A stretch of 51,093 nucleotides of DNA, from the NCBI GenBank assembly GCA_902558095.1, contig CACECP010000001.1:154050-205142 (forward strand). Reading direction: 5' to 3'. The notes under the pieces were generated by a model. The model was not told where the DNA came from, ran no database searches, and was given only the letters and a program-made list of their open reading frames with translations. This document shows positions 1 through 51,093 of this stretch, one piece after another. A program made the position numbers and the translations under genes. How positions within the stretch are numbered: position 1 is the stretch's first letter; every line of letters begins with the position of its first letter. The DNA comes from an uncultured SAR86 cluster bacterium. GTDB taxonomy: Bacteria > Pseudomonadota > Gammaproteobacteria > Magnimaribacterales > D2472.

Positions 1-50
1 GAAATTGCAACATATATTATGTAAATGTTTTTTAATATAAGGAGAAACAA

Positions 51-641
51 ATGAAAAAACTATTTTTATTAGTAAGTTTATTTTCACTATCTGCATATTC
101 AGCGGTTAGTGCAAATGTTGCCTTCTCATCTGATTATATTTGGAGAGGAATGACACAATCAGACGGTCCTGCTATGTCAGGTGGTTTTGATTATAGTTCA
201 GATGGAGGTTTTTATGCAGGAATCTGGGGTTCAAACGTAAATTTCAATGATGGTGCTGGAAGCGAACTTGATTATTACTTTGGTTATTCAGGTGAAATGG
301 GCGGTCTTGGATTTGATATTGGTTATGTTGCATTTGATTATCCAAAAAATGAAACAGGTCTTGATTTTGAAGAAATTGTTTTAGGTTTAAGCATGGGTGA
401 TTTAGGTGTTACTTTTGCTTTAGGGCAAGATGGAGCTCCTGACTACACTGAGATTTCTTATGGAATTGGAGATTTTGGAGTCTCATATGGTCAATATGAT
501 GATTACGGAGACAATTTTTCAATAACATATGGTTTTGATTGTGGTGATTACGGTTGTGGTGTTGGTTACTACGACTTTTCTGATGATGGTTATGGCGGTG
601 ATGAGGATGCATTAGTCTTCTCAGTTTCTGCTGAATTTTAA
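51..641 (+). CDS. TorF family putative porin (outer-membrane protein)
   Basis: This 196-residue protein has a clear signal peptide ending near SAYSAVSA (about residue 21). The mature part is rich in Gly, Asp and Tyr in alternating beta-strand patterns and ends in Phe (SAEF), as outer-membrane barrels do. The motif SSDYIWRGMTQSDGPAMSGG just after the signal is the hallmark of the TorF/TIGR02001 family. A good ribosome binding site (AAGGAGAAACAA) precedes the ATG. It lies 6 nt upstream of the P-II gene and ahead of amtB, so a role in outer-membrane passage of ammonium or other small nitrogen compounds is inferred from context. The substrate is unknown. Confidence 0.85.
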   Translation: MKKLFLLVSLFSLSAYSAVSANVAFSSDYIWRGMTQSDGPAMSGGFDYSSDGGFYAGIWGSNVNFNDGAGSELDYYFGYSGEMGGLGFDIGYVAFDYPKNETGLDFEEIVLGLSMGDLGVTFALGQDGAPDYTEISYGIGDFGVSYGQYDDYGDNFSITYGFDCGDYGCGVGYYDFSDDGYGGDEDALVFSVSAEF

Positions 642-986
<345 letters not shown>

Positions 987-1001
987 TTAAAGGAGAAAAT
1001 T

Positions 1002-2285
1002 ATGGAAGAAATTAATTTTGCATTAGATACATTCTATGCTGTCATGGCTGGTGCGTTAGTCATGTTTATGGCAGCTGGTTTTACCATGCTTGAAGCAGGA
1101 CTAGTTCAAAAAAAGGATGTATCTGAAATTGTAACGAAAAATATAGGCTTATATTCAATAGCTTGTATTATGTACTTATTATGTGGATTCATGCTTATGT
1201 ATCCAGGTGGTGGGGCTTTCGGTGGATTACTAGAAGGCTTTTTACCAGGAGTTTTCCCAGAAATTGGCACATCAGTTGGTTTATCAACTTCATTACCCAA
1301 TGAAGATATTGGTATTCCATATGGTATGGATTATTCACAACAAGCTGACTTCTTTTTCCAAGTTGTCTTTGTTGCTACTGCTATGTCAATCGTATCAGGA
1401 GCGGTTGCTGGAAGAATGAAATTATTACCTTTCTTTTTATTTGCAATCATCTTGACAGGGTTTATTTATCCAATACAAGGTTACTGGAACTGGGGTGGAG
1501 GATTTTTAAGCTCAAATGGATACTCTGACTATGCAGGCTCTGGAACAGTTCATCTATGTGGTGCAGCTGCTGCTCTTGCTGTGGTAATGGTACTAGGACC
1601 AAGAAAAGGTAAATATAGTTCTGACGGTTCATCATTACCAATGCCTGGATCAAATATTCCAATGGCTGCTTTAGGAGCATGGATTCTTTGGTTAGGATGG
1701 TTTGGTTTTAACGGTGGATCAACGCTTGTACTTAGCAATGAAGGTGCTGCTATTGAAGTGAGTCAAGTATTTATGAATACTAATATGTCAGCCGCCGGTG
1801 GTGTTGTTGCTGCATTATTAATGAGCTTAATAATAACTGGTAAAATGGATGTTACCATGGCTATCAATGGTGCAATTGCCGGTCTTGTTGCAATAACAGC
1901 TAGTCCAGCTGCACCTAGTGCAGGTATTGCTGTATTAATAGGTGCTGCAGGTGGAATATTGGTTTATTTATCAATAATATTCTTTGATACAAAACTTAAA
2001 CTAGATGATCCAGTTGGTGCAATCTCAGCTCACGGTGTTGTAGGTATTCTTGGTGTAATGGTTGTTCCATTGACGTCTGGAGACGTTGAGGGTATGACAA
2101 AAACTATGGAATTCGTATGGCAATTTATTGGTGTTATTTCTATTGCAGGTTTTACATATGTAATGAGTTTATTAGCTATATTAGCTATTAATACATTTAT
2201 GCCAATACGAGCTAGTGACGAAGAACAGGATCTAGGTCTTGATGTTTCTGAGATAGGTGTTGAAGCTTATCCAGAATTTAAGTAA
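1002..2285 (+). CDS. amtB: Ammonium transporter AmtB
   Basis: This 427-residue inner-membrane channel of the Amt/Rh family moves ammonium into the cytoplasm. It has about eleven membrane segments. The two pore histidines of the family are visible in GTVHLCGAAAAL and ISAHGVVGILG, and the family Asp precedes the first in SDYAGSG. The C-terminal tail (DLGLDVSEIGVEAYPEF) corresponds to the part that docks P-II. A strong ribosome site (AAAGGAG) precedes the ATG. It is the last gene of the porin-glnK-amtB operon, and a strong intrinsic terminator follows. Confidence 0.96.
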   Translation: MEEINFALDTFYAVMAGALVMFMAAGFTMLEAGLVQKKDVSEIVTKNIGLYSIACIMYLLCGFMLMYPGGGAFGGLLEGFLPGVFPEIGTSVGLSTSLPNEDIGIPYGMDYSQQADFFFQVVFVATAMSIVSGAVAGRMKLLPFFLFAIILTGFIYPIQGYWNWGGGFLSSNGYSDYAGSGTVHLCGAAAALAVVMVLGPRKGKYSSDGSSLPMPGSNIPMAALGAWILWLGWFGFNGGSTLVLSNEGAAIEVSQVFMNTNMSAAGGVVAALLMSLIITGKMDVTMAINGAIAGLVAITASPAAPSAGIAVLIGAAGGILVYLSIIFFDTKLKLDDPVGAISAHGVVGILGVMVVPLTSGDVEGMTKTMEFVWQFIGVISIAGFTYVMSLLAILAINTFMPIRASDEEQDLGLDVSEIGVEAYPEFK

Positions 2286-2343
2286 TTTAATACAATGACT
2301 GCATTAAATGTGCTCCCCCTAATGTCATAATATTAAATTCTAA

Positions 2344-2379
2344 GAAGAGCTGTATACCCTGCAGCTCTTCTTTTTTTTC
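2344..2379 (+). terminator. Intrinsic terminator of the glnK-amtB operon
   Basis: A perfect 9-bp stem (GAAGAGCTG pairing with CAGCTCTTC) encloses a 9-nt loop and is followed at once by eight T residues. It lies 58 nt after the amtB stop. Confidence 0.9.
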
Positions 2380-2394
2380 TTTGTATTTGCCCTT

Positions 2395-3501
2395 CTAATT
2401 AAGCGGGTTACTATATTGGTTTAAATAATATGAGTGCATATCTTCAGGAATTAATTTAATTCTATTTTTTAAAAATAGTATAGCCTCATCAATTTCTTCC
2501 AGTTTATAAGGACAGTCGATATTTTCTTTTCCTTGAATAATTGCAGCTGCATAATTTGTTGGATGAAGTTTATAAAGACTTTTGATAATTGAAGTTATTT
2601 CACTTGAGCATACTTCATATGAGTTATTATCAAAATTTATCTGAGATCCAATATTTATGTGAACATTTCCCTTGTCCCCTTTTATGCCCTGAGAAATACT
2701 AATTAAGTCTTCCTTTGGTTCCTTAACATAATGTTTGTTTAAATCTGTTAAGTATAGCTCCCTTGCTTTAGTAAGATCATTTGGATCTTTTTCATAAGAA
2801 ATCGATATTGGGATAATATTTATATTATTTAAATAATCAGTTAATACGGCTGTCTTTCTTCCATTTAAATGAATCATTTTTAGTACTGAAGGGTCTGTAA
2901 AGTCATTACCATCTTTTGATCTGCCTTGCTTTTGAGCAATCCAAATTGATTTATTTTTTAATATTGAGTCTTGTATAAATTCTGAGGCAAGATTCAGGCT
3001 TTTATATATATCTCTTTTAGATTTATCACTTCTATCAATTATGAAGCTTTTATTAAGTCGCATTAAGTCAGAGGCCCACTTCTCACTCATTAAATTATTA
3101 CCGACAGCATTAAAAGTTGTTTCATAGCCATTTTGACGAAGTGAAAAATTTAGAAATGCTGAGTCTAGTGTTATATCTCTATGATTAGAAACAAATAAAT
3201 ATCCTTTATTTTTTTCTATATTATCTAATCCAGATATTGAAAAATTTTTTACACTATTTTTGATAACATCCTGAACAATGCTTTCAAATAAATTTTGATA
3301 TGCATTAACATCTTTTATTTTTTTTACTTTGCTCTTTAGGATTAAGCTTAAAAAGTTTCTTGAAAATGGTAAATATTTAAAATTTCTATAATTATCAGTT
3401 TCAAGAAGCATTTTAAGAAATCTTCTATTGTTTGATAAGTCTATTAATACTGAGTTAACTTCATCATCAGAATAAGGTCTTATAGAATCAAATTTATTCA
3501 C
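2395..3501 (-). CDS. PlsC-like glycerolipid acyltransferase
   Basis: This 368-residue protein resembles the 1-acylglycerol-3-phosphate/PlsB-type acyltransferase superfamily, which transfers fatty acyl groups to glycerol-phosphate-type substrates at the membrane. The catalytic block is SNHRDITLDSAF, with H107 and D113. The His-to-Asp spacing is HX5D rather than the classic HX4D, although D109 is also close. A later block, IWIAQKQGRSKDGND, resembles the substrate-binding (F/I)xxEGxRS region. The start codon is GTG, supported by the N-terminal IRPYSDDEV, which looks like the true domain start. It is divergent from the GDPD gene, with start codons three bases apart. The exact substrate is not determinable. 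Confidence 0.75.
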   Translation of the reverse strand: MNKFDSIRPYSDDEVNSVLIDLSNNRRFLKMLLETDNYRNFKYLPFSRNFLSLILKSKVKKIKDVNAYQNLFESIVQDVIKNSVKNFSISGLDNIEKNKGYLFVSNHRDITLDSAFLNFSLRQNGYETTFNAVGNNLMSEKWASDLMRLNKSFIIDRSDKSKRDIYKSLNLASEFIQDSILKNKSIWIAQKQGRSKDGNDFTDPSVLKMIHLNGRKTAVLTDYLNNINIIPISISYEKDPNDLTKARELYLTDLNKHYVKEPKEDLISISQGIKGDKGNVHINIGSQINFDNNSYEVCSSEITSIIKSLYKLHPTNYAAAIIQGKENIDCPYKLEEIDEAILFLKNRIKLIPEDMHSYYLNQYSNPLN

Positions 3502-3504
3502 TTA

Positions 3505-4299
3505 GTGACTGCGTTTATTATATTCTGGATATATTTTACATTAATAATGTATACAATAACGAAAATGAAACCTTATCTTAAATATGATGGTCTTGAAGTA
3601 ATAGCTCATAGAGGTGGTGCTGAAGAATCATTTGAAAACACAATAGAGTCATTTGAATATTCAAAATCTCAGGGTTGTAAATTTATAGAAACAGATGCTC
3701 AAGTCTCTTCTGATGGCATTCCGTATATTTTTCATGACAACGATTTAAAAAGAATTCTTAATAGGCCTGATGAGTTTAGCTCTCTATCAAGCACTGAAAT
3801 AAATGCACTTAGAATATTTGAAAATTATAAAATACCTACATTGGAAGAGGTTTTAAATAAATTTCCTGAGCTATCATTTCAAATAGACTTTAAAACAGAT
3901 CAGGTAGTAGATCCTGCGTTAGAAATTATAAAAAAAACTTATGCTATGGATAGAGTATGTATCGCTAGCTTTAGTAGCAAAAGATTGAATTATGTTAGGT
4001 CCGTTTCACCTGATATGTGCATATCAATGGGTCCAAAAGAAGTATTTAGGACTTTGCTTTCAAGATATAAATTACTTAATAAACCAGGTTATGGAGACTG
4101 CCTTCAAGTTCCAATGAAATATTATGGAATAAATATAGTAAATAAAAAATTTGTAGATTATGTTCAATCTAAAAATATAAAGATTATGGTATGGACAATC
4201 AATGACATTAAAACATTGAAATATTTAATTGAACTTAATGTCGATGGAATTATTACAGACAAACCAAAGTTATTATTTGATTTAATAAAAGAGAATTAA
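3505..4299 (+). CDS. Glycerophosphodiester phosphodiesterase (GDPD), membrane-anchored
   Basis: This enzyme would hydrolyse glycerophosphodiesters, the deacylated phospholipid head groups, to glycerol-3-phosphate and an alcohol. GDPD motifs are seen in order: IAHRGG (H35, R36), SFENT, IETDAQ (E62, D64), FHDND (H77), IDFKTD near residue 123, and the closing VDGIITDKP. A hydrophobic stretch at residues 3-16 ahead of the domain could be a membrane anchor. The GTG start given is the longest option. The ATG at 3547 would remove most of that anchor and would leave room for a promoter between this gene and the divergent acyltransferase. The product feeds glycerol and phosphate into lipid or phosphorus metabolism. 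Confidence 0.85.
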   Translation: MTAFIIFWIYFTLIMYTITKMKPYLKYDGLEVIAHRGGAEESFENTIESFEYSKSQGCKFIETDAQVSSDGIPYIFHDNDLKRILNRPDEFSSLSSTEINALRIFENYKIPTLEEVLNKFPELSFQIDFKTDQVVDPALEIIKKTYAMDRVCIASFSSKRLNYVRSVSPDMCISMGPKEVFRTLLSRYKLLNKPGYGDCLQVPMKYYGINIVNKKFVDYVQSKNIKIMVWTINDIKTLKYLIELNVDGIITDKPKLLFDLIKEN

Positions 4300-4303
4300 A
4301 TTA

Positions 4304-4492
4304 TCAAAGATATTTTCTAGCAATCCTGGTTATTACTGCATACATTGGGATAACTATGCCTGTAGTAATAAGTATCTGCACTGTAGGAGTATATTCAACA
4401 AGAAAGCTTCTTATGAGTGGGACAATGATGAAAGCTGTTATAGCGCCAAGGACGCTATAAAAGATAATAGATTTGGTACTAAGTAATTTCAT
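4304..4492 (-). CDS. Small two-helix membrane protein, unknown
   Basis: This 62-residue protein starts at the ATG giving MKLLSTKS; a TTG three codons upstream is possible but less likely. It has two hydrophobic helices, about residues 8-28 and 37-55, joined by a short polar segment, and a basic C-terminus (ARKYL). The start overlaps the 3' end of the upstream MFS gene by 14 nt, indicating translational coupling in one operon. No family is recognised. It could be a small partner of the transporter. Confidence 0.6.
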   Translation of the reverse strand: MKLLSTKSIIFYSVLGAITAFIIVPLIRSFLVEYTPTVQILITTGIVIPMYAVITRIARKYL

Positions 4493-5762
4493 TAGTATCA
4501 ACGAAATATAAAATAATAAAGCCTAATACAAATAAAGCCAGAACTGGTAAAAGACTTATTGTTACGCTGTTAGATATACCTAAAACAAGAGCAACTAACG
4601 CTGGCCCCATAAAAGCACCTGCTTTTCCGAATGTGTTGAAAATACCAAAAAATTCTCCAGCCTTTTCAGCAGGAATTAACTTCGCAAAAAGACCTCGAGA
4701 ACTCCCTTGAATTCCTCCTTGAACAAGACCAACTAAGCTGGCAAGAATATAAAATTCAGTAGCATCAGATAAAAATATAGAATAAATGATAATTGCAATA
4801 TAAATTATTATTGAAAAATAAATAACAATCTTATCTCCGTATTTCTCGCCAACAAACGACCACATTAATGTAGATGGAAATGCTATAAATTGTACGAGCA
4901 ATAAACCAATGATAACTGCACTAGAATCTAGGCCAAGATCAAGAGCAAATTTTGAAGCAAGAGCCATTACTGTATGAACGCCATCAATAAATAAGAAAAA
5001 GGCAATTAAAAATATAAAAGCATTCTTATATTTTGATAGAGATCTGAGGGTTGTTAGAATATTTTTGAATGAACTAAAAATAACATTTCCTGTTGCCTGA
5101 ACTTCAGTCCTATCTTTAAACGTTAAAGAGAGTGGGATTAAAAATATTGACCACCAAACTGAAACAGTAATAAATGACCATCTTATTGCATCTGCTTGAG
5201 AAGATAAGCCAAACATTTCTGGGTAAAGGCTCATTATTGCATTAATTAAAAATAGAAGGCCTCCACCAAAATACCCCCATGCAAATCCATATCCTGATAC
5301 TTTAGAAAATAAATCAGGAGATGTAATTTGAACTAAAATTTTGTCGTACAAAACATTTGAAGCAGAGAAGAAATAATTGGCAATACCAAAAAATATTAAT
5401 GCATAAATCCAAGATCCAGCTTCTAGAGTAAAAAGCAGACCAACACATAAAATCGAAATTAAAACCATTGATACAAATAATTTTTTTGTTGTTTTGCTTA
5501 TATCTGTAATAGCTCCTATTAAAGGTGCTGTAAAAAGCAAAGCAAGATTAGATATGACTAAAGTCCAGCTGTAATATTGGGTGGATTGAACTTCATTAAG
5601 ATTTGATGCCCAAAACTGATCATAAAAAATAGGAAAAAATGCTGCTATAACAGTTGTTGCAAAAGCTGAATTTCCTAAATCATAGGAGATCCAAGCCTTA
5701 ATTTCTCTAGATAATTTACGTTTTATTAGATAATTTTTGTGTTGGTTTGTTAGATTAGTCAA
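4479..5762 (-). CDS. MFS transporter, UMF1 (Atg22-like) family
   Basis: This 427-residue inner-membrane transporter has about twelve predicted membrane segments. The N-terminus REIKAWISYDLGNSAFATTV matches the signature of the UMF1 family, whose eukaryotic relative Atg22 exports amino acids from the vacuole. A second signature is the loop PLIGAITDISKTTKK. The substrate is unknown in bacteria. The start is TTG; there is no ATG before the conserved N-terminal motif, so the TTG start is well supported although no Shine-Dalgarno is visible. A small membrane protein overlaps its 3' end. Confidence 0.85.
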   Translation of the reverse strand: MTNLTNQHKNYLIKRKLSREIKAWISYDLGNSAFATTVIAAFFPIFYDQFWASNLNEVQSTQYYSWTLVISNLALLFTAPLIGAITDISKTTKKLFVSMVLISILCVGLLFTLEAGSWIYALIFFGIANYFFSASNVLYDKILVQITSPDLFSKVSGYGFAWGYFGGGLLFLINAIMSLYPEMFGLSSQADAIRWSFITVSVWWSIFLIPLSLTFKDRTEVQATGNVIFSSFKNILTTLRSLSKYKNAFIFLIAFFLFIDGVHTVMALASKFALDLGLDSSAVIIGLLLVQFIAFPSTLMWSFVGEKYGDKIVIYFSIIIYIAIIIYSIFLSDATEFYILASLVGLVQGGIQGSSRGLFAKLIPAEKAGEFFGIFNTFGKAGAFMGPALVALVLGISNSVTISLLPVLALFVLGFIILYFVDTNEIT

Positions 5763-5810
5763 AATAGAAATATAATAATTTATATTGCATATTTTATATT
5801 AAAAAATGAT

Positions 5811-5838
5811 TTGAAAATGGAATTATTTTTGATATATT
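5811..5838 (+). promoter_or_regulatory. Candidate sigma-70 promoter for the 32-residue peptide gene
   Basis: TTGAAA (-35) and TATATT (-10) are separated by 16 bases and end 15 nt before the ATG at 5854. The call rests on sequence match only; AT-rich DNA gives chance matches. Confidence 0.35.
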
Positions 5839-5853
5839 TTTTGGGAGTATTTT

Positions 5854-5952
5854 ATGGATGACAATACAACAATTAAACAAGCAACATACTTTGCAGTTGG
5901 TATAACCGTGATTGTTTTAACACTCGGTATATGTGCGTATATATATTTTTAA
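5854..5952 (+). CDS. 32-residue single-helix membrane microprotein
   Basis: A complete small reading frame encodes MDDNTTIKQATYFAVG followed by a hydrophobic helix (ITVIVLTLGICAYIYF) that runs to the stop. The N-terminus is polar and acidic and the C-terminus is aromatic, typical of single-pass bacterial membrane microproteins. A GGGAG Shine-Dalgarno lies at correct spacing (GGGAGTATTTTATG), and a promoter-like pair lies upstream. It is the only candidate gene in the gap between the MFS and HIT genes, and its stop overlaps the convergent HIT gene's end by 4 nt. No family is recognised. Confidence 0.6.
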   Translation: MDDNTTIKQATYFAVGITVIVLTLGICAYIYF

Positions 5953-6290
5953 CCTGGCGGCCAATTTAAAGGCCTTCCTGAAAGCAAGTGCAGGTGAAGA
6001 TGAAAAACGCTTTGTCCGGCAGCTGCTCCATTATTGACTACCAATCTAAAGGTCTCATCAAGCCCTAATTCTTCTGCAATTCTTCCAGCAAGAAGCATTA
6101 AATGACCTAAAATATCCTTATCTTTTTTAGATGCATCAGATAATTTTGGTATAACTTTCTTTGGAATTATTAATAGATGAGTTGGTGCTTGTGGACTTAT
6201 ATCTTTTATAACTATTGAAATTTCGTCTTCATAAATAATATCTGCTGGAATCTCTTTGTTAATAATTTTTTCGAAAAGAGTTAAAGTCAT
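5949..6290 (-). CDS. hinT: HIT-family nucleotide phosphoramidase (HinT)
   Basis: This 113-residue protein has the normal length for a bacterial HinT. The catalytic histidine triad HLHLHLL (H97, H99, H101) sits near the C-terminus, preceded by NNGAAAGQSVFHLH as in HinT proteins. The N-terminal FEKIINKEIPADIIYED is also typical. Known members hydrolyse the P-N bond of purine nucleoside phosphoramidates in the cytosol. It is the third gene of a short minus-strand group with the DedA gene and a 62-residue membrane protein. Confidence 0.95.
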   Translation of the reverse strand: MTLTLFEKIINKEIPADIIYEDEISIVIKDISPQAPTHLLIIPKKVIPKLSDASKKDKDILGHLMLLAGRIAEELGLDETFRLVVNNGAAAGQSVFHLHLHLLSGRPLNWPPG

Positions 6291-6295
6291 TTAAA

Positions 6296-6484
6296 TTAAA
6301 AAAAAGTTCTAAAGAGTCTATAGCCAATATAAAAAATACCTGCTGTCATCAATACAGCAAGAAAGACAATTAATAAATCTCTTAAGGTTTGTAAGAACCT
6401 TCCCTGTCTTCCAGCTTTTATTAACTGTGTTAATAGATAGGCTAGAGCTACTAAACTTACAACTAATATAAAAATATTTAACAT
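6296..6484 (-). CDS. Small membrane protein, unknown
   Basis: This 62-residue protein has two hydrophobic helices, residues 2-20 and about 38-58, separated by a basic stretch (KAGRQGRFLQTLRD). It starts 7 nt after the DedA stop and ends 5 nt before the HIT start, so the three are likely one operon. No known family is recognised. Confidence 0.6.
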   Translation of the reverse strand: MLNIFILVVSLVALAYLLTQLIKAGRQGRFLQTLRDLLIVFLAVLMTAGIFYIGYRLFRTFF

Positions 6485-6491
6485 AAATCTA

Positions 6492-6989
6492 TCATATAAA
6501 TGTGCCTGAGATTATTACTAAAAATGCAAGTGCAGCTCCCCAAAGAGAACATGCAATAACATCAGATATATAAAATCTTACAGGTTTTAAATTAGAAATT
6601 CCAAGTAAAAATGGAACTATAGACCTAATTGCAGGAATAAATCTTCCAAGTACTACCGAATATGATCCATTCCTTTCTAAAAATCTTCTTGCTTTATTGA
6701 TATTTTTTTCTCTTTTCTTGATAAATTTAGTTCCTAAAATAGTTGGTCCTAGTTTCTTTCCAAAGAAAAATCCTGACATGTCACCTAAATGAGATCCAAG
6801 CACAGCAAAAAGAACAATTATTTCTAAACCAAGCAAGTCAGTGTTATAAGCAAACACACAGATAGAAAATAGAATAAGACTAGATACCATGAATGAAAGA
6901 ATAAATGACTCCATAAATGCAAAAAGAAATATGGCAATCCATGCCAATTCATTATTTTCAGTTAGGAATGTAGTTATATTTTCAAGCAT
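6492..6989 (-). CDS. DedA family membrane protein
   Basis: This 165-residue inner-membrane protein has four to five helices. The DedA/SNARE-associated signature is seen as ARRFLERNGSYSVVLGRFIP followed by AIRSIVPFLLG, and the upstream loop LGSHLGDMSGFFFGKKLG is also conserved. DedA proteins are linked to membrane homeostasis, and several recycle undecaprenyl phosphate or other lipids across the membrane. At 165 residues it is slightly shorter than the typical 190-220. It is probably the first gene of the DedA / small protein / HIT operon. Confidence 0.88.
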   Translation of the reverse strand: MLENITTFLTENNELAWIAIFLFAFMESFILSFMVSSLILFSICVFAYNTDLLGLEIIVLFAVLGSHLGDMSGFFFGKKLGPTILGTKFIKKREKNINKARRFLERNGSYSVVLGRFIPAIRSIVPFLLGISNLKPVRFYISDVIACSLWGAALAFLVIISGTFI

Positions 6990-7063
6990 ATAAAAAAATA
7001 AAAATGTATTCTACTTCAATGTTCAAAATTAATGTTGTAAATTAATCTAAATTTAAAAAAAAT

Positions 7064-8179
7064 ATGATTGAAGAATTTAATATAAATATACCTGAAGAAG
7101 ATATTGATTTACTAAAGCAGAAAATTAATTTAACTAGATGGCCTGACGAAATAAATAATAAATGGTCTCACGGCACCGATAAGTCTTTTCTTAAAGGGCT
7201 CTCTGATTACTGGTGTAATGAGTTTGACTGGAGAGTTCATGAAAGAAAATTAAATGAAATTGGTAGCTTTAAATATACTTCAGATTCTGGTCTTAAGCTT
7301 CATTTCCTTCATTCAAAGTCAAACAACGATAATGCTATTCCTTTGGTCATGACTCATGGTTGGCCTGGAAGTGTTCAAGAGTTCATAAAAATTATTCCTA
7401 TCATCCAAAAAAACTCTAACATTCCTTTGGATATTGTTTGCCCTTCTCTTCCTGGATTTGGCTTTTCTGATAAACCTAAAACAGAAGGAATGAATTCAAA
7501 GGAAATTGCAAAACTACAACATGAATTAATTATGGCTTTAGGCTATAAAAAATATATTGTTCAAGGCGGTGATTGGGGCGCTACGATTAGCAAGTGGATG
7601 GCAGAGCTATTTAAAGATGCATGCATTGGAATACATTTAAATATGGTTATAGCATGGCCACCGGCCTCTGATAATCCCATGGAAAATGTTACAGAAAATG
7701 AGCAAAAGCTTTTAGCTAATTATGACAAATATAAAGAACAAGGTTTTGGCTATTATGAAATTCAAAAAACCAAGCCACAAACATTAGGATACGGCTTAAA
7801 CGATTCACCTGTTGGTCTTGCTGCTTGGATAGTTGAAAAGTTTTATGGTTGGTTTGATGGGGAGGATAATAAACTCGTTGTTTCTGATGATGAGGTTTTA
7901 GCAATTGTTTCTTTATATTGGTTTACTCAATCTATTACTTCTTCTGCAAGACTTTATAAAGAGAATGGTGATTTAGGATTTTCATTTGAAAAAATTGTTC
8001 AGCCTATGGCAGGAGCAATCTTTAAAAGAGATTTAATTGCGCCTCCTAAAGTATGGGCTGAACAAATATATGATGTGGTTCAATGGAATATTCATGATGG
8101 CGGTCATTTTGCAGCCCTAGAGCAACCTGAATCACTTTCAAAGGATATTATAGAGTTTCTAAATAAACTAAAGATCTAA
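7064..8179 (+). CDS. EHN-type epoxide hydrolase (alpha/beta hydrolase)
   Basis: This 371-residue epoxide hydrolase opens with an EHN domain (INIPEEDIDLLKQKINLTRWP) followed by an alpha/beta-hydrolase core. The oxyanion loop THGWPGS and the nucleophile elbow GGDWGA (D170) are visible, with catalytic histidine H348 in HDGGHFAALEQPE. Family members open epoxides to diols in the cytosol, and the natural substrate here is unknown. A hydrophobic epoxide or juvenile-hormone-like substrate is typical of the family. Its 3' end overlaps the convergent phytase gene by 12 nt. Confidence 0.92.
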   Translation: MIEEFNINIPEEDIDLLKQKINLTRWPDEINNKWSHGTDKSFLKGLSDYWCNEFDWRVHERKLNEIGSFKYTSDSGLKLHFLHSKSNNDNAIPLVMTHGWPGSVQEFIKIIPIIQKNSNIPLDIVCPSLPGFGFSDKPKTEGMNSKEIAKLQHELIMALGYKKYIVQGGDWGATISKWMAELFKDACIGIHLNMVIAWPPASDNPMENVTENEQKLLANYDKYKEQGFGYYEIQKTKPQTLGYGLNDSPVGLAAWIVEKFYGWFDGEDNKLVVSDDEVLAIVSLYWFTQSITSSARLYKENGDLGFSFEKIVQPMAGAIFKRDLIAPPKVWAEQIYDVVQWNIHDGGHFAALEQPESLSKDIIEFLNKLKI

Positions 8180-9253
8180 TTTTTCTAGAACATCAGCAAA
8201 AGAAACGTATTTAAAATTCTGTCTCTTAACCTTATTTTTACCATCATTTGTTCCATCTTGGAGAACAAATAAACCCATAGGATATTTATTACCAAAATTA
8301 AAATTAATAACGTCAATGCCATCAGTATCATTAACATTATCAATATCTTTGTTACTACCAACTTTAAAACTGCCTAAATAATTATATGGCTCTTGTCGAC
8401 TATAAATATTAAAAGAACTATCACCTTGAGAAGAAACGATAACGTATCCATCTTTTTCAGAAGACTTATAAATCGTTACTCCTTCAGGATCACCATCTAT
8501 ATTTCCAGATCTATTATCAATAATGGTGGGATTTAAAAAATCTAATTCGTTATTTATTTTATAGGCTCTTAAAATACCTCTATCTTGTTCTTCAGATATA
8601 AAAAGAGTTCTATTTTCATCGTCGTAAACACATCCCTCAGATTGTGTTGCATTTCCATTATCAAATGTTGTTAAAAGAGTCATTCCAAAAGGACCATAAT
8701 TCCACATCTGTACCTTTGGCCCCTCGTCTTCTGTTAGAAACGCTATCAATCCAAATTTAGCATCAATACCAGCACAAACACCATAAACAACCATGTTTGC
8801 TTTAGCATTTATATAAGGTTCTTTTGAAATTTCAAAATTATTATCCTTTACAGCTTTATCAATATTGGTATCTTTATATGCCCATATATCAAGTGTGTTT
8901 GTGGTTCTATTTGATGCAAAAATAAATGAATAACTACCTATGTCTTTACTATCATCATCAATAACATTCATTGTTCTAACATCAATATTATTGATATCTC
9001 CAATTTCTGTATAGCCTATTTTTTTGCCCTTTAAGTTATATGTATATATACCGCTTCTCTTATCTGTTCCAAAGACTAGTGATCTATTTGGATTTAATTT
9101 ATTTAGCCAAATAGCAGGATCATCTGCAGCATCTCCTTTTGAAATTACTTGAGGAGTCTCATCTATTGCAGGAACTATATGAATAATTTTATCTATGGGA
9201 TCAGATATTGAAGATAATGAATATAAAAATAATGTTGTGAATAAATATTTCAT
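8168..9253 (-). CDS. Beta-propeller phytase (3-phytase)
   Basis: This 361-residue exported protein has an N-terminal signal sequence (about residues 1-17, LYSLSSIS). Motifs of beta-propeller phytases follow in order: GDAADDPAIW, a conserved phytase motif, then GTDKRSGIYTYNLKGK, NNIDVRT, and SEGCVYDDENRTLFISEE with acidic Ca-binding residues. The enzymes release phosphate from myo-inositol hexakisphosphate outside the cytoplasm using Ca2+. The gene lies 54 nt after a TonB-dependent receptor on the same strand, a pairing known from marine and soil bacteria that use phytate. The size fits a single-propeller enzyme. Confidence 0.9.
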   Translation of the reverse strand: MKYLFTTLFLYSLSSISDPIDKIIHIVPAIDETPQVISKGDAADDPAIWLNKLNPNRSLVFGTDKRSGIYTYNLKGKKIGYTEIGDINNIDVRTMNVIDDDSKDIGSYSFIFASNRTTNTLDIWAYKDTNIDKAVKDNNFEISKEPYINAKANMVVYGVCAGIDAKFGLIAFLTEDEGPKVQMWNYGPFGMTLLTTFDNGNATQSEGCVYDDENRTLFISEEQDRGILRAYKINNELDFLNPTIIDNRSGNIDGDPEGVTIYKSSEKDGYVIVSSQGDSSFNIYSRQEPYNYLGSFKVGSNKDIDNVNDTDGIDVINFNFGNKYPMGLFVLQDGTNDGKNKVKRQNFKYVSFADVLEKLDL

Positions 9254-9307
9254 TTTTTTAAATAATAAGGCAAGTTAAAGTCTTGCCTTATTAAAATTTT
9301 ATAAAGA

Positions 9308-11842
9308 TTATAGATTATATCGAATACCTATTGAATATGTTGTTCCATATACATCATATTGAGAAAGTCTATCAGATGATCCCCAGTAATAAAATTCAGG
9401 TTCATCAGTAATATTGCTGATATCAAATTTAACACTAAAGTTATCGTTAATTTTATATTTTAAATTAAAATCGTATTGGGTATGGTCATCTGTATACCTG
9501 ATATTATCTAGTGACAACTCTTCTTGAACATCTCCAGGACTATCTTCATCTGCTAAATAGTCCAAATAAGGAGTTCTTGATACAGCTGATAATCTCATGT
9601 CTAGCTTTCCTTGATCATAACCAATTGAGAGGTTTGAGTTTTTATCTGAGAGTTTTCTAAAAGGGAATGTAACTTGTCCATTGTCTACATCAAGAGTACT
9701 CTCTCCATCAGTTTTTGTAATATTGAGTGAGACAAACATTCCATTAAAAGGCTCAGGCAAAAATTCTAATTCTTGAAAAACATTTATTTCAAATCCAGAA
9801 ACATCGGATGGGCCTGTATTAACATATGTTTCTAATTCACTAAAAACAATTCCATTAATTGTTCCTGCAGTTACAAGCGGATATATTGCATTATCAATAT
9901 CCTTCTTAAAATATCCAATTGAGTATGAGCCGGTATCTCCATATCTTTCTATAGAGAGATCAAAATTATTGGCTTCATATGGATCTAAATCTGGATTTCC
10001 CATTTCACCTGAAAAAGTACCATCATTTTCATTTTCAATTTCTGCAACAGTAGATGCTTGACCAAATCCAGGTCTGGATAAAGCCCTCCAAATTGCTCCT
10101 CTTATAATAGTTTGATCATCAAGAAAATATTTTACATTTATACTTGGAGAAACAAATGTGTAATCTTTTGATGCCGTAATTGGATCATTTACATCACCAT
10201 CGTTGTAACCTAATGTTGAGTAGGAAGTATCTTCAACTCTTAAACCTAAAATAACAACAGCATTTTCAGCCTCCATTGTCCCCATCAAATATATTGCCAT
10301 GATATCTTCATCAGATTTATAATCCTCCTCAACATTTGAATAATCAGGACCGCCAAACGTTCCTTTTAGAGGCCATAAGAGTGAGTCATTTGCCATAGGA
10401 CCCATAGATTGACCAGCAAAAGGCCATGTAATTTGAGATGGATTAAATTGAGATTGCATTAAATCAGTTGCAGGACCATCTTCTATCTCAATCGCATTTC
10501 TATCTCTTTCTTTTGTTCTTTGACTATATTTAAATCCATATTTAACGGTGGTAGGCATATTCATAAATGAAAAGCCTTCTTTTGACATATCAATTTTGAA
10601 AGCTTTTTCAGTATCTTTAATTAATGACCAGTCTTCTTCCCATGCATCAACTGTCATTGAAGTATCCCATATAGGAGCAACAGATGAATTAAATTCAAGT
10701 CCAACTTTTTTTGGATCTGAATAATAGAAATACCCACAAGGGCCTCCGCAATCATCGGTATCATATCTTTCACTTCTAAACTTAACATCTATGTTATTTG
10801 TATCGTCTTCTTCAGCATATGAATGGCTAAACTGTATTTCTGTAAACCAACCATTGATCATAGTCTCAGCACCCACCACTGCAGTTCTAATATCTCTAGT
10901 TTCAATTCTTCTTCTAACTTCTGCATCTCTTCTAATTCTATTTATTTCACTATAATCAGAGAAAACTTCACCGTGTTTTAAACTTCCATACTCATCTTTG
11001 TATCTAAGTTCGTTATCTTCATAATTGTTGTATAAAAAATTTGCAAATATTGCTGTTTGATCATCAATCATATAATCAATATCGTAAGTTAGGCCTGTTC
11101 TCTCTCTTGTAAGATCGTAATATCGCATTTCCCAATCATCGTCTAATCTTTTACCTGCTCCATCATTTGTCCATCCTGGAAAACCTGTCTCATTGTTATA
11201 AGTGATAATTTGCTTGCTAGCATAAGTTAAACCAATAATGTGGCCAACTGAATCAGATATCATATCTCCGTAAGTTAAAGCAATTTTAGGATTATCAGAA
11301 TTTTTCGATTGATCATTGTAGGATGTATCAAATTTTGCTTTAAAAAGTGTTTTATCTAAAGACGTAGCTCTTTTTGTATTAAATTCTATTCTTCCACCTA
11401 TAGAGTCTGCGTCTTGATCTGCAGTTAATGTCTTATACACTTCGATAGAGTCCAAAAGTTCTGTTGGTAAGCCATCAAGCATTACTTTTCTTCCGCCTTC
11501 AGGAGCTGGAACTAAAGCACCATTTACTGATATAGAATTTAAATCACCTGATAGTCCTCTTATGCTTACATACCTTCCTTCACCTTGGTCATTTTCAACT
11601 GTAATACCAGAAAGTCTTCTAATTGCCTCTGCAGCAGTAGTATCTGGGAAATCACCAAGAGCATCAGAGTCAACAACTGACACAATGAGATTAGATTTTC
11701 TTTGTTTTTCAATTGCAGAAATAATACTAGCTTTTGTACCAATTACTACAACCTCTTCAACTGATTCATTTTCTACCCTATTGTCTGACTCTTGAGAAAA
11801 CAAAGATAGTGATAGAAACAATGGGAATATGTATTTTTTCAT
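9308..11842 (-). CDS. TonB-dependent receptor, phytase-linked
   Basis: This 844-residue outer-membrane transporter has a signal peptide (about 1-15, LSLSLFSQ) and a likely TonB-box region VEEVVVIG near residues 28-35. A plug domain follows with DTTAAEAIRRLSGITVE, GRYVSIRGL and DQDADSIGGRIEFNTK, then a long barrel. It resembles the TonB-Xanth-Caul (TIGR01782) type. Substrate binding is inferred from the phytase directly downstream: a phytate or inositol-phosphate complex would be imported using proton-motive force passed by TonB/ExbBD. An SD-like GGAG precedes the ATG. It is divergent from a TetR gene with operator-like DNA between them. The C-terminal residue is Leu rather than the more common Phe. 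Confidence 0.9.
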   Translation of the reverse strand: MKKYIFPLFLSLSLFSQESDNRVENESVEEVVVIGTKASIISAIEKQRKSNLIVSVVDSDALGDFPDTTAAEAIRRLSGITVENDQGEGRYVSIRGLSGDLNSISVNGALVPAPEGGRKVMLDGLPTELLDSIEVYKTLTADQDADSIGGRIEFNTKRATSLDKTLFKAKFDTSYNDQSKNSDNPKIALTYGDMISDSVGHIIGLTYASKQIITYNNETGFPGWTNDGAGKRLDDDWEMRYYDLTRERTGLTYDIDYMIDDQTAIFANFLYNNYEDNELRYKDEYGSLKHGEVFSDYSEINRIRRDAEVRRRIETRDIRTAVVGAETMINGWFTEIQFSHSYAEEDDTNNIDVKFRSERYDTDDCGGPCGYFYYSDPKKVGLEFNSSVAPIWDTSMTVDAWEEDWSLIKDTEKAFKIDMSKEGFSFMNMPTTVKYGFKYSQRTKERDRNAIEIEDGPATDLMQSQFNPSQITWPFAGQSMGPMANDSLLWPLKGTFGGPDYSNVEEDYKSDEDIMAIYLMGTMEAENAVVILGLRVEDTSYSTLGYNDGDVNDPITASKDYTFVSPSINVKYFLDDQTIIRGAIWRALSRPGFGQASTVAEIENENDGTFSGEMGNPDLDPYEANNFDLSIERYGDTGSYSIGYFKKDIDNAIYPLVTAGTINGIVFSELETYVNTGPSDVSGFEINVFQELEFLPEPFNGMFVSLNITKTDGESTLDVDNGQVTFPFRKLSDKNSNLSIGYDQGKLDMRLSAVSRTPYLDYLADEDSPGDVQEELSLDNIRYTDDHTQYDFNLKYKINDNFSVKFDISNITDEPEFYYWGSSDRLSQYDVYGTTYSIGIRYNL

Positions 11843-11902
11843 AAGATCTCCAATATAATGCGCAAATTTTAAATTTGAAGTGCAACAGAAATAACATTAT
11901 TT

Positions 11903-11920
11903 TGTGAACATTATGTGAAC
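11903..11920 (-). promoter_or_regulatory. PHO-box-like direct repeat upstream of the phytase receptor
   Basis: Read on the minus strand, GTTCACA-TAAT-GTTCACA is an exact 7-bp direct repeat with a 4-bp AT spacer, an 11-bp period like PhoB half-sites. Each copy matches TGTCACA at five of seven positions. A further weaker unit (TGCAACA on the plus strand at 11881) is in phase. It lies about 60 nt upstream of the receptor start. Assignment to PhoB is inference; a phoB gene lies elsewhere in the window. Confidence 0.4.
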
Positions 11921-11938
11921 TTTTTAAGTTATTTTGTA

Positions 11939-11967
11939 TTTACATTTATAGACATTTGTCCATAATA
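11939..11967 (+). promoter_or_regulatory. tetR promoter with an operator-like palindrome in the -35/-10 spacer
   Basis: The inverted repeat TTATAGACA-TT-TGTCCATAA (11946-11965) matches in eight of nine arm positions. It sits between a -35-like TTTACA (11939-11944) and a -10-like CATAAT (11961-11966). The predicted start of transcription is about the GTG at 11973, so the mRNA may be leaderless. A TetR dimer bound here would block its own promoter and could also act on the divergent receptor-phytase operon. Confidence 0.55.
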
Positions 11968-11972
11968 AAATA

Positions 11973-12563
11973 GTGGATATCTCAGCAAAGCAAGACAGAA
12001 GTAAAGAGAGGATTAGTAAAATTATTGATGCTGCAATCAATATTATTGAAGACGGTGAGATTGATGATTTAACCCTTGCAAAAGTTGCTGAAATATCTGG
12101 TTTAAAAAGAACTTCAACTTATAAATTCATACCAACTGTAAATTTTCTAAAAAAATTAATAATTGCAAAATGCATTGATGAGTGTGTTGAAAATTTTTCA
12201 ACAATCAATGTTATCGAAAATTCTAAAGTAGATTTGATAAAAGCGAGCAATCATATTGTTTATAGTATTTATGAATTTTTCTTACATTCCTTAATAGCAC
12301 AAAAATTAATTCTAGGTAATACTTTGAACCCTCCATTAGATTCAAATTCTATTCATAAATTAGGTAATGTGATACAAGAAACTTATGAAAAATCTATAAA
12401 TCTTGATAATGTTTTTAATAAGGAAGGTGTTTGCAGAGTTGTAGCTCAAATTATTCTTTCTATATTTTCTTTAAATACAAAAGAAAGTGGTCAATTAAAT
12501 GATGTTGGTAAAATTGAAGCCTCAAGGGCTGTCATTGCATACATGACTAGCTGGACTTCCTAG
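11973..12563 (+). CDS. TetR family transcriptional regulator
   Basis: This 196-residue protein has an N-terminal TetR helix-turn-helix (DLTLAKVAEISGLKRTSTYKF, residues about 33-53) followed by an all-helical ligand domain without recognisable signature. The start is GTG; no earlier in-frame start fits, and there is no ribosome site because the promoter abuts the start. It is divergent from the phytase-linked TonB receptor, so it likely controls that operon and itself through the palindrome upstream. The ligand is unknown; an inositol-phosphate breakdown product would be one guess. Confidence 0.85.
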   Translation: MDISAKQDRSKERISKIIDAAINIIEDGEIDDLTLAKVAEISGLKRTSTYKFIPTVNFLKKLIIAKCIDECVENFSTINVIENSKVDLIKASNHIVYSIYEFFLHSLIAQKLILGNTLNPPLDSNSIHKLGNVIQETYEKSINLDNVFNKEGVCRVVAQIILSIFSLNTKESGQLNDVGKIEASRAVIAYMTSWTS

Positions 12564-12697
12564 TAACTAGGCCTTCAATATTTAGTAATAAAAATCCAAT
12601 ATATAACTGTTAAAACTCTTATAACTGAAACCAGAACTGAATAATAAATTAAAAAACCATTAAATATTAGTTTTATTTAATCAGTATGTTTCTCAAT

Positions 12698-12726
12698 TTG
12701 ACAAATTTGTAACATTTATGTAACAT
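12698..12726 (+). promoter_or_regulatory. Sigma-70-like promoter of the secreted-protein gene
   Basis: A perfect TTGACA (12698-12703) is followed after 17 bases by TAACAT (12721-12726). Two PHO-box-like units overlap the spacer and -10. An alternative -10, TATATA at 12735-12740, is 9 bases past the first PHO pair, as in PhoB-activated promoters. Confidence 0.5.
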
Positions 12727-12758
12727 AATATTCATATATATGTCACATTAATGACACA
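12708..12758 (+). promoter_or_regulatory. PHO-box-like array with 11-bp phasing
   Basis: Four seven-base units lie on one 11-bp grid: TGTAACA (12708), TGTAACA (12719), TGTCACA (12741) and TGACACA (12752), with one degenerate unit (12730) between the pairs. Seven-base direct repeats with 4-bp AT spacers are the known architecture of PhoB binding sites. The last unit ends at the Shine-Dalgarno of the gene at 12771. The PhoB assignment is inference from architecture and from a phoB gene in the window. Confidence 0.6.
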
Positions 12759-12770
12759 TAAGGAGAATTT

Positions 12771-13199
12771 ATGAAACAAATAAGAAAATTATCATTAATT
12801 TCAATGGTTGCATTTAGTTTTTATTATGTACAGTCTGATGAAGTTATATTTAACAAAGTTAAGCATGATCTTCAAATGGAATCATCTTATGTTGAAGTTA
12901 TTTATAACAAAGATAAAGTTTCAGAAATGTGCCCTAAACAATCTATCGGATGCTACTTATCAATAGATAAAGGTATTATTTTAATTAATGATGAAATACC
13001 AATAAACCATCATGATGTCGTTTTATACGGTCTATATAGTGATTATTTACAACACAATAACTCTGGCTCTATTGACCAAGAAGTAACATGCGATTTAAAA
13101 GTGAATTATCTTAAACAAAACAAGAAAAATGAGCTTGCAAAACTGTATGCTGGACAGTGTGATTCTTTGTTTAGAAATAAAATATTGGTAATGAATTAA
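12771..13199 (+). CDS. Secreted protein of unknown function, putative Pho-regulon member
   Basis: This 142-residue protein has a signal peptide (MKQIRKLSLISMVAFSFYYV, cleavage near QS-DE) and a mature part with four cysteines (in EMC, IGC, VTC and GQC), suggesting two disulphides in the periplasm or outside. No family is recognised. A good ribosome site (AAGGAG) precedes the ATG. The upstream region carries an 11-bp-phased PHO-box-like array and a bidirectional terminator closes the gene, so it is a stand-alone, strongly regulated unit. Neighbours are the phytase operon regulator and the Pit phosphate transporter. A role in phosphate acquisition is inferred from regulation and location only. 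Confidence 0.75.
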   Translation: MKQIRKLSLISMVAFSFYYVQSDEVIFNKVKHDLQMESSYVEVIYNKDKVSEMCPKQSIGCYLSIDKGIILINDEIPINHHDVVLYGLYSDYLQHNNSGSIDQEVTCDLKVNYLKQNKKNELAKLYAGQCDSLFRNKILVMN

Positions 13200-13208
13200 A
13201 ATTAAATA

Positions 13209-13249
13209 AAAAAAATTTTAAACCCAGAAATTATTTCTGGGTTTTTTAT
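13209..13249. terminator. Bidirectional intrinsic terminator
   Basis: An 11-bp stem (AAACCCAGAAA, loop TTA, TTTCTGGGTTT) at 13220-13244 has a T run on its right side and an A run on its left. It can stop transcription of the secreted-protein gene (+) and of the convergent pit gene (-). Confidence 0.9.
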
Positions 13250-13256
13250 TTAAATA

Positions 13257-14504
13257 TCAAACTCCAAATATTATTCTAAGAATGACCCAATATAAGATTG
13301 TTAAAAAAGCTCCAATAGGAATTGTAACTAACCATGAAGTAATAATTCTTGTTATTGCTTTAGTGTTTAAATGTTGTGCTCCTCTTGCCAATCCAACTCC
13401 AATAACTCCTCCAACTAGCGTGTGAGTTGTTGAAATAGGGAATCCAAGATATGAGGCAATAACTACTGTAGTCGCTGTGGCAAGTTCAGCTGAAAAACCA
13501 AGACTAGGCTTTAATGCAGTAATTTTTTCACCTACAGTTTTTATAACATTTTTTCCGAGCATGCTTAAACCAAAAACAATTCCTGTTGCCCCTAAAAAAA
13601 GAATCCAAGCTTGAACTGGAGAATCGATATCTATAATACCATTTGAATTTACTGTTGATACAATTGCAGCAAGAGGTCCAATTGCATTCGCAACATCATT
13701 TGAACCATGTGCAAAAGCCATTGCACATGCAGAGACAATCATTAAAATTGCAAACGCAGATTCAATTCCATTTTTTTTAATTTTTGAAAAATTTTGTCTC
13801 AAGACAATTAAAGTAATAGTAGCTGCAATAATTCCAAAGATTGCACTAAATATATATACATCTGAATGTGATAATTCAAGCCCTGTATTCTTCAGTCCTT
13901 TTCTTGCAATAACTAATGAAATAATAAAAGCAACATAAAAACTATATATAGGAATTATTTTTATGGCTCTTTTGCCAGGATTAGGATTATCCAGGATAGA
14001 CTTTTTTGCACTTAAATAAATTAAAAAAGCCAGTAATGCTGCAATTATAGGTGATGTTAGCCAACTCGAAGCTATCCCGCCTACTGTTTTCCATTCTACA
14101 TAACTCATTCCTTTTGAAATTGAAACAAAACCAATTATTGCACCAACGATTGAATGAGTTGTGGAAACAGGCCAACCTCTTTTTGAGGCTACAAATAACC
14201 ATGTTCCTGCTGCTAATAATGCCGACAACATTCCAATAATAAATTTATTTGCATCCTCATAAATTGTTGGATCAACAACTTCTTTTCTTATTGTGTCAGT
14301 AACTGCACCACCTCCAAAATATGCACCAAGAAATTCAAATATTGCAGCAATAATAATCGCCTGTCTTAATGTAATTGCTTTGCTCCCTACTGAAGTTCCC
14401 ATAGCATTTGCAACATCATTTGCACCTATACCATAAGCCATAAAGAAGCCAACTATAGATGCTATAATTATTATAGTTAGAGGACTTAAGAACAAAGTTT
14501 CCAT
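13257..14504 (-). CDS. pit: Pit-family inorganic phosphate transporter
   Basis: This roughly 415-residue inner-membrane carrier belongs to the PiT (SLC20/PitA) family and would import phosphate, probably metal-phosphate, with an ion. The duplicated signature is present twice: AYGIGANDVANAMGTSVGSK near the N-terminus and AFAHGSNDVANAIGPLAA in the middle, each followed by a GWPVSTTHS / GFPISTTHT motif. The ATG giving METLFLSPL at 14504 is preferred to a TTG ten codons upstream. It is divergent from ppk2 with about 87 nt between starts. Unlike many bacterial pit genes it has no adjacent DUF47 partner here. Confidence 0.93.
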   Translation of the reverse strand: METLFLSPLTIIIIASIVGFFMAYGIGANDVANAMGTSVGSKAITLRQAIIIAAIFEFLGAYFGGGAVTDTIRKEVVDPTIYEDANKFIIGMLSALLAAGTWLFVASKRGWPVSTTHSIVGAIIGFVSISKGMSYVEWKTVGGIASSWLTSPIIAALLAFLIYLSAKKSILDNPNPGKRAIKIIPIYSFYVAFIISLVIARKGLKNTGLELSHSDVYIFSAIFGIIAATITLIVLRQNFSKIKKNGIESAFAILMIVSACAMAFAHGSNDVANAIGPLAAIVSTVNSNGIIDIDSPVQAWILFLGATGIVFGLSMLGKNVIKTVGEKITALKPSLGFSAELATATTVVIASYLGFPISTTHTLVGGVIGVGLARGAQHLNTKAITRIITSWLVTIPIGAFLTILYWVILRIIFGV

Positions 14505-14591
14505 ATTATTTATAAAAAATATTTTACGCTGCAAATGTTATCATTTGTGTTAAGAATATAAAACTTTTAGGTAACATCTAGTTTCAAAAAA

Positions 14592-15431
14592 ATGAAAATT
14601 ATAAATTTAGATCAAACTGAATATAAAAAACTTGCTGCTAAATCTTATGATCTAGAAAAGAGAAGACTAAGGATTGAGTTTTTGAAACTTCAAGAAGATG
14701 TAATTAAAAATAATAGAAGAATATGTATTGTATTTGAAGGCAGAGACACTGCTGGCAAAAGTACAGCAATTAGATTCTTTTCAGAATACTTAATGCCAAA
14801 ACATTTTAATTATATTCAGCTTGGAATTCCAACAAAATGGGAATCTTCTCACTGGTTCCAAAGATGGAGTAAGGTAATTCCTAAGAACGGTCAAATTTCA
14901 TTTCTTGACAGATCTTGGTATACACGAGCAATAACTGAACCCATTATGGGTTATTGCACTGAAAACCAATACAGAGCCTTTATGAAAAAAGTTAATAATT
15001 GGGAAGAGGAATTAATAAGTGATGGAGTTGAATTAACAAAATTTTATTTTTCATTATCAAAAGATCAACAAAAAATTAGAATGGAAGCAAGAAAAAATTC
15101 TAAACTTAAGTATTGGAAACTCTCTAAGAATGATGAAAAAGTAATTACTAAATGGAACGCGTTCACATTGTATAAAGAGCAGATGTTTGAAAAAACTGGA
15201 ACTGAAGTTAGTCCATGGGTTTCAATTAATTCGAATAATAAAATGATTGCTCGCTTAACATCGCTCAGATATTTATTAAATAAAACTGAATATCATGGGA
15301 AGAAGATTCTTAAGCCTGAAAATTGGTCAAAGTCTCTGAATAATTATTCAACAAATCTAGAAGGAGTTAAATTTGATAATCTTTCATATGAGCAATTTAT
15401 GGTCATAAGTAAATATAGCGACGACATATAA
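14592..15431 (+). CDS. ppk2: Polyphosphate kinase 2 (PPK2)
   Basis: This 279-residue protein matches PPK2, which moves phosphate between polyphosphate and nucleotides. The P-loop is FEGRDTAGKST (G50-S57), the Walker B motif is DRSWYTRA (D106, R107), and the lid region is around KNSKLKYWKLSKND (about 168-181). The common P-loop version is GRDAAGKGG, so TAGKST is a divergent P-loop. Which direction (polyP synthesis or NTP formation) cannot be read from sequence. Its stop overlaps the ppx start by one base (TAATG), so the two are coupled. Confidence 0.9.
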   Translation: MKIINLDQTEYKKLAAKSYDLEKRRLRIEFLKLQEDVIKNNRRICIVFEGRDTAGKSTAIRFFSEYLMPKHFNYIQLGIPTKWESSHWFQRWSKVIPKNGQISFLDRSWYTRAITEPIMGYCTENQYRAFMKKVNNWEEELISDGVELTKFYFSLSKDQQKIRMEARKNSKLKYWKLSKNDEKVITKWNAFTLYKEQMFEKTGTEVSPWVSINSNNKMIARLTSLRYLLNKTEYHGKKILKPENWSKSLNNYSTNLEGVKFDNLSYEQFMVISKYSDDI

Positions 15432-16294
15432 TGAAAATTGCTTCCGTAGATATTGGCACAAATGCAGTAAAATCTAAGATTTTTGAAACAACACCTACCT
15501 CAATTAAGTACATTGATGGAATACGCTCCCCAATTCGACTTGGTACGGAAGTTTTTAAAGAAGGGAAATTATCTAACAAAAAAATTAATGAGCTAGTAAA
15601 TACACTAAAAAAATATCAGAAAAAATTTATCAAAGATAAGATTAATCAATATGAAATTATTGCAACTAGCGCCTTAAGAAACTCCTCTAATTCAGAAGAA
15701 GCAAGAAGATACATTGAAAATAAAATTGAACACCCTATTAGGATAATTTCAGGCCTTGAAGAAGCTAAATTAATTAGTTTCCATCCAAAAGCACAACAAG
15801 GAAAAAATAAGATGTTCATTGATGTTGGTGGTGGTAGTACTGAAATTTATATTTATAAATCAAATAAACATTTCATCCAATCATTTCAATTAGGTGGTGT
15901 TAGGATGATGCTTAAAAAAGATGAAATAAATGAATGGAAAAGAATGGAAAAGTGGTTAAAAAATCATAAAGATATAAAAACAATAATTGGTCTTGGAGGG
16001 AATGTAAGATCATTCTTAAATATTCATAATTCAAAGAAAATGAAAACAGATAGCTTTCACAAAAAATTTAAAAAGCTAAATGAACTTGATGTCAAAGAAA
16101 AAATTGAAAAGTATGGATTTGCTACAGATCGTGCAGATGTTATTGGGTTTGCTATGCGAATTTATGAAAAAATAATTAAGCAACTAGATATTAAGACTAT
16201 TCAATCAACTAAATGGGGGGTTTCAGATTCTATTGCTGTGAAAACTTTTCATGAAATTTACTCATCAAAGATATCAATTTATGAAGATAAGTAA
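15431..16294 (+). CDS. Ppx/GppA phosphatase family protein
   Basis: This 287-residue protein of the ASKHA fold would release phosphate from polyphosphate, or hydrolyse pppGpp. Motifs are DIGTNAVKSKIFE at the N-terminus, IATSALRNSSN (about residue 77-87), MFIDVGGGSTEIYIY (about 127-141) and IIGLGGNVRSF. The length is that of the short N-terminal two-domain form, without the C-terminal HD domain of E. coli Ppx. Its one-base overlap with ppk2 suggests a matched polyphosphate synthesis/breakdown pair, so exopolyphosphatase is the more likely activity. Confidence 0.87.
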   Translation: MKIASVDIGTNAVKSKIFETTPTSIKYIDGIRSPIRLGTEVFKEGKLSNKKINELVNTLKKYQKKFIKDKINQYEIIATSALRNSSNSEEARRYIENKIEHPIRIISGLEEAKLISFHPKAQQGKNKMFIDVGGGSTEIYIYKSNKHFIQSFQLGGVRMMLKKDEINEWKRMEKWLKNHKDIKTIIGLGGNVRSFLNIHNSKKMKTDSFHKKFKKLNELDVKEKIEKYGFATDRADVIGFAMRIYEKIIKQLDIKTIQSTKWGVSDSIAVKTFHEIYSSKISIYEDK

Positions 16295-16919
16295 ATACAT
16301 ATCAGAATTTTTAGGTACTGGATTTTTATTTTGCGCCGTAGTTGGATCTGGAATAATGGCAGAAAACTTAAGTAATGATAATTCTATTATTTTACTCATA
16401 AATGCAATTGTCACTTTTTTTGCACTATACTTTTTAATTACCGCGTTTGAGTCATTTAGTAATCAATTTAATCCTGTTGTTTCATTTGTTCTTTTTTTAA
16501 ATAAAGAGATTTCTTTAAAAATATTCTGTATTTTTTGTTTGCTTCAAACATTTGGAGCAATTACTGGAGTTATGATTGCTAATATTATGTTTGGCATGGA
16601 TATTATTGAATTTTCTGAAAAAAATAGATTTGGATCAAATATTTTTCTATCTGAAATTATTGCTAGTTTTGGATTGGTATTTTTTATACTGATATCGAAC
16701 AAAGCAAAAATACCATTAGTCGTTGCATCTTATATAGGAGCTGCATATTGGTTCACATCCTCAACTTCTTTTGCAAATCCTGCAGGAACGATTGGAAGAA
16801 TGTTTTCAAATAGCTTTGCTGGTATAAATCCAGAAAACGTACTTTATTTTTGTATTGCACAAATAATTGGAGGCATTTTTGCTTTCTTAATTTATAGATA
16901 TTTCTTCAAAACTAATTAA
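16281..16919 (+). CDS. MIP/aquaporin-family channel
   Basis: This 212-residue, six-helix channel starts at the ATG giving MKISKYISEFLGTGF, which overlaps ppx by 14 nt; an ATG ten codons upstream adds a non-family extension. The two half-helix motifs are NPV (64-66) and NPA (166-168), so the first is a variant. The second reads FANPAGTIGR with Gly where aquaporins of the AqpZ/GlpF type have Arg. The phrase after it, NSFAGINPENV, resembles the MIP subfamily often found beside arsenic genes. The solute (water, glycerol, arsenite or methylated arsenic) cannot be assigned. It is third in the ppk2-ppx operon. Confidence 0.82.
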   Translation: MKISKYISEFLGTGFLFCAVVGSGIMAENLSNDNSIILLINAIVTFFALYFLITAFESFSNQFNPVVSFVLFLNKEISLKIFCIFCLLQTFGAITGVMIANIMFGMDIIEFSEKNRFGSNIFLSEIIASFGLVFFILISNKAKIPLVVASYIGAAYWFTSSTSFANPAGTIGRMFSNSFAGINPENVLYFCIAQIIGGIFAFLIYRYFFKTN

Positions 16920-17355
16920 AAACTAGTTTCGTTGTAAAATCTTTTGCATTCTTAGAATAATATATATTGCTTAGCTCCCTACTCAATCTAAAAGCTATTT
17001 CGTCTGAAATTGAAATTGATTCTTTTAAATTATTTGTTTTAAAGGAAACCATAAGAGAATTATCTTCTTCAACAATTATAAGATCGGAAATGGAATCTTG
17101 CAGAAGGTTCCTTATGAACAACTCTATCTCTTCAATATTTGATGATTGGCTTAATGCATTATTGCCAAGTAATTCTGCCTTTGAGACAACATATTCATAA
17201 TCAGATTTAGCTTTATCTAATTGTTTTGATGAGAAATTCAAATTCGTAGTAATATTATTTATAAAATAAGACAATACACCGATACCAATTAAAAATAATG
17301 CAATAAAGATTAAATTTTTTTCTCTTTTATTAAGACTATTTAACAAATTATTCAT
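16912..17355 (-). CDS. gspM: T2SS inner-membrane protein GspM
   Basis: This 147-residue bitopic protein has a cytoplasmic N-terminus (NKREKN) and one helix (about 14-33). A short coiled-coil-like stretch and a small alpha/beta periplasmic domain follow, as in GspM. GspM works with GspL and GspE in the inner-membrane assembly platform. Low sequence conservation is usual for the family; position directly after gspL (8-nt overlap) and topology make the case. It is the last gene of the operon, and its end overlaps the convergent channel gene by 8 nt. There is no gspN. Confidence 0.8.
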   Translation of the reverse strand: MNNLLNSLNKREKNLIFIALFLIGIGVLSYFINNITTNLNFSSKQLDKAKSDYEYVVSKAELLGNNALSQSSNIEEIELFIRNLLQDSISDLIIVEEDNSLMVSFKTNNLKESISISDEIAFRLSRELSNIYYSKNAKDFTTKLVFN

Positions 17356-18505
17356 CTTTTAACTCAATTTTAATTTCACCTGAAATTTTACTATTTTCAT
17401 TAATTGTATTCTCATCGATGATGTTTACATTAAATCTATCAACAGTATTCTTAACTACTTCATATTGCATTTTAGGTAATTCTAATAAATTTAAAGTTGC
17501 CTGATTTAATTTAATATCAATTTCAACAGATTCTATATACTTCTCACCCAAGGAAATTAAAAAGCCATAATTTTGAAATTTTGATTTATTTTTTGAAGGT
17601 TGTAACTTTGATGATCCGGGTATTTGTTCAATTAATTGGTCAATTTGAATCTTTGGGGTGACAATTCTATTTGTATTTTTATCAATCATTTTAAAAATAT
17701 TAAATATTTCAGTTTCATAAATATCAATCTGCTTATTGTTTTGAGCAATAAGGATATACGGTAAAGCAACTAATGAAGTTAACATCAAAAGACATACATA
17801 AAGCTCAACTTTAGAAAAATTAAACTTATTAAAAATATTTTTAAATGAGAATTCAAACCTAAAAAGATTTGGCAGATTGTCGTTCATTGATAAGAAAAAT
17901 TGTTCAATAGAACCGCCTTTGCTGTTTTTATAACCCCCAAGTTCTTTTATTGGTATATTGGTAAAAACATTAGGTTCAAAATTAATATATTTCGATTCAA
18001 CCATTTCTAGATATTGTGTTAATGATTCAAAATCTGTTGAAGAGCCAGTCCCATCAGCAAATGAAAACAGAAAACTATTATTGAATTCAGTAATAGTATT
18101 GATATCAATATTCTTATTTAAAAAATAATCAGGTACTAAAATTACTTTGCACTTTAATTTATTAAGAGAAGTATTAAGCGCTTTATACAATTCTTTGTTA
18201 ATTACAAACCCAACATTATCAAATATAAAAAATTCATTCTCAGACACATCATTAACAATGAATCCATCAACCTCTGACATAAAATTTGCAATATTGTTTT
18301 GTTCTGATAATTTTTTATTTTTTTTAAAAGGGTAGCTTCCTACAATCGATGAGGGTATTAGGTAAATTAATTTATCCTTGTATGTAAGTGATAAAAAGTC
18401 ATCTAAATCATTATAATTATTTGATTTTTTATAATTATCAGAGTTTTTATGATATTTTCCATAATTAAAATCTAAATTATCTGGATATGCTATAAAAGTA
18501 TTCAT
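17348..18505 (-). CDS. gspL: T2SS assembly-platform protein GspL
   Basis: This 385-residue protein has a long cytoplasmic actin-like domain (residues 1-235), one membrane helix near 240-258 (YVCLLMLTSLVALPYIL) and a periplasmic ferredoxin-like part to the end. This is GspL topology. GspL anchors the ATPase GspE to the membrane. The ATPase-like domain is strongly diverged, as usual. The start overlaps the gspK stop by one base. Confidence 0.83.
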   Translation of the reverse strand: MNTFIAYPDNLDFNYGKYHKNSDNYKKSNNYNDLDDFLSLTYKDKLIYLIPSSIVGSYPFKKNKKLSEQNNIANFMSEVDGFIVNDVSENEFFIFDNVGFVINKELYKALNTSLNKLKCKVILVPDYFLNKNIDINTITEFNNSFLFSFADGTGSSTDFESLTQYLEMVESKYINFEPNVFTNIPIKELGGYKNSKGGSIEQFFLSMNDNLPNLFRFEFSFKNIFNKFNFSKVELYVCLLMLTSLVALPYILIAQNNKQIDIYETEIFNIFKMIDKNTNRIVTPKIQIDQLIEQIPGSSKLQPSKNKSKFQNYGFLISLGEKYIESVEIDIKLNQATLNLLELPKMQYEVVKNTVDRFNVNIIDENTINENSKISGEIKIELKDE

Positions 18506-19473
18506 TATATTCCATTATAGATTCTTGAAATAATAAAACCATTATTATTGTCTTCATAAATTATTATACTTTTCGAAGAAGATACAAATTCGTTAAAGTT
18601 AATTTCTGAGTTAAGCTCAAAAATATTTGATTTAAATATAATATTACCGTGAACATCTTTTAAATCTAAGTCAGGAAAACTGCTTACAAAATTATTTAAA
18701 TCATCAAAGCCTGATTTAGGAATATTATCTAAAATATACTCAGCATCCTTTATGGTTAAGTTTGAAAAAATAGAACTTAATAAATATGCATCTTCTAAAT
18801 CTAATGTATTAATATTTAAAGATAAGTCATTTAGTTTTGGTATTGCACAAAAATGATTTTTAAAAATATTCCAATCTATTTGTTTTACAGCGGGTATGCT
18901 CTTTAATTCTTCAATTGAAACCATTAATCTCATGCCTGTATATTCTCTTGGACTATGTAATGGACCTGAATAGTAATAATCCTCAAGTCCATAAGCTCTA
19001 GGGTTTGCATCTTTATCAATCCAATCAATAATTTGATCAATTACCTCTTCAATAATGTTATTGTCTATTTCATTAAAAGATAAAATTTTTTTAAATGCAG
19101 CTGATGTTTTTTTATTTTCAATATAGTCATCATCATTTAGGCTAACAATTGAATTAATATTGAAACAATTTCCATAATCTGAAATCTTTCCAATAATTTC
19201 AGCTCCATTTATGTTAAATACTATTGGCTCATTAATAATTGGATTATCTTTTGTTAGCTTTTTTGAATTAAACCTCAACTCTTTTTCAATCTTATCTTGC
19301 GCTAAAGATTCAATGTTACGGAAGATATTTAATGATAACGTTTGAAATTCAATATATTGAGCTCTTTTAAGAGATAAAAGATATTTATTGCCAAATAAAA
19401 CAGCAACTGAAGACAACAATAAAACTATTAATAAAATTGATATTAAAACAACGCCTTTATCTTTTGAATACAT
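18505..19473 (-). CDS. gspK: T2SS minor pseudopilin GspK
   Basis: This roughly 322-residue protein starts at the ATG giving MYSKDKG, so that the prepilin cleavage site Gly-Val follows a short leader; a start 19 codons upstream would give an unlikely long leader. After cleavage the helix is VVLISILLIVLLLSSVAVLF. Position +5 is Ile, not Glu, the known exception of GspK, which caps the pseudopilus. The large globular domain, including DWIDKDANPRAYGLEDYYY, is typical of GspK. Its start overlaps gspJ by 17 nt. Confidence 0.88.
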   Translation of the reverse strand: MYSKDKGVVLISILLIVLLLSSVAVLFGNKYLLSLKRAQYIEFQTLSLNIFRNIESLAQDKIEKELRFNSKKLTKDNPIINEPIVFNINGAEIIGKISDYGNCFNINSIVSLNDDDYIENKKTSAAFKKILSFNEIDNNIIEEVIDQIIDWIDKDANPRAYGLEDYYYSGPLHSPREYTGMRLMVSIEELKSIPAVKQIDWNIFKNHFCAIPKLNDLSLNINTLDLEDAYLLSSIFSNLTIKDAEYILDNIPKSGFDDLNNFVSSFPDLDLKDVHGNIIFKSNIFELNSEINFNEFVSSSKSIIIYEDNNNGFIISRIYNGI

Positions 19474-20050
19474 AATCAATATTTGGTTCAATAATCCATA
19501 TATACTCTTTGCCACTCTTTTTGAATTCAAGCTTTATTAAAGTTGGTATTTGTCTTTCCGTAATTGGGCTAACTGGCCATCTGTCATACCAACTTCTTTC
19601 ATGCATGAATTTAATATCTAAATCAGATATTTCCTCTATAAAATTTGATTTTATACTTTCATCACTGTTGTAAGGGTTGGATGAAAAAAATTGCTTTCGA
19701 ATAAGCATATTATCATCTAGCACATATTCAATTCTTTTAATCGGTGATATTTCATTAGAGATAGATTTTATTTTAGAATTAAATAAGATTCTTTTATCAA
19801 TATTACTTCCTGAGAATGTACCTTTAATATTGTTCCCATAATAATCTCGTAATGGCACATTTATTATTTGTCTTAAATCCCTTCTTAAAATTATAGATGA
19901 AAAATTTAATGCACTAGCTGATTGTAATCTCTCAGATGAAGTGCGTTCTGTCTCTAAAGAAGATTGAAGAATGTTTGATGTAATAATAGTTATCATTGAA
20001 AGAATAACTAATGAGACTAATACCTCTATTAACGTAAAACCTTTACTCAT
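19457..20050 (-). CDS. gspJ: T2SS minor pseudopilin GspJ
   Basis: This 197-residue type IV-like prepilin has the leader MSKG followed by FTLIEVLVSLVILSMITIIT, with the conserved Glu at +5. The size and the C-terminal region with WIIEPNIDYVFKR fit GspJ. Minor pseudopilins I, J and K form the tip complex of the pseudopilus. It overlaps gspI by 4 nt (ATGA type), indicating coupling. Confidence 0.87.
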   Translation of the reverse strand: MSKGFTLIEVLVSLVILSMITIITSNILQSSLETERTSSERLQSASALNFSSIILRRDLRQIINVPLRDYYGNNIKGTFSGSNIDKRILFNSKIKSISNEISPIKRIEYVLDDNMLIRKQFFSSNPYNSDESIKSNFIEEISDLDIKFMHERSWYDRWPVSPITERQIPTLIKLEFKKSGKEYIWIIEPNIDYVFKR

Positions 20051-20415
20051 TTTTTATAAAGACCTTTTATTGAGTAGATATATGTTTTTTCATTTTCAAG
20101 CCTTACAAAAATTTCATATTCAAAAAAGTCATCACTAGCCCCATTATTAATAGTCTCATTCCACTGCCATTTTTGGCCTCCCATTACCATTTCACCACTT
20201 CTCTCTGTTGGCTTTAATGATTTTTCTAGTGTATGTATCAAAGAGATGCGATTATTTGCAACCTCTTTAGCTAAATATCTTTGTTCTAGTTCATAACTTG
20301 ATACAGATGTTGATATAATTAAATTATAAATTGTAATTACAGATACACTCAATATAAATAGTGAAACCACTACCTCTATCAAACTAAATCCTTTCTTAAT
20401 ATCTGATAACTTCAT
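20047..20415 (-). CDS. gspI: T2SS minor pseudopilin GspI
   Basis: This 122-residue prepilin has leader MKLSDIKKG followed by FSLIEVVVSLFILSVSVITI, Glu at +5. The motif AKEVANNRI in the region after the helix matches the GspI signature. GspI nucleates the pseudopilus tip with J and K. Its start lies within the 3' end of gspH. Confidence 0.87.
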   Translation of the reverse strand: MKLSDIKKGFSLIEVVVSLFILSVSVITIYNLIISTSVSSYELEQRYLAKEVANNRISLIHTLEKSLKPTERSGEMVMGGQKWQWNETINNGASDDFFEYEIFVRLENEKTYIYSIKGLYKK

Positions 20416-20905
20416 TGATTACTTTTCCATTATTTTTTATAACTATTCTTTGGATATAGTCATTATGATAAATGTCTATTTCTCCTCCTGAATTTTCACC
20501 TGAAGGATAAAAAATCATTAAAGGAGAATCTCTTTGAATTTCATCGATTCTAGTTATAGTTCCATCTTCAAATCTAAATGTCATCCTTAAAGACGTTATT
20601 TCATTTAAGAATGAATTATCGAAATCATAATCTATTTCTTTTTTTTCGTTATCGAATATATAGTTTGCAAATTGTTTGTTTGAGTTTAGATGCCAGCCAA
20701 TTATATTCCCAGTAACAATACTTTCTTCTGTTAAGAAATTTACTGATTTTTCAAATGAATTAATTTTAGAATCTACAGATTTAAGTGTGCTAAAGTTTAA
20801 TGTAATAAAAGTGGTTGAAATGCCTATAATAATTAATACGACAATTATTTCTATTAAGGTATAGCCTTTTTGATATTTGTTACTATTGCATCCAGTTTCC
20901 AACAT
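20396..20905 (-). CDS. gspH: T2SS minor pseudopilin GspH
   Basis: This roughly 169-residue prepilin starts at the ATG giving MLETGCNSNKYQKG, which places the cleavage site before YTLIEIIVVLIIIGIS with Glu at +5. The longer frame upstream overlaps the gspG coding region and adds no family sequence. The beta-rich remainder, with MIFYPSGENSGGEI, fits GspH, which carries such FxPxG motifs near the end. It overlaps the gspG end by 23 nt. Confidence 0.82.
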   Translation of the reverse strand: MLETGCNSNKYQKGYTLIEIIVVLIIIGISTTFITLNFSTLKSVDSKINSFEKSVNFLTEESIVTGNIIGWHLNSNKQFANYIFDNEKKEIDYDFDNSFLNEITSLRMTFRFEDGTITRIDEIQRDSPLMIFYPSGENSGGEIDIYHNDYIQRIVIKNNGKVINEVIRY

Positions 20906-21314
20906 CAGCATCCTCGCCTGTACCTCCCTCAATACCATCCGCGCCGAGGGTATAAAGGTCATATTTTAATGATCTTCTTGAAGGATATTCATATATATAC
21001 TCTCTCCCCCATGGATCTTCAGGTATTGAAGAAATATAGCCTCCCTCAGGATACAAGAGTGGATTCTTTAATTCAGAATGTGGTTTAACCAAGGCATCTA
21101 GACCTTGAGATGTTGTAGGATAAGATAATTCATTAAATCTATAAATTTCTAATGCTTTATTTATGTTAGCCATATCTGCTCTAATTTTTTCAAAATTAGC
21201 TCTTTGGAAAACAGGGCTCACATTAACTATGACTACAGTTGCCAAAATTCCTAAAATAACAAGAACTGCCATAAGCTCTACAAGGGTGAATCCTTTTGTT
21301 GTATTTTTTCTCAT
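20883..21314 (-). CDS. gspG: T2SS major pseudopilin GspG
   Basis: This 143-residue protein has leader MRKNTTKG followed by FTLVELMAVLVILGILATVV, Glu at +5. The C-terminal half shows the GspG signature (YPTTSQGLDALV, DPWGREYIYEYP, and the calcium-site region LGADGIEGGTGEDADVGNW). It forms the shaft of the pseudopilus that pushes substrates through GspD. The length is standard. Confidence 0.96.
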   Translation of the reverse strand: MRKNTTKGFTLVELMAVLVILGILATVVIVNVSPVFQRANFEKIRADMANINKALEIYRFNELSYPTTSQGLDALVKPHSELKNPLLYPEGGYISSIPEDPWGREYIYEYPSRRSLKYDLYTLGADGIEGGTGEDADVGNWMQ

Positions 21315-22501
21315 ATAGCTAATGTATTCATTTGCATAATTGGTATTAGTATAGCTAGAACAATGAGTAATACAAAACCACCCATAATAATTATTACAGC
21401 CGGTTCAAGTAATGACAAAAATATGGACCTTTTCTTTTCGATTTCAGATTTCATAAAGTGTGAAACTTTATTAAACATTGTAATCAAATTTCCAGACCTA
21501 TAACCACTTGAAACTAATTGGATAAAAATATCTGGGAATATATTATATTTCTTTAGTGTATTAATAAAATCCTTGCCCTCTCTTACATCGTTATTAGAAT
21601 TAGTAATAATATTTCCTAAATATTTATTATTAAAAACTTTAGTTGACTCATCTAAAGCTATATCAAGATTAGAGCCTGATGCAAGAAGGAGTTCCATGGT
21701 GCTAGCAAATCTTTCAAGCTCAGAGTTTAATAAAAAATTTCCAACGAAAGGGATTTTTAGCATTTTCTTATGTGCTTTTATTTTATTATTTTTATTTTTT
21801 ATATAATTTTTATACAAATAATAAATTGCAATCCAGACCAATAAACATATTGAAATAATTAGAACTATATTATTAGAAATGCCTAAAAGTAACTTTGTTA
21901 TAAATGGCAAATCTGCTCCAGCTTTTACAAATTGATTTATTACTTGTGGTAGAACAAAAGTAAGTAAAGAGACTATTACAATAATAGAAAACCCTATTAA
22001 AATTAAAGGATATGTCATAGCCGATGTAACCTTTTGCCTGATCGATGCTGTTTCTTCAAGATAGTCTGCTAATTTAGAAAAAACTACATCTAGATTTCCT
22101 GATGAATCTCCTGCAGACACCATAGAGATGTATGTACTAGAAAATACTTCTGGAAATTTCTTCATTGAATTGCCAAGTCTTTTACCTTGAATAATATCTT
22201 CTTTGAGATTAAAAATTACATATATAAGATTTTTATTTTTTAATTGGCTTGCTGTTATTTCTAAGGCATCAACAATCGGGGTATTTGCATCTAAAAGAAT
22301 AGATAGTTGTCTAGTCATTACAACAATGTCTTTATTTTTAACTTTTAATTTTTTTCCAGTATTTTTTGATTCAGATACTTTTAGAGGTGTTAAATGAATT
22401 TCTTTAATCATTTTTCGAGCTTCTCTTTCAGAGTCAGCGCTAAGAATGCCTTTCTTTTTTACACCTAGCTCATTTATAGCTATATAACTAAATGCCGGCA
22501 T
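21311..22501 (-). CDS. gspF: T2SS inner-membrane platform protein GspF
   Basis: This 396-residue polytopic protein opens with MPAFSYIAINELGVKKKGIL and has two T2SSF domains (about residues 60-185 and 260-385) and three membrane helices near 165-190, 210-230 and 365-390. The motif MVSAGDSSGNLD in the first domain is characteristic. GspF is the rotor-like centre of the assembly platform. It overlaps gspE by 14 nt and gspG by 4 nt. Confidence 0.95.
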   Translation of the reverse strand: MPAFSYIAINELGVKKKGILSADSEREARKMIKEIHLTPLKVSESKNTGKKLKVKNKDIVVMTRQLSILLDANTPIVDALEITASQLKNKNLIYVIFNLKEDIIQGKRLGNSMKKFPEVFSSTYISMVSAGDSSGNLDVVFSKLADYLEETASIRQKVTSAMTYPLILIGFSIIVIVSLLTFVLPQVINQFVKAGADLPFITKLLLGISNNIVLIISICLLVWIAIYYLYKNYIKNKNNKIKAHKKMLKIPFVGNFLLNSELERFASTMELLLASGSNLDIALDESTKVFNNKYLGNIITNSNNDVREGKDFINTLKKYNIFPDIFIQLVSSGYRSGNLITMFNKVSHFMKSEIEKKRSIFLSLLEPAVIIIMGGFVLLIVLAILIPIMQMNTLAI

Positions 22502-23987
22502 CTTCTTTAATGTTATTGACTCTAATTATTTCTTCACAAGATGTAACACCATCTAAAATTAGCCTTACTGATGCCTTATCAATGGAATGATTGTCTTTAA
22601 AGACATAATCAGATATTTCATTTTCTGATGCCTCATTGTGAATAAGATTTTTTAGTTTTTTATCAACCTGTATGCATTCTGCAATTGCAATTCTGCCCTG
22701 ATATCCTGTGCCATTACAATGATCACACCCTACAGGATAATATACATCTTGAGATTTATTTAATTTAAATAACTCTGCTGATTCAGGCGAAATCTTTTTT
22801 TTATTTTTACAATGGGAGCATAGTCTTCTTACCAATCTTTGAGAGATAATTGTTTTTAAACTTGATGCCAATAAAAATGATTCAATTCCCATATCTCGCA
22901 ATCTGGTGATAGCTGCAACTGCGCTATTTGTATGAACTGTTGATAGTACTAAATGTCCGGTTAGACTTGATTGAATGCCTATTTGAGCTGTTTCAATATC
23001 TCTCATCTCCCCAACCATTACTACATCTGGATCTTGTCTGAGGATTGCTCTTAGACCTTTTGCAAAAGTATATCCAGTTTTTGTGTTTACTTGAGTCTGT
23101 CCAATGCCATCTAGAGTATATTCAATTGGATCTTCAACTGTAAGAATATTCTGGGATGAATCACTTAAATACCTTAAACCTGCATATAAGGTTGTTGTTT
23201 TACCAGAGCCTGTAGGGCCAGTGAACAAAATAATTCCTTCAGGATCTTTCAATGAAGATTTATAATTTGATAAAATTTTTGTAGGTAATCCTAAATCATC
23301 AATATTAATTTGTGCAGACTGTTTGTCTAAAATTCTTAAAACAATTCTTTCACCATGCGAAGAAGGTAGTGTTGAAACCCTTACATCTACACTTTTATCT
23401 CCAAGAGATAATGAAACTCTTCCATCTTGAGGTAGTCTTCTTTCTGAAATATCAAGACCTGAAATAATTTTTATACGTGATATTAAAAATGATGCTATCT
23501 TACTATCCTGTCTTAGAATCTCTTTTAAAATACCATCTACTCTAAAACGAATCTTTATATGATTTTCATATGGTTCAAAGTGAATATCAGACGCCCTACT
23601 TTTAATTGCTTGACTAATAATTCCATTTATTAATTTGATTATTGGAGCATCATTATTGCCACTCAACAAATCTTCAGTAGCGGTAATACTTCCAGCAAAA
23701 TCTTGAAGATCAAATTCATCAGATAATTCATCAGTTATGTCATTATTGTGATTTGTTGATGAAAATGAGTTAGTTAATATTTCATTAAAGTATTCAGAGC
23801 TACATATTTCATACTTAAAATCTGACTTTAAAAATCTTCGAATTTCGTGATAAAGGGTTATTGTTAATTTGTATGGTGATAAAGCTAAATAACCATGTTC
23901 TGTTTCAGAGACTATTACTTCATTTTCTTTTACAAAATCATAAGGCAGGATATCTGTCTTATAGTTTTCAGCCTCAGTTTCAGACAT
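22488..23987 (-). CDS. gspE: T2SS ATPase GspE
   Basis: This 499-residue secretion ATPase has an N-terminal domain (1-100) and a RecA-like core with Walker A GPTGSGKT (257-264), the Asp box ILTVEDPIEY (281-290), Walker B region QDPDVVMVGEMRD (318-330) and the His box TGHLVLSTVHTN. A four-cysteine zinc motif is present (CSHC ... CDHC). It powers pseudopilus assembly in the cytoplasm, docked on GspL. It begins 2 nt after the gspD stop. The family length and all motifs are intact. Confidence 0.97.
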   Translation of the reverse strand: MSETEAENYKTDILPYDFVKENEVIVSETEHGYLALSPYKLTITLYHEIRRFLKSDFKYEICSSEYFNEILTNSFSSTNHNNDITDELSDEFDLQDFAGSITATEDLLSGNNDAPIIKLINGIISQAIKSRASDIHFEPYENHIKIRFRVDGILKEILRQDSKIASFLISRIKIISGLDISERRLPQDGRVSLSLGDKSVDVRVSTLPSSHGERIVLRILDKQSAQINIDDLGLPTKILSNYKSSLKDPEGIILFTGPTGSGKTTTLYAGLRYLSDSSQNILTVEDPIEYTLDGIGQTQVNTKTGYTFAKGLRAILRQDPDVVMVGEMRDIETAQIGIQSSLTGHLVLSTVHTNSAVAAITRLRDMGIESFLLASSLKTIISQRLVRRLCSHCKNKKKISPESAELFKLNKSQDVYYPVGCDHCNGTGYQGRIAIAECIQVDKKLKNLIHNEASENEISDYVFKDNHSIDKASVRLILDGVTSCEEIIRVNNIKEDAGI

Positions 23988-23989
23988 AC

Positions 23990-25837
23990 TTATTCATTCT
24001 TTTCAGTAAGATCTATTACTTCTTTTTTTTCGTCTAGCTCTTGTTGAGCCTTTATAAAATTATACTTCTCTAAAGATACTGCTTGTGCTGTACTTGAATC
24101 TATTAAAATTGTTGGTTTTAAAAATACCATTAAGTTCTTCTTACTAGTGGTCGTTGATGAAGACTGAAATAGTTTTCCTAATAATGGTATTGATCCAAGT
24201 ATGGGCACTTTAGAGACAACTTCTTGGACATCTTCGTCGATCAAACCACCTAATACAATTATTTGATTATTATCTACCAAAACTGTGGTTTCAATTTCTC
24301 TCTTATTAGTTATTAAATCAGTTCCGCTTTGTGCTACACCTGCAATGCCAGATACACCTTGTTTAATATTTAATATTACAGAGGTACCTTCATCTATCTG
24401 AGGAGTTATTTCTAATTCAATACCAACTTCTTGACGAGAAGTTGTTCTAAATGGATTTGAATTATTTGTACCAAGACTTTCTCCAGTGGTAATTGGTATT
24501 TCTTGACCAATAAATAATCTCGCTGGCTCATTATCCATTGCTAATATTGATGGTGTTGATAATATGTTTGAATCTGTATCAGAAGCTATTGCATTTATTA
24601 TTCCAACAAAATTATTTTCTCCGGATGTCATGTCACCAAATCCAGCCACTAAACCTTGAGTATTTAACAATGAAGAAACTGCTGTTGTTGTAAGTGTGAC
24701 ATTTGTATTATCATCTGATGCTCCAGCTATACTAAGAAGATCAGGACCTGTACCAGAAAATCTCGTTACTCCAATGGGTATACTTTCATCATCGCCACCA
24801 GTATAAATAGTTTCTACTCCAAGTGATTTGGCTGCTTTTTCAGACAAATCAACAACAATAGCCTCCACTAAAACTTGAGCCCTTCTAATATCAAGTTTTG
24901 CGATAATATTTTTTATAGAATTTAGATTTTCTTCAGCAGAAGAAATAATTAGAGAGTTTGTTTTCTCGTGATGTGTTATGACAGTCTTTGATCCTTCTGT
25001 TTCACTCACAAATGTGCTTGCTATTGAGCTAAGAATAGATGCAACATCCTGTGCTTTAGCATATTTTAAATAAATAACATCTGTAGTGTCGTTATTTGTA
25101 ATATCTTTATCAAGACTATTAAGTGTAGACTTTATGTTTTTAGCAACAATTTCGTTTGAGGATAAAATTACTGAATTTGATGGAGTAAATGGTATTGCAA
25201 CAAAATTATTAATTGTTGGATTATTCTGTGATTTAAGTTTATCTAATATCCTTACAGCCTCTATTGAAGAAAGATTGTCGAGCTTAATAGTTGTAATCTT
25301 GGCAACATTATTTTTATCTAAGTCTCTTAGTAAATTTTTAATTCTCTGAACATTACTAGAGCGATCTACGAGAAGAATAGAGTTTACTGAGGGGATGCTA
25401 GACAAATGAGCTTGCCTTCCTGTGATAGGCTTAATCATTGGCAAAATTTCTCCTGTAGACCTATTATTTAATGGAATTACTACTGTCTCAAAATCACCAG
25501 ATGAATAATCTAAGGTTTTATCTCTGGTAGCCTCGTTTTCAGGAATAACTCGAAGGAAACCATCTTCAGAAATAGTACTGAATCCATTTACCTGTATTGT
25601 TCTTAAATATACATTCCATACTTGATCTCTATCTAAATTAGCATTTGAATATATTGTTACCTTTCCTTTTACTCTTGGATCTAAAATGATTGTTTTTTTG
25701 GAAAACTGAGCAATGTCCTGAGTTACTTTTTTTATATCAACATCTTCATAATTTAATATAAAGGTATCTTGAGCACTAAGATTATTAAAAGAAATTAAGA
25801 AGAATAAAATAAAAAATTTTTTCATTGATATGTTCAT
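23990..25837 (-). CDS. gspD: T2SS outer-membrane secretin GspD
   Basis: This 615-residue protein has a signal peptide (about 1-22, ending NNLSA), N0-N3 periplasmic repeats (N0 from VDIKKVTQDIAQFSKKTIIL) and the C-terminal secretin barrel (IPITTGES near residue 445, then EVGIELEITPQI and VPILGSIPLLGKLFQ). It forms the outer-membrane gate. An ATG four codons in (MKKFFILFF) is an equally plausible start. No GspS pilotin gene is seen in the window. It starts 3 nt after the gspC stop. Confidence 0.96.
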   Translation of the reverse strand: MNISMKKFFILFFLISFNNLSAQDTFILNYEDVDIKKVTQDIAQFSKKTIILDPRVKGKVTIYSNANLDRDQVWNVYLRTIQVNGFSTISEDGFLRVIPENEATRDKTLDYSSGDFETVVIPLNNRSTGEILPMIKPITGRQAHLSSIPSVNSILLVDRSSNVQRIKNLLRDLDKNNVAKITTIKLDNLSSIEAVRILDKLKSQNNPTINNFVAIPFTPSNSVILSSNEIVAKNIKSTLNSLDKDITNNDTTDVIYLKYAKAQDVASILSSIASTFVSETEGSKTVITHHEKTNSLIISSAEENLNSIKNIIAKLDIRRAQVLVEAIVVDLSEKAAKSLGVETIYTGGDDESIPIGVTRFSGTGPDLLSIAGASDDNTNVTLTTTAVSSLLNTQGLVAGFGDMTSGENNFVGIINAIASDTDSNILSTPSILAMDNEPARLFIGQEIPITTGESLGTNNSNPFRTTSRQEVGIELEITPQIDEGTSVILNIKQGVSGIAGVAQSGTDLITNKREIETTVLVDNNQIIVLGGLIDEDVQEVVSKVPILGSIPLLGKLFQSSSTTTSKKNLMVFLKPTILIDSSTAQAVSLEKYNFIKAQQELDEKKEVIDLTEKNE

Positions 25838-25840
25838 ATA

Positions 25841-26239
25841 TTATTTACCTACAATATTCTTAATTTTATATAACTTTTCGTTGTTACGAAATATAACTTC
25901 ATCTTTACTAACCTCTACTAATTCGTATATGCCCTGTAATTTTTCACCTTTAGCAACGACAAATTCTTTATTACCCTTTTTAACAACAACAGATGAGTCG
26001 CTCTCACCATATCTATAACCAATCAACTTATAATCAAAAGCTTGGATATTTTCAGGATTTTTTGGTTGATCTTCTATAAAATTTTTATCTAAATTAAAGG
26101 TTAAATCAGTCATATCTGGAATGCTTATATTTTTAATATCAGGTCTGTTGGTAATTGAAATTAATAAATACACTATTAAAGTAAATACAGGTACTGATAA
26201 TATTAACAAGAAAATTTTTTTTATTTTAATAAAGTTCAT
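25841..26239 (-). CDS. gspC: T2SS component GspC, short form without PDZ domain
   Basis: This 132-residue bitopic protein has an N-terminal helix (about 8-28) and a periplasmic homology region (YKLIGYRYGESDSSVVVKKG ... VAKGEKLQGIYELVEV) that in GspC contacts the secretin N0 domain. It ends at residue 132, so the usual C-terminal PDZ or coiled-coil part, thought to help choose substrates, is absent. It is the first gene of the gspC-M operon, and a terminator-like hairpin lies just upstream of its ATG. Confidence 0.85.
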   Translation of the reverse strand: MNFIKIKKIFLLILSVPVFTLIVYLLISITNRPDIKNISIPDMTDLTFNLDKNFIEDQPKNPENIQAFDYKLIGYRYGESDSSVVVKKGNKEFVVAKGEKLQGIYELVEVSKDEVIFRNNEKLYKIKNIVGK

Positions 26240-26245
26240 AATTCA

Positions 26246-26274
26246 AAAATGAGCTACTTAGTGTAGCTCATTTT
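26246..26274 (-). terminator. Terminator-like hairpin between the TonB receptor and gspC
   Basis: A 12-bp perfect stem (AAAATGAGCTAC with GTAGCTCATTTT, loop TTAGT) is followed on the minus strand by a short T run and then, within about 10 nt, by the gspC ATG. It could end the lipoprotein-receptor transcript, attenuate it, or act as a processing or translation-control element for gspC. Confidence 0.7.
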
Positions 26275-26289
26275 GAAAATAAAAATAAA

Positions 26290-28921
26290 TTAAAAACTAA
26301 ATTTAAATCCCAAAGATACTGAAGTGCCAAGGTTGTATTGATCATATATTACAGTATCAGCCATAGCAGCATAATATTCTTCATCAAGAATATTTCTTAA
26401 CTCAAGTGATATCTTTAGATCAGAGTCATTACTGCCATACGATAGTGTTTTAGAATAAACAAAATCAACCAAAAGTGGTGGTTCCTCATATATATCTGGA
26501 AGAACATCAATACCCCTTGCTCTAACTCTATCGCTAACATAATTAAATATAAGCGTTCCTTGAGTGCCATTTTGTAAATCGTCCCATCCAAGTTGAAGAT
26601 TCGCAATTTCTTCAGATTGCCCTTGAAGTCTTGTATCTCTTCCATTTGCAAACAAGCTAGCAGCGTTAACTTCTCTTCCTTGTGTATTTATATAAGTATC
26701 CGTATCACTGTAAATTACTTCAGAATCAGTAGCAGTAAAATTCATTTTTAAAATAAATTCCTTAGTACTAGCCCATTTTGAATTAGGTAATAGATCTTCA
26801 TAAATTCTTTCATATTCAATTTCAAAACCAGTTACTTCAGCTGAAGGTACATTTTGATATGAAGTAATAATTAAGTCACCAGATTCATTTACAACTTCTT
26901 CAATTGGTTTTGAAATATCTTTATAAAATAATCCTGCTGTTAAGAACTGATTAAATCCCCAATAATACTCAACTCTTAAATCAATATTATCAATTTCAGA
27001 GTTTTCTAGATATAGTGAACCTGATATAACCCTATCAGTATCGACATCAATAAATAGTGTTGGAGATAGCTCCCTAAATGTTGGCCTGGCGATAGTTTTA
27101 GAAACACCAAATCTAATTTGAAGGTTTTCATCAAAGTCAGGTAAGTAAGTTAATGTGAAAGAGGGTAAGGTGTAGTTTTCATCAATAATCTTTTCTATAT
27201 TATTATCAACCCTTTGGAATACATCATAAGTATTTACCATTTGCTCACCATCTTCATTTCTTACACCAGCTCCCAATCTAAAGTTTTCATTTAAATAAGC
27301 GTCTAAGGTGATATAAAAAGAGGATATTTCTAAGTCACCCTGATAACCTGCAGGTGATGAAGCTGCGGTATTTTCGATTAAAATTAATCTTGATGGATCA
27401 AAATTCTTATCCTCAAATATATAATCAATCCTATTATTTAGTCCATCAGATGGTATTGGTCCACCTTCGGCTAAGAATCTATAACTTCTAACCTGTGCAT
27501 CTCGATAGTTATTTGATTGATCAAACCCTGTCTTTATAATTACCTCCTGATCTCCAAGTTCTAATGGGAATGTTAAATCAATACCAAAATTCTCATTATT
27601 ATCATTTACGTAACTAAACTGTGTTTGATTTCTGCCAGTGTTTACATCATATTGCCAAAAACCTCTATCGTCAGTATCTTCATAGAAGACAACTCTTTCA
27701 TATGGTGCATATCTTGAAGCATCACCACCAGCAAGTCTTACATCAAGCTCCATATCATTTTGAAAAATATAATTATAATTAAGTTGATGATTTGTAAGCT
27801 CTCTTTCAAAAAACTCAGTAAAATCCTCTCTTACATTTCCTGAATCAGAGGTATCATATCCTTGAAGAGTTCTTGCCTCTTTAGTACCTTTATGTATATA
27901 CATGCCAGTATATTTTAGTTCTGCTGTATCTGTTTCAATGCCAGCAACAGCCATAAGATAGGTAGTAACATTATTTGAGGTTGATTTAAATGTCTTATCA
28001 TTACCTCTTATTACTATTGAAGTGCCATCTCCTTGACCTTGAATATCACCAGTTTGTCTGATTCCTTCTTGAGTTTCCCATGAGCTTTTTACGCCAGCTG
28101 TAAGAAGAACACCGATAGTTGCAGATTCATCATCAAGAATATCTTCAATGCCTATATCTAGTTCATCCCCATAAGTGAAACTTACCGAGTTATCCAAAGG
28201 CACATCACCTTCTTGAATAACCCAAAGTTCTGAATTAACAAACTCTCGACCTGCATTTGCAAGCTCGTAAGTTTTGAAATTTGACCTATCGAGCTTTTGA
28301 TTACTATTAATTGCTCTTTGAACATATGATGGAAAATCTCTTGTGCCATCATCATATCCTAGATCATCATCACTCCCACCATCGTATAAAAGACCATCTG
28401 ATAAAGATGTTTCGGCATTGTATCGTGAAGAAAATGAAAAATCTAAAATTCTCTCTGAAGGAACAGCTTTAGTATTAATTTCTATAATACCTCCTCCAAA
28501 TTCACCTGGCATGTCTGCAGAGTATGTTTTTTTGAACAATTGACGATTCGATTAGCTGAGTTGGAAACAAATCCAAAGGAACTACTCTTTTAAGCGGCTC
28601 TGGACTTGGAAGACCTGAACCATTTAAAGTTGCAGCAGAATATCTCTCACCAAGACCTCTAACATAAACATATTTCCCTCTAACAAGGCTTAAACCTGTT
28701 AATCTTGTTAAAGCAACTGCAATATTATCATCACCAGTCCTTTCTATTTCACTTGAGTCAAGGATTGCAGAGATCTCAGATGTATCTCTTTTTTCATCTG
28801 GAATAAAGGAACCACTTACAACAACTTCTTCGATTTCTTGAGATACGATCAAAGTTGAAAAAAGTGAGAATCCAATAATAAAGTTGTACTTAAGAAAATC
28901 TACTATTTTTTTTGATTTCAT
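26290..28921 (-). pseudogene. TonB-dependent receptor interrupted by a one-base frameshift
   Basis: Two frames together encode one receptor of about 876 residues. The first has a signal peptide, EIEEVVVSGSFIP, and plug motifs ([15 protein letters not shown]). The second resumes with KTYSADMPGEFGGGIIEIN and continues through the barrel to a terminal Phe. The break is in a run of seven T on the plus strand (28527-28533); six would join the frames exactly as VQKTYSADMPGEF. This may be a sequencing error, phase variation or real loss. The ATG at 28921 has GGAG 6-7 nt upstream. It follows the surface lipoprotein gene by 33 nt and precedes the T2SS genes, so it likely imports a nutrient bound or released at the surface. 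Confidence 0.85.
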
Positions 28922-28954
28922 TAATCTCTCCAATAAATATTTATTTAGTTAACC

Positions 28955-31918
28955 TTATTGGACTTCTATAGTTCCAGATAACGTCCAGTTTTTATACCAA
29001 GTATCAGTAGCGCCACTTACAGCTCCTATATATGTTGGTGTCGTAAACCAGCTATCTGCATTATATGCATCTGGTATTGCTGTGACAGTCACTGCTGACT
29101 CTGCAGTACCATTAACGACTCCTGTAAGTGTATTCACATATGTTCCACCGCCTGAATTAGCGCCATAGAGGTTGTTGGAACCAGCTTTTACAATTGCATC
29201 GACTTGAGCAATTGATGCACCGCCCGCTGACGAATCTGTTTTGATATAACCAGGACAATCCATAGCAACGGAATTCATTGAGAATGTTGGTGTAACTGCT
29301 CCTGCTTGAACTGTTTCTAAGAAAGTTGTTTCAATACAATTAGTTGTTTTCCCAGTAACAGCATTATTTACTATGGCTACACCGTTTAGATATTGACCTG
29401 AAACACCTTCTTTTAGTTTAAATACATCATCAAATCCTTTTGAAATAAAAGTAAAGTTTGAAACAACTGCATTTGATCTTGGTTCAGTTAAATAACCAAC
29501 TGCCGCATCAGCATTTGTGTTATCAGATTCTACAATATGATCGCCTTTATCATTGGATTGTTGGACAATTACATATTGAAGTCTTCCTTGATAACCCCAA
29601 TCTATATCCAAGTTATCATCATCGGCACCTGTGCAAATGAGATACTTAACATCAACAGTTCCACCAAAGAATTCAACACAGTCATCGGCATTATTATGGA
29701 CTTGAATATATGAAACATCTGTTCCACTACCAACACCACCAAAAGTAATACCGTTTAATTCATTACCAGGAAAAACCTCATAACCTGCATATTGAACTCT
29801 AAGATATTTTAGAGTGCCACTGCTATCATCTGGGATTTCTCCACCCATGGTGTCTCCTACTGAGCCTTCAACATCTTTCTCACATGGATCCACTCTCACT
29901 CCTGCTGTAGTAGAAGTTCCAGCAGTTGAATATGTACATTTATTAATTGGTGACTTTCCAAGCAAAACTAAACCGCCCCATAAACCTCTTGTATTAACAA
30001 TATCTGCTTCTCCAAGAATATCTTGTCTTCCAGTCATTATTATTGGTGCAGATGACGTTCCAACCGCATTTAATTTAGAGCCTCTTGTTACAACAAGGTA
30101 GTCATTTCCTGACTCACCAAAAACTGTTACTCCTGGTTCAATAGTTAATGTCGCGCTGTCTCCACCGGACTTAGTCCCATCTGAACCCATATCGACTCCA
30201 ACAGCAACTTTGCCATCAAGTTTGTAGTAATTACCTGCAACAAGAGTAAGATCCTCCGTTACAACTCCAGAAATACTACATACTTTTCTTCCTAAAAGAA
30301 CTTCAGATTCTAGGGTACCAGCTGGACATTCTGGATCAGTAAATAATCCAAGTGTCCAACCGGAAGCCCAGTTATTTTCTATATCTGAACCGGGGGAAAA
30401 GGCTCCTATATAGTTTGTGGCAGAAAACCAAGTATCAACAATATATCGTCCTTCTTTCGAACTATAAGTAGGACATAAGTCTGTTGGTGTTCCTGCAGCT
30501 TGTGGTCCAACTGCACACATTCCTTGGACCTTTGTAACATCAAAAGAAGAAGTAACTGCACTTTCGTTATCGCCTAAAAAGAATCCTGAAACAAGAGTAT
30601 TTGTTCCAATTACTAAATCTGTTGCTCTTTCTTTAATAGAGGCTTCTAATTGAGCAGCTGTAACTCCACTTGCGTCAGTGTCAGCCTTAAAAGGTGATGT
30701 ATCACCTCCAGCATCCATAAATACAGAATGATGCTGAATTTTTGGAGTTAGAGCTCCATCTTGAATAGTTTCAATATTGGTAGATTCAATAAGATTTTGT
30801 GATACATTATTTTTTACAATACCATTTATATATATACCAGAGACACCCTCTTTATATTTTAATGGCTCATCAGCACCTTGAGCCAAAAATGTAAAATTAG
30901 CTACCATAGGGCGTGATCTTGGTTCTGTCAGATAACCAACTGAGCTATCTGAATTAGTATTATCTGATTCTACTACGTGATCACTAGCGTCTGAGGACTG
31001 TTTAACAACTACAAATTGCATTTTTCCTTGATATCCCCAATCTATATCCAAGTTATCATCTCCAGCATTAGTACAAATCAAATGCTTAACATTTACAGTG
31101 CCGCCGAAAAACTCAACACAGTCATCTTGATTATTATGTACTTGAACAAAATCAACTTCAGTGGCGTCACCAACACCACCAAAAGTTATTCCGTTTAACT
31201 CATTACCTGGAAAAATCTCATATCCTGCGTATTCAACTCTAACAAAATTTAATTTACCTGAATTATCATTCTTATTAGCTCCACCCATTAATGCGCTTGA
31301 TCCCTCAACGACTTTTTCACAAGCTGCAGTTCCTCTTACATCATTTGAACATTTATTTATTGGAGCTTGGCCTAAGATAACTATACCGCCCCATAAACCT
31401 CTTTCTAATTCACCAACTGTTCCTTCAATTGCAGTATTATGTGTAAATCTAATCGGTTTTGATTGTGTACCATTAGCTATTATTTTTGATCCTCTATTTA
31501 CAACAAGATAATCCTGGGAAACTTTTCCTAAGATTACTGCATTAGCAGGTATTGTTAATGTGGCTGAAACACCATCAGGGTCTGTTCCGTCACCACCCAT
31601 ATCGACTCCGACGTCAACTTTTCCAAGCATTCTATACATGACGTCGTCTGTTAGAGTAAGATCACTTGTAATCGGTCCTTGAATTGCACAAACAGTATTT
31701 CCAGCAACTGGGGATCCATTTGTGATAAAAGGTGAATCTGGACACGTTCCAGTTCGAACATTACTTCCAGCGCCGCCGGACCCGCCACCACCAGTAGGAT
31801 CACCTAAAGAGCCTAATTCACCAGGTGATGCAATACTTGTATCACCCCCGCCACCGCAAGCTACAAGTATAAAAGCAGATAAAAATAATGTGGTTTTCTT
31901 GATAGATTTAAAAAACAT
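28955..31918 (-). CDS. Large surface lipoprotein with duplicated domain (possibly ElpS-like)
   Basis: This roughly 987-residue lipoprotein starts at ATG 31918 behind a strong GGAGGG site. Its lipobox is ILVAC followed by Gly-rich linker; Gly at +2 favours the outer membrane. The rest is two copies of a roughly 450-residue unit, each with ATLTI, DYLVV.RGSK, RGLWGG(I/L)V(I/L)LG, PGNELNGITFGGVG, DDCVEFFGGTV, DNLDIDWGYQG and VESDNTN, suggestive of a beta-helix-like repeat fold. The family is known next to TonB receptors, and its biochemical function is unknown to me. Position beside PhoBR, a receptor and a T2SS recalls Caulobacter ElpS, a phosphate-starvation lipoprotein released in a T2SS-dependent way; actual homology is unverified. 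Confidence 0.8.
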   Translation of the reverse strand: MFFKSIKKTTLFLSAFILVACGGGGDTSIASPGELGSLGDPTGGGGSGGAGSNVRTGTCPDSPFITNGSPVAGNTVCAIQGPITSDLTLTDDVMYRMLGKVDVGVDMGGDGTDPDGVSATLTIPANAVILGKVSQDYLVVNRGSKIIANGTQSKPIRFTHNTAIEGTVGELERGLWGGIVILGQAPINKCSNDVRGTAACEKVVEGSSALMGGANKNDNSGKLNFVRVEYAGYEIFPGNELNGITFGGVGDATEVDFVQVHNNQDDCVEFFGGTVNVKHLICTNAGDDNLDIDWGYQGKMQFVVVKQSSDASDHVVESDNTNSDSSVGYLTEPRSRPMVANFTFLAQGADEPLKYKEGVSGIYINGIVKNNVSQNLIESTNIETIQDGALTPKIQHHSVFMDAGGDTSPFKADTDASGVTAAQLEASIKERATDLVIGTNTLVSGFFLGDNESAVTSSFDVTKVQGMCAVGPQAAGTPTDLCPTYSSKEGRYIVDTWFSATNYIGAFSPGSDIENNWASGWTLGLFTDPECPAGTLESEVLLGRKVCSISGVVTEDLTLVAGNYYKLDGKVAVGVDMGSDGTKSGGDSATLTIEPGVTVFGESGNDYLVVTRGSKLNAVGTSSAPIIMTGRQDILGEADIVNTRGLWGGLVLLGKSPINKCTYSTAGTSTTAGVRVDPCEKDVEGSVGDTMGGEIPDDSSGTLKYLRVQYAGYEVFPGNELNGITFGGVGSGTDVSYIQVHNNADDCVEFFGGTVDVKYLICTGADDDNLDIDWGYQGRLQYVIVQQSNDKGDHIVESDNTNADAAVGYLTEPRSNAVVSNFTFISKGFDDVFKLKEGVSGQYLNGVAIVNNAVTGKTTNCIETTFLETVQAGAVTPTFSMNSVAMDCPGYIKTDSSAGGASIAQVDAIVKAGSNNLYGANSGGGTYVNTLTGVVNGTAESAVTVTAIPDAYNADSWFTTPTYIGAVSGATDTWYKNWTLSGTIEVQ

Positions 31919-31948
31919 AATATGTCCCTCCAAGGAATATATGTATGT

Positions 31949-31970
31949 ATTAGAAAATATATCCGTTACA
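31949..31970 (-). promoter_or_regulatory. Weak Pho-type promoter candidate for the lipoprotein gene
   Basis: On the minus strand TGTAACG (31964-31970) lies 9 bases before a -10-like TCTAAT (31949-31954). Another TGTAACA sits at 32007-32013, inside the 3' end of phoR, in a loosely phased run of TGA/TGT units. This is suggestive only. Confidence 0.25.
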
Positions 31971-32037
31971 TGGTATTGAATTTGATGAAAAATAAATCAA
32001 CAAAAATGTTACAAATTATTTCAAGTTTGTTTCAAAT

Positions 32038-33807
32038 TTATGAATTTTTTAAAGGCAAAGTAAACCAAAATATTGACCCATTAGGATATGTATTTTTTAT
32101 TCCAACCTCACCATTTAAGTTATTTACAAGATTTTTTACAATTGCAAGGCCTAGACCACTTCCTTTTTCGTCAGTTGCTCTCGCATCAGCTGTTCTATAA
32201 AACCTGTCAAATAAAAAATCTTTCTCTTGATCAGGAACACCCCTCCCGTTATCTTTTACACTGACTTCTAGATAGTCTTTTATTTTTCTTGTTGAGATAT
32301 TTATTATTGATTCAGGGTCAGAATACTTAAAAGCATTTTCAATTAAGTTATTTAAAATTCTTTCAAGGGCATTTTTATCTGCAAGAACAATTTTATCTTT
32401 AGAGCAAGAACACTCTATAGATATATTTTTTCTTTTACCTAGATTTTTAAGAGAATCTATAGCGTTATTAATACAATCGTTTATGGAAAGTTCTTCAATA
32501 TTTAGTTTTAGCTCTCCATAATCAATTCTAGATAAATCAAGTAATGAAGATACCATATCGCTAAGTCTTTCAGCGTTATGTAAAATAGCCTTTGCAAAGA
32601 CTTTTGCCTGTTTTTTGTCTTCAAGAGCTCCATCGACGAGAGTTTCAGAATTTGCCATGATAACACTTACAGGCGTTCTTAACTCATGAGAAACATTTGA
32701 TATAAAATCTCTTCTCATAGAGCTAAATCTTCTAAGTTGAGTAATATCGTGAACAACCAAAATAAATTCTTTTGTAGTTTTAGATTGATTCATTGTTGCA
32801 AGAACCCATCTAGTGCTTTTATCTTTTAACTCGATTTCAAATTCAATGTCAGCTCTTTTTTTCTTTTTTGCCCTCTTTAGTAAATAATTTAATGATTTTA
32901 TATCTAAGTCTGTAATTTTTTTTCCTACTAATTCATTTTTATTTAAGATTAATGAGACTTGTTCATTTTCATATGTGATATTGCCACTTATATCAGCGAC
33001 CATGATACCCTCTCCTAAATCATCTAAGACTGAACCAAACTGGTCTCTTTGTTTGGCAATTAAATTGATTTTAGATTTAAGCTCCTCTGAAATTTGTGAA
33101 ACACTTTGTGCAACATTGCCAAATTCATCAGTCCTCTGAGTAGGAAGTGCTTTTATGTCTTTGTTTTTTGCCTTTCCATCTGCATCTGCAATTTTTGAAG
33201 TTGCATCAGCTAAATCCGCAATACTTCTGTAAGCATAATTTGCAGCTATACCAGACGCTATTGATGTAACAATAAAAGCAACTAAAGCAATTAAAATTAT
33301 AGAAAGATTTAAACTTTCTATTGCAGAATCAACATTTACATATGGAACTGCTATTCTAATAACATTTGGACTCACATCATTATTATCTAGAATAGCATAA
33401 TACATTTGCTGTTGTTCTACGGTATCGCTATAACGAATTGACCAGCCTCTTCCATTTTTAAAAGCTTCTTGAACCTCAGGTCTATTAATATGATTATCTA
33501 AATTATTAATATTTTGAGTGTCTACATCTGAGTCACCAATTACTCTCCCATCAGATAATATAAGTGTTATTCTAGAATTTGATGCACTCCCAAGCCTATC
33601 AGCTAAAGAATCAGCTTCATTGAGATTTTGAATAGAGTTAACTTCATCAACAACCTCTACAAGAAGAGATGCTTGATTTTGTAACTCATTAATAATATGC
33701 TTTTGGAATGTATCAGTGATATCTCTTTCTGCAATAATGTATGAAACAAAAATACCTAATCCTAGAGATATGAATATAATTAAAAATAATCGGGATCCTA
33801 TTCCCAT
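32038..33807 (-). CDS. phoR: Sensor histidine kinase, PhoR-like
   Basis: This 589-residue membrane kinase has helix 1 (about 6-26), a roughly 140-residue periplasmic sensor region, helix 2 (about 168-190), a HAMP linker and a PAS domain (LDDLGEGIMVADISGNITYE, near 262). HisKA follows with the phospho-acceptor SNVSHELRTP, then an HATPase domain with N, G1 (DNGRGVP) and G2 (GSGLGLAIVKN) boxes. It starts 4 nt after phoB. The pairing with a PhoB-like regulator and nearby phosphate genes supports the PhoR call, but the large periplasmic domain is unusual for enterobacterial PhoR, so another signal is possible. Confidence 0.75.
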   Translation of the reverse strand: MGIGSRLFLIIFISLGLGIFVSYIIAERDITDTFQKHIINELQNQASLLVEVVDEVNSIQNLNEADSLADRLGSASNSRITLILSDGRVIGDSDVDTQNINNLDNHINRPEVQEAFKNGRGWSIRYSDTVEQQQMYYAILDNNDVSPNVIRIAVPYVNVDSAIESLNLSIILIALVAFIVTSIASGIAANYAYRSIADLADATSKIADADGKAKNKDIKALPTQRTDEFGNVAQSVSQISEELKSKINLIAKQRDQFGSVLDDLGEGIMVADISGNITYENEQVSLILNKNELVGKKITDLDIKSLNYLLKRAKKKKRADIEFEIELKDKSTRWVLATMNQSKTTKEFILVVHDITQLRRFSSMRRDFISNVSHELRTPVSVIMANSETLVDGALEDKKQAKVFAKAILHNAERLSDMVSSLLDLSRIDYGELKLNIEELSINDCINNAIDSLKNLGKRKNISIECSCSKDKIVLADKNALERILNNLIENAFKYSDPESIINISTRKIKDYLEVSVKDNGRGVPDQEKDFLFDRFYRTADARATDEKGSGLGLAIVKNLVNNLNGEVGIKNTYPNGSIFWFTLPLKNS

Positions 33808-33811
33808 TTAT

Positions 33812-34495
33812 CTAGTCCGGTGATCTTGAAAATTTATAGCCAACGCCTCTAATAGTTTGAACATATTTACCCATTGGTCCAAGTTTTTCTCTAAGGCGTT
33901 TTATGTGGGTATCAACAGTCCTTGTTGTAATTTCTGCGCTGTAACCCCAAACATCAGAAAGCAACTGATCTCTAGATTGAACTCTTCCTCTTCTATCAAC
34001 AAGGTGTCTCAACAATCTAAACTCTAAAGCTGTTAAGTCTATTTCATCATTATTGACATATACTTCATGTGATTCAATATCCATACTTAGATCACCAAAT
34101 TGGCGCTCAACTTCAACAACTTCTTTTTTTGTTTGCCCTCTTTTTAAAATAGCTTTTATTCGAAGAATCAACTCTCTTACACTAAATGGTTTAGTAACAT
34201 AATCATCTGCACCTAATTCAAATCCAACTACCCTATCAACCTCATCATCTTTTGCAGTTAAAATAATTATTGGAATAGATTCTGTTTTTGAATTAGATTT
34301 AAATTTTTTGCAGAGATCAAGACCCGAACCATCAGGAAGCATTAAATCTAAAAGTATTAATGATATCGAGGTCGAATTAACAATTTCTTCAGATTCAGAC
34401 AAGGAACCTGCGGTTATGACATCGAAACCCTCACGAGAGATATTATATTTGAGGTTTTTTCTAATATCAGGTTCGTCTTCAACAATTAAAATCAT
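33812..34495 (-). CDS. phoB: Response regulator, PhoB-like (OmpR/PhoB family)
   Basis: This 227-residue regulator has a receiver domain with phospho-acceptor D50 (LILLDLMLPDGSG) and K102 (DDYVTKPFSVRELILRIKA), the PhoB-like form. A winged-helix DNA-binding domain follows, with LTALEFRLLRHLVDRRGRV and RTVDTHIKRLREKLG then TIRGVGYKF. Sequence alone cannot fully separate PhoB from other OmpR-type regulators; linkage to a PhoR-like kinase and PHO-box-like repeats in the window favour PhoB. It would activate phosphate-starvation genes. Confidence 0.78.
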   Translation of the reverse strand: MILIVEDEPDIRKNLKYNISREGFDVITAGSLSESEEIVNSTSISLILLDLMLPDGSGLDLCKKFKSNSKTESIPIIILTAKDDEVDRVVGFELGADDYVTKPFSVRELILRIKAILKRGQTKKEVVEVERQFGDLSMDIESHEVYVNNDEIDLTALEFRLLRHLVDRRGRVQSRDQLLSDVWGYSAEITTRTVDTHIKRLREKLGPMGKYVQTIRGVGYKFSRSPD

Positions 34496-34570
34496 AAATA
34501 TAAATTTTTAAGTTTAACAATGGACATTTTTACTCTTTTTTCAAAATTTTTAAAGCTAAAAATAAAAAAT

Positions 34571-36256
34571 TTAATTTTGAGAAATAAAATTTTTTCTAAG
34601 AGTTGGTTTATCAAATTTACCAGAAGCAACCAAAGGTAGTTTTTTCGGTGAAAATTTAATAACTGCGGGTATTTTAAATTGTGCGAGTTTATTAGATAAA
34701 AAGCTAACTAACTCTTCTTCAGTTAACGTTGAGTCCTTTTTTAAAAATATTGAAGAACAAAGTATTTCACCCAAACGCTCATCGGGAATTCCAAAAACAC
34801 AAGCCTCAAGAACATCTGGATGTTCATATATAGCATTCTCAACCTCAGGACAGGCTATATTCTCACCACCTCTTATAACCATGTCTTTAATGCGATCAAC
34901 TATAAATAAAAAAGGTCCATCAAATTTACCCATATCACCAGACCTAAACCAACCCTCTTTATTCATACATTCTGATGTAGCATCTTCATTTTTCCAATAA
35001 CCCAACATATTTGATTGAGATCTAATTGCTATTTCTCCTATTTTTCCCTCTTCAAGTTCATTCCATTCATCGTCAACAATCATAATTTCAGTTAATGGAG
35101 GTACAACCCTTCCAGCAGAAGAAGGATGACTGATATATTCGTCACCACTTCCCAATGTTCCCAACGCATTTGTTTCTGTTAATCCATATCCAATACCTGG
35201 TCTTCCTTCGAAATTATCATCCAATAACTTTACGTGTTCAGCCGGTCTTGGACCTCCTCCACCACCAAGAGTTTTTAATGAAGATAAATCATAATTATCT
35301 TTATCTGGATGATTTAATAATTCCCAGGTTTGTGTAGGGACGCCAGTTATATCTGTTATTTTTTCATCGTGAATTAGTCTTATCGCCTCTCCTGCATCCC
35401 ATTTTTTCATCATTACTACTTTTCTGCCAACTAATATAGACAATAAGAAAGCAACATGACTGCCGGTTGCATGGAATAAGGGTACACACAGAAGAATGCA
35501 AGACTCAGAACTTGCCAAAGGTGAACTATCTTTACCCAAACGAGCTTCTCTTTGACTCAGAACAGTTGATATACAGGCCCAACTAAACATAGATGAAATA
35601 ATCCCTCTTTGAGAGGATAAAACCCCTTTTGGTCTTCCCGTAGAACCAGATGTGTAATAAATAGTTGCATGATCATCTCTGGCTATTTCAATATCTGGCC
35701 AGTCAGTTGAGTGATCTTTTATAAAATCATTAAAAGATGTGAAATTATCATCTGGAGTATAGCTAGTAATAATCTTTTTTAAGTTTTTTAAATTTTCTAG
35801 TCCTTGAAGTCTTTTCTTGTCACCAAATAAAAGTTTAGCTTCAGAATGATTTAGTGAATATATAACTTCATCTGGAACCCACCATGAATTAAGGGGAACA
35901 CAGACCGCACCAATTCCAACTATTCCCATGTAAGCAAAAATGAATTCCGGATTATTCTGCATGCATATAGCAACACGGTCTCCTTTTGTAATTCCTTCAG
36001 CAATCAGAGCATTTCCAACTTGAGCTGCTTTTGCAACAACATCTTTAAATAAAAAGCGCTCGGATTCATATACTAAAAACTCTTTTTCAGCATGCAGCAT
36101 TGCAAAATCAAAGTAACCTTTTAGGTTATCTGGAAAAGAAACATATTCTTTATGAGTAATGCCTTTAGTATCTTCATATTCTCTTGTTTCAAATAATTGA
36201 CCTTTTGCAGTTATTTCATTGGTAATTTCTTCAAATAATATTTCTGGATCTTTCAT
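34571..36256 (-). CDS. AMP-dependent acyl-CoA synthetase
   Basis: This 561-residue adenylate-forming enzyme of the fatty acyl-CoA ligase type activates a carboxylic acid as acyl-AMP and then the CoA thioester. Motifs are the P-loop YYTSGSTGRPKGV (near residue 197), the A5 motif GYGLTETNALG, GWFRSGDMGKFD, and IVDRIKDMVIRGGENIACPE. The C-terminal lysine is in VASGKFDKPTLRKNF. The substrate, possibly a medium or long fatty acid or another carboxylate, is not readable. It is divergent from a second acyl-CoA synthetase gene. Confidence 0.9.
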   Translation of the reverse strand: MKDPEILFEEITNEITAKGQLFETREYEDTKGITHKEYVSFPDNLKGYFDFAMLHAEKEFLVYESERFLFKDVVAKAAQVGNALIAEGITKGDRVAICMQNNPEFIFAYMGIVGIGAVCVPLNSWWVPDEVIYSLNHSEAKLLFGDKKRLQGLENLKNLKKIITSYTPDDNFTSFNDFIKDHSTDWPDIEIARDDHATIYYTSGSTGRPKGVLSSQRGIISSMFSWACISTVLSQREARLGKDSSPLASSESCILLCVPLFHATGSHVAFLLSILVGRKVVMMKKWDAGEAIRLIHDEKITDITGVPTQTWELLNHPDKDNYDLSSLKTLGGGGGPRPAEHVKLLDDNFEGRPGIGYGLTETNALGTLGSGDEYISHPSSAGRVVPPLTEIMIVDDEWNELEEGKIGEIAIRSQSNMLGYWKNEDATSECMNKEGWFRSGDMGKFDGPFLFIVDRIKDMVIRGGENIACPEVENAIYEHPDVLEACVFGIPDERLGEILCSSIFLKKDSTLTEEELVSFLSNKLAQFKIPAVIKFSPKKLPLVASGKFDKPTLRKNFISQN

Positions 36257-36356
36257 AATGTTTAAAAAGATATTTTCCTTTTATAATAATTATTATAACG
36301 ATACTATAATTATTAGGTATATCTTATTAATGTTATAAAAATTTTGGGGGAATAAA

Positions 36357-37977
36357 ATGAACTTAGATTTTGCTTCTGTATGGGAGATGATATCAGATAT
36401 CATCCCAGAAAATGATGCTTTAATAAGTGGCGATGAAGTTGTTTCATGGAAAGATTATGATTTAAAGTCCAGTAAAATTGCTACTGCGTTAACCAATGCT
36501 GGATTATCTGCAAATTCTAAAGCTGGTCTTTATCTAAACAATTCCAATGAATATCTGATTGGACAAAATGCTATTTTTTAAAATTGGAGGTGTTCCAATC
36601 AATGTTAATTATCGATATGTAGCTGAAGAGTTAATATACCTTTTAAATAATTCAGATTCTGAAGCTGTTTTTTATCATGCATGTTATAGCAAGAGGATTA
36701 AAGAAATAGCTGAATCGTTACCAAATATCAAAGCATGGATTGAAGTAGCAGACGGAACAGAATCGCATTTTGATAATGCAATCAAATATGAAGACTTGTT
36801 AGATATCTGTGATCCGATGGAAAGAATACATAGAGATCCTAATACAATTTATATGCTTTATACAGGTGGAACTACTGGTATGCCTAAGGGAGTTATGTAT
36901 AAACAGGGTGAATTTCTTGTATTCTTATTTAGAACTTTAAAGGCAATGGGTTACGACGTACCAGAAGATATTAACAATCTAGAAGAGCAAATCCATAATT
37001 TTAAAAGAGATAATACTTTTATAAAGAGTCTTGTTGGCTGTCCTTTAATGCATGGAACAGGAATGTGGTTGGGTGCATTTTTACCCTTATTACTTGGAGG
37101 AACTGCAATCACTTCAAAAAATCTTGGTTTTGATGCAGATCAATTATGGACTCAAGTTGAAGATACTAAAACCACCAATATTGTTATTGTCGGTGATGCT
37201 TTTGCAAAACCTATGTTAGATGCTCTTGATAGAGCAAGCGTAGAAGGAAAACCATATGATCTAAGTTCCGTTAAAGTAATTATTTCAAGTGGTGTTATGT
37301 GGAGTGAGGAAGTAAAAAATGGCTTATTAAAACATCATGATATGCAACTTATGGATACTATGGGATCAACCGAAGGTGGTATGGGTAGTTCTATTTCAAC
37401 TAGGGACAATCCGCCTAAAACAGCAAAATTTTCATTAAATCCAGGAGTAATAGTTATTGCTGATGATGGTGAGATTCTTGAGCCAGGATCAACAAAAGTT
37501 GGACTAATTGGAACAAGTGGACTTGTTCCGGTTGGATACTATAAAGATGAAAAAAAATCGGCTGAAACCTTTAAAGAGGTAAATGGTATTAGATACAGTT
37601 TTCCAGGTGATTATGCAAAACTGGAAGAGGATGGAACCATTACTTTGCTTGGAAGAGGAAGTAATTGTATAAATTCTGCTGGAGAGAAAATATATCCTGA
37701 AGAGGTTGAAGAAGCAATTAAAAGAAATCATGAAGTTTTTGACTGCTTGGTAGTAGGTATCGAAGATAAAAAATTTGGACAGAAAGTGGTTGCTGTGGTT
37801 TCAATTGAAAAAAATAATGAAATAAATGAAGCCGATTTAGTTGAATCTACAAGAGAATTTATTGCAGGTTATAAGCTACCAAAAAAAGTGATATTTGTTG
37901 AAGAAGTTCAAAGAGCGCCAAATGGTAAAGCTAATTATAAATGGGCAAAAAGTGTTGCGCTTGAAAATAATAACTAA
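36357..37977 (+). pseudogene. Acyl-CoA synthetase interrupted by a one-base frameshift
   Basis: The first frame (36357-36581) encodes the N-terminal 74 residues, ending LIGQNAIF. The second frame resumes with KIGGVPINVNYRYVAEELIY and runs to the end. Deleting one base from the six-T run at 36574-36579 joins them as NAIFKIGGVPINVNYRY, the expected family reading, giving about 539 residues. Core motifs are intact: MLYTGGTTGMPKGVMY, DTMGSTEGG and LLGRGSNCINSAGEKIYPEE. A strong GGGGGAA site precedes the ATG. It could be functional if the extra T is a sequencing error. The 3' end overlaps the ggt start. Confidence 0.85.
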
Positions 37978-39709
37978 TACAAAAGTTTTGTCTACAAGTT
38001 GTTTATTTCTTGTATCTTTAAATCTCTTTTCTTCTGATCCTATAGCTTATCTCAATACTTTAGGATATGAGCCAGCGCAAAAAGAAATTGCATATAGCAA
38101 AAATGGCATGGTTACAACTCAGCATTTTTTAGCAACATCAGTTGGTGAGAAAATCCTAAATAAGGGTGGCAATGCATACGATGCTTCTATAGCAATAGCC
38201 TTTACTTTAGCAGTTGTTTTACCAAGAGCTGGAAATATAGGCGGTGGAGGTTTCATGGTCATGTATGACAAAGAAACTGAAAAACCCTATTCAATTGATT
38301 ATAGGGAAAAAGCTCCTGCTAAATCTCACCAAGATATGTATCTCTATGATGACGGTTCATTTAATAAGGAAAAACTTTCTACTTTTGGATATCTTTCAAG
38401 CGGTGTGCCTGGAACAGTTGCAGGCTTATGGGAAGTTCACCAAAAATTTGGATCACTTCCATGGGAGGATCTTATTGAAGATGCAATTTTTTATGCAGAA
38501 AATGGTTTTTACATAACTCCATATATGGAAGATATCTTAATTAGGTATAACGAAAAGATGTCTTTCTTTGCTGAAACAAGAAATATATTTCAAGCAGATT
38601 TTCCAAATTTTAAAAATAAAAAGTTTTTTCAGAAAGATTTAGCAAAAACTTTAAAGATAATTGCCGTTGAAGGTAAAGATGGATTCTATAAGGGCGAAAT
38701 CGCTGAGAAAATAGCTGACGATATGAAATTAAATGGTGGCTTAATTTCAATTAATGATCTTAATAACTATAGTCCAGTTTGGAGAGATCCAATTATATCT
38801 ACGTACAGAGATAATCAAATAATTACAATGCCACCGCCTTCTTCTGGTGGAGTACATATAATTCAAATGCTTAACATTCTTGAAAATTATGACTTAGAGG
38901 AACTTGAGCATAATTCAATTGAATATATAAATCTTCTAAGTGAGGTGATGAAATATGCTTATGCAGATAGATCAAAGTATCTTGGAGATCCAGATTTTTA
39001 TGATGTTCCTGTAGATAAAATAACAAGTGATCACTACTCAAAAAAAATATTTGAAAGCATTGACATAGGCTCTAGCAAAAAGTCCAAAGATATTCACCCT
39101 GGTATGTTTATGGATAGTGAAAGTCATGAAACTACTCATTTTTCTGTTGCAGATAAAAATGGAAATGTAGTCTCATCAACCTATACTTTAAATTCTACTT
39201 TTGGCTCAGGCGTTGTAATTAAAGGCACAGGAATTTTAATGAATAATGAAATGGATGATTTTTCTGCTGCTCCAGGGATACCTAATCAGTTTGGCCTATT
39301 GGGCGCTGAGGCTAATAAAATTTCGCCAGGTAAAAGACCTTTGAGCTCTATGTCACCAACCATTGTAATGAAGAATAATGAATTATTTTTTACAACTGGT
39401 AGTCCTGGTGGTTCAAGGATTATATCTGCGGTGCTTCAATCAATTTTAAACATAATAGATTTTGAGATGAATCTAGAGGAAGCAACATATGCAAAAAGGA
39501 TTCATCACCAATGGCAACCAGATATTTTAGAAATTGAGCTTTCTATTGATGATAAAATCAAAAGTGAGCTCGAAGCAATGGGTTATGAAATTCGAATAAG
39601 AAGACCATTAACATGCATTCAAACCATAATGTATAAAAATAAAATATATTCAGGTTACGGAGATTTTAGAAGACCAGATGCTTTTGCTTCAGGAAATATA
39701 AATGATTGA
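37961..39709 (+). CDS. ggt: Gamma-glutamyltransferase (Ggt)
   Basis: This roughly 582-residue exported enzyme starts at a TTG giving MKIITNTKVLSTSCLFLVSL, a proper signal peptide, and overlaps the preceding gene by 17 nt; upstream starts add non-family sequence. Motifs are GGNAYDASIAIAFTLAVV, GNIGGGGFMVMY, the catalytic ETTHFSVADKNGNVVSSTYT (the first Thr of TTH is the self-cleavage nucleophile) and PGKRPLSSMSPTIV. Ggt cleaves glutathione and gamma-glutamyl compounds in the periplasm. It is followed, with overlap, by a tiny membrane peptide and gspO. Confidence 0.93.
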   Translation: MKIITNTKVLSTSCLFLVSLNLFSSDPIAYLNTLGYEPAQKEIAYSKNGMVTTQHFLATSVGEKILNKGGNAYDASIAIAFTLAVVLPRAGNIGGGGFMVMYDKETEKPYSIDYREKAPAKSHQDMYLYDDGSFNKEKLSTFGYLSSGVPGTVAGLWEVHQKFGSLPWEDLIEDAIFYAENGFYITPYMEDILIRYNEKMSFFAETRNIFQADFPNFKNKKFFQKDLAKTLKIIAVEGKDGFYKGEIAEKIADDMKLNGGLISINDLNNYSPVWRDPIISTYRDNQIITMPPPSSGGVHIIQMLNILENYDLEELEHNSIEYINLLSEVMKYAYADRSKYLGDPDFYDVPVDKITSDHYSKKIFESIDIGSSKKSKDIHPGMFMDSESHETTHFSVADKNGNVVSSTYTLNSTFGSGVVIKGTGILMNNEMDDFSAAPGIPNQFGLLGAEANKISPGKRPLSSMSPTIVMKNNELFFTTGSPGGSRIISAVLQSILNIIDFEMNLEEATYAKRIHHQWQPDILEIELSIDDKIKSELEAMGYEIRIRRPLTCIQTIMYKNKIYSGYGDFRRPDAFASGNIND

Positions 39710-39791
39710 TAAATTAATTATAATTGGGCTTTATGCAATTCCAGTTTTAGTTCTGTTGACTATTTGTTTTTATATAACTAAGAAAGATTAA
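39702..39791 (+). CDS. 29-residue membrane microprotein
   Basis: The frame encodes MIDKLIIIGLYAIPVLVLLT and a short tail ending TKKD, one hydrophobic helix with a positive C-terminus. Its ATG overlaps the ggt stop by 8 nt (ATGATTGA) and it ends 1 nt before the gspO start, a typical coupled gene arrangement. No family is recognised, and chance cannot be excluded at this length. Confidence 0.5.
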   Translation: MIDKLIIIGLYAIPVLVLLTICFYITKKD

Positions 39792-39792
39792 A

Positions 39793-40647
39793 TTGGAAAA
39801 TATATTTAATTTTAATTATATAAATAGCTTCGATACTTATTCATATATAAGCTTAATTATTTACTCACTAGTATTATTATCTTTAGGCAGTTTTGCATCT
39901 TCAATAATATTTAGAATTTCATTTAATATTCAAAACAAAGCTGAGAAGATTTCAATAATTTACCCTAGATCATTTTGCCCAGAATGCAAAAATACTATTA
40001 AATTAATTAATTTAATACCTGTACTAGGATTTTTTTTTCAAAGAGGGAGTTGCTCAATGTGCAATTCAAAAATATCACCCTTCTATCCAATTACTGAAAT
40101 ATCTTTCTTACTTTTTGGTATGGGTGTAGCCTATGTTTATGGCTTAGGAGTTTTTTCCTTTTTTTTATTATTAATTTTCTTTTTATTTTATCTATTATTT
40201 ATCCTGGATTGGAAATTTTACTATTTACCCTTTTCAATAAATATAATTTTAGTAATTTCAGGTTTTATAGGTAATTCATTTTTTAATATCTTTGTTACTG
40301 ATATATCATTATTTTTTAATTTATCTCCCTTTTTATTTTCTCTGTATGGTTTACTAATAGGGTATTTTTCATTATGGATAGTCAATTTAGTATTTAAGCT
40401 CATTTATAAAGTAGATGGTATTGGAGGTGGGGATTTTATATTGTTTGGAGCATTAGGTGCGTGGTTTGGTCCATTTGCTTTAGCTATGATTCTCTTTCTT
40501 GGTTCTCTCTCAGGATGCATATTTTTTTTATTATTTAGAAATAAATTTAAATATCAAATTCCATTAGGTTCATGTTTAATATTTAGTTCTATTTTGTATT
40601 TTTTAATTAAAAATGTTGAACTTTTTAGCTTTCTATTAGTCTTATAA
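39793..40647 (+). CDS. gspO: Prepilin leader peptidase GspO (PilD-type)
   Basis: This 284-residue polytopic A24 aspartic peptidase cleaves the prepilin leaders of GspG-K and N-methylates them. The cytoplasmic zinc loop has two CxxC pairs (FCPECK and SCSMCN). The catalytic aspartates are in FILDWKFYYLP and GIGGGDFILFGALGAWFG, the latter the conserved GxGxGD motif. The common LPD following the first Asp is LPF here. The start is TTG, 1 nt after the microprotein stop. It is the only T2SS part encoded away from the gspC-M operon, about 13.5 kb distant and on the other strand. Confidence 0.92.
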   Translation: MENIFNFNYINSFDTYSYISLIIYSLVLLSLGSFASSIIFRISFNIQNKAEKISIIYPRSFCPECKNTIKLINLIPVLGFFFQRGSCSMCNSKISPFYPITEISFLLFGMGVAYVYGLGVFSFFLLLIFFLFYLLFILDWKFYYLPFSINIILVISGFIGNSFFNIFVTDISLFFNLSPFLFSLYGLLIGYFSLWIVNLVFKLIYKVDGIGGGDFILFGALGAWFGPFALAMILFLGSLSGCIFFLLFRNKFKYQIPLGSCLIFSSILYFLIKNVELFSFLLVL

Positions 40648-40694
40648 GTATAGACCTTTGAATATCCTCTTTACGTTCATATCCCCTAGGTCTT

Positions 40695-40722
40695 AAAAGC
40701 AGGTGTTGTGCCTGCTTTTTTT
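40695..40722 (+). terminator. Intrinsic terminator after gspO
   Basis: A 9-bp stem (AAAAGCAGG with CCTGCTTTT) around loop TGTTGTG ends in a T run. A further, longer-range pair (AGACCT at 40652 with AGGTCT at 40688) could fold just upstream. Confidence 0.87.
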
Positions 40723-40808
40723 ATAGAAAAAATACATACATAAAATAAATTCATATTTCTATAAAATGTGTTATAAATTAAGTATATAAATTATTTGAAG
40801 AATTAACT

Positions 40809-41576
40809 ATGAAAAATTTAACACTTTTATTTGCATCGATTCTTTTAATTGGTGCTTGTTCACAAAATGAAGATGTTGCTGATTTGGTTGTTGAAACTGA
40901 GCCACAATCTGAATCTTTAGTAGAGTATGTTTGGCATACTGCTGGGCCAAATTTCAATGCTGAAAATTTAGCAAAGTTGATTAATGACTGGAATTCAATG
41001 ATAGATAACATGAATTGCTCGGGCATGACTGGAGCTAATATTCTATCTCCAAAAGTAGCTAATGATGAATACGATTTCATTTGGGTAATGCTATGGGATT
41101 CTCAAAAGGGTCGTGATGACTGCTGGGATGACTGGACTGAAAATCAACAGCTAAATTGGGATTATCTTATTGATGGAATTATGCAATACGACCTTGATAA
41201 CGTTTATCTTTTCAAGCCGACAGTAGGCAAAAGCCCAAATATGGAGAATACTTCTGGGTCTTTTGTAAACACTTTCTATTTTTGTACTTACAATGATGGT
41301 TATTCTGAAGACGACCTTATTGCATATCAAGAAGATTTGAATGCCATTGAGGGTTTTTCTGATTACTGGTGGTATGTAACATTAGAACCTATGTTTGAGC
41401 CAGATGATCCAAAACCAGATTTTGTATGGTTAGATCTTTGGGGGTCTGATGATGACAAAGCTTCTGACCAAGCATTATTTACCAATACAGACTTACCAGC
41501 CCAGGTAGATGAAAAATTTTCATGTATGCCAAGTATTGATGGTGTAAGTTTTAATGGAAATGCTATAAGAAGGTAA
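40809..41576 (+). CDS. Lipoprotein of unknown function, paralogue A
   Basis: This 255-residue protein has a lipobox (LIGAC at residues 13-17) followed by SQNEDVADL and a mature part rich in Trp and Asp. No known family is recognised. The C-terminal part FVWLDLWGSDDDKASDQALF ... FSC parallels FIWINNFYSDDYSNELTNLW ... AQC in the lipoprotein on the other side of the tRNA, so the two look like diverged paralogues. It ends one base before the tRNA 3' end. Confidence 0.75.
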   Translation: MKNLTLLFASILLIGACSQNEDVADLVVETEPQSESLVEYVWHTAGPNFNAENLAKLINDWNSMIDNMNCSGMTGANILSPKVANDEYDFIWVMLWDSQKGRDDCWDDWTENQQLNWDYLIDGIMQYDLDNVYLFKPTVGKSPNMENTSGSFVNTFYFCTYNDGYSEDDLIAYQEDLNAIEGFSDYWWYVTLEPMFEPDDPKPDFVWLDLWGSDDDKASDQALFTNTDLPAQVDEKFSCMPSIDGVSFNGNAIRR

Positions 41577-41577
41577 T

Positions 41578-41653
41578 TGGAGCGGGTGACGGGATTCGAA
41601 CCCGTACCAATAGCTTGGAAGGCTATTGTGCTAGCCGTTAACACCACACCCGC
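41578..41653 (-). tRNA. tRNA-Gly (anticodon TCC)
   Basis: The cloverleaf is complete on the minus strand: acceptor GCGGGTG with CACCCGC, D arm, anticodon stem ATAGC/GCTAT with loop CTTCCAA (anticodon TCC), T arm with GGTTCGAATCC, and an encoded CCA. The length is 76 nt. It lies 1 nt from the end of the convergent lipoprotein gene. Confidence 0.97.
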
Positions 41654-41702
41654 ATAGACGAAAGATTATAATAAAAAAGGGAGCATATTGCTCCCTATTT
41701 TT

Positions 41703-42434
41703 TTAATTGATTGTATAAGAGTTATATGTATTAGCTTTTGCGCATTGAGCATTTTCTAAAAACTCATTTTTAATCTCTTGTGCTTCATTTGTATTTATCC
41801 ATAAATTGGTTAGTTCATTTGAATAGTCATCACTATAAAAATTATTAATCCAGATAAATTCATTTGTTGCATTTTGATCTTGTAAGTAAACAGCTTTATA
41901 GGAAATTTTTAATGTTGCCATGTGATTTAAAAATCTGTCTATAGCCAACTTAAAGTCTCCGTAATTGGATCCATTAATATAGCTACAATTAAGAATTTCT
42001 GTTGCTATGGATAACAGTTTGTCGTCTATCTTATTTTCAAATAATGATAATCCTAAGAGTTTATTGGTGTTGAAGTTACATGAAGCTATCCTGTCAAACC
42101 CTTGTATGCTCAAATCATTAATTAGTGAAGGAAGGATATCTTCGTTTGAATTATTTTGTATATCTAAAATAAATTGGTCTACAAAGCTTGTCTTGGGAAA
42201 ATGTGCTCTAAGAGTAAATTTATTATCCTTATAGAATTTATCCTTTATTAAATTTGAAAGAAATGATTCAAGGCTTAATAAATTTGAATTATCTTTTAGA
42301 TTGCATTCAATAAGATAGGTGGAGAATTTATAATCAGGAGCTATTAAAGAATTTGCTTTAAAACTTAAATCGGCTTCAGATGAGCATCCATTGAGAAATA
42401 AAATTATAAAAAGGTATTTAGAAAAAATTTTCAT
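41703..42434 (-). CDS. Lipoprotein of unknown function, paralogue B
   Basis: This 243-residue protein has a signal with lipobox-like LNGC at residues 14-17, then SSEADLSFK. The C-terminal region FIWINNFYSDDYSNELTNLW resembles the end of the lipoprotein at 40809, and both finish with a conserved Cys-containing tail. The function is unknown. It faces the paralogue across the tRNA-Gly gene and may share its transcription-stop region, the run of A/T at about 41665-41705. Confidence 0.72.
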   Translation of the reverse strand: MKIFSKYLFIILFLNGCSSEADLSFKANSLIAPDYKFSTYLIECNLKDNSNLLSLESFLSNLIKDKFYKDNKFTLRAHFPKTSFVDQFILDIQNNSNEDILPSLINDLSIQGFDRIASCNFNTNKLLGLSLFENKIDDKLLSIATEILNCSYINGSNYGDFKLAIDRFLNHMATLKISYKAVYLQDQNATNEFIWINNFYSDDYSNELTNLWINTNEAQEIKNEFLENAQCAKANTYNSYTIN

Positions 42435-42511
42435 AAAGTAATTATATGCAATATGACTATTTTTACATGAATATAAATATTAAACTTATTTAATATTAAA
42501 TTAATTAAATT

Positions 42512-44008
42512 ATGAAAGTTTTACGAATAATTTTTGTAGATCAATTGTCAAAAAATAATCCAACATTAGACAATGTATTAAATGATGACCATATTCTATT
42601 TTATGAGCCAATTGATACCTTTTATGAAATTAATCATCATAAACATAAGATTGCTTTTCTGATTAGTAGCCTAAGAAGGTTTGTCAATCAACAGAAACAC
42701 AAAAAAATTATTCATAAAAAAATAACCAAAAATTATAAATTTAATCTTAATAGTTATTTGAAAGAGTTAATATCAGATTATAAATTTACCAAAATCATTG
42801 CAACGAAACCGTCTGATTTTAAAACCAACAAAGACCTCATGTTTTTTTGTCAATCAAATAATATTGATTTAGAAATATTAGAAGATAAAAGATTTATTTC
42901 AGCTGAGTCAGATTATTTTGATTGGTCTTCGGGTAAAAAAACAAGGATACAAGAGTATTATTATAGGTGGTTAAGAAAAAAATATAAGATCTTTATAGAT
43001 GAGGACAATAATCCTATTGGCGGTAAGTGGAACTTTGATAAAGATAATAGAAAAGGTGTATCTCAATTAAAAACTTCTATTCCAGAGAGAATCAAATTAA
43101 AACCAAATAAAATAACTTTTGATGCTATGGTTGATGTAGAAGAGTGTTTTCCAAAATCTCCAGGTAATCTTGAAAATTTTAATTGGGCAACATCTCATCA
43201 TGAAGCAGAGCAGCTATTAGATGATTTTATTGAAAGATATTTTGAAAATTATGGATCATTTCAAGATGCAATAAATAAAGAGAATACTTTTATGTTTCAT
43301 TCTTTGTTATCACCATATCTAAATTCTGGTTTATTAGATCCGCTAGAATGTATAAAAAAAGCTGAGAAAAAATATCATAGTAGTAAAAATAAAATACCAA
43401 TTAATTCAGTTGAAGGCTTTATTAGACAAGTTTTAGGATGGAGAGAATTTATAAAAGGAGTTTATTGGGAGAATATGCCTCAATACAAAAACTTAAACTA
43501 TTGGTCGCATAAAAAAAAGCTTAAGAATAGTTGGTATGAAGGAACAACTGGTATACCTCCCTTAGATGATGCAATCAATGAGTCAAGAGAATGCGCATAC
43601 ACTCATCATATAAATAGACTTATGATTATTTCAAATTTAATGAACTTGAGCGGTATCAATCCCAATGAAATGTATAAATGGTTTATGGAAATGTACATAG
43701 ACTCTTATGATTGGGTCATGGTTCCGAATGTATACGGAATGGGCTCTTATGCTGATGGAGGTATATTTTCAACAAAACCATATATTTGTGCATCTAGTTA
43801 CATGTTAAGAATGTCAAACTATAAAAAAGGTGATTGGTGTGATGTTGTTGATGGGCTATATTGGAGCTTTGTTGATAAAAATCTTAAATTTTTTGCATCA
43901 AACCCTCGTCTTGCAGTTATGACAAAATCTTTAGAAAAAATGAATAGTGATAGAAAAAGGCTAATCTTTAAAAAAGCGAGTGAATTTATAGAAAAAAATA
44001 CGATTTAG
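42512..44008 (+). CDS. Photolyase/cryptochrome-related flavoprotein, FeS-BCP type
   Basis: This 498-residue protein resembles the bacterial FeS-type cryptochrome and photolyase proteins, which carry FAD and a 4Fe-4S cluster and include (6-4) photolyases. It opens with VLRIIFVDQLSKNNPTL, and the C-terminal catalytic part includes EGFIRQVLGWREFIKGVYWE, HHINRLMIISNLMNLSGI and YGMGSYADGGIFSTKPYICA. Cysteines are seen in SRECAY, YICAS and KGDWCD; I count three likely cluster positions where family members have four, the expected fourth apparently Ser. The start is the ATG at 42512. DNA repair by light would suit a surface-ocean cell. Confidence 0.87.
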   Translation: MKVLRIIFVDQLSKNNPTLDNVLNDDHILFYEPIDTFYEINHHKHKIAFLISSLRRFVNQQKHKKIIHKKITKNYKFNLNSYLKELISDYKFTKIIATKPSDFKTNKDLMFFCQSNNIDLEILEDKRFISAESDYFDWSSGKKTRIQEYYYRWLRKKYKIFIDEDNNPIGGKWNFDKDNRKGVSQLKTSIPERIKLKPNKITFDAMVDVEECFPKSPGNLENFNWATSHHEAEQLLDDFIERYFENYGSFQDAINKENTFMFHSLLSPYLNSGLLDPLECIKKAEKKYHSSKNKIPINSVEGFIRQVLGWREFIKGVYWENMPQYKNLNYWSHKKKLKNSWYEGTTGIPPLDDAINESRECAYTHHINRLMIISNLMNLSGINPNEMYKWFMEMYIDSYDWVMVPNVYGMGSYADGGIFSTKPYICASSYMLRMSNYKKGDWCDVVDGLYWSFVDKNLKFFASNPRLAVMTKSLEKMNSDRKRLIFKKASEFIEKNTI

Positions 44009-44010
44009 TT

Positions 44011-44865
44011 TTAGTACTCTAATCCAGATAACAAAAATGGAGCTGCATTTTTTGTCATTTCTTCAATATTGTGATCAAGACCTTCAACCGATCTAAAACG
44101 CCATCTAAAAGGCATTTCATTTATTTCAGCATAATTAATTAAATTATTAAAATAACTTTCTCCACGTTGATGTCTATGAGCACCCTGTTTTTTTGCACCA
44201 TAATTAGAATTTAATGAAGAATGATTTGGATCATTATCATTTTTACCTACGATAAATAAAACTTCTTTAGACAAAAACCAGTCTAAGCGATTTTTATCAA
44301 CAGGCATATTAGTTATTCCAAAAGGAAAAGGCTCATTATTTAGAAATGTATACCAACCAGCACTTCCAATTGCAGCCAGTTCAACTCTTTCATCTGTGCC
44401 ATACATCATATATCTATGAACAAACTGTGAGCCACCAGAAAAACCAAATATACGATATGTTTCAGTTTTTAGATCATATTTACTTTTAAAAAAAGTAAAG
44501 AAAGATGATATTGAATTAGTTAATTTTGTTTTTGAATTTTTAAAAGTTTTTCCAGAAGAGGAAGCTAATCCAAGAGTATTATAGTATTGAAAACTATCTT
44601 TTGAAAAAAATGGAGCAACTAGAATTACATTTTTGTCTTTTGATTGTTCTAACCATGCTTCAAGATATCTTTTAACATCTCGTGATGCACCATGAATTAC
44701 AAATATTAATTTAGTATTATTATTAATTTCATTAGGTAATTTATAATATAGTTCAACATCTGGCTTATCCCATGCTGCATAAGTTACTTTTTTAATATCG
44801 CTTGAACTAATCTCAATTACAAAAAAAAGAAATATAGTAAAAATACCATTTTTTATTATATTCAT
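44011..44865 (-). CDS. Exported alpha/beta-hydrolase, esterase-like
   Basis: This 284-residue protein has an N-terminal hydrophobic signal (about 1-22) and an alpha/beta-hydrolase core. The oxyanion strand FVIHGASRD, nucleophile elbow FGFSGGSQF (GxSxG), acid region IVGKNDNDPN and histidine in EGLDHNIEE are visible. It resembles PHB-depolymerase/feruloyl-esterase-like secreted hydrolases, but the substrate cannot be stated. The convergent photolyase gene ends 2 nt away. It could be a T2SS substrate; nothing in sequence proves that. Confidence 0.75.
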   Translation of the reverse strand: MNIIKNGIFTIFLFFVIEISSSDIKKVTYAAWDKPDVELYYKLPNEINNNTKLIFVIHGASRDVKRYLEAWLEQSKDKNVILVAPFFSKDSFQYYNTLGLASSSGKTFKNSKTKLTNSISSFFTFFKSKYDLKTETYRIFGFSGGSQFVHRYMMYGTDERVELAAIGSAGWYTFLNNEPFPFGITNMPVDKNRLDWFLSKEVLFIVGKNDNDPNHSSLNSNYGAKKQGAHRHQRGESYFNNLINYAEINEMPFRWRFRSVEGLDHNIEEMTKNAAPFLLSGLEY

Positions 44866-44932
44866 ATATTTATTCTAACAATGAAAAATGATAATTAGGT
44901 TAAAATAACATAACAAAATATATTTAATTTAA

Positions 44933-46039
44933 TTGAATAAATACCAAAACATAGTTAAACAAATTCATTCTTCGCCATTCAAACTGGTTATTGTTTCCAG
45001 CGGGGGTGGTACTAATGCAATATCATCATTACTGCAAGTCCCTGGTGCTAGCAATACTATACTTGAATCAAACATCCCCTACTCTAAAGAGTCCATGAAT
45101 GAATTCTTAAACACTGTGCCAGATAAATATTGCTCCTTAGATACTTGTTTAAGTATGGCAGCAAATGCATATAAAAAATCTACAAAAATTGCTTCAAAAT
45201 CAAAATCAAAATATCTCTTAGGCATCTCGATAACAGCAAACCTATCCACAACATATGAAAAAAAAGGCGATCATAAATTTTTTATAGTTGTTCAAAGTCA
45301 CGACTATACAAAATATCTTGAATGTTATCTGGAAAAAGGTGCTAGAACTAGAGAAATGGAAGAGGAACTAATAACTGGTTGTGTTATATATTTATTATCT
45401 GAATCATGTGGTCTAAAATGCGATCTTCCAAAAATTTCAGAAAAAATAATAATTAACCAAATAAATGCTGAGAAATCCTGGAAAAAATTATTCAATGATC
45501 AGGTTGGTTACATCTCAAACACAAAAAATACTCCAGAACTAATTTTTCCTGGTTCATTTAACCCCCTTCATGAGGGCCACATAAGAATGAAGGAATTAGC
45601 AGAAAAAAAGACAGGCATGCATACTACTTTTGAGATATGTGCAAGAAATGCTGATAAACCACCATTAACTTTTTATGAAATAAAAAGAACTATTGATCAA
45701 TTTCAAAACGATGAAAGTTGGATGCTTACATCTGCAGGAAGATTCAGTGAAAAAGCAGCAATGTTTCCCAATTCAGTATTTATCATTGGAGCTGATACTT
45801 TGATGAGAGTATTTGATGAAAAATTTTACAAGAGTTACAAGGACATGATGAATCATATTCAAAGATTTAATGACCATAATATCAATTTCTTAGTGTTTGG
45901 AAGAAAAGTAAACAAAAAATTTATTTCTTTAGAAAAAATCAAAGTACCTGAAATTATTGAAGCAAGATGTACTGGTTTTGAGGAAGCTATTTTTAGAGAT
46001 GATATATCATCTACAGAGCTAAGACTTACAAAGAATTAA
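44933..46039 (+). CDS. CinA-like domain fused to a nucleotidylyltransferase (NMN adenylyltransferase type)
   Basis: This 368-residue fusion has an N-terminal CinA-C-like domain (about 1-175; VSSGGGTNAISSLLQVPGAS, then LETC-like region DTCLSMAANAYKKS). The C-terminal cytidylyltransferase fold has the HxGH motif in GSFNPLHEGH (207-216) and DISSTELR near 357-364, a signature of NMN/NaMN adenylyltransferases. The architecture is like plant nucleotidylyltransferase proteins with a CinA-like front part. It may couple NMN deamidation with NAD formation in salvage; that role is inference. The start is TTG. Confidence 0.8.
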   Translation: MNKYQNIVKQIHSSPFKLVIVSSGGGTNAISSLLQVPGASNTILESNIPYSKESMNEFLNTVPDKYCSLDTCLSMAANAYKKSTKIASKSKSKYLLGISITANLSTTYEKKGDHKFFIVVQSHDYTKYLECYLEKGARTREMEEELITGCVIYLLSESCGLKCDLPKISEKIIINQINAEKSWKKLFNDQVGYISNTKNTPELIFPGSFNPLHEGHIRMKELAEKKTGMHTTFEICARNADKPPLTFYEIKRTIDQFQNDESWMLTSAGRFSEKAAMFPNSVFIIGADTLMRVFDEKFYKSYKDMMNHIQRFNDHNINFLVFGRKVNKKFISLEKIKVPEIIEARCTGFEEAIFRDDISSTELRLTKN

Positions 46040-46230
46040 TTATGAGGCGGTAATTTTGCCTCGACAAACCACTCATGAACTCTTTTAACTGGATTAAACT
46101 TCTTCATTCTCATTTTCTTATTTTCAAGAGTGAAGCTTCTAGTTTTAATAGCTGTATAGTGATATGTGTGACTATCTCTAGTCTCACCCTCAGGAATTAA
46201 ATAAACCTTTGTTTGTTTTTTGTCTGCCAT
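46036..46230 (-). CDS. rpmG: Ribosomal protein L33
   Basis: This 64-residue basic protein has the bL33 C-terminal block MRMKKFNPVKRVHEWFVEAK, aligning with the KKFDPVVRKHV...KEAK region of bacterial L33, and KTRSFTLENKK before it. The zinc-ribbon cysteines are absent, as in C-minus L33 forms. L33 is usually next to L28 (rpmB), which is not here. A TATAAT at 46245-46250 is a good -10, close upstream. The stop overlaps the convergent CinA-like gene by 4 nt. Confidence 0.8.
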   Translation of the reverse strand: MADKKQTKVYLIPEGETRDSHTYHYTAIKTRSFTLENKKMRMKKFNPVKRVHEWFVEAKLPPHN

Positions 46231-46268
46231 TATGGTGTTGAATTATACACAAACTCTTAAACTTTTAA

Positions 46269-47177
46269 TTATTTTTTTAATTTTTTATAAAAATTTAAAT
46301 TTCCATATAAGGGAGTTCTTTTTTTTGTAATTACGCCTATCGAAACTAAATCTAGCATATTAATATGAGATTCTTTTTTATTATTTACAAATAATTTATA
46401 GAAATTATCTTTATCTATTAGTGGGTATAGGCTCCTCATTAAACTTCCAGCAAGCAGTATTCCGTTTCCTGTGTTAAAAGTTAGGGCTAAGTCCGATAGG
46501 AGTAAAGCTAAAGATTTAATGAAATTATTTATTACTTCAACAGAAATTGGTTCTTCTTCTTGATATTTCTCAAGAATTTCTTCAGAGGAAATTGATAAAC
46601 CAGTTTTTAATTTATAGATAGAAGATATTGCGGTTCCTGATATAACATCTTCCAGAGTAAGATGGTCTTCACTCTCAATATTGTAATTTTCCATTAAATA
46701 CTTTGTAGAGTTAGTGGTATTACCAATTTCGGTAGAAAGCACAGTCTTATTATCAATTGATATGGCAGCTCCCAAACCAGTACCAGGGCCTAAATAAAGT
46801 GTATTTTTATTAAACGACGCTCCCTCTTTAATCTGCTCAATACTATCTTTTATATAATCATAGCTATGCGCTATTGCTTCCCAGTCATTGAGAAGATAGC
46901 AATCCTTTAAATTAAATTTTTCTGATATTTCATCAGCATCAAATTCATAATTACGATTAGTCATGGAAATAGAATTGTTCACTTTTGGACCAGCAACGGA
47001 TGCTATCAATATATCAATACTATGCTTATCTATTAAATCTTTAAGTTCTTCTTCAAACTCACCCATATCAGTAAAAGCAGTTTTGAATATATTAGTGATA
47101 TCATTTGAATCTGATGATGTAATCGCATGACGCATATTAGTACCACCAATATCAATTAATAATAATTTGTATATCAT
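46269..47177 (-). CDS. glk: Glucokinase
   Basis: This 302-residue sugar kinase of the Glk (Pfam glucokinase) family phosphorylates glucose to glucose-6-phosphate in the cytoplasm. The N-terminal phosphate loop is LLLIDIGGTNMRHAI and the sugar-binding region holds YLGPGTGLGAA and LLNDWEAIAH. It lies 9 nt after a GH3 beta-glucosidase and on the same strand as a symporter, so it probably uses glucose made by that enzyme. Confidence 0.9.
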   Translation of the reverse strand: MIYKLLLIDIGGTNMRHAITSSDSNDITNIFKTAFTDMGEFEEELKDLIDKHSIDILIASVAGPKVNNSISMTNRNYEFDADEISEKFNLKDCYLLNDWEAIAHSYDYIKDSIEQIKEGASFNKNTLYLGPGTGLGAAISIDNKTVLSTEIGNTTNSTKYLMENYNIESEDHLTLEDVISGTAISSIYKLKTGLSISSEEILEKYQEEEPISVEVINNFIKSLALLLSDLALTFNTGNGILLAGSLMRSLYPLIDKDNFYKLFVNNKKESHINMLDLVSIGVITKKRTPLYGNLNFYKKLKK

Positions 47178-47186
47178 TTGAAATTC

Positions 47187-49052
47187 TTAATCCTGATATG
47201 AGAGTCCATAACCATATTCAAATAATGGGTTATAGTTTTTTGCTCCAACATTCAAAGGGTTTATAGATAGTCTGCTAGGCCATGAGTAAGGAAGTTTACC
47301 TGTAAAATCATAGTTAATAGAGTTATTTTTATTGGAAAAAATAACATCATTAATTCCTTCAACTGCTGTTCCAGGATGCCAAATACTAACAAATGCATTT
47401 GATAGGTCTAATTCTTGATCAACAATTAAAGGTCTTCCAGTTATAAATAAAGAAATAATTGGTATTTTTTTATCTGAAAAATTTTTCATATTATTTATAA
47501 CTTCAAGATTTGAAGAACTAAAATCTAAACTTTTAATATCGCCCTCTCCCTCTGCATAAGGAGTCTCTCCATAAATCATAATTATAAAATCTGGAATTTG
47601 ATCATAAGAACCATCTTTTGAAAATTCTACATGACCACCAGAATTAGTGATGTGGTTTGAGAGAGACTCAAATATACTTAGAGTATTTGGAAAATCTGCG
47701 TTAGTTATCTCAGTTCCTTCCCATGTTTTTCCTTGCCAAGTAATTGTCCAGCCACCCATTTGATTCTCAATATATTTTGATTGTTCACCAACAATCAAAA
47801 ATCTTTTAGAAGGATTCATTGGTAGAACAGAGTCTTCGTTTTTTAGAAGTACTAATGATTCTCTAACAGCTTGACGCGCGATATCCCTGTGTGATTCATT
47901 GCCAAGAAAATTTTGATTAAATTCATGAGGAACTCTTTCATCAAAAAGACCTAAATGATATTTAGCTTTTAATATTCTCTTAACTGCATCATCAAGTCTT
48001 TCAATAGTTATTTCACCGGAATTAACTTGTTCAAGGGTATTCCAATATAATCCCTCCCACTCAGTTGGTACCATAAAAATATCAACACCAGAATTAAATG
48101 CATCAGGACAATTTGAATCCTCACAGCCTTCAATCTGACCATGTCCATTCCAATCACCAACTATAAAACCTTCAAAATTCATTTGAGATTTTAAAATATC
48201 CATCAAAAGATACCTATTTCCATGACTTTTTAATCCATTCCATGAATTGAAACTAGCCATGATTGAAAGTGCGCATGAATCTATTGCATCGTAGTATGGT
48301 AAGCCATGAATATCCTTTAAAGTTATTTCATTAACGATTGTGTCTCCTTGATCAATTCCATTATCAGTACCTCCATCACCTAGGAAATGTTTTGCAGTAG
48401 CTAAAATATGCATCTCATCAAGAAACGAAACTCCATCTCCTTGCAATCCAAGAATAAAATTTTTACCAAGAAGTGAAACTAATTCAGGATTTTCAGAATA
48501 ACCTTCATATGTTCTTCCCCATAAGTCATTTTGAGGTACAGCAATTGTTGGAGCAAAAGTCCAAATTATCCCTGTTGAAGCTACTTCTTTAGCAACTGCA
48601 CTTCCAATTTTTTTTAATAATTCTGGATTTCTTGTTGCTCCAAGGGCAATATTGTGTGGAAAGATTGTTGCACCTATTACATTATTATGGCCATGAACAG
48701 CATCTGTGCCCCACAAAATAGGTATCTTTGTGCCATTGACCTCAGTAGAAGCCTCATAGTAACTTTTACTTAAATTTTTCCAATCTTCAACACTACTATT
48801 TTTATTCTGGTTAGGAAATCCACCCCCTCCATTTAAAATAGTCCCGAAATGATATTTTTTAGCATCATCAGGCGTAACACTATTAATTTCCGGCATTATT
48901 ATTTGACCAACTTTCTGTTCCAATGACATTTGACTAACCAATATATTAATAAATTCCGAATTATCAGAAAGTTTGCAATCATTGGGGTCTGACCAGTCAA
49001 CCTGAGCGTTTAAAAATGAACTAAAAAGAAATAATGAGATTAATTTTTTCAT
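47187..49052 (-). CDS. GH3 beta-glucosidase (secreted)
   Basis: This 621-residue exported glycoside hydrolase family 3 enzyme has a signal peptide (1-16, FLFSSFLNA) and the N-terminal TIM barrel with KHFLGDGGTDNGIDQGD. The catalytic nucleophile D300 is in GFIVGDWNGH, and the C-terminal domain has REAVRESLVLLKNEDSVLP-type sequence. It would cleave terminal beta-glucosyl residues from oligosaccharides such as laminarin or cellobiose fragments in the periplasm. The next genes encode a sodium symporter and glucokinase, so a complete uptake and use set is present. The linkage (beta-1,3 or 1,4) is not readable. Confidence 0.92.
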   Translation of the reverse strand: MKKLISLFLFSSFLNAQVDWSDPNDCKLSDNSEFINILVSQMSLEQKVGQIIMPEINSVTPDDAKKYHFGTILNGGGGFPNQNKNSSVEDWKNLSKSYYEASTEVNGTKIPILWGTDAVHGHNNVIGATIFPHNIALGATRNPELLKKIGSAVAKEVASTGIIWTFAPTIAVPQNDLWGRTYEGYSENPELVSLLGKNFILGLQGDGVSFLDEMHILATAKHFLGDGGTDNGIDQGDTIVNEITLKDIHGLPYYDAIDSCALSIMASFNSWNGLKSHGNRYLLMDILKSQMNFEGFIVGDWNGHGQIEGCEDSNCPDAFNSGVDIFMVPTEWEGLYWNTLEQVNSGEITIERLDDAVKRILKAKYHLGLFDERVPHEFNQNFLGNESHRDIARQAVRESLVLLKNEDSVLPMNPSKRFLIVGEQSKYIENQMGGWTITWQGKTWEGTEITNADFPNTLSIFESLSNHITNSGGHVEFSKDGSYDQIPDFIIMIYGETPYAEGEGDIKSLDFSSSNLEVINNMKNFSDKKIPIISLFITGRPLIVDQELDLSNAFVSIWHPGTAVEGINDVIFSNKNNSINYDFTGKLPYSWPSRLSINPLNVGAKNYNPLFEYGYGLSYQD

Positions 49053-49061
49053 AATATTAAT

Positions 49062-50627
49062 TTATGCAAAAGCCACATAAATACAAACAAGAGCATAAAC
49101 AATAATGATTGTATTTAAATTAAAAGCTTTTGAGGTTGAAAAGTTTACAGTGCTTAAATCTATAGCTTTCTTCTGATCTTTGTATCCCTGTAAATGAGTA
49201 GTTCCAACACATCCTAGGGCTGAAAGGATAAATACGATTGTCATCCTATGTATAAATGGTAGTTCAGGAAAGTTAATACTTAAAAGTATAGATGAAATTA
49301 ATGATATTAATGCTGCAAGCAAGACGGACATTGATGTTGCTTTTTTCCAAAACAATGCAACTAAAAATATAACTACAATTCCTGGTGAAAAATAACCTGT
49401 AAAGTTCTGAATGTACTGAAAAATTGACTCAAAACTTCCTAAAAGAGGTTGAGCAACAAGAGTTGCAATTAGTACAGCAAGCACTACTGTAATTCGTCCA
49501 ACCTGGATTAGGTTCGATTGGCTCACATTATCATTCTTAAAATGTTTATAAATATCCATTGTAAATATTGTACTGATACTATTACTCATCGATGCAAGCG
49601 ACGATACTATTGCTGCAATAAGAGCGGCAAAAGTTAAACCAAGTAAACCATTTGGTAGTAAAGACATCATTGTCGGATATGCTTGATCTGATTTTTCTAG
49701 ACTAGGGTATAAAAAAGCAGCACATATTCCAGGTAAAACAATAACAATTGGCATTAATAATTTTAAATAGGCAGCAAACATAACACCTTTCTGAGCCTCT
49801 TTAATGTCTTTAGCTGCTAATGCTCTTTGAGTAATATATTGATTAAAACCCCAATAGAAAAAATGACCAATCCAAACCCCAAGCCCTAATAATATCCATA
49901 CACCAGGTAAATCTCTATATGAGGAGTTGTCGGGTGATAAGATCATATCAAATCTTTCGGGCATATCTTTCATAACAATTTTCATGCCCTCAATAACACC
50001 ATTAGAATCAGAAATAATATTTAATGCGATAAATGAAACAGCTAGTCCACCAAAGATTAATAAAATAACTTGTACAGCATCTGTCATGGCAACTGCTTTC
50101 AAACCACCAGATAGTGAATATGCTAAAGAAAAAATTGCAAGCAAAACTAAACCATAAAATAAATCAAGTCCAGTTAAAGCGTTTATTGCTAATGATCCTA
50201 ACCATAAAACAGAGGTTAAATTTATAAAGATATAAACAATTAACCAAAAGAAAGACAAAACAAGACTAACTCTTTTATCAAATCTTTGTTCTAGAAATTG
50301 AGGCATCGTATATATCTTTTTTTCTAAAAATAATGGAAGAAAATATTTTGCCATTACGATCAAAGCAATTGCTGCGGTCAGCTCCCAAACAGCTATAGCC
50401 ATTCCAACAACCCATCCTTGACCAGACATACCAATGATTTGTTCAGCAGAAATATTTGCAGCTATTAAAGATGCTCCTATTGCCCACCATGGAAGAGATC
50501 TTCCTGCCAAGAAGTAATCTTCAGCACTCCTTGTCGTTCCTGATTTTTTTCTTGATACATACGTGGCAAGACTAATTATTCCAATACAATAAAGTCCAAT
50601 GATTAACCAATCTAACGTATTAAACAT
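49062..50627 (-). CDS. Sodium/solute symporter (SSS family, SGLT-like)
   Basis: This 521-residue inner-membrane symporter has about 13-14 helices. The family signatures are EDYFLAGRSLPWWAIGASLIA near residues 36-56, GGLKAVAMTDAVQ and FWLIVYIFINLTSVLW. SSS members of this type import sugars such as glucose or galactose with Na+. A beta-glucosidase and glucokinase follow on the same strand (10 and 9 nt gaps), making glucose the most likely substrate. The ATG has no clear ribosome site. Confidence 0.88.
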   Translation of the reverse strand: MFNTLDWLIIGLYCIGIISLATYVSRKKSGTTRSAEDYFLAGRSLPWWAIGASLIAANISAEQIIGMSGQGWVVGMAIAVWELTAAIALIVMAKYFLPLFLEKKIYTMPQFLEQRFDKRVSLVLSFFWLIVYIFINLTSVLWLGSLAINALTGLDLFYGLVLLAIFSLAYSLSGGLKAVAMTDAVQVILLIFGGLAVSFIALNIISDSNGVIEGMKIVMKDMPERFDMILSPDNSSYRDLPGVWILLGLGVWIGHFFYWGFNQYITQRALAAKDIKEAQKGVMFAAYLKLLMPIVIVLPGICAAFLYPSLEKSDQAYPTMMSLLPNGLLGLTFAALIAAIVSSLASMSNSISTIFTMDIYKHFKNDNVSQSNLIQVGRITVVLAVLIATLVAQPLLGSFESIFQYIQNFTGYFSPGIVVIFLVALFWKKATSMSVLLAALISLISSILLSINFPELPFIHRMTIVFILSALGCVGTTHLQGYKDQKKAIDLSTVNFSTSKAFNLNTIIIVYALVCIYVAFA

Positions 50628-50671
50628 AAATGTCTGCTATAAATAAAAATTAAGGTGCATATTGTAACAAT

Positions 50672-51093
50672 TATTCGAAGGAGCTTTCTAAAAATTTTAC
50701 ATCATCAAGGTATTGCATTAATTTTGTTAAAAACTTAAGAGCATATACTCCATTAATAACTCTATGATCATAAGATAATGATAAAGGTAATTGTTTTTTA
50801 GTTTGTAACTTCATTTTTTCAATCTTTACTGCATCATAGGTTTTTGACAATCCTAAAATACCAACTTCAGGAGGATTAATAATTGGTGTAAAAAATTTAC
50901 CTCCAACAGCACCTAAAGAAGATATTGTAAAAGTTGTTCCAGTAAGATGGTCATTAGATAATCGTCTTTTCTTAGCAAGTGATGCTAGCTCATTAATTTC
51001 TGATGAAATTTCTAATATTGTTTTATTGTCAGCTTCTTTGATATTAGGAACTATTAACCCGTTGTCAGTATCAACTGCTATTCCAATATTAAA
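50672..51093 (-). CDS. 2-oxoacid dehydrogenase E2 acyltransferase, 3' part only
   Basis: The C-terminal roughly 140 residues of an E2 (dihydrolipoyl acyltransferase) enter from the right edge. FNIGIAVDTDNGLIVPNIK, LTGTTFTISSLGAVGG, PPEVGILGLSK and LSLSYDHRVINGVYALKFL are visible, matching the catalytic domain of pyruvate or 2-oxoglutarate dehydrogenase E2. The active-site motif reads DHRVING where DHRxxDG is usual, so the Asp after the catalytic His is Asn. The stop position is uncertain by about 20 bases. The 5' part, with lipoyl domains, lies outside the window. Confidence 0.85.

What the first reader, a model, noticed from the sequence alone, without database searches (positions are those of the whole stretch)
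28955..34495. PhoBR, surface lipoprotein, TonB receptor, T2SS order resembles the Caulobacter ElpS system
In Caulobacter crescentus phosphate starvation induces the surface lipoprotein ElpS, whose gene lies beside a T2SS and whose release needs that T2SS. Here a two-component pair is followed by a 987-residue surface lipoprotein, a TonB receptor and gspC-M, all on one strand. A phosphate-driven surface capture and release system is a sensible inference, with the lipoprotein binding or processing a phosphorus source.
Basis: partly seen in the sequence, partly recalled or inferred. Interest (0 to 1): 0.8.

Follow-up and report, generated by a model that had tools for sequence, protein, structure and literature searches.

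The report
ElpS-type phosphate surface lipoprotein locus
A small-genome bacterium carries a doubled version of a surface lipoprotein that Caulobacter makes when phosphate runs out, set beside its own phosphate-type regulator and a secretion system, in a block that related species seem to swap together with part of the regulator's sensor.

Summary
On the minus strand lie a PhoB-like regulator, a PhoR-like kinase, a 987-aa lipoprotein, a TonB receptor and a type II secretion system. The lipoprotein is a sequence homologue of Caulobacter ElpS: the ElpS of C. vibrioides T5M6 matches it twice (E 2e-76, 1e-69) and has the same elpS-receptor-gsp order, an order already published (PMC2996285). So this is a known kind of system in a new setting. 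New here: the regulator pair is attached and no PhoU was found in 60 relatives; a phosphorus island surrounds it, with phytase within 24 kb of gspD in 28 of 28 genomes holding both on one contig; and elpS plus receptor behave as a cassette between phoR and gspC. In the genus, 9 of 9 readable elpS+ kinases carry an outside Cache-like sensor and 13 of 14 readable elpS-lacking ones do not. Codon identity shows that the block recombines between species, so the link may be physical rather than functional. Phosphate induction, surface display, release and ligand are untested. The window's receptor gene is frameshifted; relatives have it intact.

The parts
33812..34495 (-). PhoB-like response regulator (227 aa)
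   Evidence: Pfam Response_reg and Trans_reg_C; best NCBIfam model PhoB, 244.7 bits, below its cut-off 296.2; only TIGR02154 match in the held genome.
32038..33807 (-). PhoR-like histidine kinase (589 aa) with an extracytoplasmic Cache-like sensor
   Evidence: HisKA, HATPase_c, PAS; PnpS 294.3, PhoR 230.7 bits, both below cut-off; sensor matches PF16736 at 24.6 bits, cut-off 27.
28955..31918 (-). ElpS-type lipoprotein, two tandem units (about aa 58-525 and 528-987)
   Evidence: Lipobox; both units match C. vibrioides T5M6 ElpS; units 49% identical to each other.
31919..32037 (-). phoR-elpS intergenic stretch with 11-bp-spaced Pho-box-like repeats
   Evidence: 12 of 14 consensus positions, reached by 22 of 300 shuffles; suggestive only.
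28502..28933 (-). TonB receptor, plug part (first frame)
   Evidence: Plug domain E 6e-7; frame ends early, intact in relatives.
26290..28539 (-). TonB receptor, barrel part (second frame)
   Evidence: TIGR01782 E 3e-36.
16912..26239 (-). Type II secretion genes gspC to gspM (last two by position)
   Evidence: GspD 442.2 bits over cut-off 351.35; E, F, G, I, J, K by Pfam; C and H below cut-off.
13257..14534 (-). PHO4-family transporter
   Evidence: PF01384 E 1e-112; below cut-off for both PitA and a CysP-type sulfate permease, so phosphate is by context.
14592..15431 (+). Polyphosphate kinase 2
   Evidence: PF03976.
15431..16294 (+). Ppx/GppA phosphatase
   Evidence: PF02541.
8168..9253 (-). 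Phytase (PF02333)
   Evidence: E 2e-54.
9308..11842 (-). Second TonB receptor, beside the phytase
   Evidence: Plug and barrel; TIGR01782 476 bits, over cut-off.

Best explanation
An ElpS-type phosphorus-scavenging surface system attached to the only PhoB-like regulator found in the genome. Under phosphate shortage the kinase, working without PhoU, activates the PhoB-like regulator, which switches on elpS and probably its receptor and the gsp genes (inferred). ElpS is lipidated and sits on the cell surface on a flexible tether (lipobox and glycine-rich tether seen; surface location by analogy with Caulobacter). Its two beta-helix units catch a phosphorus-containing compound or polymer and pass it to the TonB receptor beside it (inferred from constant pairing). 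The secretion system exports phytase and perhaps the protease that frees ElpS (inferred). Homology, gene order and tandem units are shown; no PhoU was found in a 60-genome search; regulation, ligand, cargo and release are not shown.
For: ElpS homology and order; a receptor next to elpS in 78 of 78 named loci with room to see it and gspD within 9 kb in 56 of 68; PhoB-like gene is the only TIGR02154 match in the held genome; PhoU 0 of 60 with 13 of 14 controls ringing; PstC over cut-off in 2 of 60; phosphorus genes around; phytase 3.6-23.9 kb from gspD in 28 of 28 genomes with both on one contig, 27 within 15 kb; slot holds pst or PHO4 with a porin in two relatives; in Caulobacter ElpS is phosphate-starvation induced (PMC2996285) and the T2SS, TonB receptors and a phytase are in the PhoB regulon (PMC11208175 passage).
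Against: Both regulator proteins are below the curated cut-offs. The window's Pho-box-like site is weak, and 4 of 24 other upstream stretches in the window reach 12 or more of 14. In Caulobacter the receptor gene was reported as not phosphate-regulated and its deletion left ElpS production intact, and ElpS reached the surface without the T2SS. In three relatives of another family (L076-L078) elpS and receptor lie away from phoBR and gsp, and in G034 the gsp genes lie on the other side of phoBR. The window's own receptor gene is frameshifted. The genome is 80% complete, so its own missing genes could be gaps.
Confidence: 0.7

Rival explanations
1. ElpS is an enzyme or cargo rather than a capture protein: a beta-helix hydrolase or lyase that acts on phosphorylated polymers and is shed, while the receptor imports the products.
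For: Predicted parallel beta-helix with many polysaccharide lyases, epimerases and tailspikes among the structural matches; ElpS was associated with alkaline phosphatase activity in Caulobacter supernatants (PMC2996285 abstract).
Against: No Foldseek match at E 0.001 or better and the VIA matches are too close together (Z 18.2-22.9) to name an enzyme; the PDB sequence search with the family profile found nothing.
Confidence: 0.2
2. The match between kinase sensor and elpS is only physical linkage: two old haplotypes of neighbouring genes are exchanged by recombination, with no working link between sensor and ElpS.
For: On the kinase-core tree elpS changes only 2 times against 6 on the T2SS tree; codon identity shows block exchange; G037 has elpS with a short kinase and G023, G042, G047, G053 have a long kinase without elpS found.
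Against: Order-wide the association still holds, 18 long and 1 short with elpS against 4 long and 19 short without, but shared ancestry weakens this count.
Confidence: 0.6
3. The two-component pair is not a phosphate regulator but another envelope or nutrient pair.
For: Both proteins miss the PhoB and PhoR cut-offs; no PhoU in 60 relatives.
Against: PhoB is the best model for the regulator, PnpS and then WalK and PhoR for the kinase; Ppx and PPK2 lie nearby in several families of the order; in G040 the same pair lies in a cluster with pst genes.
Confidence: 0.1

Closest known systems
ElpS (cc0170) - cc0171 TonB receptor - gspC-N of Caulobacter crescentus (Le Blastier et al. 2010, PMC2996285; abstract, parts 1 and 2 of 6, and Discussion read)
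   Same: Homologous lipoprotein, lipobox, receptor next, gsp genes after.
   Different: Two ElpS units instead of one of about 50 kDa; phoBR-like genes attached; no PhoU found in relatives; flanked by phytase, PPK2 and Ppx. Two-unit forms are not unique: 9 of 20 phylum-level loci read have two.
PhoBR with PstSCAB-PhoU (proteobacterial scheme, recalled; PhoU and PstC searched here)
   Same: Best model for the regulator is PhoB.
   Different: PhoU 0 of 60, PstC over cut-off in 2 of 60; kinase has a Cache-like outside sensor in this window.
Bacillus subtilis PhoR sensor (PDB 3cwf)
   Same: Best of two weak sequence matches of the sensor profile (E 0.11); B. subtilis is also the one control without a PhoU match.
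   Different: The match is not significant; kinship is not shown.
SusC/SusD-type receptor and lipoprotein pairs (recalled)
   Same: A lipoprotein gene kept beside a TonB receptor gene.
   Different: ElpS is a predicted beta-helix; no comparison with SusD was run.

Membership tests
ElpS system | Sequence homology of the lipoprotein to Caulobacter ElpS | tested here: met
   247 bits, E 2e-76 and 227 bits, E 1e-69 to the C. vibrioides T5M6 protein; single ElpS locus in that genome. The strain is not the CB15N of the paper.
ElpS system | Lipobox | tested here: met
   LVAC in the window; LAGC in T5M6, as the paper states for ElpS.
ElpS system | elpS - TonB receptor - gsp order | tested here: met
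   Window and L141; the window's receptor is frameshifted.
ElpS system | Induced by phosphate starvation | tested here: inconclusive
   Only motif scans: 12 of 14 in the window, 22 of 300 shuffles; the scan also gives just 11 of 14 for C. vibrioides.
ElpS system | T2SS-dependent release from the cell surface | not testable with these tools
   Needs cultures.
PhoB (TIGR02154) | Score over the curated cut-off | tested here: not met
   244.7 against 296.2; 0 of 60 relatives pass, and 2 of 14 controls. Hence PhoB-like.
PhoR (TIGR02966) | Score over the curated cut-off | tested here: not met
   230.7 against 334.2. Hence PhoR-like.
Single-Cache-like sensor (PF16736) | Match of the extracytoplasmic domain | tested here: inconclusive
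   Window 24.6 bits against a cut-off of 27; 12 of 15 aligned sensors match at E 0.1 or better, best 1.2e-7; single-sequence fold unusable, pLDDT 42.
Type II secretion system | GspD over cut-off with further gsp genes in order | tested here: met
   GspD 442.2 over 351.35; E, F, G, I, J, K.

The most novel reading that the evidence does not exclude
The kinase's outside sensor and the ElpS-receptor pair are one sensing-and-uptake unit: with no PhoU to report phosphate flux, the kinase reads a phosphorus compound handled by ElpS and its receptor, so sensor, ElpS and receptor are kept, lost and exchanged together as alternative alleles among species of a streamlined order.
Probability: 0.25. Interest if true: 0.75.

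Novelty: new variant of a known kind. Interest (0 to 1): 0.55.

Why it matters
It ties a little-understood phosphate-starvation lipoprotein, and the secretion system beside it, to phosphorus in a small-genome lineage, and shows a PhoBR-like pair in an order where no PhoU was found. Near-identical neighbours that differ in both kinase sensor and ElpS-receptor cassette are a natural experiment on how bacteria may sense phosphorus without the Pst-PhoU route.

Tried and rejected
Pho-box scan with a consensus recalled from memory. Upstream of 16 elpS genes: 13 of 14 in L062, L065, L066, L068, L072, L073; 12 in the window, L061, L063, L064, L074, L076, L077; 11 in L060 and L067 and 10 in L070, no better than shuffles. 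Of 24 other upstream stretches in the window, 4 reach 12 or more (LIG1, PHO4, 12771, 44933). In 67 named loci 4 reached 13 (0.03 expected), but C. vibrioides reached 11. Kept as suggestive only. The L067 start used for this scan was a guess.

Sequence searches of the lipoprotein in Pfam, NCBIfam and PDB found nothing, and a viral-contig scan none. Fold search: beta-helix, no functional relative singled out; no family is excluded by that. Single-sequence fold of the kinase sensor unusable.

Two-unit ElpS as a novelty: rejected (9 of 20 phylum-level loci). T2SS existing only for ElpS: rejected, since 14 genus genomes without elpS in the slot have phoBR followed by gsp. Papers: PMC12872454 was opened for the term 'elps', which was a DOI string there. 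PMC8371827 passages did not tie T2SS to SAR86. Searches that listed no paper on this arrangement: no hits; listings looked at.

Full report
What is there. The window lies in a 1.09 Mb, 80.3% complete genome. Size and gene content recall SAR86-type marine gammaproteobacteria, but that name is recalled and no call gave it. The minus strand holds a PhoB-like regulator, a PhoR-like kinase, the lipoprotein, a TonB receptor in two frames, and gsp genes. The regulator is the only TIGR02154 match in the held genome at E 0.001.

The lipoprotein is an ElpS homologue. It matches nothing in Pfam, NCBIfam or PDB by sequence. I aligned five unnamed relatives and scanned named genomes: 286 stretches matched a pattern, 152 encode a relative, the best 80 were kept. 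One, L141, is Caulobacter vibrioides T5M6; its protein has the LAGC lipobox that the ElpS paper gives. It aligns to residues 5-531 of the window protein (247 bits, E 2e-76, 35%) and to 530-979 (227 bits, E 1e-69, 37%); the two halves of the window protein are 49% identical. That genome has a single ElpS locus, followed by receptor and gspD, E, F, G. The paper reports the order for Caulobacter and a similar one for Xanthomonas campestris, Sphingomonas alaskensis and Hyphomonas neptunium (PMC2996285). Of the 80 named loci, 78 had more than 1.5 kb downstream and 78 of these had the receptor next; 68 had more than 6.5 kb and 56 of these had gspD within 9 kb. These 80 were chosen by likeness to Caulobacteraceae sequences, so they are not a sample of all ElpS genes. 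In 72 of 73 of them with a complete 5' end and a lipobox, SPG follows within 20 residues of the cysteine, as in the window (ASPGE).

Structure. Unit 2 with 48 relatives gave a right-handed parallel beta-helix (mean pLDDT 83.0, pTM 0.88). Foldseek: no PDB match at E 0.001 (best 0.028). VIA: the 50 rows shown have Z 18.2-22.9 to tailspikes, epimerases, lyases, NosD and others, too close to name a function.

Phosphorus setting. The window also holds phytase with its own TonB receptor, PPK2, Ppx, a MIP channel, a PHO4-family transporter and a GDPD-family phosphodiesterase. The PHO4 protein is below cut-off for PitA and for a sulfate permease. Among 60 relatives gspD was found in 46 and phytase in 38; 33 have both, 28 of these on one contig, 3.6-23.9 kb apart, 27 within 15 kb; 5 have them on different contigs. 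PhoU: 0 of 60, while the search rings in 13 of 14 controls, all but B. subtilis. PstC: 42 of 60 have some match but 2, G040 and G058, pass the cut-off; the window genome's match is 42.2 bits against 196.45. In G040 the slot before gsp holds a porin, a MIP channel, a small phosphatase, a PBP-type binding protein, two permeases and an ABC ATPase, read as pst; in G055 a porin, a PHO4 transporter and a prepilin peptidase. A metatranscriptome paper lists SAR86 among groups transcribing pst and phoBRU genes and pit (PMC12981677, passages); as a group statement it neither confirms nor excludes a missing phoU.

A cassette with its sensor. elpS was found in 25 of 60 relatives. In the genus (34 genomes) 11 have elpS: 9 with a readable kinase, all long, and 2 (G022, G030) cut at a contig edge. 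Of 23 without an elpS match, 14 have a readable kinase: 13 short, 1 long (G023); 9 were not readable. One of these, G017, has the receptor beside gspD at a contig end, so its elpS may just be missing from the assembly. One short kinase, G028, lacks the membrane part as well. In the 14 readable genomes phoR is followed directly by gsp genes. Across the order: with elpS 18 long, 1 short (G037), 6 unread; without 4 long (G023, G042, G047, G053), 19 short, 12 unread. Fisher p is 1.2e-5 for the genus and 3.4e-7 for the order, both too small because of shared ancestry. On a T2SS tree of 23 genomes elpS changes 6 times and the sensor 6 times; of 5 independent pairs on supported branches 4.9 on average agree and none opposes, p 0.0625, and five pairs cannot reach 0.05. 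On the kinase-core tree elpS changes twice. Codon identity explains this: the window and G032 share 79-89% of codons in phoR, elpS and receptor but 49-61% in gsp genes; G019 and G031 share 91-97% in gsp but 52-56% in phoB and phoR. So the block moves between species as one of two haplotypes, and the sensor-elpS match may be physical linkage.

Exceptions to the order. In G034 (another genus) gsp lies on the other side of phoBR; in G041, G044 and G050 (another family) elpS and receptor lie in other stretches than phoBR and gsp (the phoBR-gsp stretches of G041 and G050 were read, that of G044 was not).

The sensor. 12 of 15 aligned sensors match the single-Cache-like family at E 0.1 or better (best 1.2e-7); the window scores 24.6 bits, cut-off 27. 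The better of two weak PDB matches is B. subtilis PhoR, E 0.11. A directly sensing kinase is an inference.

Regulation. The window's Pho-box-like site is weak and the scan is blind to C. vibrioides. In Caulobacter ElpS is induced by phosphate shortage, and the T2SS, TonB receptors and a phytase are in the PhoB regulon (PMC11208175, passages). Against: the 2010 paper found the receptor gene constitutive and ElpS surface display independent of the T2SS.

Verdict. Observation confirmed, interpretation partly supported. The core is a known system; the attached PhoU-less regulator, the phosphorus island, and the exchangeable block of kinase sensor, ElpS and receptor are what is new, the last with its functional meaning open.

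Noticed in passing
window 28502-28540: The TonB receptor changes frame beside a run of A; the plug frame is 148 aa here and 850-1076 aa in 10 of 13 other loci tested. Assembly error or real break not settled.
   Followed up: partly
window 8168-11842: A phytase gene next to its own TonB receptor on the same strand as the gsp genes; a plausible secretion cargo.
   Followed up: partly
window 12771-13199: A 142-aa protein with a likely signal peptide, no Pfam or NCBIfam match, has the best Pho-box-like site of the 24 other upstream stretches tested in the window (13 of 14, 4 of 300 shuffles).
   Followed up: no
L066 15897-18884 (G034): elpS is much more diverged (53% identical codons to the window) than phoR (82-83%) and receptor (82%) on either side, as if elpS alone were swapped or diversifying.
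   Followed up: no
G000-G059 (60 relatives): No PhoU match in any of the 60, though PhoB-type matches occur in 58 of 60 (many of the 58 are weak matches to other regulators).
   Followed up: partly
L115-L194; window aa 25-40: SPG or ASPGE motif just after the lipidated cysteine in 72 of 73 named loci with a complete 5' end and in the window; possibly a sorting or tether signal.
   Followed up: partly
L105 3491-8563 (G185): A PhoB-like (45%) and PhoR-like (34%) pair lies divergently beside a two-unit elpS in another gammaproteobacterial family.
   Followed up: no
window 39793-40647: A prepilin peptidase gene, needed by a T2SS, lies about 5 kb beyond phoB on the other strand.
   Followed up: no
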